A stretch of 64,000 nucleotides of DNA from Haliclystus octoradiatus. Taxonomy: Eukaryota > Cnidaria > Staurozoa > Stauromedusae > Haliclystidae. The stretch lies in contig OU744447.1 of assembly GCA_916610825.1 (NCBI GenBank), forward strand, positions 14,181,751-14,245,750. Direction: 5' to 3'. Below, one piece after another: positions 1 to 64,000 of the stretch (its first letter is position 1; the number at the start of each line of letters is the position of its first letter). The notes below the pieces were generated by a model. The model searched no databases, had not been told where the DNA came from, and saw nothing but the letters and a program-made list of their open reading frames with translations. Position numbers and translations under genes: made by a program.

Positions 1-375
1 ATTTCATGAAAAAGCACGCAGCACGCACGCTCGCAGGCACGCAAGTCGCAAGTTACAGACACGACACCGGCTATGTCTGACAATCTGACCGTGATTTGTG
101 TAAAAAATATGTTAGGCGTGAGAGAGTGTAATATTCTTACGGGGTCGGCATGGAGGAGACAGAAAACACGCAGCTAAATTCACGTTGTTACTTTATTAGT
201 TCACACAGCCGCGATTGGCTATTACGTCGAAAAGTTTTATGTCGAAAAGTTTAACGTCGAAAATTTAACGTCGAAAAAAATAAACCGCAAAAATGGATGT
301 TTAATGTCGAAAAGCGGTTTTATTGCCATTTTATTTTTCTGCGTTTTTTTTCTGCGTTTTTTTTTAATTGTGCTG
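1..375. other. Left flank, no gene
   Basis: The first 100 bases are a low-complexity run rich in CACGC. Positions 223-312 hold five close copies of a motif of the form TTTAAYGTCGAAAA. That motif returns throughout the repeat block to about 9.72 kb, which ties this flank to the repeats on its right. I see no coding exon here. Confidence 0.5.
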
Positions 376-2139
376 TTAAAGTGGGAATAAATCCCCAGAC
401 TATCTTTACATATGCAGTAGAACTCGACGTGAAAAAAACAATGGCGTAATTTTTTTTTCGATCTGGAAATTATTTCTTGGTGAAAAATGCCTTCAAAGTG
501 GTGTTTTGACCCAAATGTCGCTTAGGAAAAAAAAGGGATTGGATCTAGCTTTATGACGACAAAGTCACAAGTCGTGCGGTTTTTCTAATAGACTTTAGAT
601 CGAATTAATCACGCGATGTTGCGTTTGAGATGGCGTAGCTCTGTAACGGCAATCTATTTTTCTCTCTCACAAAACTGAGGTAAGGAAGAACATATAAACT
701 CAAGAGTAGCAAAATTCCAGATGATTTAATGATTTTGAAGTTTACGAATTTGAAGAAAATAAAAATCAGAAAATGTTTCATTCGTAGCACGTGTTATACA
801 GATTATATTTTAACATATCATTCTCACACATATTTAACACATATCAAAAGATTCTCTGGTGACCACAATAGCTAGATAAGTAGAATTTATTGTTGTAAGC
901 ATGAGTCTGAACTGATAATGGAGTATTCTTTTGAGGGTAAAAATCATAACGTATGGCGGGAAACGCTATAAGAACACCATAACCGTTAATTTTATAGTCC
1001 TCTTTTCACAGAAACGAAATCTGCTCATCTGATTTATCGTCTCTGTAGAAAGGTATTTTGTGCAAAGTATAGCTTCTGCACTGTACATTATACCACATCC
1101 TATAAACTACAGATTGTGATATGAATGATGCTAACATGTTCTACTTTCTAGCCAAAGGAATGAATACTAGACTGGTAATACAATTTGATGGCGTATGTAT
1201 AAACAAGTTATGCAATGAAGATATACCGAAAAACCAAAAAATGATAGAATATGCATAACCGTAGTTCTGGTATACGGCTGTAAACTTGAATAAGAACGTC
1301 CAAGCCCTCATATCATTTTTGTACTATTTTCCGATATTTTATAGAATTTTACAGTGTAATGTACTGAAGAATTTTCAATCGCTTTATAATAATTGAATGC
1401 TTGGTGATTGAATGATGAACACTTTGTTAGACTATTGAGTATAATATATCTATCTACAGTCGTATAAACTATACGATTACATGGTTAAAGAATTACTAGA
1501 CAAACATCAATTTCAAACTTAAACTTTGAAATGATAATTGAAAAATGTCTATTTAATAATTTAGTAATACTTAAAGAAATCCGAAAAAGTACAATTAATA
1601 CTTTGCAGTACCAACTATTTCGAAAGAAAAGTCGTCTGTGCATGCCTGTGCAAATCGAGTCAGTTTACATTCACATTTAGATCAAGAAAAGGATATCTTG
1701 TAGAAATATTTACTCAAGAACAAATTTCAGATAGAGTTAAAAATAGTTATAACTTATATAGCGTAGGATAAAGCTATTTCGTAGGGCACGTGTCTAATTA
1801 AGATTTGAAGAAGTACTGCGGTCACACAGAATACGTAACTAATATGTATCACCAGACTAGTCACAAAGGAACACTCGCACCGCCTGACATTTGTGTTTAT
1901 CCGCAATCTATATCAGATTCTTCGTAAAGGTCTACTTGACATGGATTTCATGATGGTATATGCGATAAAAAAACACACAATAATTGGAGCAACAGTTTCG
2001 ATTTAATCTCAAATCATCTTCAGGCAATGTAAAAAGATAGAGTTAAAAAGTTACATGAATATTTATATAAAAATCTAATTAATTTGTCTATTGAATTTAT
2101 CGGAACGGTATTATACTTTTTAACAATGGCAAGCAATAA

Positions 2140-2343
2140 TTACAGGAGAGATATTTTAGCACAATAACTAATTACGAATATACGATACAAACACGGTGAA
2201 ATAACAGTTACAATCAAAAATAGTTTAACAGCGGCAAAATGTTCTTTGGTATTGTTCTCCAATTTTCTGTATTTCTTCTGGCCGTTGTTTAATATATTGC
2301 CGACCTGAGTGGTCGACATGACAGCATCGCGCATGTCACGCAA
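2140..2343 (-). CDS. Small hypothetical ORF, copy A of a duplicated pair
   Basis: A 67-residue ORF begins MRDMRDAVMS, then reads QVGNILNNGQKKYRKL, an acidic and amide-rich stretch, and a hydrophobic C-terminal half. It aligns with the neighbouring ORF at 2437-2625 over its first ~40 residues (shared DMRDAVMS, QVGN, KYRKL and EHFA). The shared protein pattern might reflect past coding, or might only reflect DNA duplication. It matches no family I recognise. It may be a fragment of a transposon or captured host gene rather than an expressed peptide. Confidence 0.25.
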   Translation of the reverse strand: MRDMRDAVMSTTQVGNILNNGQKKYRKLENNTKEHFAAVKLFLIVTVISPCLYRIFVISYCAKISLL

Positions 2344-2436
2344 GATAACAACAGTTAGATTTAGCGTAACTATGAATATGGAATAGTAATAGTTTAGAAC
2401 AAATTGACAAACAGAAAAACTAAGTACGGGTATACT

Positions 2437-2625
2437 TCAAGACAGATACAATGAAATAATTATTACAACCAAAAACAAATAAACCAAAATCCATTCATCA
2501 ATGGCAAAATGTTCTATCAGATTGATTACCAACTTTCTGTACTTCCTCTGGTCGTTGTTGAAAAAATTGCCGACCTGATTGGCCGACATGACAGCATCGC
2601 GCATGTCACACAAGACAATAGACAA
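2437..2625 (-). CDS. Small hypothetical ORF, copy B of a duplicated pair
   Basis: A 62-residue ORF shares DMRDAVMS, QVGN, KYRKL and EHFA with the ORF at 2140-2343. It ends in a clear hydrophobic segment (ILVYLFLVVIIISLYLS) that would suit a tail anchor. Both ORFs lie between the arms of the nested inverted repeat. No family is recognised and expression is unproven. Confidence 0.25.
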   Translation of the reverse strand: MSIVLCDMRDAVMSANQVGNFFNNDQRKYRKLVINLIEHFAIDEWILVYLFLVVIIISLYLS

Positions 2626-3239
2626 GTTAATTAGATTTTTATATAAATATTCATGTAACTTTTTAACTCTCTCTATTTACATTGCCTGAAGATGATTTTA
2701 GATTAAAGCGAAACTGTTGCGCCAATTATTGTGTTTTTTATCGCATATACCATCGTGTATATCAGATTCATCGCGCTTAATGACGCTACGAGAAATTATT
2801 TCGACTGAGCGATGCAATAGATTTTATTCTGCTCCTGTAATCACAAATTGCATCTTTTTACGTAATTCGGGAGTGTATATATTTGTTCATGGCTCAGCCT
2901 TGTCAGAAATTTTTGTTGTGTGACTTCTCGGAGCTAGGTCACCTCAAACATAGCGTCGCGTGATCAGCCCACTCTAAAGTCTGTTAGACAAACCGCACGA
3001 CTTGTGACTTTGTCGTCATAAAGCTAGATCCAATCCCTTTTTTTCTCAGCGACATTTTGGTTAAAACACCACTTTGAAGGCGTTTTTCACCAAGAAATAA
3101 TTTCCAGATCGAAAAAAAATTACGCTATTGTTTTTTTCACGTCGGGTTCTACTATATATGTAAAGATAGTCTGGGAGTTTATTCCCACTTTAAAGAATAA
3201 CAGATAAGAAATGTTAGTAATTATTTCCATTCAAGATAC

Positions 3240-3460
3240 CACGGTTTTTAAATATGAAGAATATTGCCAACGTGCACCTATCGCAGGGGCGTGCACTAAA
3301 AACTTTTTAAATATGTACCAGTCTAGTATTAAATTAAATACGAAGAATACTACCAGCGTGTTCCTATAGCAGGGCGTGCACTTTAAACTTTTAATTAAAT
3401 ATGAAGTGTATTACCGGCGTGCACCTATCGCAGGGGCGTGCACTTAAATACTTTTCATTT
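3240..3460 (-). repeat. GTGCAC minisatellite, inverted arm
   Basis: About three units carry the pair 'gtgcacctatcgcaggggcg' and an AT-rich spacer with 'aatatgaagaat'. They are the reverse complement of the units at 6.33-6.94 and 9.05-9.53 kb, so this is the left arm of a foldback-like arrangement. Confidence 0.8.
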
Positions 3461-3469
3461 CAAAGGGCT

Positions 3470-3720
3470 TTTTCATCAAGTTATTCATTTTCGACATTAA
3501 ACTTATCGGGACACAACGCCAACGCGATACAACGCAACAGTAACGCACGAATTTGATTCATTACAAACTCCTGCTAAATAGCTATAATTAAAACTACAGA
3601 CGAAGGTGTATATATATGTTATCTTTGTTTGGTATCCGATACTATTCATTTTAAAGGGGTTTTTCATCTAGTTATTCATTTTCGACATTAAACTTATCGG
3701 GACACGACTCAGTACCTGTG
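3470..3720 (-). repeat. 195-bp satellite, inverted partial array
   Basis: Slightly more than one unit of the satellite found at 4044-5240, but reverse-complemented. It includes two copies of the 'ttcgacattaaacttatcggg' segment at about 3487 and 3681. Confidence 0.75.
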
Positions 3721-4043
3721 CCTATATAGGTGAAAGTTTTATTCTTCGAATGATATATCGTTTTCTATTACATCCTAGAAATTATTTGACATACAAATGA
3801 TCGATATCGAACGATTATTTAGTATAGAACTATTTCATAAATATTTAACAACCTCATGTAAGTTCTTTATTTTATTATCAATTTATATGAAATCAACAAG
3901 AGGCTGACAAGGTAAATATGACAACGAAGAGAATAAATATATAAAGTAATTTTATTGTATTTAATTGTAACTAGAGGATATATGATATTGTATATACAGG
4001 ATATACATTTTAACTTGATATAAATTGTCGTTAATAGAAAATC

Positions 4044-5240
4044 AAAAGTATTGGACACTGTAGAAAGGTAACATGTAGATACACATTCGTATGAAGTAAT
4101 AACTATCAATTATAGTTATTTAAGTATAGTTTGTAATGAACCAAATTCATGTGTTATTGTTAGTGATGAAAATCGCGTTGTGTCCCGATAGGTTTAATGT
4201 CGAAAATGAATAACTTGATTAAAAAACCCTGTAAAATGAAAAGTATTGGACACAGTGGAAACGTAACATATAGATACACCTTCTTATGTAGTTTTAAATA
4301 TCAATTATAGTTATTCAAGTATAGTTTGTAATGAATCAAATTCATGTGTTATTGTTAGTGATGAAAATCGCGTTGTGTCCCGATAGGTTTGATGTCGAAA
4401 ATGAATAACTTGATTAAAAAACCCTTTAAAATGAAAAGTATTGGACACTGTAGAAAGGTAACATATAGATACACCTTCTTATGTAGTTTTAACTATCAAT
4501 TATAGTTATTTAAGTATAGTTTGTAATGAATGAAATTCATGTGTTATTGTTAGTGATGAAAATCGCGTTGCGTCCCGATAGGTTTAATGTCGAAAATGAA
4601 TAACTTGATTAAAACACCCTTTAAAATGAAAAGTATTGGACACTGTAGAAAGGTACCATATAGATACACCTTCTTATGTAGTTTTAACTATCAATTATAG
4701 TTATTTAAGTAGAGTTTGTAATGAATCAAATTCATGTGTTATTGTTAGTGATGAGAATCGCGTTGTGTCCCGATAGGTTTAATGTCGAAAATGAATAACT
4801 TGATTAAAAAACCCTTTAAAATGAAAAGTATTGGACACTGTAGAATGATACCATATATATACACCTTCTTATGTAGTTTTAACTATCAATTATAGTTATT
4901 TAAGTAGAGTTTGTAATGAATCAAATCCATGTGTTATTGTTAGTGATGAAAATCGCGTTGTGTGAAAATCGCGTTGTGTCCCGATAGGTTTAATGTCGAA
5001 AATGAATAACTTGATTAAAAAACCCTTTAAAATGAAAAGTATTGGACACTGTAGAAAGGTAACATATATAGATACACCTTTTTATGTAGTTTTAACTATC
5101 AATTATAGTTATTTAAGTATAGTTTGTAATGAATCAAATTCATGTGTTATTGTTAGTGATGAGAATCGCGTTCTGCCCCGATAGGTTTAATGTCGATAAT
5201 GAATAGCTTGATGAAAAAACCCTTTAAAATTAAAAGTATA
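4044..5240 (+). repeat. 195-bp satellite, six tandem units
   Basis: The landmark AATCGCGTTG recurs at 4171, 4366, 4561, 4756, 4951 and about 5164. The spacing is 195 bp four times and 213 bp in the last interval, where a 17-bp internal duplication extends the unit. Each unit carries 'taatgtcgaaaatgaataac' and a near-palindromic 'aactatcaattatagtt' core. No coding capacity is apparent. Confidence 0.9.
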
Positions 5241-5322
5241 CGGAATGTGGCGTTGTTACTTGATAAGTTTAATTTCGAAAACTAAATTTAAGATTGATCA
5301 AAAGTTTCTTCGTGAAACATTT

Positions 5323-5824
5323 CAGAGTGAAAGATAGCAACAAAAAACTACAAATAGATTAGTTATTATACCATCGTCAATTCAAAAGAATAAATACTAA
5401 TTTACAAATTATTTATAGGTTATAATGGATTTATAAACTTAACACATTGTAATTGTTATAATACTGCTAGAAATTAAACAATGAAAAAGGAAGGAACCTA
5501 GTCAATTACAAATGTGCTATATTTATGCAGTACTTTACAAATGGAGTCGGGAACGGATAGAGTCCCTTTGAGTGCATTGTGAAGTATTTAATCAAGGATA
5601 ATTAACATGTACTACACAGTCGAATTTATTGCTGCATTTTTCTCTACTGAAAATAAATGTTGTGATTCATCCATAGTTTATTGTGTGAATGTAAATGTCT
5701 TCCGATAATATCTGCCGTGAATGTAAAATTGTAAATGTATTTGAACTGACGATGGTATAATGAATAATACCGAAATTTTTTCAACATCACTTCTTGTAGT
5801 TTTTTGTTGCTATCATTCACTTTG
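5323..5824. mobile_element. MITE-like element, family shared with 29.2 kb
   Basis: The ends are inverted repeats of the form CARAGTGAAWGATAGCAAC. Just inside the left end is 'taccatcgtcaattcaaaag', and the right side has its inverse. The same termini and subterminal motif recur at 29171-29437 in a TM2D1 intron. No ORF is present. The true outer boundary and target duplication are uncertain. Confidence 0.65.
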
Positions 5825-6329
5825 AAATAAATTTAAGATGGAATTGTAATAAAATAATACACCCTCGTATTAGGTTAATACTATAAGTTATTACATATTT
5901 TTTTTTTTGGGGGGGGGTAACACGGTAATTCCAGCCTCTGCAAAGAACAAAACTTGAAAATGCTCCTAAAAAGTTCCTAAAATCCAACAAAATACGGTAA
6001 TTTTTTATTTTTCCAATTCAAAGTTGATTTCTCAAATTTCTCAACAAATTTGAAAAGGAGATTAAAATCTGAATTTTGCAATCCAATTTTCTCATCATAA
6101 TCGTTTATCGGGATCGGAACAATTTAATCCATCGTTGTATCACGTAGTTCTTTGTTTCACTATTACGTTTGACCATGGTTTGACTATTTCTCAAAAATGT
6201 AGTGTATTTCCGCAGTATCCTTTTGCCACTGGGATTGTGTCTGTTTAACAGTGGGGAATCTGTCATAACAAAGCGAACAAAGTTAGTGTACGTGTAAATA
6301 AGATAAATTCAAATGTAATATAGTTAAAA
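5825..6329. other. Non-coding spacer between repeat arrays
   Basis: AT-rich sequence with one homopolymer junction (T run followed by G run, about 5901-5918). No gene or repeat unit recognised. Confidence 0.4.
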
Positions 6330-6938
6330 GTTTTAAGTGTACGCCCCTGCTATATAGGTGCACGTTGGTTTAATAGTCTTCATATTTAATTAAAGTTTTG
6401 ATTGCACCACCATGCGATAGGTACACGCCAGTAATATCCATATATAAAATAGTTTTTTAAGTGCACGCCCTGCTATAGGTGCACGCCGGTAATATTCTTT
6501 ATATTTAGTTTTATGTGCACGCCCCTGCTATGTACATGCCGATAATATTCATATTCAAAAACGTTTTTTAAGTGCACGCCCTGCTATAGGTGCACGCGGG
6601 TAATAATCTTCATATTTAAATTCAAGTTTTAAGTGCACGCCCTGCTATAGGTGCACGCCGGTAATATTCTTTATATTTAGTCTCATGTGCACGCCCCTGC
6701 TATGTACACGCCGATAATATTCATATTTAAAAACGTTTTTTAAGTGCACGCCCTGCTATAGGTGCACGCCGGTAATATTCTTTATATTTAGTTTTATGTG
6801 CACGCCCTGCTATAGGTGCACGCCGGTAATAATCTTCATATTTAAATTCAAGTTTTAAGTGCACGCCCTGCTATAGGTGCACGCCGGTAATATTCTTTAT
6901 ATTTAGTTTTATGTGCACGCCCTGCTATAGGTGCACGC
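6330..6938 (+). repeat. GTGCAC minisatellite, direct arm (left part)
   Basis: About eleven units of 53-61 bp. Each contains GTGCACGCCC, 'tgctataggt', a second GTGCACGCC and an AT-rich spacer 'ggtaatattctttatattta'. GTGCAC is itself palindromic, so every unit can form a small hairpin. The array continues at 9051 after an inserted element. Confidence 0.9.
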
Positions 6939-9050
6939 CAGAGCCATCGATATACAAGAGTTGGGACACTATTGTTCTTTTTAGCCTCAATCTGATAATA
7001 TTTCTTATTCATGGGCGCCATTTTCGTTCGTGACAAACGAGGTCTATTTTTCTCAACACGTTTTCCTTGCTTCTTGACAAGCTTGTTCATGTTTTGCTAG
7101 CACTTGGAATTGTATGATAAGCTTGAGATTGTATGTTAATAATTTGACAAAGTAAAAGTGTATCTCAGTGTGAAATGGAATTCACAGAACACATTTCATT
7201 CCGATTGATCTACTCTGACGCTGATATTCGCTTGTTAATATCATCCTTGATGGATTCGTGTTTGCACTGTGAAAGAATGCCTGACCTTGGAGTTGGAGTA
7301 GCGAAGAAATCAGCATTAAATCGGCAGTTGAAGCCTTGAAGTTATTTTAAATAATGGTAGAATTACATTTCTTTACAAGCGATTCAGAAGTACAAGGTTA
7401 GTTAGTATTACACCTATTTTATCTGAATAATTTGAATATAGTACCTCCTTGCAATTTTTAATATTGCTTTTTCTCGCATTGCGCTTGATGATTGATAAGA
7501 AGCTGTACGATTTCTGATTTGTAATTGAAATGTTTTCGGATTATTTTCTTGGCCAAAGCAGATAGTGTAACGGTGTATAAGTTGTTGAGTAATCCGCTGG
7601 ATTATCCCGAAAGTAAGGATGGTTATAGACAGTTGTGAAGCTTACCAGGCATAACGTCCGTTCTCAATATCGGCCCCGCTACGACAACGTCCCCGTCAGG
7701 GTCAAGACGTCCCTGGGTCACTATAACCACCCCGGTTTGGCTTACCATAACGTTCTCGGGAATAATATGACATAAATTAAAGTGACTTTGAAGGTAATTA
7801 GTGAAAGTTTATATTTGTTTTTATCAATCAATCTCTTATCAAATAATTTCTACTAATTCATGTACTGTTTATGTTTGAGTGATCAAATTTCAAATTAAAT
7901 GAAGGGAAATGTAAACTCGAAGAGAAGAAGTTAGGAACTAAAGTGAATGAGATCGCGTCGCCGTCTTGATGACTCTAAAACACATTCATAATATTCATTC
8001 TTTCTGGCAACTGATTTGAATTTTATAACTATTCAGGGCATTGACAGATGCACCAAAGCCAATATGGATAAAGGATTCATGTAGTAGCTCCAATAACTTT
8101 TTTATAACTGATAATAACTGACTGATATTTTGCTTTGATTGTTATGGACAAAATTGTAGATGTTTAGATTTATGTAGTGGGCTTTGCTGCTGGTATGTTT
8201 GTCTGAAAAAATGATCGTAAATAATGCAGATGAAAATATAATAAACCTTTTTCTATGTATTTATTGCAGGAGCTTGTAATCGCCAATCAATGCAGATTGA
8301 ATTTGAGAAACCTCAGATTTTTAATTTTGTTTTCGGAAACCAATCGCTTACTTGCCAATGTCATATGTGATATGTCGCTACAAGCATATTGATATGATTT
8401 TGTTATTGATGGACATTATCTAATCATTATTTTGTTAATAATTTGTAATATGTAATATGTAAAATACTGTATAGTGTATCAATATTGAAATCGTAAAACG
8501 ATAAATCATAATAATGAATCACCTCCCAAATCGATCAAATGATTCAGTTTTTATCGTTTGACTTTGTGTGTCATAACAAAAGCGTTAATCCAGCTTTGTC
8601 TCCAAAAGGTAAGAAATATAATTTATAACCGTAATATTTAATTTATGGTTCAAATTTTTACAAATTTGCAACACAAATTGGAAGAGCATACTTATTGATT
8701 AAATGTACATGTGTTGTGTTCTAACTCTGAGTTTCATTATTATTCTATCGAATGGTTTGTAATCTTTGAAATTGAAATGCTCGAAATAGATAATCTATCT
8801 ATCATCAGAACATGAAAATTTATAATATCATACCCATTCGTGGCAGAATAACTACCTTATTACAACATAATTTGCAATGTTTACATCCTTTGAATTCAAA
8901 ACACATACAATTTCTTCGCGCTAAGTTGAAGTCTTTCAGAAATCACGAACATAAATGGCGCCCATGTGTCACGTGATAATCGCGTTGGCCAATAAGACGC
9001 TCAGCGGCAACATGAGAGTGTGTCCCAACTCTTGTATATCGATGGCTCTG
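6939..9050. mobile_element. Non-autonomous hAT-like transposon (2.1 kb)
   Basis: The terminal inverted repeats begin CAGAGCCATCGATATACAAG and run about 31 bp, with further inverted similarity just inside ('atgggcgccatttt' against its complement near 8950). An exact 8-bp duplication, GTGCACGC, flanks both ends (6931-6938 and 9051-9058). An 8-bp duplication plus CAGNG termini is the hAT pattern. No transposase ORF remains. Most of the interior is AT-rich. A GC-rich island at about 7640-7760 stands out and is reported as a finding. Confidence 0.8.
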
Positions 9051-9535
9051 GTGCACGCCGGTAATAATCTTCATATTTAAATTCAAGTTTTAAGTGCACG
9101 CCCTGCTATAGGTGCACGCCGGTAATATTCTTTATATTTAGTTTCATGTGCACGCCCCTGCTATGTACACGCCGATAATATTCATATTTAAAAACGTTTT
9201 TTAAGTGCACGCCCTGCTATAGGTGCACGCCGGTAATAATCTTCATATTTAAATTCAAGTTATAAGTGCACGCTCATACGATAAGTGCACTCCGGTAATA
9301 TTCTTATTTAGTTTTATGTGCACGCCCCTACTATAGGTACACGCCGATGATATTCTTCATATTTAAATTCAAGTTATAAGTGCACGCCCATACGATAGAT
9401 GCACGCCGGTAATATTATTCATATTTAAAAAAAAAAATTAAGTGCACGCCCATGAGATAGGTGCACGCTCTTGACATTTAAAAACTTTTACGTCCACGCC
9501 TCTGTTTTAGGTGCACGCTATCGATATTTTAGGTT
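9051..9535 (+). repeat. GTGCAC minisatellite, direct arm (right part)
   Basis: Seven or more units continue the array interrupted at 6939. Units become more diverged toward the right end (for example 'cccatacgataagtgcac'). Confidence 0.9.
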
Positions 9536-9928
9536 TTCGTTTCGTGTAAAATTGCGGTAATTATTTTACTTCCGCGGCAAATCGTGCCGGCTCCTTCTTG
9601 TATCTACGTCATTTCGTGCAAAATTGCGGCGACAATTTTTGCCGCGCGGCAAAATCTCGTAGATGCACGTGGAAAAACGTACATTTTGGGATTTATGTCG
9701 AAAATTTAACGTCGAAAAATTTTTTCCGACGTTATAGCGTACAATCCACACAGCAACGATCAACAAGCAAGAGAGCGAAACAACAGGCATTCAAAACACA
9801 TATAACAGTTACTAATCACATGACAATACGAAGCACCAATCACAACACATTACTAATCACATGGCATCACATGCACTCAAACAAAACAATCACGTGAACA
9901 ACATGCACAATACCTAAAATACTACATG
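9536..9928. other. Right flank of repeat block
   Basis: Contains small GC-rich palindromes around 'ttgccgcgcggcaaaa' (9649 region) and two more copies of the GTCGAAAA motif at about 9695-9720. A CA-rich tract follows, which is the target of the gypsy insertion: CATG at 9925-9928 is repeated at 14898-14901. Confidence 0.5.
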
Positions 9929-10158
9929 TGTTGTAATCTTTTATTAGAGTCAAGTAAAGTCAGAGAAAACTATGTGTTTCGTTCAGGCGTAGCCATTATA
10001 AAAACTAAAGAAACTGCAGCATGCGGCTGCCTCTATTACAAGATAATCCTTTAAGGGAGGCTAAAATATAAGAGGTTATAAACAGCTTTAACTAACGGTA
10101 ACAATGATAATAACTATTCAAGCATGTGACAACAACAACATACAAGCCGTTTACAACA
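9929..10158 (-). repeat. 3' LTR of gypsy element
   Basis: 230 bp, TG...CA ended in element orientation, uninterrupted. It matches the 5' LTR at 14134-14897 except for one substitution and the inserted element. Confidence 0.95.
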
Positions 10159-10169
10159 TCTCTCTCCTC
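10159..10169 (-). promoter_or_regulatory. Polypurine tract of gypsy element
   Basis: On the minus strand GAGGAGAGAGA directly precedes the 3' LTR, the expected plus-strand primer for reverse transcription. Confidence 0.8.
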
Positions 10170-10186
10170 ATATAGAATATTCAATA

Positions 10187-11293
10187 CTAACAGGATTCAA
10201 TTAATCTATGTGGTGGTTTAATAGACCGTCCGGACCTTGTTGTAGTATTTCCAGTTAGTGCTAAGTTGCCTGGTTGAGCTGTAGTGCTATTTTGCAATGG
10301 TGATTCTGCTGTATCATTCTTGGCTTCCATATCTTGTGTCATTTGAGGTGACATGGGTGCATCATTTGGTACAGATATTAGTTGACGTCGATTTCTTCTG
10401 AATACTTTCCCACGGTTGTCCACCAGCATATATGACCTTGGTAATATTTCTGCTTTCCTCCACTCTGCTGAACGATGTGGCTTTACTCTCACTTTCTCAC
10501 CCTCAGCAAGAGGAGGTAAATCTTTAGCATTGGTATCAAAATGCTTTGCTGATTTTCCTTGACATTGTTTCAAAGCCTTCAACACATGACTCGGGGTGAC
10601 TACTTGGGGTATTAATAGTCGGTGATGTGTTGGCAATGTTGTCTTGGTTCGTCTTCCCATCAATAATTGTGCTGGTGATAACCCAATATCATCAAACGGA
10701 GTGTTTCTGAAGTTCAATATTCCTTCAAAGGGGTCATTTCCAGATTCGTAAGCATTCTTAAAAATCCTCTTGCATGTCTGAACCGCACGTTCAGCAGCTC
10801 CATTCGACTGAGGATATTCAGGGCTGCTTGTTGTATGAGTAAATCCCCAGCTTTGAGCAAAAACTTTGAACTCATGTGACGTACTAAAAAGGTGCTGCGT
10901 GTTGCTATACTGTCGACCATTGTCGCTAAATACTTTTTCTGGAATTCCAAATCTAGCAAAAATCTTTTTCATGTTAATAATAACACACTTGGCTGTTGGC
11001 TCATTCAGCTTCTCTACTTCGAAGAATTTGGAGTAGAAGTCAGTGATAAGTAAGAAGGTATCTCCAGCATAGCTAAAGAGATCACTACCAACGGATTGCC
11101 ACGGTAAGCCAGGGATGTCATGGGGCATCAATGTTTCCTTCTGTTGATGATGCCTAAAAGAATTACACACTCCACAAGAAGACACCATCTCTTTTATCTG
11201 AGCAGAGATTCCGGGCCAAAATACGTACTCTCTGGCAAATGACAGACTTTTAACTAGCGAGTTCGTCCACATTTTCTTTGTCTGGCCAACCAT
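10187..11293 (-). CDS. Gypsy integrase (N-terminally deleted)
   Basis: Encodes the integrase part of the gypsy pol gene. The zinc-binding domain begins only at its second half (AREYVFWPGI and the CGVC cysteines). The preceding HxxxH half is absent. The DDE core is intact: Asp in GSDLF, Asp in FSDNGRQYS and Glu in SNGAAERAV. A C-terminal tail follows. The frame is +1 (or -2) relative to the upstream ORF, with which it overlaps by 44 bp. Gypsy integrase is normally continuous with RNase H, so I infer an internal deletion with frame change at about 11250-11290, not programmed frameshifting. The annotated Met start is probably not a real start. Confidence 0.85.
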   Translation of the reverse strand: MVGQTKKMWTNSLVKSLSFAREYVFWPGISAQIKEMVSSCGVCNSFRHHQQKETLMPHDIPGLPWQSVGSDLFSYAGDTFLLITDFYSKFFEVEKLNEPTAKCVIINMKKIFARFGIPEKVFSDNGRQYSNTQHLFSTSHEFKVFAQSWGFTHTTSSPEYPQSNGAAERAVQTCKRIFKNAYESGNDPFEGILNFRNTPFDDIGLSPAQLLMGRRTKTTLPTHHRLLIPQVVTPSHVLKALKQCQGKSAKHFDTNAKDLPPLAEGEKVRVKPHRSAEWRKAEILPRSYMLVDNRGKVFRRNRRQLISVPNDAPMSPQMTQDMEAKNDTAESPLQNSTTAQPGNLALTGNTTTRSGRSIKPPHRLIESC

Positions 11294-14012
11294 TAATTAT
11301 ATATTTAATAATCGTTTGAGAGATTTCATCATTTGTAACTGCAGTTCTAAATGAATCAATAGATCTAGTCCTCATTCCCAAATTTGAAACCAGATGTACG
11401 TAAAATTCAGGAACTGGTTTGTCTGTACACAAAGGACTTTCCAAAACTGGTGATCGACTCAAGCAGTCTGAGAGAATTTGATCCTTCCCAGGGACATAGG
11501 TCACTTTTAAATCATACTGGGTGAGTTTCAGTAACATTCTCTGTAACCGTGGAGGTGTATCATTAAGATTTTTTCTGAACATGGCTTCAAGAGGTTTATG
11601 GTCAGTTTGAACTGTGACAAATCTTCCATAAATATACGAGTGAAATTTCGAAACTCCCCAAACAATTGCTATGAGTTCTCGTTCAATGTTTGCATACCTG
11701 GTTTCGCATTCTGTAAGCCTCCGAGAACCATATGCACAGGGTTTACCATCTTGGAGAAGCACAGCACCAAGTCCTGTACAGCTAGCATCCACATTCAATG
11801 TTGTAGGTGTTTTCTCACAAAAATATGATAACACTGGAGCATTTGCAAAAACACTTTTGAGTGAGTCAAACGCTGTCTGTTGTGCAGAGTCCCATACAAA
11901 AGCTGCTGTTTTCTGTGATACTTTTGAAATGGGTCCTTGTAGGTCGGCTTTATTCGGTATAAACTTGTCCAAGTAATTAATTGTCCCTAGAAACCTTAGT
12001 ACTCCTGCTTTATCTGTGGGAGCAGGCATTTCTTGGATAGCATGAACTTTGTCTGGATCAGGTTTTATTCCATTACATGACAATACATGACCAACGTAAC
12101 GTACTTCAGGTAAGTTGTATTTAATTTTTTTTAAATTAAATTTTAGTTTCACCTCTCTGGCTCGTTCTAAAACAAGGCGGAGCTTGTTGTCAAGTTCTTC
12201 TGTGTCTTTTCCGAATATTAAAAAATCATCTACAATTATTTCAACTGGTATTCCTTCGAACAAGCGGTCCATCTCTTGTTGGTAAATCTCTGGGGCGGGT
12301 GCAATTCCAAAAGAGAGGCGCAAAAATCGATACCTTCCCCATGGAGTATTAAAGGTAAGGAGTTTAGAGCTACTGTCATCAACTGGTAGTTGCCAATACC
12401 CACTGCATGCATCTAATACAGCAAATACTTTGGCACCATCTAGACGAGATGCAATATCCTCAATGGTAGCCATTGGATAATGTGCTCGCTTCAAGGCTTT
12501 ATTTAAATCACGTGGATCAATACAAATCCTGACATCTTTCTTAGTTGGTTTTTTACTTACTTGTGTGCTCTTTCGCTTGTCTACAACAACCATCGATGAT
12601 ACCCATGGTGTGTGGTTTGTTTCTTTGACAATGATACCCATTTTCTCCATATCAGCTAATTTCTGTTTAACAGGATTCATTAGTGCCAATGGTATTTTTC
12701 TTGGTGCATGAACCACTGGTGTTACATTTTCGTCAATTTCTAACTTTACCCTGCGTGGCAATGTTCCTGGCTGTTCTGAGAAACAATCCTTGAATTCATC
12801 TATAATTGATATCTTACTACTGTCATGAGTGCATTTAATTGAATCTAAATTCATGAAGCTCAACACTTCCAAGTCAATGCAGGCATCACAACAAAGCAGT
12901 GGCGTAAAATTTCCATCAACAACAAGGTAATTCACTAATACTTTCCGACCTTTATACTTCGTTAGTAGGCGAACAGAGCCTTTAGGGTGTATTGCTTTTT
13001 CTGCCAACCAACCCCTGAGAGGTTGCTTCGCTTTCTTCAATGGCTTGTTAGTAATGTTCTTGTAAAGGGAGTAGGGAATTACAGTGGCATCAGCACCAGT
13101 ATCTGCTTTAATTTTCACTTCTTTGTTTGCTACAATAATAGTAACCATACTTTTCTTGGTTTTCGTTCTTGAAACTGGGGCAAGCTCAACAGAACCAAAG
13201 TATAAACTTCTACCAGAATCACTATCTTCGTCACTGGAATTGTCAAGAGTGATATTTGCAACAACTTGTTTTGCAGAACTCTGCTGTGTGCACATTTTAG
13301 CAAAATGTCCGGTCTCTTTGCATCGTTTGCACTCTTTCCCAACAGCCGGACATTTCGATTTTTTCATGGCATGATGGTACCCACAAAATTTACATTTTGA
13401 GAATTTTTCTTCCTTCTTGTGTCCTATGGCATTCACGGTTACTGTATTGTCTGCTCGTGTGGACGTATTAAACAATCGCTTCTGACTCTCACTAGCTTCA
13501 TATGTTCTACAAAATTGATGTGCAGTTATTAAGGTTAAATTGGGCTTTTTCAATAACTCTCCACGAAGGTCATCTGACCTCACACCACCAACAATTCTAT
13601 CTCTGATCAAAGAGTCACGTAAGACATCAAACTCACAGGTGAGGGCCAATCTTTTTAAATCACTCACAAATGTATCAATCCTTTCTCCATCTGATTGATA
13701 TCGGGAAAAGAAAAGAAATCGTTCATAGATCACATTACTGGCACCTTGACATAGATCTTGGAATTTCTTACATACATTTTCAAAATTATCTCCACTTTCA
13801 CCTTCAGCATAGGTGAAATGACTGTATTCCTCAATTGCCTCAGGTCCAGCAAAATTGAGAAGCATATTAACTTTTAGTTTATCTGATTTGTCATCTTTCT
13901 CTTTAGCTATAAGATATATGTCAAACCTCATTTTGAATCTTCTCCAATTGTCTGCAGCATTTTCATCAAACACCAATGGACCAGGCTTGGATAATTCACT
14001 TGAGCTTGCCAT
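11250..14012 (-). CDS. Gypsy Gag-protease-RT-RNase H polyprotein
   Basis: A 920-residue ORF. Domains in order: Gag capsid-like region (about 1-200), nucleocapsid zinc knuckles (CKFCGYHH and CKRCKETGHFAKMC, about 205-245), aspartic protease with DTGADATVIP (about 305-318), reverse transcriptase with catalytic VDDFLIFG (about 600), then RNase H with NVDASCTGLGAVLL and TDHKPLEAMF. Gag and Pol are in one frame, as in many animal gypsy lineages. The ORF has no internal stop, consistent with recent insertion. It ends prematurely just after GWPDKENVDELAS, where the integrase should continue. Confidence 0.93.
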   Translation of the reverse strand: MASSSELSKPGPLVFDENAADNWRRFKMRFDIYLIAKEKDDKSDKLKVNMLLNFAGPEAIEEYSHFTYAEGESGDNFENVCKKFQDLCQGASNVIYERFLFFSRYQSDGERIDTFVSDLKRLALTCEFDVLRDSLIRDRIVGGVRSDDLRGELLKKPNLTLITAHQFCRTYEASESQKRLFNTSTRADNTVTVNAIGHKKEEKFSKCKFCGYHHAMKKSKCPAVGKECKRCKETGHFAKMCTQQSSAKQVVANITLDNSSDEDSDSGRSLYFGSVELAPVSRTKTKKSMVTIIVANKEVKIKADTGADATVIPYSLYKNITNKPLKKAKQPLRGWLAEKAIHPKGSVRLLTKYKGRKVLVNYLVVDGNFTPLLCCDACIDLEVLSFMNLDSIKCTHDSSKISIIDEFKDCFSEQPGTLPRRVKLEIDENVTPVVHAPRKIPLALMNPVKQKLADMEKMGIIVKETNHTPWVSSMVVVDKRKSTQVSKKPTKKDVRICIDPRDLNKALKRAHYPMATIEDIASRLDGAKVFAVLDACSGYWQLPVDDSSSKLLTFNTPWGRYRFLRLSFGIAPAPEIYQQEMDRLFEGIPVEIIVDDFLIFGKDTEELDNKLRLVLERAREVKLKFNLKKIKYNLPEVRYVGHVLSCNGIKPDPDKVHAIQEMPAPTDKAGVLRFLGTINYLDKFIPNKADLQGPISKVSQKTAAFVWDSAQQTAFDSLKSVFANAPVLSYFCEKTPTTLNVDASCTGLGAVLLQDGKPCAYGSRRLTECETRYANIERELIAIVWGVSKFHSYIYGRFVTVQTDHKPLEAMFRKNLNDTPPRLQRMLLKLTQYDLKVTYVPGKDQILSDCLSRSPVLESPLCTDKPVPEFYVHLVSNLGMRTRSIDSFRTAVTNDEISQTIIKYIINGWPDKENVDELAS

Positions 14013-14115
14013 TATTTTATCACGATTTTTATAGAAGATAACTTACTGTAAACAATCAGTAACAAGTTTGCCACAAATCTCCAACATTAATAGAAGTAGA
14101 ACACAGGTACTTTAA

Positions 14116-14133
14116 ATCCCAGACCTGACACCA
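14116..14133 (-). promoter_or_regulatory. Gypsy primer-binding site (tRNA-Leu type)
   Basis: Directly after the 5' LTR, the minus strand reads TGGTGTCAGGTCTGGGAT. Apart from about three central mismatches this complements the 3' end of animal tRNA-Leu, so leucine tRNA is the likely primer. Confidence 0.75.
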
Positions 14134-14425
14134 TGTTGTAATCTTTTATTAGAGTCAAGTAAAGTCAGAGAAAACTACGTGTTTCGTTCAGGCGTAGCCA
14201 TTATAAAAACTAAAGAAACTGCAGCATGCGGCTGCCTCTATTACAAGATAATCCTTTAAGGGAGGCTAAAATATAAGAGGTTATAAACAGCTTTAACTAA
14301 CGGTAACAATGATAATACGAAGTGTCTATTTGACCGGCAGTCGCAGCCATTATGGATTCAAATGCGCGTGCCGATGACAATCAATTACGTCATTCACTCG
14401 ATCACGTGTTTCACTCGTCCCAGTA

Positions 14426-14483
14426 TTAGGGTTAGGTTTAGGCTCCGATCACGTGATCCACCCGTTTAGGGTTAGGGTTAGGG
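14426..14483 (+). repeat. Interstitial telomere-like repeats
   Basis: Two short tracts, 14426-14442 and 14465-14483, are made of TTAGGG and TTTAGG units and separated by 'ctccgatcacgtgatccacc'. They lie inside the MITE, so they travel with it and do not mark a chromosome fusion. Confidence 0.8.
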
Positions 14484-14546
14484 TCAAGTCACGTGATAAC
14501 CACTCGGTCGAGTATAAATTCATTTCTGTTTCATGAGTTGTCGTCG

Positions 14547-14618
14547 GTTGGCGTAGCTCATTCGGATTGAGTCTGACTAGAGTGCAGGGTATGCTGGTTC
14601 GAGTCCTGGTCGAGACGA
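14547..14618 (+). ncRNA. tRNA-like module (SINE-type, not a functional tRNA)
   Basis: Contains a good RNA polymerase III B box, GGTTCGAGTCC, and an A-box-like 'tagctcattcgg'. A D-arm can form (GCTC with GAGT). The acceptor stem, anticodon stem and T stem pair poorly, so this is a tRNA-derived sequence like the head of a SINE, not a working tRNA gene. It lies within the 525-bp MITE. Confidence 0.55.
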
Positions 14619-14901
14619 AGTTTTAATTTATTTTCATTATTTATATCCCGAAATGTTTACAAGTTACTGTTCGTTCATTATACGCATCCATAATGGCTGC
14701 GACTGCCGGTCAAATTGGTAATAGTCACAGCAAATATCGAACATAGATAGTGTGACGTATACATCTTTGCGCATGCGCTGATGACTGCCGGTCAAATAGC
14801 CTTGGCGCTAAATGACCGGCTGCCGGTCAAATAGTCACAGCGATGATAATAACTATTCAAGCATGTGACAACAACAACATACAAGCCGTTTACAACACAT
14901 G

Positions 14902-15302
14902 ACATCACATATTCAAAACATCGTCACTACAACACTTCACACAGATATACAACTGAGACCAGGAAGACGTGTTACCATAAACAATATCATAACTAAATCC
15001 TACAGAGAGAGGGACGGCACATTCTTATAATGTGACTGTCGTCTCGTCTATGACTCTATACTATACAATTACAACACTTTTTCAGCACCTTTTTTAAATT
15101 CATAGTTTAGAGCTAGTTGTAACTACTAAGTACTACTACTCCCCACAGTGGAAGATTCCTTGTACTTGGAGAGTCAGAGATTTACGCCAATTTCACGCCA
15201 CACAAAAACAACTTTTACGCCACGCCAAAATACGCCCACAATTAGTTGAAAATTATAGAAAAATACCAGGATTTGAGAACCGGCACGACAAATTTTCGAA
15301 AA
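14902..15302. other. Intergenic, continuation of gypsy target region
   Basis: AC-rich and then AT-rich sequence without a recognisable gene. It separates the gypsy element from the putative divergent exon and the ATP5F1D start. Confidence 0.4.
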
Positions 15303-15560
15303 TCAGCTACATTTTACGCCAGATATATCCGGCATACTCGCAATTGATTGAGATTGGCAAACATCACTCACGTGTGTAGAAAACCATTTCAATCTCTCTT
15401 TATCTGTAATAGTGTGCAACTCGTTTCCCTCGAACCATTTCCTTTCGTTAGAATTGGAAACTCCAATTTCAGTCGCCATTTTCAATTTCCCGCTGTAGTT
15501 TGACGCCAATGTGAGGCCAGCCTCACATAATTTACTCACGCCATCTTGATATCTTTCCAC
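15303..15560 (-). CDS. Candidate first exon of a divergent gene (unrecognised)
   Basis: An 85-codon minus-strand ORF starts 84 bp upstream of the ATP5F1D start codon, pointing away. Its composition looks protein-like (for example NERKWFEGNELHTITDKERL) and a possible donor, GTAAAA, follows MPDISG. A bidirectional promoter shared with ATP5F1D would explain it. No family is recognised, and the downstream intron would have to cross the gypsy insertion. It may equally be chance or a transposon remnant. Confidence 0.3.
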   Translation of the reverse strand: MERYQDGVSKLCEAGLTLASNYSGKLKMATEIGVSNSNERKWFEGNELHTITDKERLKWFSTHVSDVCQSQSIASMPDISGVKCS

Positions 15561-15643
15561 ATTTCCACAATTTCAAGACAGTCTCACCTGTTTTTGCCTT
15601 TTGGCTACTATTTTGGTTCAGTTGAGAGCGTATTGACCTAATA

Positions 15644-18600
15644 ATGTCACACATCATGAGAAGAGCTATTTTCCGTACTAGTAATACAAGTCTAGCTCGC
15701 CAGCTGCTAGCTAACAGAAGATGCTACGCTGACGAGGCAACTTCTGGAAGCGGGGGATTGAACTTGACATTTGGAACCCCTCATATGGTAAGGATTAAAC
15801 TTGCTGTCACTCTAATCTACTGCTTGGTTAACCATTTCACACAGAATTTAGGTGCAGACCGAACATGTACACATTTCTGACCGCCTTGGTATCAAAACCT
15901 TCTCTAATGATTATTAGTTAATGTATAACTTATTTATTTATAACTAAACTAAGTGTCCAAGTCCAACTCCAACTTAGGGGCCTCCTATACTATAATTATA
16001 AATGTATCATGAGACAAAATATTAATAAAAGTACAATGTTAAATGCAGAAAAATATAGAAACTAACTTACTTACTAACTCACCTTTTTAACTAACTTACT
16101 ATACTTATAGATTACAATACTGAACATTCCGTGTGTAACAGTTTAAACAGTGAGTATTTAGATGGCACAAGTCTCAGCTATAGTCTCTCTCAGACTGCAG
16201 AGAATGTGGCACTCTTCGCCAAAATCTCAGGCGCACACCAATAATTAAATAGTGAGTGTAAACTCCAAAACAACATTACAAGAGCACTCTTGATGTGCAT
16301 AAATCACCAAATGCTTTGAGAGTTTGCAAGATTATTGCTACAACATATATAATTCTGTAAGTTCAAACAATGAAACTTTATTAGGGGTGAAACGCAAAAG
16401 AAAAATTCTCAGTAGCGATCTTTTGAGAAAAAATGTTGTCTTAGGATTGCAGTTGCCCTTCTCTGCAGTCTGGATCTATCCTTTCACAGTGTTTCAAATT
16501 TGAAATAGATATCTATAAGAAACAGTAATATTGTTGGTTTTCTAAAACAGAAAGAATGAAAACAAATTATTTCCTTAATCAATGGACTGATAACTAATGG
16601 CACACTTCCCAAATAATATCATTTCTAAAAATAAAATGACGTCAGTACAGGCAAACGCGAAAAAGTATGGGGAAACCGTTTCTAAATGACGTCATAATCG
16701 AACTTAATCCTGCAATTTGATTGGTTGGTCCATGTGTTTGGAAATTTAAGAGTTAAACATTATTTCAAAAATTTGTTGATAAAATTTTGTCAGATGCTCA
16801 AAGCTGTAAAAGAATAGGAAACTGCAATGTAGGCATATTACTAAAGAAATAATATCAACAAAGCTATCTCTGTTTAAAATATACCAACGTTTTGAAGTTT
16901 TAATTTGATCCATTGACTTCAAAATTAATTTTAAATCATTAATTCAAGATTCGAAGGACCTTCCGAAAAATAATTAAACTTGATTCTGATAATTTGTTTT
17001 ATTTTAGCAAAGGGCTACCAAACGCTTTTGCCGTGTTTGTATCCATATTTGCTACACTTCGAGACTCGAGAAGTGTTGAAAGCAAACTTGGCAAAGTTTG
17101 TGATAACCTTTTAATCAAGATCGTGTAAGAAAAATTGAACTCATCCTTCTTTGTCGTTACATAATCAAGTATATCCTATTCAAATAATTTATCTCATCTT
17201 CCATTTTGAATGTTTGTTTACCCTTACAACGTGCCATTGGAAATCTGTGTTCAGCCATGCAGGGAATGCATTTTCTTCATCATTAGTTCAGAAACAGCTT
17301 ATTGATGACTGCGAATGAAAGGTATTCTTACCCTTTCCACTGCGCTACAGTCTGGTTATAAGGATTATAAACCTAGTGGTGATCTCTTTGAATAATGCAA
17401 AACACTACATAAAGTAATACAATACTGTGGTAGAATGTATGGAATTAACTGTGTATTTTCCCATCTAAAGTCAATTTACTTTTAATGTCAGTTTTCCTTC
17501 AACCAAATGCAATCTATTTTTACCATTTCAATACTATCTTTTCAGGATGATTTTTATTCAAAACAAAAAGTTAAAGTCATATTTGTGGTTAACGACAATG
17601 TGTTATTATTAACAACTATTTTTTCTTTGAATGAAAGAATGTTGTTTTTTCAACAACAGCGACAAAAATCATGTTCATCACACAATTCAATGTTGAAATA
17701 AAATATTGAATGTATTTCGCTGACATTGTAAACAAGTACCTCTTTAATATCAAACTACTTTATTTTATGTGAAAATTATTTTCTCAAAATTCTAACTCCA
17801 CTGCCGCTTTTTCATTCTAAATAAAATTATATTGTATTGTATAAAGTTATATTGTATCGTGGTGTATTCATCAAAGCTAATGTGTTGACCTTTTTTCATG
17901 CTATAACAATAAAAGGTGTCAAATGACATGACAAAATTTTTCTTCGAATTTCATTGGCAAATAATAATCAGTTCGACAATTCAAAATTGATTTATTTTTC
18001 GATGCCAATGATCTGAAAAACCGATTATTTTCAGAACGATCGTCTGATCCTTAGTATATTCCAGATATTAGGAGAGATGCTTGTTTAGAAGAGAACAATA
18101 TTCTAATCGTACATGTTCCCCTTGTAATTTTACCTCTCCAAAATGCAGTCAAATTGATGATTTTGGGCTATTTTTTCACCTTCTTCTGCCAGCAGAAACC
18201 CGTTTATTTTCTATAAAAGGTTTACAGAGAAAACACTGAGCTTTTCATGTTTCTGTCTCTTAAAAACAAAATGGCAAAAGCAAATGAAAATTTGCTTCAG
18301 AATGATTGTTTCATCATTCAGCTCAAGATCTACACATATTTTATTTAGATTTGAGGTCCAACAAAAGAGATATGTAATGTAATGTAGACGGTGTCGCCCT
18401 ACCGAAGGCTTTTTTCGCTAAGGGCAATGATTTTAAACACTCTTTGTTGATCTCAGCTTCGACACTGCAGATCAATTTCAACAGATTTCATGGCAGATTG
18501 GTCTTGATTGTCAATGCGCAACGATACGCCGCAGCTACTCACAATGCAATTCTCTCTGGACCATTCCATCCGCCATCCTCAGATGGTACTCATTTGATGT

Positions 18601-19506
18601 TTCAGATAAAGTCAAGGTTGAGTTGACCTTAGGGGGATTTGAACCACAGTCGATCAGATATGATCCGATCTGCAGTTCCGTTGCTCTGCCATCTGAGCTA
18701 ATCCTCTCTCAAAAGAGATATAAGTCTCTACAGTCAAAGTAGAGACAATTATATCTCTTTTGTTGGACTTGCAACCATGATGAAATATAACTGCATCTTG
18801 AGCTCAACATTCTGAAAACAGATTGCCATAACATTTAGTGTTAAGTATTATTTTTTTCTGGTGTAAACTCTCTTGTAGAAAATAAACAGGTTGCTAGTTG
18901 TCAAAAAAGAGTGGTCGCTGATCAACCACATAATTGTCACTTTGCTTGCATTTTTGAAGGAGTAATGATCTCGCAAAGTAAAAACACAAGAATAACATCT
19001 ACAAATAGAAAAGGTTCTCTATCTAGAGAATCGTTCTCCCAATATCCGGGATGTACAATTTAAGTTGAGTTACACTGTAGATACGTGATCAAGTAATATT
19101 CATCTGATACTATATAATTTTTTTTTTCATTTTTATCATTTAGAATTTCTATGACAAAGTTGGTGTCTCGCAAGTTGATGTTCCATCAATGTCAGGTGCA
19201 TTCGGTATCCTACCAAATCATGTTCCTGTTATCGCAACACTCAAACCAGGTGTTGTAACAGTTATGGCTGATGGAGAATCATCCAAATTCTTTGTTAGCA
19301 GTGGTACAGTTACCGTCAATGTGGATTCATCTGCACAGATTCTAGCAGAGGAAGCAGCCCCCTTAGAAAATTTAGATATAGGCAGCGCTCAACAGGGCTT
19401 AGAACAAGCACAATCACAGTTGTCATCAGCTGCTGATGAAGAAGGAAGAGCAAGGGCAACTATTAGTGTTGAATTTCATGAGGCATTGGTCAAAGCATTA
19501 CAGTAA
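15644..19506 (+). CDS. ATP5F1D: ATP synthase F1 subunit delta, mitochondrial
   Basis: Central-stalk subunit of mitochondrial F1Fo ATP synthase (the counterpart of bacterial epsilon), which links the gamma-subunit rotor to the c-ring. Two exons: 15644-15787 and 19144-19506, joined in phase 0, give 168 aa, the same length as the human precursor. Residues 1-~30 are an Arg/Ser-rich, acid-free mitochondrial presequence (RRAIFRTSNTSLARQLLANR). The beta-sandwich carries family motifs VDVPSMSGAFGILPNHVP, KFFVSSGTVTVN and AEEAAPLENLD. The C-terminal helical hairpin ends EALVKALQ. The 3.36-kb intron is long for this locus and contains an inverted-repeat element at 18356-18768; the rest has no recognised feature. 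All residues expected of the family are present and nothing suggests a pseudogene. Confidence 0.95.
18356..18768. mobile_element. 413-bp TIR element with a tRNA-like module, in ATP5F1D intron
   Basis: The ends are near-perfect inverted repeats GTCCAACAAAAGAGATAT. Inside, on the minus strand (about 18710 down to 18635), lies a tRNA-like segment. It has an A box in 'ttagctcagatgg', a perfect D arm (GCTC AGATGGCA GAGC) and a B-box match 'ggttcaaatcc'. Acceptor and T stems are degenerate. The combination resembles a SINE unit inside an inverted-repeat element. No clear target duplication was found. Confidence 0.65.
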
Positions 19507-19556
19507 ATAGGTAATGCAGTGATGTTGCACTATAAATTTATAACATTTGGTAGCAT

Positions 19557-19668
19557 AATATATAAAATATGAAGTCAAAAATCAGACAATCATGTTTGCT
19601 ATACAGACATGTTTTCACCAGACAAGCAAACATGATTGTCAGATTTTTGACTTCGTATTTTATATATT
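19557..19668. repeat. Long near-perfect hairpin just 3' of ATP5F1D
   Basis: Arms 19557-19600 and 19625-19668 pair over 44 bp with only two mismatches around a 24-nt loop. It begins 50 bp after the ATP5F1D stop and could lie in its 3' UTR. It might be a very small palindromic MITE, an RNA hairpin acting on the transcript, or a small-RNA precursor. The sequence alone does not decide. Confidence 0.8.
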
Positions 19669-21588
19669 ATTTAAAGCTCTGCTGTATAGCATTGAGCCCT
19701 ATGTTCAATCAGTAAAACAACTTACACCACATTATATAACATTTAGTAGCATATTTTAAAACATCGAGAAACTATTCGAGTAATGAGAATGTTAGGCTTG
19801 GTTCATACGATGTTCTGTACATGTGCCAATCCTATTATGCTCTAATCAAAAATCAAAGATCAACTTCAGAATGGTGTGAAACGGAATAAGAACGCCTTTA
19901 ATTATTGGTTTGTGTTCTGTTCAGGCGTTACAACCTCAAGAAATGTCATGCGATCAAATCCCAAGTGATAAAGTACCTCTCTGTCATTGGCCAGGTACTA
20001 TAAGAGCCAATCACCAACGAGTTTATGCCCACCACAGAACCTTCTGCTATGTGATTGACCAGATAGATTTTTTCCTGCTTAAGCCACTTTGAACTCATCA
20101 CTTTGCACCCCTACATTTTATTAGGCCTTCATCTTAGCGTATGTGTGGAGTTGAGGGTTATAATGGAATGAGGCTATGTTGAGCCGTTGTTAACCATTTT
20201 TTTACAAAACAACAATAGTCTTTGAAAGAAGCAGGTTAGCTATTAAAATACAAACTGAAATACTCAGGGCCAACCATATTTGTTATATGTCTGACTGGAC
20301 GGTGAATTACAGTATCAACCTATCTTGTAGCCTATAATTCATTTTTATTTGAAACAAGTTAAATCTTTATTTTTATTTCAGCGTGAAAATGATGAAAATT
20401 GTTTAGAGTTGACAACAAGTAACAAATACAAAGATGTTAATTAAGGATCATATCTATGACAATCATTGTATTAATCAGTTTTAGTGTTGCCAAATTGAGA
20501 AATAAATAAGATATGAGATTATTTTATTTGTTTTTGTTGGAACATTTGTTTCTGTCTCGTAATGTGCATGTGGAAGATCAACTCTCAAGTACTCTGCATA
20601 TTAACATGTTCTGTATTGTTATTAACCAATTTGTAATATTAGATGTAACCATGATTTGCTTCTCTTGTATTCGAATGGAGGATCACCTGAGTCGTAGCTT
20701 AGGGTAGCTGTTCTGGCCAAAATGAGGACTCTATGACTCTATGAATTATTATTGCGAGTCAAAACACAAGTCAAATTACTAAAAAAATGACAAACTTTAA
20801 TGCTATCAAGTAACTTTATTACGACGGGTTGGAGCCATATAGCTGATGAACTACCAATCACCGCGTCTCACAATACACTCACTTATAAATTACAAAACAA
20901 ACTATTTAAATACAAACTAAATTACGTCATACAAGGCTAATATTTAAATATATCGAATCTAATTACATGAAAATGAGGCTAATTAATACAAATATGAGAC
21001 TTTACAAAAACTACTATAATATCACTATATCATGCTGTTTTCGCCCGAACAGTAGCACTGCAGGCATTAGTTTCAGAATACATGGTAATGCCTTTTGTTA
21101 CGAACTTAGGTATTTTCAATCCTTGGTAATTATACTTTTTCAAAGATTTTTCTTAATGGCTAGTTTTGCATTCAATTTTCGAGCTCTGCACCAGTGGGAC
21201 ATATTGAGATCTAACTTTCTCAAATAAAGAGCTTACTCTGTAAAATCGTGGGATGGGAAACGGCATGAGTAAATAAGGCAAATGGCTGTTGAGTGGTGCT
21301 GAAATATAGGATTTTATGATAAATAAATACCAAAATGATCCCTATCTCCCCCTACTATAGAAGATAACAGGATTCGACAGGGATTTGTCCCCAATGGAGA
21401 CGCCCCTATTAGCTAGGAAGAAGAGGCTGAAAATTGCGAGGTTAAAATATGGCGGAGAATTTTGCGATAAAGAAGAATTTCAACTTTATTGTTTACATTT
21501 TTGTAATTCTTTCTAGATTTTTGATAGTTATATGCTACCTTGGGTAACAAAACCAAAGTTATAATGGCGTACTTATGGAAGAAATGAC
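19669..21588. other. Intergenic between ATP5F1D and TM2D1
   Basis: AT-rich. A possible polyadenylation signal AATAAA lies near 20503, preceded by an acceptor-like 'ttatttcag' at about 20380, so ATP5F1D could have a spliced 3' UTR reaching it. This is weak inference. No other gene recognised. Confidence 0.35.
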
Positions 21589-24500
21589 ATGTATTTTCAC
21601 AACTGTTTACTTTTAACATTTCTAATAAGCGTAAGAGTTGGAACGATTGACGTTTCAGAAGCAGAACCTGCTGCTTGCAATAAATTGCTACCAGGACAGT
21701 ATCTTTTTCTTGAAGAAATGATTAAAATTAATTGTTATTATTAGTTTTAACGATAGCTAGTAATGAAGTGATCAGGTTGTGACCCTGACTGCATTCTTTG
21801 TAAATGCGCGGGGAAGAAAAAATCGATCGTAAAAATTGCACGGCTGCGGCGGTTTGACGGAAAATGTCCACGAAAAAATTGCGGATGACCTCATGCAAAA
21901 TATGACGCAACGTCGCTTTTAATAATGTTTTTAAATCGTTTTATGTCTCAGTGTTTTATCTTTTGTAGTTTTGTGCCCAGTTTAGATTGGGAATTATTCG
22001 ATTTTAAATTCTAAGTAAACATGAACCAGATTTTGACAAAGAATGTGGTAAACGTGCTGTAGAATTTGTGGGAGTTATGGATTTCAATTATTAAACCTTC
22101 GTTGTCTGGTTTTAATGCAAACATGAAACAGGTTGTGACAAGTAATGTGCTGAATTTATATGATTGATGTAATAGCCTACAAATATGAAATACATGATCT
22201 GACATGCGAGCAGAGCGAGCGAAAATTTTTCAAGAAACTAGCCATCACAACTGTGGTTTCTACTACTTTAATTGTGTCTTATTTACAAACCTTGCAGCAA
22301 TAAACTGCAATGTATTATTATCAGAATAGTATTCATTTAATAAACTGTTTCTTTGCGATAAATATGTCTCTTACCTATTGTTGAACACACGAAACACGCA
22401 GTGCTCATTCTATAAATGGTGTGAGATATTCAGTTTCAAAAGCGCTGCTACTTTCACATGTCAATGACTTTCGATTTCTATTTGTTGTTGCCTTAGAATT
22501 TGAGCGAGAGTTTGTTGACACAGTTTCCCTTTTACGGTGTATTGAAGTTTCCGCAAAAAAATACTACATTATTAATTATTTATTCAAGTTGCAAAAACCT
22601 GACATGAATTTTTCAATAAAATTGATTTGTTTACAAATATGTCGTGGATGACTTTTGTTTGAATGAAATGCGCGTTTTAGTTTTGAATGTGAAATTATTT
22701 TGCGTTTTAGCGTCATTTTAGCCCGATTGCGCGGTTGAGGAAAAAGTCATCTCAAAATGCGCAGGGAAGATCTTCCCCGATTCATACAAGAATGCAGACT
22801 GGGCTGTGACAGGCTAGGCCTAATAGGCAGGTCTGCAAAGCATGGCAGCTGCGCCCTGATATTTTTCTCGTATACAGGATGAGTCTAGACTGCATGAACA
22901 TTTGATCTGATATTCTGATTGTATTTTCGCGGGTCATTGATTTGTGTAAATAAATATGTTCATGTTAACTTTTTTTCGTTTGCGAATAGAAACTTGACCC
23001 TATCTGCATATTGCATAATCAACTTTGAGTCATTGCAAGCCGAGAAATAAAATATTTTCATGACGCAAAAATAGTTTAATATAATCTCTCTTAAAATCTA
23101 TATCATAAAAACTGTCCTACAGTGTCATACAATTACAGTATACAATTTCAGAAGCAAGGATAATAATTCAAAACTCCCAAATATTTTAGGAACGATGATT
23201 CCATAGTCAGGGAACTCTATAATAAATTATTTTAAATAATTGCTCTTTTCAAGACAAACACGGCCATTGTTTCCCATTTATAAATACGTGGAATGCGTGG
23301 ACACAGCTTGAATATTTGCGATCAAATTATTCTTACTTAAAAAGCAATAAAATATGACCGGAGTATAATTTTTAACTATTAAAACCATGGTATCATGGTT
23401 CAAATTAGATTTACAAATCTAAATTCATTATTACATTCGAAAATCGGAATTGTATGCAACAGATTCAGGGGTTGAGATAGAGATCGCAAGACCGCCCTTG
23501 GATTTCCAAATAAATTACAATGATTTTGGAATGATAAAAAAGCAATCCTTTCACGACTTCAACCTCCTTTGACAATTTGACGTCACAGCAAAGTGTCACT
23601 TCCCCGCACGTCATGCAAAATATTCAAGTGTATGGTAGTAGGCCCTACTTTGGTAATACTGCAGGTGTCAAGGCATTCACAAAACCGAGAACGAGGGCAC
23701 AATATCTTCAGATGTGCTCCATTCAAATCTGATGGATGGTGCAAAAATTGCACAGCTTCAACCTTTTTTCTGTAATAGCGGTAAGATGTGAAAATTTATG
23801 AGAATTTATGTAAAAAGTAGCACGTACACAGTTTACAGACACCGCAATTAACTGCGATCCTAGTAATTCCCAAAGTGAACATATCTTAATTGATCATGTG
23901 ACCCTAGCCCTGCTCATAAAATTCGAACCAAACCAAACTTTGAACCAAATCTGCATGAAAAATGACTCAAACATTCCCGTTATCGTTTTAATGATGTTAA
24001 ATTCTCACAAGTCTATTTTTGACAAATTCCCGCTTCACATTGTTAAAAAGGGTGATTCTTGGCTCACTTATCATAATTTGAATTGCTGTCTGATTTCTGC
24101 CTCCTACTAATTTGATGTTTAGCGATTAGATGTGAACTATTTGATTGGATACAACAATGAGGCGACTCCTTTTTTGACAGGATTGAAGAAAATTTAATAT
24201 TTTTAAAAGTTAAATCATGTGAATGAATTTCATAACACAAAGCTACAATCGATGTGAAGTAGTATAGTAGGCCTACAATTTGAACACTTTGACTATCAGA
24301 AATTTATTGGAAGTAGTGTAAAATCATTCACCATAATATTGTAAACTAATTAGGCTACAGCCAAAAGATCAATTAAGATGTGCACCGAAACTAGATCTAG
24401 GATCTCCTCGTTAATTCTCATATAGAAACGAGAAGAACCTGCAACTAATTTCGTTGTACATTCAAACTATTTCCAATAACTATCTGATAGTCAAAGTGTC

Positions 24501-27500
24501 TCTATGATTGGTTTATTTTTTCTATTGCATTATACTGACTTTGCCTGTCAGATTTGCCTCATAAAAAAAGTAAAAATTGCACACCAAGATCACACTCTCC
24601 AGACTGCCAAATCAAAATTCAAACATATTGAACAGAAGTCACGAAAGTATTCCATGTGCATTGTAATTTTTCATTCTTTAGCCTAACCTTCAATTATTAA
24701 ATTTAAAAAAATTCTTACTTTGAAAATTCTGAGTTTCTCAATTCTCAGGATTCTAGAAGGTAAAACCCTCGGACAAACCGTGAGTAAGCCTCTAGCAGGA
24801 CACCAGGATATAGTAATATAGGATAACCCAACATAGTAGGCCTACCTACATATTCTGAACTCTTGCATAAGTACTAAAATAAGATAAAAAATAAGAAGCA
24901 AATATTCACCCCAGTAAGTTCATATGTAGATAATGTTTGCCTGTACAACAATGTGTCTGTATGTTTTCATCTTTAAACGCTGCTACAGATATAAATGTGA
25001 TGATGCCGTAATTGATCACAGGACACAATCTGAAGTAGGATGTCAACAGAATAACACTGTCAAAGGTATGTGTCAGCTAAAACCATTGATATGCTTAGCT
25101 AATAACACCTCTAAATGTCAAGGCATCTGCGAGGTTGTCTATGAACCACCAATTATTCTGTAAACAATCCGCCTACCAGAGGGTACAGCAGAAAATATAG
25201 TTCCAAGAGCAGGCAAACTTTGATAGATCGTTGTCTGCCAAATGTTAGAATGGCGATAAATAGGCTAGTATGTATCAAACTTCAACAAAACTCCATAGGC
25301 GACGTATTCTTCTTCCAACTTGGATCGTATCAAGTTTAAATAGTACCTATTTTTGACAGAAGCATATGGCGATTTCGCTTGTATTGACACACTTTTTGTT
25401 TATTTACTTTTCATTTGCATTGCAGCATACTTCTTACAGAACATAGATTACCTATTATTCTGACTCTCACAATTTAAATATCACAGAGAGCCAGAGACCA
25501 ATTGCTGGAGTACTGATGTAGTTGACTACTGAATAAATCTGGATTGATATAAATTCCCATTTAATTGTTGCTCATTATCCCCAAATACTTCTTCGCAACC
25601 TAGATCGATTCTATCCCGAAAAGTCTTTTGCGGAACACTAATGATTGCCAGCTGTTAGTTTGTAATTTCACTAAAACATCTTGTCTCCTGCTAAATTCAT
25701 TCTTTTATGTAGACATTTCATATATATCTGCTTGAAATTACAGTTGCATGTCGGCCTGCTCCTGGTATAATCTGTAATGACATGAAATTTGATGGCATCT
25801 CAATTGGTTTCTATGGCGATATTCCATGTCGATATGTGTATGTTGGTATATTTTTAAATATTCTGTGCATTGTAATTATTTATCATAATTTAGATCAACT
25901 GCATTCATGAATCTTTTATTATAGAAATGGTAAATCATTTGATGTGGCTCTGTTACTTTCTATATTTCTTGGTGTGTTTGGTGTTGATCGCTTTTACCTC
26001 GGCTACCCTGCAATTGGTCAGTATTTTGTTACAGTATGCTATATATCTTGAAGAACAGCATTTGTAACAGCATACTTTGGTTTACATTGTTTGATTCTCT
26101 TCCATTCGCCAGGTCTCCTAAAACTTTGTACGTTGGGGTTCTTTCTAATCTTTCAATTAGTAGACGTCATTCTGATTGCCACTCAGGTACATATTAACAA
26201 TTCAAATGATATCAATACCAATGATACTAATGTTGTGTTGTAAAACTCACTTTAATGTAGACAATAATTTACCCTCATGTTTATGTAGCAAGTCGCTACA
26301 AACCCGGTGAAAATGTTCACGAAATCATGAACAAAAGTTTGTGAATTGTCCATGAAGAGTTAGCTTCAGGCAGTTTAACATTCATGAACCAGTTCATGAA
26401 ATATGCATGAACCCACAAAAAATATTCATGAACAGTTCATGACCTGTTCATGAACTGTTCAAGAACTCATGGATATTTTACACAGAAGAAGTGAGGAATC
26501 CTGCGAATCTGTCTGATTCCTGGAAATCCAGCACAAATTCAGAAGGTTTTAAATTATTAGTTTCCATTTGATTAATAAATTCTTACTTATTAAATTTGAG
26601 ATAAATGACAGCAATGAGAGAGACATAATTGGCAATATTTCGTTATCTTCATAATAACATCGTCAGGCAAGAGAGTGATAAAGGAAATTTACAAAATATA
26701 TATAATGAATCTAAATATAGCGTAAAATTATAACAAAAGAGTGCTAATAATTAAACAAAGAGCTGGGATTTCACAGAGTCTAATTGTGTGTTGAGTGTAG
26801 GCTTGATCTGCGGAATCGCAAGCATTTCATGAATATGGCAATCAATGCGATTTTTGCATTTTTTGATTACTCTGAAATTTTTATGGCAATCGTGGACAGG
26901 GATACCATGAGAATGTTGAAGATGCGATCCAATAGCTGATCCGCTATGTCCGTCAATGCGTTTATGTAAGTGTTGGCAAGTGAAGCCAACATAACTTGCA
27001 TCACACAAGTCACATTGAAAAGTTTCCATTCCTTAGTTTCCATTTCATTTAAAAAATCAACAAACTTTCTTGAACTTAAAATAAGTTCTATGAAACTTTA
27101 AGTCCACCAATTCAAACTACTGCTTGGTCTATTTGTGCTGATGACCAAGAAAAAGCCAATAAAATCAATTACTATTTTACTAGCATATTTACTAAAGACC
27201 ACGCCCAACCCTCCTTTGGGAATCACGTGGATGAAAATACAATGCTCAATTTTGTAAAATTTTCTGTCAGTGACGTTCACCAATCGTTAATGGATTTACC
27301 AAACAAAACATCTAGGACTCCTGATGGCTACCCACCTCTATTTATGAAATCGCTGGCTGATGGATTTGCCCACTCTCTTTCTCTAAATTGTTTAAATCAT
27401 CGTTGTTAGCAGATTATTTATCAAAAAATATGGAAAACTGCAATTGTGGTACTAATCTTCAAGAAGGGTAAATCTTCTCTGGCAAATAATTATCGGCCAG

Positions 27501-30021
27501 TATCGTCAACATATAAATAATACAAAGTTATGGAATCCATTATTAAAATTGAAATGTTATCATATCTACTACAACATAATTTGAATCTTCCGACCGAACA
27601 GCATGGATTCTCATCAAGACGGTCAACTTGCACACAATTACTGGAAACCATACATTACTGGAGTATTGCATCTGAACACCGTTTGAGAATCGACAATGTT
27701 TATGTAGATTTTAACAAAGCATTCGATACCGTTTCGCATACAAAATTAATATTAAAACTTCAAGCTTATGGCATTAAATTTGAACTTCTTGATTGTATAT
27801 CATCGTTTTTACTAAATCACACACAACTCGTATCAGTTGGTAATGTATTCTCATCCTCGAAATGTGTAATTAGCGGTTCCCTCAAGATTCTGTTTTAGGA
27901 CCAATTTTATTTATTTTATTCATTAATGACATTACTACCTGTCTTGAAAAGCCAACACAAGTAAAAATATTTGCCCATGACAGTAAATTTGTCTGTCCTC
28001 GTAGTGACGCCACTTGCAGTAATCTACAGAACACTTTACATAATTTGAGCAGTTGGGCAGAGATTTGGCATCTTCTCATCGCTTACGAGAAATGTTCCTC
28101 TTTCTCTACAGGGAATCTCAAGGTATCGCAAATATCTTAATGAATTGATAACCATGAACTTGATGATGTTGAACGTGTCCGTGATCTAGGAATCATACTA
28201 ACTCCTGATCTGAAGTCATCGAAGCACTGTTTAATGATAGATGCTAGAGCAAAGTCTAGATTATATTCCATCTTGAAATGCTTTCTTTCTAAACAAATCG
28301 ATTTGTATATTCGAGCCTTCAAAGTTTATGTATGTCCTCTACTAGAATCATCTCAATATGGAATCCATGGCTTACTATAAAGATATTTCTTTAATAGAAA
28401 AAAACATCCAAAGAACATTTACAAGGAGGGTTTGCAAACTAGAAAGATAAAAATATCAGAGTTACTGTTATCGTCTATGTATTCTAAAACTAGACTCGCT
28501 AGAGCTGAGACGAGTCAAAGCAGACCTGATTATGCTATATAAAATATCACACGACCTAGTAAATCTAACCTATAGATTCATTATCTTTACATTATGACAA
28601 TTCAATTCTAAATACACGCTACGCGGACATAGATTTAGACTCGAATCAAGCAATTCACCACGCTTTGGGTCAAGCAAGCATTGCTTCTCCCTTACCATCC
28701 AGTCATGTAATTCGTTAGAAGAACACATTTTAAAGTCAAAAACATTAGCGCCATTTATTCAATCATCATTTAAACAAAGCAGACATTTCATCTTTTTGAA
28801 AATGTATAAACAAGCCGCATATATTTAATATAAGTAATAATGATAAAAATATTGATCATGTAAAATGATGCATATTCAATTTTTCTTTCGTTTTTATTGC
28901 TGACTGTATGTAAGTGGAGGCTTTCAATGTAATCAAGTCTGCCTTTATTTGCCTGTCATATCATATCATAACAATGTTTTCATGCAAGATTCTGATTAAA
29001 ATTCATATTCAATCTATTTTTATATAAATTCTTCAGAGTTTTCAACAATTTTGAAACCAGAATTTGTCTGTATCCCGGGAGATTAATAGGTATTCAAATA
29101 TTTGTGACACCCTGCTCCTTGTAGGCCTGCAGCTATTTATTTCGATATGATTGGTTTTCGATAAACATTTCAGAGGGAAAGATAGTGATTGTTGAAATAT
29201 TTTCGGTATTATTCATTGTACCATCGTCAGTTCAAAAGAAATAAAATATTAATTTACGAATTATTTAGAATTAATTATTTAAATTATTACCATTTAGAAT
29301 GTATTAAGTTTTTAGATCCTTAGCCTATAAATATTTTGTAAATAAATATTTTATTTCTTTTGAGCTGATGGTATAATTTATATTACCGAAACTTTTTCAA
29401 CAGTCACTAATTGTAGTTTAGTCGCTATCTTTCACTCTATAATATACTTTGCCGATAGAATTTGATAGGCAAATAAGGGGAGACTTGGCTAAATTGAAAA
29501 CCTCTCCTTGCATACAACCAGCAATAAGCACTAAAAGTATTGTGATTGTTATCACTATTAACTTTATTAATTATATGTGACTTATTTATACAATTTTCAA
29601 AGGGATGAAATGTCTGCTTTATTTAAATGATGATTAACTGGCAAACATAGCTCATGAATTTAATTGTTCCTTTCAATAAATGTTCATGAAACTAATGAGA
29701 ATTGCTCGTGAAAAGTGTATGAAAAGTTGCAACTTTAGGTTGATGAACTTCTTATGGAATTTCGATTACAGTAATTATGATTTGTTTATAAAATTTTTAT
29801 GAACATTTCACGTCTACCTGTGGACGGTTTTACATGTGCGCTTAATTAATGATTAGATGAAGCTAGCTGCACTATTTCTTTCGATCCACTATCCATTACA
29901 TCGATGTTCTGTCTAATTTTAGTTACTAAAGCCTGCTGATGGTTCAGACTACGTCATTAAATATTTCGGTCCACGCTTGGTAGCCTCTGCCTTGAACAAT
30001 GAAACTTTGTATGTTAAGTAA
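21589..30021 (+). CDS. TM2D1: TM2 domain-containing protein 1
   Basis: Six exons with matching phases: 21589-21698, 24989-25065, 25744-25837, 25925-26016, 26113-26186 and 29923-30021, giving 181 aa. Residues 1-~20 are a signal peptide (NCLLLTFLISVRVG). A Cys-containing lumenal part follows (ACNKLLPGQYKCDD, RPAPGIICND). The TM2 domain has two helices joined by the family loop GVDRFYLGYPAIG. The C-terminal tail reads KPADGSDYVIKYFGPRL. The start is supported by an in-frame stop 27 bp upstream and by the conserved C-x(6)-GQYxC spacing across the first junction. TM2D proteins are known in animals for links to Notch signalling and, for TM2D1, amyloid-beta binding; the role here is inferred. Intron 1 is 3.3 kb. 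Intron 5 is 3.7 kb and full of retroelement debris. Confidence 0.92.
24284..24499. mobile_element. Small TIR element in TM2D1 intron 1
   Basis: Inverted ends ACACTTTGACTATCAG with further pairing ('ttattggaa' inside each end) span about 216 bp. There is no ORF. A typical short MITE; family unknown. Confidence 0.55.
26283..26475. repeat. TTCATGAAC-rich cluster
   Basis: At least eight copies of TTCATGAA or near variants fall within 190 bp. The 8-mer is palindromic and the copies are irregularly spaced. Looser relatives appear at 29640-29815, on the other side of the retroelements in the same intron. Confidence 0.65.
26570..27032 (-). mobile_element. 5'-truncated Penelope-like element (GIY-YIG end)
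   Basis: The minus-strand ORF at 26751-27029 encodes a GIY-YIG type endonuclease tail. It has CDLCDASYVGFT, an HxxxRIDGH region, FRVIKKCKNRIDCHIHEM and the ending KPTLNTQLDSVKSQLF, which is typical of Penelope-like elements. Beyond the stop, the 3' region contains 'cctgacgatg...ataacgaaata'. A 13-bp duplication, TTAGTTTCCATTT (26557-26569 and 27033-27045), brackets the piece, marking a real 5'-truncated insertion. The reverse transcriptase domain is absent. Confidence 0.8.
27100..28970 (+). pseudogene. Decayed non-LTR retrotransposon (CR1/Jockey-like LINE)
   Basis: Broken reading frames show reverse transcriptase landmarks in order: NYRPVS (about 27490), EQHGFSSRRS (about 27598), DFNKAFDTVSHTKL (about 27707), GPILFILFINDI (about 27900), FAHDSK where FADD is expected (about 27970), then RDLGIIL (about 28180) and a decayed C-terminal region. 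Frameshifts and stops occur throughout and the first catalytic Asp of the FADD motif is His, so it is dead. The 3' end is A/T-rich and finishes near short TCATA repeats. It lies in TM2D1 intron 5, same strand. Confidence 0.8.
29171..29437. mobile_element. MITE-like element, second copy of the 5.3-kb family
   Basis: The inverted ends (CAGAGGGAAAGATAG and 'ctatctttcactct') and the internal 'taccatcgtcagttcaaaag' match the element at 5323-5824. This copy is 267 bp and differs in its centre. Confidence 0.65.
29640..29815. repeat. Second, diverged TTCATGAA-rich stretch
   Basis: Contains 'tgttcatgaaac', 'gctcatgaat', 'gctcgtgaaa' and 'ttatgaacat'. It resembles the cluster at 26.3-26.5 kb and lies on the far side of the LINE, so the two may be halves of one element split by later insertions. 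Confidence 0.4.
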
Positions 30022-30079
30022 AATAGTTCATAAGAAACGACATATTATTTGATAATTATACATTTCATTAATATCTCAT

Positions 30080-30085
30080 AATAAA
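30080..30085 (+). promoter_or_regulatory. Probable TM2D1 polyadenylation signal
   Basis: AATAAA 59 bp after the TM2D1 stop codon, in AT-rich sequence. Confidence 0.5.
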
Positions 30086-30311
30086 ATATGATGTTTTTTA
30101 CATTTTACTTTCGACAAATTATTATCAATTATCATATCAATTAGCATGCTTGATTGTTCTTGTACAATTTTACTTTTCTTGAGAATGAATTGAGATATGT
30201 TTTGTAACAGGCACCGTACCTATATAGACAGATAAAATGCATGTATATATATTATTTCAATGTATCATAATCCTTTATATGCTTAATCAGTGTTTGCATT
30301 TGATTGTTAAC

Positions 30312-32496
30312 TTACGTTTCTTTGACTGGTAGCCTAGCAACTTCCATTTTTACAATGTACCACATCTCAAGGTAGGAATCAAGTTTTAGGGAAATATCTG
30401 TCAGCTCGCCAATGTCGTGTTGCGTTGTTACGATAAAACTGGATGTACTACCGTGAGCCAGATATCGTCTATGGATATGTGAAATAAAATATAAAGTTAT
30501 GCTTGCCTGTGTGCAACCGTATCCGTGACAAACGTATCTTTTAAAGGAATCTTTACTTACCTCTCTAATTCGATAAATTTTGAACTATTTTTCTTTCCTG
30601 TCAACTCCACTGTAATCGGTGCATCTAAATCTGCAAATAAGCCTTTTCCAGTGTAGAAGGTTATTTTGTATTGCTCACCTAAAGACAAGATAGCAATAGG
30701 CATATAATATGTTGATGTACAATGATGTGCGTATCTTGCTACATATGTGCAAGATCTATACCATCCAAGTGGTCGCGGTCACTGCTGCTTGGATAATTAT
30801 GAAAAGACAAATCGCAGATGATAACATCATTTGAAGGAATCCTATCATATTGGATCTGAATGATGGCCCTAGAGAACAGCCTTTGTACGCAGTCAATTGA
30901 TTGCTAAATACAAGGGGGCCTTCTATGGCTGTGGCGAGGTGAACTTTCGAAAGTAACTCTCATCAAAGGTCACCTGTCCACAGTGGCCAGATAAAAAAAC
31001 TGGTAGTTAAACACTATTAGTTATATTATATCCTACAAACAGTTTAGTAGCTCATCTTACCACTGCAAAGCCACTTACACTTACCACTGAAGGGTTCTTC
31101 TGAGAGTGTTTCAAAATAGAATTTTTCAAGTGTGTTTGTTGTTGGTGTATCGATTGCAGGCGCACCCATCTTAGGACAACCATTGCTGCCGCATGTACTA
31201 CACATTCCTACGTTGTAATCTTCCCATGATTTACAAGGGTATGCTTGGAATGTTTCTGTTCGGTTGATTGATTCAATGTAAAGCAATATTGATCTGTAAT
31301 GACTGCATGCAACGATGTTGGCCATATCGAGATTTGCCTCTGAAATAAATGAGTTCAAAGATCATTGTTAGGCTATCCCTTGTAGGTTTACGTATTTCCA
31401 CATGTACTGCCCTTGTTATATTAGCTGACCTGGTCGCAAATCAGGACAGCCAGGCTGATATTTCCCACCGTTGGGATAAAAATCCATATGTCCCATTGGC
31501 TGCTCTACACCGAGACTGAATATTCCATTTAATCTTGAGTTTGTGTGGATGACGTCAACAAATCTGGCATCGGTTGGATCAAGGCGGACGTCGATGTGTT
31601 CATATTCGAAATATGGTGCGGCAGGGTCAAGTCCTATTAATTGAAAGAAAGACAAAATCAATTTATAATTGAAGATGGAAATGACATTAATTAATTGTTG
31701 CAGTCACCCAGCATCAGTATGAGATTCACCTGTAATTCTGCCAATTGTTACCCCACGGCGACGATAGTTCCTACCAACGTATGACATAGCATGAGCACCA
31801 AGGCTAAATGCGATCAAATGAAGTTGAGTGTAGTCTACTCCTTTGATGCCGTTGACTACATCAAGCAAATGAGTGATCTGTGCACCAACTAAACGAGCGT
31901 TACTGCAGGCAAAATGATAAGGAAATTTTGCCCCATTTCCCCATCCAACAATAAAAACGTTTATATCATCAGCATGGAGCAGGGCCTTAACGAAAGGAGC
32001 TATCCAAAACTGAGTCATCCTTTCTGCAAAGTAAGAAGCATTTATAATTCAGGTAACTGTGATGCAAAAGTGCTCTCGATTCGAAATCCAACCATCCATT
32101 TCTCTTACCTAAATAGCCATGCGTAACTACTACAGTTCTCTTTGATGAATCAAAATCAGAGTTTGTAATTGTTTCATTTTTCAAATCATTAATCACTTGT
32201 CCAGCAGTACGAAAATTTCGAGTGTAGAGAAGAAATCGTGTATCTACAGTAGCTGGAGATTGGGGCAGAGGAACAGTTGCACGGTGAAATGGATCATTAT
32301 CAGAAAAGCAGCCATAGACTTCGTAGCAAATGCTTCCCCCTGCAGAAAATGAACAACAAAACAGTATATAATATATACATTAACGAAGTACATAACATTG
32401 GTGTGATACAAAACATATGATATACATTGTGAACTTACCACTCACTAAAGAGTGAGTAAGCGATACTACGAGGAGAGTTGCTACTGCGAAGATCAT
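30312..32496 (-). CDS. Secreted pancreatic-lipase-family protein
   Basis: A triacylglycerol lipase or phospholipase A1-type secreted hydrolase. Seven minus-strand exons with consistent phases: 32496-32439, 32339-32109, 32023-31730, 31633-31430, 31339-31085, 30678-30561 and 30468-30312, about 438 aa. A signal peptide (MIFAVATLLVVSLTHSLVSG) is followed by ICYEVYGCFSD and the catalytic domain, with nucleophile Ser in AFSLGAH, Asp in GLDPAAPYF and His in ACSHYRS. The first Gly of the usual GxSxG motif is Ala. The lid between its two cysteines is about 17 residues, against 23 in human pancreatic lipase. Exons 5-7 encode a PLAT/LH2 domain. The frame stops at TAA 2 bp into a good GTAAGT donor, so either the protein ends about 27 residues early or a further exon exists. 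It converges on TM2D1 with about 290 bp between coding ends. Confidence 0.9.
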
Positions 32497-32548
32497 TATT
32501 GCAACTATATGTTAACATGAAAAGGGTAGACGTTGGGAATGTCATTGG

Positions 32549-32556
32549 TTTATATA
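32549..32556 (-). promoter_or_regulatory. TATA box of the lipase gene
   Basis: Minus strand TATATAAA about 53 bp upstream of the start codon, which suits a short 5' UTR and a strong tissue-specific promoter. Confidence 0.6.
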
Positions 32557-34276
32557 CTGGCATCAGCAGATCGATTAACAAAGTGATCGCGCAGCAGATT
32601 CAACAATGTGTAGACACTGCTTGCTTATTTGAAACAAGACACGATATTAATATGTTATAACATCTAGTATAAGATCTACGTCAGTAGTAGTTTAATTGTC
32701 AAGTAAGGTTTACATTTAAATGCATTAGCCAATGACAGTTGTTGATTCACCTGTTCGAATATAGGATTTATGAAACCCATTATGATTAATTTTAGTTAAC
32801 TGCGCAGTCATATATATAGCATACAGTACGCATTTAATGAGAGCAGGAGGAGAGTTTCCACGGTACAGCGGAAAACTCATTTTCCTTGCCGAGAACGGTA
32901 CTTTGGAAGATGCCTCATTTTCCGGCCTCTGAAGATCTTTGAAAATTGACGGTCTATATATATTAAGCTTTTTATGCTCATATTATAACAATGCATATGT
33001 GGCCACTATAGAATATAATAAGCTTTCGTAATAATGCACTGACTTTGATGCCAATGCCATTAGAAACTGTTTAAAATCAAACCCAAGTCTCCACTTGCAG
33101 TTCATAAGTTCCGAATTTCCTCTGGGAATTTCCTATAGTGACATGCAGTATAACTTACTAATTCAAAAATTCCTTTTCAACTGCTGCATTTTTCATACAC
33201 AGAATGCTTTGATTTCACTAACATGATTACATGCACATTACATATTGCGCAGTATCGCCCCCTGCTCTCCTATGCCAGTATATTTTATGATGCCCCACGT
33301 TAAATATCCTGATCTATAGCGGAACCAACATAGACTCGCATATCATCTTCATTTTTTACCGCTCTTTGCTGCATATGCATTTTACATATTCAAAACTTGT
33401 ATGTTCTTGTGTGGCATCCTCAGCTACTACTTATATGCTCCCAACATGCGACTGTAGGAGAAGTTCCGCAGTGGATTACTGTGTTGCTGGATGCTGCTAT
33501 CATCTTTGATAACGTCTTTTTGTGAAGAAATTCACTTTATACTCATCACCATCATCATTTATTCAAAATCGGGTTCAAATGACGACGATAAATTTCAAAA
33601 AAATGTTTCACAATGACTGACGAATACAGTAAACTGATCATTACACACATACAGTACAGAGACACTATCACAAATGTGTTACAGTTACACGATTAAAGAA
33701 CTACATGTATGCGTAATAATTAAAAACGAGAATGATGGATGATAAGGAGGACCTAAGGAGAACCCGGTGTATATTTATCTGGATGGCACATACAACATCA
33801 TATGAATATGATAGCATCTACGGCCGTAACTACTGCAGTGCTTCTGACCAGGGAGTATTTGTCAATGTTACCCGACGAAATACCAATTTTGCCCGGAAAA
33901 AGGCGTGTCATTTGTCATTTATGAGCTTCAGTACTGCAATACCTTCAAAGTTGCGCACAATTTTCGTAATTTTCCGTCTCAAACTTGCCTGAAATTTGAC
34001 TAAAAGTTTTGATTGAGGGTGTTACACGAAATTTTGGGTAGTAGCAGTATTTATATAGAATCATTAAATTCTGAAGCGAACCTCATTGGAATTAAACCAC
34101 GCAAGCTCAATGTCATATGTTAGATCTGTTTTATTCTTTTATCAAGCAAGGCCTCTCCTAGCAAATCCAACGTCCGCAATAAACACCGGCAATTCCGGCA
34201 ATAAGGATTACGTGCAGCAAAACAATAGAGTTGGGCACTAGTTTGCTTGCTAGCGGTGATTCCCACAGCGCTCTCG
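32557..34276. other. Intergenic between lipase and phosphatase
   Basis: AT-rich. An 86-codon plus-strand ORF at 33732-33992 has no recognised family and no clear splice signals. I see no other feature. Confidence 0.35.
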
Positions 34277-34648
34277 GGGAGATCCCAGTTGGCTGGCTGA
34301 TATCAATCATCAAATGAAGAAGAAAAGCAGCTTAGGACGATTGGCCTCTTTGAGGTGGAATATTCAAATGGTTTCATCAATTAAAAGTATAGTTTAATGT
34401 TAAATTACAAGTTATTGGATTCATTCGTTTATTATTACATTGAAGGAGACCTATATTGAGAATTGTCTTATCCTAAAATTTCAACATTGCTAATTGCCAA
34501 GTAATTGTGGTTGAATGTCAACATAACATTCTTGTTATCTAGCCTGATAATCTCACGAAGGACACTCCATACACTTGGCAGATGTAATACTTTTTAAAAA
34601 CTCATTATTATTATAATACCTGATTGAATAATCATCAGCTCTGTTATA

Positions 34649-37600
34649 ATGCCTTTCTTACAACCAACTTATTGGTCGAGGAATACTATGGAAAATCTGA
34701 CTGTGTATTGTATCGTTGCCTTTGTTGCCATTTTCAGTCAAACGCAAGGTAAGCCCGCTCGAGAATAAATAACATAATTATTTTAAATGGATTAAGTTAG
34801 AGAACATCGCAATTTATTCTTAAGTTAATAAGTAAAACAAGTCAAATTATATTAATTTAACTGGTGCCTTTTATCATCTTGTTATCGTAATATAGTTGCT
34901 GCGAAAATCACTGTAACTCTGTCGAAATAGCAACCGCTTTCAATGTTGAGAGTTGTTGGACGTTGGCAAAAGATAAAATGGTTAGCCTAATAACTCTGTA
35001 GGGAATGTAGCTCATCTAACTATAATGCCTTTATCGTTGAAAATTTAATTTGCTTGGAAAAATGCCGTTATGTCTGATTTTCAGATTGATACTGGCTTGT
35101 TAGGAATCTTTAAATGTTGAATGAAAGCCACTGCTTTTTGATTTATTGATGAACGGTCCATTGTCTGTGCGGCCATTTTTAGATTCCTCAGAGAGTCCAT
35201 TTTGCATTCCTTGCTTTCTTTTCAATGTTATTCAAACAATTGCACATTAAAATCAGGTAGCCTCACTTGTCTCTTAGCAACAAACTAACAGGTTAGACAT
35301 ACCACACAGGCCAAAACAATACAATTTCATCATCATCATCATTGATGGTATCCCTACATGAATTAAGTCTATGCAATCCACAAACAACACATTCTGAGTA
35401 AAAACTTAGACGTGAACTTTGCTCTGATAGCACCAGAAGCAGCACGGAAGGAGAAAACGAGAATGCATCAGAAATTACGAGCCGCTCGGCAAGTAATTTT
35501 CACCTTCGAGAGTATTCTCCTGGAGTGACTCAAGTGGTGCTATGAGAGCATAGTTCACGGAAAGTGTAAACTATTTGATTTAGAACATAACCAGCCCCAA
35601 TTTGTGACTGTTTGTTACGCCTTTTCAGAGCATTTGTTGATATTACAATCCGTGATTAAGTATGTAATTCTCCTATTTCGTGACATCACAATATAAGAAG
35701 GCTGAGTCGAGATATGTACACTTGCCTTGAAATTTTGAATCAATTCAAAGCCGTGAGGAAAAAATTAAAATAGGCAAATTGATATTTCTCTTCTTGAAAT
35801 TAAAAGAATGGATGCTTAACATCGTTTTCTGACATAATCATGGATTTTTATCTGACTGGGAAAAGGAAAGGAAATGTGTCTTACCTATAATTTGAAGAAT
35901 TTCGTAAAAAGCTGTGAACGTGAAGAAAGACATAAAACAATGAAAGATTTATTGACTAAATGTTGCTAATTGCTTATTAATTACGCTTTGCATGCGATTT
36001 AAAAGAGTAGATTGCAGTGGCGGCTTGTAGTATAAATAGTTGGTGGGGCAGTAGGGTTGGTGAGGGTGTCAAAGGCCCCCAAATTGTTCTAGTACTATCT
36101 ATATTGTATTTAATCTAGCTTATAATCATTTTCTAATTGATTTTGTAAATGGCTGTATGTAAGTGGAATTACTGTTGTGGTAATTCTATGTATTTTCCTT
36201 TCGTATACAATTGATTTGATGCCAGTACAACATTGTCATGGATAGTTGTAAATGACGCTTCTCACTTCTGTGAATAAGGCAAATTGTGTTCTGCACCAAA
36301 ACGCTATTGTTTCGCCATAGTCTGTCATGCGCACTAAGTGTCAAAGCCTCGATAACAAAAGCATATTTGGGGCATAGAGAATTTTCCCTAAGAATGCCAG
36401 ACCATTGTCAGAAATAGAAAGGATATTGTGAACATTTTGAATGAGCTGCAATGACAACATGGTTATATAATAGGTGTCTAATGTCTATTCATTAGGCAAA
36501 GGGATTTGTCTATAGAATCTGGCATGTGTCCTCGCAAAATAAAAATGGTTTGGCTGAAAATATTAGTTGTATACTAATACTAATATCTTATTTATAACAA
36601 AATTGGAGATTTATTTTGTTTTACAAGCTAAACAGTTACAAACTTGAAAAGAAGTAATTTACAAAATTTATTGATGGGTCGTTGCCCCGGTTGCCCCACT
36701 GTTAGAGCCACTACTGGCAGATTATTGATTTTATTTCAAATTTTTTAGAATGTTGCTAACCTACCTACAGCTTAGCCTGCATGCAGACAGACTTTTCCTC
36801 CGTATAATCCGTCTGCGTATTGGCGCCGAGTATCACATACTAAGTGTTTGTACTGAATTCATGTTGAATAAAATGTTCACCTAGTGTGGTTTCCTGTTAT
36901 TACTCAATTTCCTTTATTTTAAAATACTGGCCAATTGTTCATATATTTTATTAGCCAATCACAATTTACTGCCAAGAAAATGGCAGTGTAAAGAACAATC
37001 GGTACTCTAAATTTGGCGCTAATGCGCATACGGACTATACGAAGAAAAAGTCTGTCTGCATGCAGGCCACCTATAGCTAGGAACTTGCGAAAATTGGCCA
37101 TTAAAAGATGGGGGATGTATTAATGAAATGAAATTATGTTATGTTGTGTTTCCACAATTATAAATTCAGTAAAAATTTGGCAAATTGTTTTTGAATTGTT
37201 AATTTGTGCAAAATATTTCGATACACTTTGAACATGTTTGTTTCCTGGCTCAGATATTTCTCCTGCAAGCCATTTGATTTATTTTGAACAACTGGGAAAC
37301 TGCATAAACAGTAACTCAATTAAATTATAATGACTGTACAAATAGTCACTGTATTCGCTTTTTATTACTTTCTAGTTAATGCCATGTTTAAATAATTATT
37401 GATTGTTTGGTGTTTTCATAAATTTCTTGAAATCGACGGGGTCAAGCTCGGTTGTGGAGAAATGGCGTTATTGGTGTTAACCAATCAAATTGCAAGAATG
37501 AATCGTAGCAGATCCTCATTATGTTCTAAAAACTTTTGCTAAATGATTTATGTGCTTATCGCTGATGTGGTTGTTGTTAATTTTTGTGTCAAGCTTGGGT

Positions 37601-40600
37601 TGAAATCCTAAAATTCAACAAAATGGCATTGAGTTTTGCTTTGATATTATATTAAGGAGACAATAATACATTGTTAGACAATAATACAGGGAGGAACCCA
37701 GGAGAAGACAACAGAAATCACAACCGAGTGGCATGACAACGGCCGCAAGAAACAGGTTTCAAATTAGGCTGGATTGCGTTAAATTTCTGAAAAAAATAAT
37801 GAGGTATGCAGGCACGCATGTTGGCGACACGGTACAACCGTGCCAATTTCTGATTTAACTAATCCTACACAACTCCCTCTAACGAAGATTTCTTACAAGA
37901 CAGTGACTTTTGCTGTGTTAAAAACAAGTTCTACACCTAAAAACATTCAAAATGCCGGACCATGGAATTCAATATCAGCCCTGTCAGATGTGAAACTAAA
38001 TCAAATCACAAGCATTTGCACCATTAAACACTGTAACACAAATTGAAGGTTGTCTGTGAGCAACACAATTTTTCATGATTTAAATAAAGGTTTTAATTTA
38101 ATTTCAGCTTCTGCACCAGAAATCAAATGGCACTACGACAACACATCTCCAAACACATATTTCAATATCAGTTGTCATGGCAATAGCCCTGGAAAAATGA
38201 TTGCCAAATGGTCATCTGCATTATTCAATGTCTCAACCTATAACCAATATGATAATACATTGACATCAAACTCTTCATCGCTTGATTTGATATCAACATT
38301 AGCTATTAAAATAGAATTTGACAAACTTTTAGAAAGTGGATACTGTCAGATCAGTAGGAATGAAAACAATGTTATGACATGTCCATTTGAAGCAACTTGC
38401 TACATGACATCTGTTCACAATGATACAGCTGATGGTACATACTCCACTACATCAAATATTTTATTGAAATGGCAGATACCTACATTGCCGGCCATAGAAG
38501 TCACACGTAAAGCAACATCTACTTGTGCTTTTACATGGCCCGAAATCAAAGCGGATGCTAGTGATTACATTCCAATTGCTTTATTCTCATTGAAAATAGA
38601 TTTACATCAAAACACAAAGCATTTACGTAGAAATACACTTTCAATTGATAGCAAAGGTTTTCAGTACCGTGATTTGACACCGTATACATTATATAATATC
38701 TCTCTTCATATGATACTTGATTTTAATGGTGATGTATGGCAATCTCAATCAAAGTTTGCTATAGTTCGTACCTTGGCTTTAGGTAAGATATTTTAATGAT
38801 ACTTTGATACTAAATTACAATCCATTTTAAACTTTTTAATACAGTGTAGCCCACTTAAGAGTGCACATCAAAATTGCCAACGATTTGCATTGCATTTATT
38901 CAAATTTGCACTTATCTCAAATTGTTTATAAAAGATTTGACAAGAAAATAGTTGATAGGGTTTCAGATTCAGGTTGCAGAAAATCCTGAATTTCACTTAA
39001 ACAGGTTACACTGTAATATCTATATCCAGGAAGTACTTTCATGTGATTATTACAGTCAAACCTGTTATAACAGTCACCTCTATACAACAGCCACCTGTCC
39101 ATAGTGGTCACTCCTGCAATGTCTAAAATAGTATTTTCTATTGAACCAAACCTGTATATAAGGCCACCTGTCTATAATGATCAATTTATCTACCTCTCGT
39201 AGCTGGCTGTTATATACAGGTTTCACTGTACCATGTTCATAAATTTGACATATTTTTACTTTTGAACATTTTATCAACATGTCACGCTACTTGGAAAGGC
39301 GACCCTGGCAATGACATAGACATACTGTACTATGTTTGCAATGATTAGTAATTGTTACAATCTGTATTCGATTTCAGTTCCGAGAACATCCCCTTCATTT
39401 GTTGATGGCCTTGAAACTGGAATTGACTTTGTTGTTGCCAAATGGCAGGTACGTCATCAAGTAAATTGAATTCAATATTAATATCTCTATTCAATAATAA
39501 TTGTGCCAAACCATGTAGGTAACAGCCAACATCTGATAGCTTACATGATGAGATCGGCATATCAAACAACTCACTCTGTAGCAAGTCAAATCAAATTATT
39601 GTGAATAGCAAAGAAGATCTTTATTTTTGTAGAACTGTTTATTGTGTAGAGCAATTATTTAAAAAAAATTTTTTACGTAACGTAACATGGAATTGTTTCT
39701 GGAATTATAAATCCAATTTGTGAACAAACTACACTGTTTTTGTGTATCTATCCATTTGTCACTGGTTAGTACAGTAATTCTATTTTGTTGCATTTTTAAT
39801 TAAGGGGAATCACGGATGATAAACAAACTCTCTAAATTTGATGTTGAAATACTGTAAGATTCTGAAGGGGTATCAAAGGTTTTGAACTTGAACTCAATTT
39901 TTATGAAATTAATTCAAAATAAAACCAAGTTTGAAATGTAACACTGGTAATTATAAAAATAATGTTTCAGGATACACCATTACCAGTACAGAATGGGATG
40001 TTAGCATCAGTTCACTTGAGTTATGAACGACTTACCTATGGCGAAAAAAATCTTGAAGATTTGGGCTTACCTGGCCATTCAATGAATACAGTTGTTGATG
40101 CAACGAAAGGCACTGTTCTTGTGTTATCTAATCTGTTACCATGGTCACAATATATACTCACTCTCAAAGCATGTAATGATGATGGCTTTTGTGACTCGAA
40201 GGGGTCACAAACAACTGTGAATACCAAAGAAGGAGGTATAAATCTTACTACATAGTACAATTACTTACATAGTACAATCAGTGCAATTCAGCTGAAATAC
40301 AATTGAACTGAAATGATTTGTTGTCAAATCGTTGTTGCTAAGTTCACTGTAATTATGTGGACAAAGTAGAATTTCTTAGAAGTACCTTTACTAGAAGACG
40401 TAATGGCACTACCAACACCAAAACCATGAAAATGCCATGAAAGTGTTGTGAAAATATCATAAAAATGTAAAATAATGAAAATCATAAATTATGTAAGCCA
40501 TGAAAACATCCATATTCACGATATTAAAATATTAAAATGGGAAATTTTACGATTTTTTTCATTGTTTTAATGTCAGTGGTATGGTGAACTGTAAATACAA

Positions 40601-41965
40601 GTATGATGTAATGGTAACAGTAAATTTGATGAGTTAATAACACATTATATTGTCTGAAATATGCAAAGTGTCAAGATACATTTTCAATCATGACAATATG
40701 CAAAATTTAAATAAGTAGTCAGAGTTCGCAATAACCTAGTTTCATATAATTGTATCTGTGTCTTGACTGGGAAAAGGTAACAGAGTAAAAACAATGCCAT
40801 GCACAATCAATTACAAATTGCACCTAACCACATGATTTTAATCTAATTAATTATCTGTCATTAAATCCTTTCTTATGTTTTAAAATTTAGTGCCATCTGG
40901 TGTACCACTCAATTTAACACTTGTTCATTCTGGTTCCAATTACATAAAGATCTCCTACACATCGCCTGTGTTCCTTGAAAGAAATGGCAACATTATTGGT
41001 TTCAAATATAGAATTGGGAGCTTTTCTGGTGGAGAAGACGCTTCTTATCGACCAAAGCGAGATGTCTCTAGTTTTGAGATGGAGAAAACTTTTAATGATC
41101 TTCAGCCATATTCTTATTTCAATATCAGTGTGGCTGCCGAAACAATGGCTGGAGTGGGACCTTATTCACCTACATTAAATGTGAAAACGCTTGAAGGATG
41201 TATGTATTTTGTATAATTGTATATGTATACAGCTGAATCCGTCAATAACGGTATCCAAGGGAGACAAACTATTTTACCAACTTTTGCAGAATCTGTTATC
41301 AGGGGAATATTCAGCAAAGCTTGACTGTAAATTAATCAGTATCAGGCATTTTTGCTTACTGTTATTTAGATAATACCGTTAAAGCCGGAACTGTTTGTAA
41401 AGGATTCTACTGTATTTATGAAATTATCAAATTTTCCCTTAAAATGTGATTTGTTGAAGCCACTTTGGGCTATACAAATTGGAGTCTATGGGCACCATTA
41501 AGTTAAATTGCTTTTCATATAATTTTTCTGCTTTTAGGCTAGAAGAGTAAAATACTTTGTGAAATATTTTAAAAAGGTGTATTTGATTATTTCATAAATG
41601 CGATATGGAAATTATTGTACATGATTCTATCTGAGGCATCCAAAATTTGCCACATCGGCATATGATTCTATATCACTGATTGTGGTGACTGCCATCTATG
41701 TATGTATGATGTTGATAGTAGATAATCTTGTTGTCTTTCCGCAGCACCATCTATGCCTATTCATTCAACATTAATGCGTCTACCAAGCGATATGTCATGT
41801 ATGCTGCAATGGGAGAAACCAATCACTCCAAATGGTATTATAAGTGGCTACGTCATCAAATCATTTTGTAATGATCAACCGTATGATGAAACAGAAGTTT
41901 CTGCTGACAGATTCACATTGACATCCGGCCTTAATTGCAATGCATCAAGCTGTATTTCCTTTCAG
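34649..41965 (+). CDS. Redundant 5' part of the receptor phosphatase gene (exons 1-6)
   Basis: Exons at 34649-34748, 38108-38782, 39378-39448, 39971-40235, 40891-41199 and 41745-41965 encode the signal peptide and most of the fibronectin III ectodomain. They match, as far as I compared, exons 1-6 of the full gene at 43210-57556. No membrane or phosphatase exons follow before the gap. If the duplication were real this would be a truncated gene. I judge it an unmerged contig end. Confidence 0.85.
36015..36716. mobile_element. hAT-like MITE in phosphatase intron 1 (also 44576-45277)
   Basis: Termini CAGTGGCGGC and 'gagccactactg' are inverted, followed by 'tggggca' on both sides. The flanks GTAGATTG and GCAGATTA could be a decayed 8-bp duplication. 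No transposase. The second copy reflects the segment duplication, not transposition. Confidence 0.6.
36775..37067. mobile_element. TIR element in phosphatase intron 1 (also 45336-45628)
   Basis: Inverted ends of about 50 bp start GCCTGCATGCAGACAGACTT and pair with the right end. 293 bp in total, non-coding. Confidence 0.75.
38842..39013. mobile_element. pogo/Tigger-like MITE, family A (also 47403-47574)
   Basis: TA-flanked ends CAGTGTAGCCCACTTAAG and 'cttaaacaggttacactg'. A relative with ends CAGTATACCCTCTTAAG lies at 42059-42226, with its duplicate at about 50620-50787. The TA duplication and CAGT termini suit Tc1/mariner-superfamily pogo elements. Confidence 0.65.
39053..39228. mobile_element. 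pogo/Tigger-like MITE, family B (also 47614-47789)
   Basis: TA-flanked ends CAGTCAAACCTGTTATAA and 'tatacaggtttcactg'. Relatives occur at 51983-52163 (inverted orientation, right end eroded) and 53130-53237 (internally shortened). Four intronic copies in one gene show local abundance. Confidence 0.7.
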
Positions 41966-42058
41966 GTATGAGTAATTAATATAATTCATCATTTAAATTT
42001 GTCATTTTCAATTCAATTTCATTTTGAAGTGACAAGTAATGAATTTTATTTGCTTATA

Positions 42059-42226
42059 CAGTATACCCTCTTAAGTGAAAGTAAGAATTGCCAACGATTT
42101 CAGTTGCATTTGTCCGAAATTGCTTAGCAAACATTTGACCAGAAGATAGTTTATAGGTTTTCAGATTCAGGCTGCAGATAAGCGGGAATTTCACTTATCC
42201 GAATTGCACTTAAGCGGGTTACACTG
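42059..42226. mobile_element. pogo/Tigger-like MITE, family A, second member
   Basis: 168 bp, TA-flanked, ends CAGTATACCCTCTTAAG and 'cttaagcgggttacactg'. It lies in the intron after exon 6 and shares the internal 'attgccaacgattt' and 'ttcagattcagg' with the element at 38842. Confidence 0.65.
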
Positions 42227-42637
42227 TAATAGAAACCCCTTAACTAATTGAATTCATTATTTGAATACGGTAGTGTCATCTAAATGATTCCAATCCTTTC
42301 TCATTTGAAATTAATGTGATACATGAAGTTAGAATGAGAGTCAAGAATGAAAATGAAGAATTATGCACTGGACCGAGAACTGGTGTGGAACAATCCCACA
42401 ATTATCATTATTATTTTTATATTATATGATACTGTAAGTTATTAATGTTAGGTGCTAATACAGTACAATACAACATCAATGATAACTTGCATTTAGATTT
42501 CAATATCATTAACGAAAGAAGGTATAACTACCTCTTGTGAAGAAGGCTGTGTATGGTTAAACTGTGTTATCAGCGAATAAATTTGATTGCATTAATACAT
42601 TAGCTCAGTTCATATATTTTAGCATAACTCCACTTTC

Positions 42638-42837
42638 NNNNNNNNNNNNNNNNNNNNNNNNNNNNNNNNNNNNNNNNNNNNNNNNNNNNNNNNNNNNNNN
42701 NNNNNNNNNNNNNNNNNNNNNNNNNNNNNNNNNNNNNNNNNNNNNNNNNNNNNNNNNNNNNNNNNNNNNNNNNNNNNNNNNNNNNNNNNNNNNNNNNNNN
42801 NNNNNNNNNNNNNNNNNNNNNNNNNNNNNNNNNNNNN
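42638..42837. other. Assembly gap, exactly 200 N
   Basis: The round length indicates a scaffold gap of arbitrary size. It separates the two copies of the duplicated segment. Confidence 0.98.
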
Positions 42838-45800
42838 GGAGATCCCAGTTGGCTGGCTGATATCAATCATCAAATGAAGAAGAAAAGCAGCTTAGGACGA
42901 TTGGCCTCTTTGAGGTGGAATATTCAAATGGTTTCATCAATTAAAAGTATAGTTTAATGTTAAATTACAAGTTATTGGATTCATTCGTTTATTATTACAT
43001 TGAAGGAGACCTATATTGAGAATTGTCTTATCCTAAAATTTCAACATTGCTAATTGCCAAGTAATTGTGGCTTGAATGTCAACATAACATTCTTGTTATC
43101 TAGCCTGATAATCTCACGAAGGACACTCCATACACTTGGCAGATGTAATACTTTTTAAAAACTCATTATTATTATAATACCTGATTGAATAATCATCAGC
43201 TCTGTTATAATGCCTTTCTTACAACCAACTTATTGGTCGAGGAATACTATGGAAAATCTGACTGTGTATTGTATCGTTGCCTTTGTTGCCATTTTCAGTC
43301 AAACGCAAGGTAAGCCCGCTCGAGAATAAATAACATAATTATTTTAAATGGATTAAGTTAGAGAACATCGCAATTTATTCTTAAGTTAATAAGTAAAACA
43401 AGTCAAATTATATTAATTTAACTGGTGCCTTTTATCATCTTGTTATCGTAATATAGTTGCTGCGAAAATCACTGTAACTCTGTCGAAATAGCAACCGCTT
43501 TCAATGTTGAGAGTTGTTGGACGTTGGCAAAAGATAAAATGGTTAGCCTAATAACTCTGTAGGGAATGTAGCTCATCTAACTATAATGCCTTTATCGTTG
43601 AAAATTTAATTTGCTTGGAAAAATGCCGTTATGTCTGATTTTCAGATTGATACTGGCTTGTTAGGAATCTTTAAATGTTGAATGAAAGCCACTGCTTTTT
43701 GATTTATTGATGAACGGTCCATTGTCTGTGCGGCCATTTTTAGATTCCTCAGAGAGTCCATTTTGCATTCCTTGCTTTCTTTTCAATGTTATTCAAACAA
43801 TTGCACATTAAAATCAGGTAGCCTCACTTGTCTCTTAGCAACAAACTAACAGGTTAGACATACCACACAGGCCAAAACAATACAATTTCATCATCATCAT
43901 CATTGATGGTATCCCTACATGAATTAAGTCTATGCAATCCACAAACAACACATTCTGAGTAAAAACTTAGACGTGAACTTTGCTCTGATAGCACCAGAAG
44001 CAGCACGGAAGGAGAAAACGAGAATGCATCAGAAATTACGAGCCGCTCGGCAAGTAATTTTCACCTTCGAGAGTATTCTCCTGGAGTGACTCAAGTGGTG
44101 CTATGAGAGCATAGTTCACGGAAAGTGTAAACTATTTGATTTAGAACATAACCAGCCCCAATTTGTGACTGTTTGTTACGCCTTTTCAGAGCATTTGTTG
44201 ATATTACAATCCGTGATTAAGTATGTAATTCTCCTATTTCGTGACATCACAATATAAGAAGGCTGAGTCGAGATATGTACACTTGCCTTGAAATTTTGAA
44301 TCAATTCAAAGCCGTGAGGAAAAAATTAAAATAGGCAAATTGATATTTCTCTTCTTGAAATTAAAAGAATGGATGCTTAACATCGTTTTCTGACATAATC
44401 ATGGATTTTTATCTGACTGGGAAAAGGAAAGGAAATGTGTCTTACCTATAATTTGAAGAATTTCGTAAAAAGCTGTGAACGTGAAGAAAGACATAAAACA
44501 ATGAAAGATTTATTGACTAAATGTTGCTAATTGCTTATTAATTACGCTTTGCATGCGATTTAAAAGAGTAGATTGCAGTGGCGGCTTGTAGTATAAATAG
44601 TTGGTGGGGCAGTAGGGTTGGTGAGGGTGTCAAAGGCCCCCAAATTGTTCTAGTACTATCTATATTGTATTTAATCTAGCTTATAATCATTTTCTAATTG
44701 ATTTTGTAAATGGCTGTATGTAAGTGGAATTACTGTTGTGGTAATTCTATGTATTTTCCTTTCGTATACAATTGATTTGATGCCAGTACAACATTGTCAT
44801 GGATAGTTGTAAATGACGCTTCTCACTTCTGTGAATAAGGCAAATTGTGTTCTGCACCAAAACGCTATTGTTTCGCCATAGTCTGTCATGCGCACTAAGT
44901 GTCAAAGCCTCGATAACAAAAGCATATTTGGGGCATAGAGAATTTTCCCTAAGAATGCCAGACCATTGTCAGAAATAGAAAGGATATTGTGAACATTTTG
45001 AATGAGCTGCAATGACAACATGGTTATATAATAGGTGTCTAATGTCTATTCATTAGGCAAAGGGATTTGTCTATAGAATCTGGCATGTGTCCTCGCAAAA
45101 TAAAAATGGTTTGGCTGAAAATATTAGTTGTATACTAATACTAATATCTTATTTATAACAAAATTGGAGATTTATTTTGTTTTACAAGCTAAACAGTTAC
45201 AAACTTGAAAAGAAGTAATTTACAAAATTTATTGATGGGTCGTTGCCCCGGTTGCCCCACTGTTAGAGCCACTACTGGCAGATTATTGATTTTATTTCAA
45301 ATTTTTTAGAATGTTGCTAACCTACCTACAGCTTAGCCTGCATGCAGACAGACTTTTCCTCCGTATAATCCGTCTGCGTATTGGCGCCGAGTATCACATA
45401 CTAAGTGTTTGTACTGAATTCATGTTGAATAAAATGTTCACCTAGTGTGGTTTCCTGTTATTACTCAATTTCCTTTATTTTAAAATACTGGCCAATTGTT
45501 CATATATTTTATTAGCCAATCACAATTTACTGCCAAGAAAATGGCAGTGTAAAGAACAATCGGTACTCTAAATTTGGCGCTAATGCGCATACGGACTATA
45601 CGAAGAAAAAGTCTGTCTGCATGCAGGCCACCTATAGCTAGGAACTTGCGAAAATTGGCCATTAAAAGATGGGGGATGTATTAATGAAATGAAATTATGT
45701 TATGTTGTGTTTCCACAATTATAAATTCAGTAAAAATTTGGCAAATTGTTTTTGAATTGTTAATTTGTGCAAAATATTTCGATACACTTTGAACATGTTT

Positions 45801-48800
45801 GTTTCCTGGCTCAGATATTTCTCCTGCAAGCCATTTGATTTATTTTGAACAACTGGGAAACTGCATAAACAGTAACTCAATTAAATTATAATGACTGTAC
45901 AAATAGTCACTGTATTCGCTTTTTATTACTTTCTAGTTAATGCCATGTTTAAATAATTATTGATTGTTTGGTGTTTTCATAAATTTCTTGAAATCGACGG
46001 GGTCAAGCTCGGTTGTGGAGAAATGGCGTTATTGGTGTTAACCAATCAAATTGCAAGAATGAATCGTAGCAGATCCTCATTATGTTCTAAAAACTTTTGC
46101 TAAATGATTTATGTGCTTATCGCTGATGTGGTTGTTGTTAATTTTTGTGTCAAGCTTGGGTTGAAATCCTAAAATTCAACAAAATGGCATTGAGTTTTGC
46201 TTTGATATTATATTAAGGAGACAATAATACATTGTTAGACAATAATACAGGGAGGAACCCAGGAGAAGACAACAGAAATCACAACCGAGTGGCATGACAA
46301 CGGCCGCAAGAAACAGGTTTCAAATTAGGCTGGATTGCGTTAAATTTCTGAAAAAAATAATGAGGTATGCAGGCACGCATGTTGGCGACACGGTACAACC
46401 GTGCCAATTTCTGATTTAACTAATCCTACACAACTCCCTCTAACGAAGATTTCTTACAAGACAGTGACTTTTGCTGTGTTAAAAACAAGTTCTACACCTA
46501 AAAACATTCAAAATGCCGGACCATGGAATTCAATATCAGCCCTGTCAGATGTGAAACTAAATCAAATCACAAGCATTTGCACCATTAAACACTGTAACAC
46601 AAATTGAAGGTTGTCTGTGAGCAACACAATTTTTCATGATTTAAATAAAGGTTTTAATTTAATTTCAGCTTCTGCACCAGAAATCAAATGGCACTACGAC
46701 AACACATCTCCAAACACATATTTCAATATCAGTTGTCATGGCAATAGCCCTGGAAAAATGATTGCCAAATGGTCATCTGCATTATTCAATGTCTCAACCT
46801 ATAACCAATATGATAATACATTGACATCAAACTCTTCATCGCTTGATTTGATATCAACATTAGCTATTAAAATAGAATTTGACAAACTTTTAGAAAGTGG
46901 ATACTGTCAGATCAGTAGGAATGAAAACAATGTTATGACATGTCCATTTGAAGCAACTTGCTACATGACATCTGTTCACAATGATACAGCTGATGGTACA
47001 TACTCCACTACATCAAATATTTTATTGAAATGGCAGATACCTACATTGCCGGCCATAGAAGTCACACGTAAAGCAACATCTACTTGTGCTTTTACATGGC
47101 CCGAAATCAAAGCGGATGCTAGTGATTACATTCCAATTGCTTTATTCTCATTGAAAATAGATTTACATCAAAACACAAAGCATTTACGTAGAAATACACT
47201 TTCAATTGATAGCAAAGGTTTTCAGTACCGTGATTTGACACCGTATACATTATATAATATCTCTCTTCATATGATACTTGATTTTAATGGTGATGTATGG
47301 CAATCTCAATCAAAGTTTGCTATAGTTCGTACCTTGGCTTTAGGTAAGATATTTTAATGATACTTTGATACTAAATTACAATCCATTTTAAACTTTTTAA
47401 TACAGTGTAGCCCACTTAAGAGTGCACATCAAAATTGCCAACGATTTGCATTGCATTTATTCAAATTTGCACTTATCTCAAATTGTTTATAAAAGATTTG
47501 ACAAGAAAATAGTTGATAGGGTTTCAGATTCAGGTTGCAGAAAATCCTGAATTTCACTTAAACAGGTTACACTGTAATATCTATATCCAGGAAGTACTTT
47601 CATGTGATTATTACAGTCAAACCTGTTATAACAGTCACCTCTATACAACAGCCACCTGTCCATAGTGGTCACTCCTGCAATGTCTAAAATAGTATTTTCT
47701 ATTGAACCAAACCTGTATATAAGGCCACCTGTCTATAATGATCAATTTATCTACCTCTCGTAGCTGGCTGTTATATACAGGTTTCACTGTACCATGTTCA
47801 TAAATTTGACATATTTTTACTTTTGAACATTTTATCAACATGTCACGCTACTTGGAAAGGCGACCCTGGCAATGACATAGACATACTGTACTATGTTTGC
47901 AATGATTAGTAATTGTTACAATCTGTATTCGATTTCAGTTCCGAGAACATCCCCTTCATTTGTTGATGGCCTTGAAACTGGAATTGACTTTGTTGTTGCC
48001 AAATGGCAGGTACGTCATCAAGTAAATTGAATTCAATATTAATATCTCTATTCAATAATAATTGTGCCAAACCATGTAGGTAACAGCCAACATCTGATAG
48101 CTTACATGATGAGATCGGCATATCAAACAACTCACTCTGTAGCAAGTCAAATCAAATTATTGTGAATAGCAAAGAAGATCTTTATTTTTGTAGAACTGTT
48201 TATTGTGTAGAGCAATTATTTAAAAAAAATTTTTTACGTAACGTAACATGGAATTGTTTCTGGAATTATAAATCCAATTTGTGAACAAACTACACTGTTT
48301 TTGTGTATCTATCCATTTGTCACTGGTTAGTACAGTAATTCTATTTTGTTGCATTTTTAATTAAGGGGAATCACGGATGATAAACAAACTCTCTAAATTT
48401 GATGTTGAAATACTGTAAGATTCTGAAGGGGTATCAAAGGTTTTGAACTTGAACTCAATTTTTATGAAATTAATTCAAAATAAAACCAAGTTTGAAATGT
48501 AACACTGGTAATTATAAAAATAATGTTTCAGGATACACCATTACCAGTACAGAATGGGATGTTAGCATCAGTTCACTTGAGTTATGAACGACTTACCTAT
48601 GGCGAAAAAAATCTTGAAGATTTGGGCTTACCTGGCCATTCAATGAATACAGTTGTTGATGCAACGAAAGGCACTGTTCTTGTGTTATCTAATCTGTTAC
48701 CATGGTCACAATATATACTCACTCTCAAAGCATGTAATGATGATGGCTTTTGTGACTCGAAGGGGTCACAAACAACTGTGAATACCAAAGAAGGAGGTAT

Positions 48801-51198
48801 AAATCTTACTACATAGTACAATTACTTACATAGTACAATCAGTGCAATTCAGCTGAAATACAATTGAACTGAAATGATTTGTTGTCAAATCGTTGTTGCT
48901 AAGTTCACTGTAATTATGTGGACAAAGTAGAATTTCTTAGAAGTACCTTTACTAGAAGACGTAATGGCACTACCAACACCAAAACCATGAAAATGCCATG
49001 AAAGTGTTGTGAAAATATCATAAAAATGTAAAATAATGAAAATCATAAATTATGTAAGCCATGAAAACATCCATATTCACGATATTAAAATATTAAAATG
49101 GGAAATTTTACGATTTTTTTCATTGTTTTAATGTCAGTGGTATGGTGAACTGTAAATACAAGTATGATGTAATGGTAACAGTAAATTTGATGAGTTAATA
49201 ACACATTATATTGTCTGAAATATGCAAAGTGTCAAGATACATTTTCAATCATGACAATATGCAAAATTTAAATAAGTAGTCAGAGTTCGCAATAACCTAG
49301 TTTCATATAATTGTATCTGTGTCTTGACTGGGAAAAGGTAACAGAGTAAAAACAATGCCATGCACAATCAATTACAAATTGCACCTAACCACATGATTTT
49401 AATCTAATTAATTATCTGTCATTAAATCCTTTCTTATGTTTTAAAATTTAGTGCCATCTGGTGTACCACTCAATTTAACACTTGTTCATTCTGGTTCCAA
49501 TTACATAAAGATCTCCTACACATCGCCTGTGTTCCTTGAAAGAAATGGCAACATTATTGGTTTCAAATATAGAATTGGGAGCTTTTCTGGTGGAGAAGAC
49601 GCTTCTTATCGACCAAAGCGAGATGTCTCTAGTTTTGAGATGGAGAAAACTTTTAATGATCTTCAGCCATATTCTTATTTCAATATCAGTGTGGCTGCCG
49701 AAACAATGGCTGGAGTGGGACCTTATTCACCTACATTAAATGTGAAAACGCTTGAAGGATGTATGTATTTTGTATAATTGTATATGTATACAGCTGAATC
49801 CGTCAATAACGGTATCCAAGGGAGACAAACTATTTTACCAACTTTTGCAGAATCTGTTATCAGGGGAATATTCAGCAAAGCTTGACTGTAAATTAATCAG
49901 TATCAGGCATTTTTGCTTACTGTTATTTAGATAATACCGTTAAAGCCGGAACTGTTTGTAAAGGATTCTACTGTATTTATGAAATTATCAAATTTTCCCT
50001 TAAAATGTGATTTGTTGAAGCCACTTTGGGCTATACAAATTGGAGTCTATGGGCACCATTAAGTTAAATTGCTTTTCATATAATTTTTCTGCTTTTAGGC
50101 TAGAAGAGTAAAATACTTTGTGAAATATTTTAAAAAGGTGTATTTGATTATTTCATAAATGCGATATGGAAATTATTGTACATGATTCTATCTGAGGCAT
50201 CCAAAATTTGCCACATCGGCATATGATTCTATATCACTGATTGTGGTGACTGCCATCTATGTATGTATGATGTTGATAGTAGATAATCTTGTTGTCTTTC
50301 CGCAGCACCATCTATGCCTATTCATTCAACATTAATGCGTCTACCAAGCGATATGTCATGTATGCTGCAATGGGAGAAACCAATCACTCCAAATGGTATT
50401 ATAAGTGGCTACGTCATCAAATCATTTTGTAATGATCAACCGTATGATGAAACAGAAGTTTCTGCTGACAGATTCACATTGACATCCGGCCTTAATTGCA
50501 ATGCATCAAGCTGTATTTCCTTTCAGGTATGAGTAATTAATATAATTCATCATTTAAATTTGTCATTTTCAATTCAATTTCATTTTGAAGTGACAAGTAA
50601 TGAATTTTATTTGCTTATACAGTATACCCTCTTAAGTGAAAGTAAGAATTGCCAACGATTTCAGTTGCATTTGTCCGAAATTGCTTAGCAAACATTTGAC
50701 CAGAAGATAGTTTATAGGTTTTCAGATTCAGGCTGCAGATAAGCGGGAATTTCACTTATCCGAATTGCACTTAAGCGGGTTACACTGTAATAGAAACCCC
50801 TTAACTAATTGAATTCATTATTTGAATACGGTAGTGTCATCTAAATGATTCCAATCCTTTCTCATTTGAAATTAATGTGATACATGAAGTTAGAATGAGA
50901 GTCAAGAATGAAAATGAAGAATTATGCACTGGACCGAGAACTGGTGTGGAACAATCCCACAATTATCATTATTATTTTTATATTATATGATACTGTAAGT
51001 TATTAATGTTAGGTGCTAATACAGTACAATACAACATCAATGATAACTTGCATTTAGATTTCAATATCATTAACGAAAGAAGGTATAACTACCTCTTGTG
51101 AAAGGCTGTATGTAAACTGTGTTATCAGCGAATAAATTTGATTGCATTAATACATTAGCTCAGTTCATATATTTTAGCATAACTCCACTTTCTGTTAA
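42838..51198. repeat. Second copy of the 8.36-kb duplicated segment
   Basis: It begins at the gap in mid-sequence (equivalent to 34277) and continues without a break into the rest of the phosphatase gene. This copy should be taken as the true locus. Confidence 0.9.
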
Positions 51199-54100
51199 TG
51201 ATAATGCATTTGCTATATTTTTATCTTATGTGACTGATGTATTGTTTACTTTATGTTGTTTTAGGTCCTTGCAAAGACTATTGTTTATGGAAAGCCATCA
51301 CCAATTCTATATGCACGTATGTTATAGTTATCTTAAACTGAGTAATTAGAGCTGATAAACTGATTTACTATTGCAATAGTTATGGCCAGGGTTTGATACA
51401 ATGTTTGGATTCCAGAATTGAAAGTCCTGGAAGGCTATCCCAAATTCAGAAGGAAGAGGAGAAAATTAAATGTATTGCAGTTTTCACAAGCAGAAGGAGA
51501 AGAAGAACTTCTTTCTTTTCTGTAGAAGATGAATGATTACGTGCAATGATCATATTTTTATGATAATAAATGGACAATAACCTCTAAATAAAACTGTGAA
51601 TTCGTTTGCATGATGTAATTAACCTGAAAAACTTTGATAGCAAAATTAGAATCCCGAAAAGAAAAATATTTTATCGAACCCTGGTTCTGGCTATATTTAA
51701 TAATATCAAAATTCCATCCCTGCACATGCGTGTGGATGTAGAACCCTCTACGAAATGATAATAACGCTTTATCGTTTATACAGTCATGGTATCAGAACTA
51801 ATTTTGACATTGAGTAATCTTTAAGGATAATAAGAATTAAGCATTAAGAATATTAATGATTACATTAGATATATGTGTGTATTTAAGTACTTAAGAATAT
51901 ATTTATAGTAATAGTAAGTACTAATACTACCATAATAATAGTAACGCAATGCTAATACACAATACATACACATTGCACTATACAGTGTGACCTGTATATA
52001 ACAACCAGCTACAAGAGGAAGATAAATTGGCCATTATATGCAGGTGGCATTTATCTACATAAATTTTTCAATAGAAAATACTATTTTTGACTTACGAAGG
52101 GTGACGACCACTATTGACATGTGACTGCTGTATAGAGGTGACCGTTATAACAGGGTTTGACTTTATACTATACTTGCAGTAGTACTAAATACTATGTATT
52201 TATGCTAGATTATAGTTTTTAATTGAATTAGTTTATCTACAAACATATTTATCTATTATAACTCTAATTTTACTTTCTAGGTGACATTATTGATTTTTTG
52301 CCAAAGTTCAAACCAACAATTACAGTTGTGAAGGGAATTGATTATAATTTATATGCTTTTATTGGTATTGCATGTTTATTATTGCTATTGATCATTATTT
52401 TACTGGTGGCGTTTTGCATCTATAAAAAGTAAGATATTAAAGCAAATATTTATTCATTGGTGTTGATGAATGATGATTGATTGATAATTAAATCCTTCTG
52501 ATGTTTGTATTCGTTTTGTAGGCGTTACACTAATAAACTTGTTCGTAACCATATTCTCATGCATTCCATTCCATCTCCGTTACATTTGAAAGATTTTGGA
52601 ATTTCAGATGTTGTTCGTTCCCATGCTGATCTCTATGAACCACGAGAGACTGATGCACTAACAACAAATCCTGAAACAACTGGTAGGAATCCCCTTTACA
52701 TTAATATCCTACATACTGTTATATACGCTATGGTCTTAGTTGTGAATATCATACTCAATTGTTCTGTTGTTATTGATTTATCAAGCGTTGTTGTACAGTG
52801 ATGATGAGAGCGGCCATAGAGCTATCCCAGTGGAAGAATTTCCTCGTTACATGGAACAGAAATTAAGAGATGATCACCCTTTCAAGCACGAGTACAAGGT
52901 AATATATAATATAAACACATCAAACAATTTTTCTCTCTCAACCCCGGGGATAAGCCAGGTGTGGGGCCAGATTAATGGGATTAGTATATCCCATTAATGA
53001 TGCAAGATTCTAGTACTAAAATGATTTTATTGTACAGTATAAGTTTTGGGATATAGAAGTAAGTTGACTATCAAACACCTGACAATTCTCCGCTAACCAT
53101 GTTACGCCCCATTACATCACTCCATGTTACAGTCAACCCTGTTACAGCTGTCGCCTCTATACAGTGGTCACCTGCATACAGTGGTCAATTTATCTACCAT
53201 TCATAATTTATGCTTTATACACTATACAGGATGACTGTACTTGATTTACTATTCTATATTGAGTTTTCAATTTTCAATTTTTTCGATTCATCATACGATT
53301 CATTCATCACTCAATTTGAAATTCTTCACAAAAAGACTTTTTTATTTGCTTACTAAATTGGCAACTCAAAATTCAAAAATCGATTAGATCTATATATTTG
53401 AATGAAATTCAGTTGAAAAGAGAGACTAAATTCCCATTTTATTCCCATTTCTCACAACTGTTTTTGACAAATGTTCGTTTCTTACTTCCAAAATATCTAT
53501 TATCCTATTCCCGTTTCTTAGGACCCCCTTTATGCTCCAGTATATGTCTTTGAATGTAAACAAATTATCTGACAATAAGTGTGACAATTTGATGGTACTG
53601 TATATTGAAACAGAGAGAATTGAAAGCTGGAAAATGCTATTCATGGGATATTGCTGATCGGCCTGAGAACAAACCAAAAAATCGTTACACTAACATCGCT
53701 GCATGTAAGTCATTCTTAATCAATTACCCAAGTTCTCCGATCAATATGATATACCATAGGAGTTTATTCACTGTCTTTTATACTCTCTCTAGATGATCAT
53801 TCGCGTGTAATTCTTCGTTCTGATTCTGGCAAACGAAGGAATGAATCTGATTATTTTAATGCCAATCACATCGAGGTAAAATAATAATGTATTATCATTC
53901 ACCATGATCTTATAATAATGATTTAATTTTATTCTACGTGATGATAATTATATGGTGCTGTTTGATTTTAGGGATATTGTCAAGGCACAAAAACAAGCTA
54001 TATCGCATGTCATGGTACTTAAAATAGAATAATTACATGTCAAAATGATTCCAACTAAACACATAATTGGATTTTTATTTTGAGTTATTTTTTTAATCAT

Positions 54101-57100
54101 TTTTAGGTCCTACGGAAAGTGTTGTTCCCGACTTTTGGCGTTTAATTTGGCAAGAGAAAATTGCTGTTATTGTCATGCTGACTAATGTTGAAGAAAGGGG
54201 CAAGGTAGGTGACATCTGACACGATTTTATTTGGTTACAGAGCGGTCCGTTCTCCGTTCACACTATTCCATGATGTAATAACTATACGTGTTTAATGTAG
54301 GCAAAGTGTTATCAGTATTGGCCTTCATTTGGTACGATTAAGAGTGGAAATATGACTATCACTGCTATGGGTCAAGATATCACTGTTGATTATAAAATAA
54401 GAACATTTGAATTGTCCAAGGTAAGCCTTGAAAGGGAAATCAACTATCTCAAAGGGCAGTGTATACATTTAGTTAATGCTGTATCAATTAGGTTGCTTCA
54501 CTCTTATTCGTATGTTTTCCATTTTTAGGCGGGAGTGAAAGAGAATCGTATCATCAAACAGTTCCACTTTGTCAGCTGGCCTGATCATGGCGTACCTGAC
54601 CGTCCAACGCCGTTGATTTCATTAAGGCGTCGCGTGCGTGCATTTTATGATGGCAGTGCACCAATGCTCGTTCACTGTAGGTAAGATCACATACCAGGTG
54701 GTTATTACTAGGTGCATTTCTTCTCGTGTACTTAACCAGAGTATTATAGGATCGGAGTCAAAAACTCCGACTCTTGCTATGGCTTTTTATTGGAGATTTC
54801 TTAGATATTTTGGAGTCGGAGTCAAATGCTCCGATTAGAACTTTTTCCGTACACTGAATTTGAAAGTTCTGGATCCGTACATCTCTGCTGACAACTCTTA
54901 TGACATGTTATTTTTTTGTTGATTAGCGCTGGTGTTGGCCGGACTGGTTGTTTCATATTGGTTGATGCTGAAATCGAAAGGATCACAGAGACTGGATACG
55001 TTGATGTATTTAATTACTTACAGTATGTGCGCACTCGTCGAATTGACATGGTACAAACTTTGGTAAGGCACCTTATTTTTATCAATCTCTACGATATGTT
55101 CTAATTTCGTTTTCGCAATTGATACATAAATTAAAATTTTCTTTAATGATCATTCAGGCACAATATAAATTTGCACACAACGTTCTTCTTGAGTATATCA
55201 CGTGTGGTTGTACCGAGATTCCTGCGGCTGATTTTCAAAAAAGGCTCAATTCATTGAAAAGAGGTTCTGGCTTACGGGATGAGTACGAGGTAAAGTAATG
55301 CAATTCACATGTGACTTCATTTTATAAGTCTATGCAATATTATTACATATGTTGTTATTTACTGACATTAACTATATACGTCTCTCTCTCAATATATGTA
55401 GACACTTACAAAAACAACAAGTATCGCGAAAGAGCAAGGTAAATTTACATTTAGTTAAACTTAAATTTACATAAGAAGTAATGGCAAACGCATGTTCTAA
55501 TCAACGTTTCTCTTTACCTTTCATTGCAGCCAATTTTAACCGCGTTTTCTTACAAGAAGGTCAACGAATATCTTACGTCGACGCTTTCTTTGTTGACGTA
55601 TGTTACGTTATTTTTAATCAACATAACTACTGTCAACGTTTCGTGATATTATCCCAGATGTTGTAACGGTTGTATTGTGTTTTGTAGGGCTACAAACGGA
55701 ACGATGCATTTATTGTGTGCAGTGCTCCTGATCAGAATGACATTGCTCGTTTCTGGAAGATAGTTGTTGAACAACAGTGTCACACCATTGTGTCTTTGCA
55801 TCGATTGAAGGAGAACGGAAAGGTAACAGATAGTACCCAACATCAATGGCTTATCTTATGGGCCTTATGACCCTAACAAATTTCATCTAGAAAGACATCC
55901 GAAGAGCCTAAGTGGACCACCATTGTGGATTGCACAGGGGTGTACAAAATACGTTTGTGTCTGCTGCCAAAATGTTCCATCTCAAAGTGCCTGCAACTTG
56001 TTTATTGGGGCCTACCATATTCATTCCGAAAGTCTGTAGAAATTCTATTGTTCTCAAAATGTGCCTGCAACTGGCAGTCAAACGACCCCCATTCTATTGA
56101 GCACTATTGGTATCCATCTAGCTAAGACTGTGGTTAGCTAAGTGAATGCCTACTAATGTCTGTGTTTGATTATGTTTCATTAGTTTCATTGTCAGTATTG
56201 GCCCAGTCCAAATGAACAGATATCAGTTGGTGATCAGTCTGTTGTGTTATTATCTGAACATCGTGAACCAGAAATGATCATCAGAAAATTCAAAGTTCTC
56301 AACTCAAATGTATGTTGTACTCTTTACTTATATAAATTTTAATGAAAAAGTCAGTACCAACAATTTTGAAATTCTATTTTTATTTTGTTCAAAGTAAAAA
56401 AATAAAAAATTGAATTAAATTTCAAAATTATTGGTATTGACTTTTTCATTGAAAATAATAAGTAAATGACTTCTTATGCGAATACTTTTATGATGTAGGA
56501 TCATAATATATATTTTTTCAATCTACTTGAACTTCATTACATTTGATTGTCTTTAAAATTAGGATAATTTCCACATTCAACAATTCCAATACATCGATTG
56601 GCCTGATAAGGGAATTCCATCAAGCAGATCGAATCTTCTTAAATTAATGTCATTGGTTGAAAAATCACAACAACAATTTGGTAACGGACCAATCATGGTG
56701 CAATGCAGGTACGGTCACGATTTCTATTGAGTTTGATTGATTGATGTTCACGGCAGTCATTGTCTTCAATCTCAATTAGTAATCAACACTACTTGAATCT
56801 TCATCACAAGTTAAACAGTGCTCTGTGAATTTGCTTGAGATGTTAGAGGCCTCTCTAACTTTAAGAACCGCATCATCAGCAATCCTATTTAGTTTTGAAT
56901 GGCTTTCTCTTCTTGTTGGAAATAAATTTTGATTAAGATCGATTTCATCATCATCAATTCATGATGTTATGTGATTTAAAACTCAATTACATATCCCAAA
57001 TTGACCATGAAGTTTCCATAAGTAAATGAGTAATCGAGACGGTACCCTCAGTACAGGATGTTGAAAATAATCTAGCGCAAATGTTTAATTTATCAGAGTG

Positions 57101-57556
57101 CAATCAAACATTAAAAGAGAGGGCAACTCTTAAAATGGTTCAACGATTTCTTTACGTAGCTGATTAGGGGAACTGTATCATACCTTATAGTCTATTGAGA
57201 TTTTCAATAAATGTAATGATATGTTGTTGTGTTTTTAGTAATGGTGTTGGCCGTAGCGGTACATTCATTTCCATTTATAATTCAACTGATCGACTCAAAA
57301 CAGAGCAACTCATCGATGTACTCCAATGTGTTCGAGCCATTCGCGCCAATAGACCAATGGCCGTTGAGAGCTTTGTAAGTGTTACTTTTTAATGGGGACA
57401 AGGGGATAACCAAAGACATCTTGAATCTGATTTTTGTATATCTTCTTTGTGTTTTAGGAACAATACAATTATATTTATAGCATGATCTCAACTTATCTTG
57501 AAGCATTCCAGACATATTCAAACTTTGAACAAACAAATTTAACCTTACCACATTGA
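43210..57556 (+). CDS. Receptor-type protein tyrosine phosphatase, FN3 ectodomain, two PTP domains
   Basis: A type I membrane phosphatase that removes phosphate from tyrosine on cytoplasmic substrates. I assemble 25 exons with consistent phases, about 1238 aa. Exons 1-6 are the copy-1 coordinates plus 8561; later exons start at 51265, 52281 (membrane helix), 52522, 52786, 53614, 53793, 53972, 54107, 54301, 54529, 54927 and 55158, then 55402, 55530, 55688, 56184, 56563, 57239 and 57458. A signal peptide precedes about four or five fibronectin III-like units with many N-glycosylation sites. The helix (FIGIACLLLLLIIILLVAFC) is at about residues 587-606. D1 has KNRYTNI, WPDHGVP and HCSAGVGRTG (about residue 900). 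D2 keeps WPDKGIP and CSNGVGRSG but has FNRV for KNRY and ES for QT. Closest to the K/M/T/U (R2B) group by eye. The least certain exon is the one starting at 52786. Confidence 0.9.
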
Positions 57557-59142
57557 ACATTTTATAGCGTAGCCATCTAATGTATTCATAATTATCATAT
57601 TCTGGTTTTCAGGACAGGACTCTTTTTTAAATGAAACATAAAGTAGATATCGTGGTTTAATATTTATATGCTTTCTAAATTAGTATTGGGATCAACAAAT
57701 ACTTTTAAACAAATAGAACGTTGAATTTTTACATAGTTTTACATATCTGATTTAATATTCACTACCAGTAGTTTTCAAAACGGGAATATTGTGTTGTTTG
57801 TGTTAATTCGTATGTTTCCCTCTTTATTCGCTATACTTTGTTATTAATTCTTATCGTGAAAACCCTGTTCCAACATTCGTAAATCATTTATAATGGATGT
57901 CCCTAGACCGTTTGATCGCATGGACGTGGTCACGAATACACTGGGTGTATCATTTTAGTATCGCACACGACATCGCACATAATAAAACCCCCATGAAGTT
58001 TCCATCGAACGCTATGATCTGAAGGTCTTCACGATGCAATGGTATCACCTAATATACGCGCTACTTTTCTCGTCTGTACAAACTATTGGAAAAAAGTTAA
58101 AATGCGACTCATATGTTTATTATATCCAGTAGTAGGCCCAAAGGCATATAGTCGTCAAATCTTTTGTACAAATTTAGAATCAATCAGCATCTAATTTAGA
58201 TCCAATCCAATACCAAAAATTATGAAAAATGTGCACAGGAACTATAGCAACATGCCCTTTTGTCAACAAATGTATAAATTTGGTTTCAACTGATTTTGGA
58301 AATTCTGCTTGGATCTTGGATCTGTCGCGAGCTTTTTAGATACGGTAAGAAATGAAAAAAAGTTATTCAGCTTCGAAACAGCACTTGGTCGTCAACGTTT
58401 TTGTCTAACTATTTTATTATTTATTGTATCTCAAGGGCTCGCGGTAGATTTGTAGCAAACGTACAAAAGGTACCAGAATCATTTTTATTGATTAAAGATG
58501 TGACGACTGGGTCCAAAGATGTTCAAAATAAGCCGATATTAATCATGAATAAAATAAAAGCTTATTTCCATATTGGATAAGTAAATCAATGCGGATCATC
58601 CATTTTAGCAAATTACAATATAATTATTATAACATTCCATCAACGTAATTATATCAACCATCTTTACTTGCATGGTTGATATATAACAGTACCCTTCATA
58701 TATTTTATTCTTTCCAAAAATCATTTATTTCGAAATAAATGGAGATAGTACCTAATTACTGTAGTAAGAAATCTTTACTCAGCCATGAAAGAATATGGAA
58801 GCGTTCCACAGCGAAGCAATTGAAAATATTGTTATAGTATCACCTGCCGAAAGGCCATTGATGAAGATGGATATGTTGGCATGACGACGCTGGCTTGTGC
58901 ATCAGGAATGTAGCCATCTCGTAATCTCAAACAGAGGTTGAGTATACTGAAAAACAATACCGCTCTTTATAGCATTAAAATAAAAATATAGAACATTTGG
59001 CATAAGCAGAGCAAGAATAACTGTTGTCGAGAAGAGATAGGTCGAATCAAAGTACATTCTTTAATTGGTGGTGAAGTGGTTAGATCGTTACTAGAATGGA
59101 TGGTCCTTATGATAGATAGCTAATATAGAATATAGAATCAAT
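57557..59142. other. Intergenic between phosphatase and MGAT4-like gene
   Basis: AT-rich, with a possible AATAAA near 57979 for the phosphatase transcript. No other gene or repeat recognised. Confidence 0.35.
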
Positions 59143-60562
59143 ATGAGATCACCAAGGTGGACTGACTGGTTTGTGGTTGTTGCTGTTGCAGCCATGGTTT
59201 ACATCGGTAAGTCATCAAAATATATTGCTTATAAATATTATGATTGGCTTATCAGGTAAATTGTAAATCATTTGAATGGCTTAAAGAAGATAATTTATTC
59301 AAAGATAATACAACATGTCACGTGTTTCAAACGCTAACGATTACCTGTTAATTGTTAGCTCAATATCTTTCGCAGGATCTTGTACGAAGGCCGTAAACTC
59401 CTGGGGGGGTGTATCCATCCAATTAAGATTTTGAGAAGAATTTCAGGCAATTCTGAGACGTACAATTGCAAACCTTCGTGCGATTTTGAAAGTAGTGAAG
59501 TACTGAAGCTCCCAAATACGTAAATACCACGCCCATTGTGTTGGGCAAAACTACAAACACCCCTCGGTCAGAAACATGTAGTTACGGCCGTGCCTATCCG
59601 TTGAGAATATAACCGTCTTTATCTTTATTTTTCAACGCAGAGATCAAATTAGACACCGGCTGTCACGATACGATAGAACAGAGTCCTTTGACATCTATTG
59701 GTTTCATAACAGATCGAAACTATCAATTAATTAATAGAGATGAAGTCTTAGTCATCGGTACACAACCGAACCGTAAAGGTAAACGTTATATATAGCACAT
59801 TCTCGTTTCTATCCTACATGGACTACGCTTCATCACATTATGACTGTAACGTATATATTGTCTCGTTTCTACATTCTAGCTTTGATATCAATCGGCATAC
59901 CAACTGTAGTCCGTGAGTATAACTCGAAACAGACAATCTACGTGCTTCAAACCATTCATAGTCTTCTAGACCAATTAAACGATGAAGAACTCAAACAAAT
60001 TAAAGTCATCGTATTTGTCAGTGATCTTATCGAAGAAAAGCGGCAACTCCTGATCGACAGGATACAGCAAGATTTAAAACGTTTTATCGAATATGGAGTG
60101 ATTGACGTAATTAAAGCCCCTGAGCGTTACTACAGACAACTACGGAATCTGCCTCTTAATTTTGGCGACAGAGAAACGAAGGTAGCATGGAGATCTAAGC
60201 AAAACCTTGACTATGCGTTTCTAATGAAATACGCTAGCTTCAATGGAGAATATTACATGCAACTTGAGGATGATGTATCAGCTCATAAAGGCTATCTAAC
60301 AGCTATACAACAGACTATATTACAGGCAGCTTATAAAGACGTTGATTGGATTACAATTAGCTTTTCAAAATTAGGCTATATAGCTAAACTGTATAAGCGA
60401 AACGTAGTGGATACAGTGTCTGACATTTTAATGGCTTTATATTATGAGATGCCCTGTGACTGGGTCATCCCTCATCTCTTTCATCGTTATGGAGTCATCA
60501 TTGTAACAGGTACAGACCTCTTTGATCATAAAGGTGCCCAATCCTCATCGGCGGGCACGTAA
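59143..60562 (+). CDS. MGAT4-like beta-1,4-N-acetylglucosaminyltransferase
   Basis: Related to Golgi GlcNAc-transferase IV, which adds a beta-1,4 GlcNAc branch to the alpha-1,3 mannose arm of N-glycans. Exons: 59143-59206, 59641-59778 and 59880-60562. Exon 1 gives a short cytoplasmic tail and signal anchor (WFVVVAVAAMVYIG), as for a type II Golgi enzyme. Exon 3 holds the catalytic core: SIGIPTVVREYNSK, IVFVSD, ERYYRQL, WRSKQNLDYAFLM and the metal-binding motif YYMQLEDDVSAHKGYL, then DWVIPHLF and LFDHKGAQSSSAG. The frame stops right after that last block, so the C-terminal domain of vertebrate MGAT4 (535 aa) is missing. The stop overlaps a possible donor (GTAATA after 60558), so another exon is possible. 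As read, about 294 aa. Confidence 0.85.
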
Positions 60563-62067
60563 TAGATATACACGGCATTTGATTATTTTTTACATCAGAT
60601 ACATTTTTCATGACATTAAATGTTACACATGTTTCTTCATTGACAAACTCAATCCATATTAAATTATTTTAATTAAATATAATATTCAAGAATTTAACGC
60701 AATTACGCTTAGTAGATGTTCCAAATTTTCGCATTTTTATGTGAGCACCTCTCCGTGCCATTTTTAATGACAATCAATACATTCGTACTTGTTTATTTCA
60801 AACTCTCCTTCGTTGATTTTTATTTTTGTTTTTTCAACTTGCTGTTAATTAATGGAGTTCCCTCTCTGGAGACCCGGGTCTGGATAGCAATATTTAGTCT
60901 CTGTCTGATAAAGGAAATTTTAAATGTGGGTCATTTCATTTGTTATTTTCCCTCAGGTAATTGTCACTCAGAGAAATTATATGTAAAAATGTTTCAGATT
61001 TTGAACATGTAAATTACCGTAAAATATTGACACAATAAAATAATTATATTGAATAAAAAGAAACTTACAAGTGCATCAACGTTCTTGAGAAAAACGAAAT
61101 AAAATACGTATCTACTGCATGTTTTGCATTCTCTTTATTCGAATTCTTACGTGTTTTGTGATTCCCTCGCTTAACTTCACAGGTGCAAGTACGTACTTTG
61201 TAGCCTATAGATGGCCCCGGGTAGATAGTCAACACTTTGAACTTCAACTAGTTGATATCCACAAACACTGACTGAAATCTCACAAGTACCCTTTAAAGAG
61301 TGCCATACTGTATGTGTAGTAGGTGTATGGGTACTGTATGTGGTTTAATCGATCAAATGATATCAGAGACTTTGTCAACTTAAATCATAATCATTGCTGT
61401 AAAATAACGCACTCTCATAATTTCAAACTCTTTTTAAAATAGTTTTAACTGAATTGAATTAAGTAATACCACAATATTAGTCAAGATAAATTTTTATCAA
61501 CATTTATTTTGTCTTCAAATAGATTGACCATGATATATTCAACTCATTGTACCTACAGTGGGCTGTGTTATTAATATTGTCTTATATAATGTATCTCTTA
61601 TGCTTCCGTTTGAAATCATGTATACCTTGTAATGTATTACTCTCTTAACATCGCATATATTTAGAAAATATTTACAAAAGCTTGTCCACCTATACAGCCC
61701 TACATAGATGCTCAGTCATCCATCCACGGTCATATAAACAATTTACTCATCCACTCTCGTGCAATTGTGTACGGGCAGTATAGTATTTATCAATAACATA
61801 TAATATATTCCACCCGCTACATTTTCAGCCTATAACACTGAGTATAGAGGAATTGTATGGAATTGTATTGACACGTGTACATTTTAAGGACAATGTTGGA
61901 AATAAAAAAATTAATAAAAATAAGATCACATTAATGAGACGATAATGGTTAATCCATTAAACTCGATGAAACAATAGATAACATTTAAATGGATCGATCC
62001 CTTTAACAAGTGAATTCATTTACAATCGGATCTACGTTACCCTGGAAACAGCTCATTTGATTCAAAT
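60563..62067. other. Intergenic or intronic, no gene recognised
   Basis: AT-rich. A 98-codon ORF at 60716-61012 is hydrophobic and without family resemblance; I treat it as chance. Missing 3' exons of the MGAT4-like gene could lie here but I cannot point to one. Confidence 0.3.
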
Positions 62068-63880
62068 ATGCAGCGCTACTCTTATATCGGCGCAGTATTG
62101 CTCCCATTGCAAGTAAAACCTGTAACTGGCCCAGAGGCGGTTCTTGGAAGAGCTTTGATCAATTATTTCAAGGTATGATACTAAACATAATATATAAAGC
62201 ATTATATATATTTCATTTGACGCATTGTGCTCATTTGAATAGTATATTTAATCATTAAAATAAGTGTCAATCAATTCTTCTCAGGAACTCAGAGTTATAC
62301 TGAATCATATTCTCAATTGTTTGAAAATCGTTGAAATCTTGTAGGTCTATATGTATGCATAATTATACCACAGTAAACATTGCCAAAATGCCTTATTAGC
62401 AATGCCTTATTAGCAATCACTGACTGCCTAAAAATTATGTGAAACACATGAACTATTAACTCATCTATATATTTAAGGAATTAATTAAACTTATTAATTA
62501 GGAATTAAAAGGTGAAACTTGAAGTAGGAAAAATGAATGTTTGATTTTTTGTGTTTTTCCAAATAATTTAATTATAAGGAATTATTATAAATATATTTAA
62601 ATCGATTGTATATGAGCCCATTTGAAAAAGATGGATTGAAGGATATAATAATGATGAATAAACATTGCCAACAATTTATTTACATTGAATAACCCAAAAT
62701 GATAATAATTGATTTAGACACTTGGACCTTAGAGTATCAGATACTCTTATGTAATGCGATTATTTAAAAGCTTTAACACATTTAATCCATTTATACGTCA
62801 GTTTGATTAAATATAAATGTCTCACCGGTTCATCTGGAAGCGGCAATGGATACATTATTGAAATCTCACGCTAATGTAAATATTAGATTATCGATTTACA
62901 TTTGTTCATGTGAATTGCACTACAAATAAATATGATTGAAAATATAATATCATTATTGAGTCCGTGGACAGACTGTAGTATATTCATATCAGGATATTGA
63001 TCGGGAAACAAATCATTCTTAGATAAATGGGAAGATCTTTAGTTCTGTCTCTCACTGCATAAACATTGGTAATCTTATACCAATATAATTACCATTCCGA
63101 TATGATAGGGCAACAAATTAGTATCAAATCTTTAAATATGACAACTAATTACTATGTATTATTGAACTCCATATGATGTGATATATATGTCTGGAAATGA
63201 GTATATAAAAATATTCATGGGCATCTGGGAGGGTATCAAATAACTAATTATAACTGGAGTTATAGTTACCCAATCCTTTCAAAAATAGCATATTTGGAAT
63301 CAGTGAAAAATTCTGAACAAGAACATTGTATTCAAAAGTTTCCAATTTACAGTTTCAAAATTTCAAAATTTTACAAAGTTTTGTAGGTCAAATTAAAACA
63401 AGTATAACTAGAGTTACAGATATCCAAGTATTATATATAATTTTTTTAATTATTGAAATACATTGAATAAAAATCCTATGCTCTAATTGATTTTCTTTAC
63501 AGACCGTCGAAGTGGCAACAGGGAGAGCGCATTTGAACAAAGCCAATATGCATGTGTCCCCTCAAACTCTTTTAGTGTTCATTGGAATTGGTATTACATT
63601 AAACATTATTATGATCTGGCCAAGTAAGATTCACAGTTTAGAATAAAGGGTGTTAACATTCGTTCTTTCTACTCAAATTATAATGTTAAATTTTGATGCT
63701 AAACCATTCTATATTTACGTACAGCTAGACATCGTTCACGTTCTGATCAGAATAATTGCACACACGAGGTTGGACATGATGCAGAGATAGGAAATGGTGT
63801 CTACCGCACTAACCCTATCCTTCATAAATCATGGTTTGACCAATCAGCTCTTTTGCTTGGTAAAAGATTGACACAAAAAG
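62068..63880 (+). CDS. Probable second MGAT4-like gene, 5' part (runs off window)
   Basis: Exons at 62068-62172, 63503-63623 and 63725-63880 join in consistent phase. The middle exon encodes a signal anchor (LLVFIGIGITLNIIMIW) and the last a stem region ending LLLGKRLTQK. That end matches the position, phase and style of VLVIGTQPNRK, the end of exon 2 in the gene at 59143, after which the catalytic exon begins. So I infer a tandem paralogue whose catalytic exon lies beyond 64000. The start may be the ATG at 63548, directly before the anchor, with the 62068 exon being 5' UTR or an N-terminal extension (MQRYSYIGAVLLPLQ). A different type II glycosyltransferase is possible. Confidence 0.5.
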
Positions 63881-64000
63881 GTATTGTTAACAACCACAAC
63901 ATATATATAGTATAAGTTTGTATGTAACTCCTAATTAAGTTCTATTAATGATCGCATTACTTTTATGTTATATCAACAATGACTTCATGTAACATCAAAA

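Follow-up and report, generated by a model that had tools for sequence, protein, structure and literature searches.

Does the genome of the stalked jellyfish Haliclystus octoradiatus carry a tandem duplication in a receptor phosphatase gene, or has one locus been assembled twice? The question is raised by a window of 64,000 nucleotides (the whole stretch of DNA analysed here; assembly GCA_916610825.1, contig OU744447.1, positions 14,181,751 to 14,245,750 of the forward strand), in which two nearly identical sequences of more than 8 kb face each other across a run of Ns. A sequence-only reading of this DNA had already suspected an artefact, and we have examined the geometry of the repeat, the differences between its copies, the gene that it holds and the sequence at its edges.

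Geometry of the repeat

Comparison of the two sides of the gap with each other (blastn, local alignment) returned a single match, between 34278-42637 and 42838-51192. The features that define the locus are as follows.

34278-42637, plus strand: overlap copy 1, the final 8360 nt of the left contig, abutting the N run (blastn of both gap sides)
42638-42837, no strand: scaffold gap of exactly 200 N, the sole N run of the window
42838-51192, plus strand: overlap copy 2, the opening 8355 nt of the right contig (blastn of both gap sides)

The final base of copy 1 directly precedes the N run and the first base of copy 2 directly follows it. The arrangement is a dovetail, as the artefact model demands: the overlap opens with the first base of the right contig and closes with the last base of the left one. 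The sequence-only reading, which had the copies stopping and starting exactly at a 200-N gap, described this correctly; its limits of 34277-42637 and 42838-51198 hold as a statement of near-identity and need trimming, the start of copy 1 being placed 1 base too far left and the end of copy 2 six bases too far right. When the window was compared with itself, the longest of the ten listed matches of at least 100 nt, the overlap aside, measured 234 nt (matches lying entirely in the first 10 kb or so, a zone of tandem repeats, were left unlisted), and chance is therefore no issue for a match of 8.36 kb.

Near-identical kilobase copies at contig ends on either side of a gap, free of haplotype-type substitutions, resemble a homotype false duplication in the terms of the Vertebrate Genomes Project, and here both copies do lie at contig boundaries with a gap between them. 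As described in Rhie 2021, such duplications often sit at contig boundaries and have about the length of the reads; an overlap of 8.36 kb would suit reads of 10-20 kb, if such were used here. A genuine tandem duplication is recognised by a copy-copy junction inside one contig, and at this locus the junction is the 200-N gap itself. The geometry alone is nevertheless not proof, because a real tandem duplication whose junction had fallen in the gap would, by simple reasoning, give the same dovetail, and the 200 N are probably a placeholder that does not fix the true size of the gap.

Differences between the copies

In a gapped alignment the copies show 99.916% identity, with 8354 identical columns, no mismatch and seven gapped bases, which BLAST divides into five gap openings and a global aligner groups into four. 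Compared letter by letter without gaps, at the limits of the sequence-only reading, the copies fall out of register and give 233 mismatches in 8361. The differences are the following.

43071, plus strand: a C present in copy 2 only, at base 234 of the right contig (alignment)
42541-42557, plus strand: three 2-base insertions in copy 1, six bases in all, 80-96 nt from where the left contig ends (alignment)

The three insertions are placed at 42541-42542, 42548-42549 and 42556-42557, the exact placement being ambiguous. The earlier observation that the differences lie near contig ends was thus borne out. Of random pairs of positions, 0.07% lie as close as these with one at each end of the overlap, and 0.3% have both members within 234 nt of any end (both post hoc). 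Position 43071 is close to the end of the right contig, yet its counterpart lies about 8.1 kb inside the left one, and either copy could hold the presumed error.

The 8354 aligned bases take in introns and intergenic sequence, and the lack of any substitution among them sets the divergence below about 0.036% (95% limit). Real divergence usually yields more substitutions than indels. If indels make up 15% of changes, which is our own assumption, the probability of four indel events and no substitution is about 5e-4, or about 0.02 when the differences are counted as two clusters.

These figures bear first on the possibility that one locus is represented by both of its parental haplotypes, one after the other, that is, on a heterotype false duplication (or haplotypic duplication), which we regard as very unlikely. 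Such a duplication would have the same gap-and-overlap layout, with both copies on one scaffold, and the relevant parts of Ko 2022 name haplotype divergence as the major source of false duplications in their assemblies, the homotype being the minor type and the heterotype mostly an order of magnitude commoner. The allelic substitutions by which a heterotype is known are, however, absent here (0 in 8354 bases, a result that has a probability of 2e-4 at a heterozygosity of 0.1% and of 7e-19 at 0.5%). Two haplotypes would then require a local run of homozygosity, in which they would be alike and the distinction itself fades. Homotype duplications are defined by the lack of haplotype-specific variants, approximated here by the lack of substitutions (0/8354); an overlap of the same haplotype is therefore favoured over two haplotypes. 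Of the earlier proposal of two overlapping contigs (or haplotypes) set end to end, the contig overlap is supported by the dovetail, the absence of substitutions and the end-near indels, and the haplotype option is disfavoured.

The same figures bear on a tandem duplication that is genuine and very recent, the junction lying inside the gap. The near-identity of the copies is compatible with a recent event or with gene conversion. This explanation nonetheless needs a coincidence of a very young event, a contig break at the junction and differences made only of indels near the ends; moreover, in the part of Ko 2022 that treats the matter, a gap between true duplicates was not found. We consider it very unlikely.

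The repeat holds one half of a receptor phosphatase gene

The gene at this locus was read from the following frames.

34688-34765, plus strand: candidate first coding exon with a signal-peptide-like hydrophobic N-terminus (translation, by eye)
38047-38793, plus strand: longest open frame of the ectodomain half, unmatched by Pfam at E 0.1; recurs unchanged at 46608-47354
39935-40252, plus strand: weak FN3-like exon (DSCAM C-terminal FN3 E 0.0045, fn3 E 0.038, each short of the curated cut-off); recurs unchanged at 48496-48813
40884-41213, plus strand: FN3 exon (Pfam fn3 E 1.4e-07, above the cut-off); identical at 49445-49774
41726-41968, plus strand: weak FN3-like exon (E 0.012, short of the curated cut-off); recurs unchanged at 50287-50529
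52268-52429, plus strand: open frame with a transmembrane-like hydrophobic stretch (by eye; sole Pfam match a weak TMEM132_C, E 0.078, below the cut-off), outside the overlap
54097-55101, plus strand: first tyrosine-phosphatase domain, intron-split (Pfam Y_phosphatase, splice letters, phmmer), outside the overlap
56563-57389, plus strand: second tyrosine-phosphatase domain, intron-split (Pfam Y_phosphatase in 2/2 frames tried), outside the overlap

The four ectodomain frames scanned against Pfam thus comprise one FN3 above the cut-off, two weak ones and one unmatched, and every one of them (4/4) has an identical twin in copy 2. The candidate signal-peptide exon, recognised by eye only, would place the start of the gene within the overlap. 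Further downstream, Y_phosphatase was found by Pfam in four of the five open frames tried between 54097 and 55295, above the cut-off in three. The first active site, HC-SAGVGRTG, is formed in frame across an intron: read by eye, the exon ends in ...CAC TGT AG before GTAAG and resumes after TTAG with C GCT GGT GTT GGC CGG ACT GGT. A conceptual join of this domain finds its best matches among solved structures in LAR/PTPRF and PTPRS (phmmer, best E 6.3e-104).

The locus thus contains what distinguishes a receptor-type tyrosine phosphatase, namely extracellular repeats, a membrane segment (by eye) and a phosphatase domain with HCX5R, and it resembles the members with two catalytic domains in its FN3-type ectodomain, its membrane-like segment and its two phosphatase domains. 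As a difference from such genes, the four ectodomain frames scanned, which cover part of the ectodomain, gave no match to an immunoglobulin domain.

The membrane-like segment was found only on the 3' side of copy 2, as were the two phosphatase domains. A tandem duplication of the phosphatase gene, as the repeat had been labelled, is therefore too broad a description: what is repeated in the assembly is the FN3-type ectodomain half, the exons of the enzyme lying outside. Since the phosphatase half is outside the repeat, the locus minus one overlap copy reads as a single, ordinary gene for a receptor-type tyrosine phosphatase, as pieced together from separate frames. If both copies stay, copy 1 ends at the gap as an ectodomain fragment with neither anchor nor enzyme. 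If the duplication were genuine, copy 1 would be either a truncated gene (an FN3 ectodomain lacking anchor and phosphatase) or a complete one that had lost its 3' half in the gap. In the case of a real and very young partial duplication, the extra ectodomain exons could yield a secreted FN3 decoy of the receptor tyrosine phosphatase, a reading to which we give hardly any credence.

An element of about 180 nt, possibly a MITE, is present in both copies (39051-39230 and 47612-47791) and has an inverted relative of 81% identity at 51981-52165, downstream in the same gene.

Edges of the overlap and the rest of the window

Within the window, no match at E 1e-10 other than the overlap itself touched the 400 bases around its outer edges or beside the gap edges, and no shared bases were seen at the hypothetical duplication breakpoints when the letters were read by eye. 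Edges devoid of repeats and of shared breakpoint bases are what arbitrary read ends would look like.

Two possible causes of a contig break were considered and set aside: repeats at the overlap edges, of which the window held none at E 1e-10, and purine or pyrimidine runs, the longest of which was 17 in the overlap vs 13 and 18 in the tested flanks, nothing notable. The overlap contains no long purine or pyrimidine run that might lower coverage, and no cause for the break was seen in it beyond the imperfect overlap. A scan for tRNA genes with the bacterial code found none.

Several other features occur in the window. A lipase gene (31047-32048, minus strand; Pfam Lipase in 3/3 frames tried) lies about 2 kb upstream of the overlap and is divergent from the phosphatase gene, and further exons encode a metazoan-type ATP synthase delta subunit (19144-19503; ATPD_C_metazoa E 2.9e-10), as suits an animal genome, and an MGAT4 glycosyltransferase (59783-60559; E 2e-54). 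A Gypsy-type LTR retrotransposon occupies 9929-14317 on the minus strand. Its 11253-14042 frame holds reverse transcriptase and RNase H, and the 10190-11296 frame, which overlaps it, has integrase matches close to the cut-off; these frames lie between two direct repeats of 184 nt that are 99.5% identical, which suggests a young insertion. Reverse-transcriptase-like open frames, LINE-like by eye, are found in pieces at 27080-28137 (in the 27521-27895 frame that was scanned, RVT_1 E 4.1e-07). A repeat-rich zone includes a tandem array at 4038-5239 (195-nt unit, about six copies) and arrays of the GTGCACGCC-type motif at 3332-3459 (on the other strand), 6329-6939 and 9050-9468.

One locus probably assembled twice

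We propose, with a probability that we put at roughly 0.88, that the 8.36-kb repeat is the same-haplotype overlap of two contigs set end to end, i.e. a homotype false duplication. Support for an artefact comes from a combination of observations: (i), the copies show no substitution; (ii), they differ by indels only; (iii), these are located toward opposite ends of the overlap; (iv), the repeat leaves out the phosphatase half of the gene and (v), the edges match nothing else in the window at E 1e-10.

The events may have been as follows. The final part of one contig and the opening part of the next would both have been built from one stretch of one chromosome. Indel errors, few in number and left uncorrected near the ends, would have made the 8.36-kb overlap imperfect, and the assembler would have kept the contigs unmerged. 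A long-range scaffolder would then have put them in the correct order, with 200 N between them as a placeholder. The true locus would run along the left contig as far as the overlap, through the overlap once and on into the right contig, and would hold a single receptor-type tyrosine phosphatase gene. The geometry, the identity, the kind of differences and the place of the phosphatase half outside the repeat are observed; the assembler, the read type, the scaffolder and the status of the differences as errors are inferred.

A gap of 200 N is probably the default of the scaffolder YaHS. One assembly made with YaHS has 54 gaps, each of 200 Ns, a pattern that suits this window by analogy, whichever scaffolder was used here; the passages searched of the YaHS paper itself contain no stated gap size. 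As for the failure to merge, a review of assembly states that hifiasm and HiCanu accept perfect overlaps only; with an assembler of this kind, the indels would be a sufficient reason and more than incidental errors near contig ends. Overlapping contigs are also on record in an analysis of phased human assemblies, which treats them as artefacts of assembly and leaves their origin unclear. Against the proposal stand the minor share of the homotype in Ko 2022 and the fact that a homotype example figured in Rhie 2021 stemmed from a program bug, since fixed.

The repeat is thus probably not a real feature of the genome and represents an ordinary assembly case, which can be flagged cheaply from sequence only: a terminal, near-exact overlap across a gap of round size, with differences made only of indels. 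For the receptor phosphatases of this animal, the extra partial copy is probably not real. Gene predictors run on this scaffold could nevertheless call an extra, truncated FN3 gene beside the receptor phosphatase. Counts of gene copies and of domain architectures would then come out too high, and the truncated gene could be taken for a secreted paralogue of the ectodomain.
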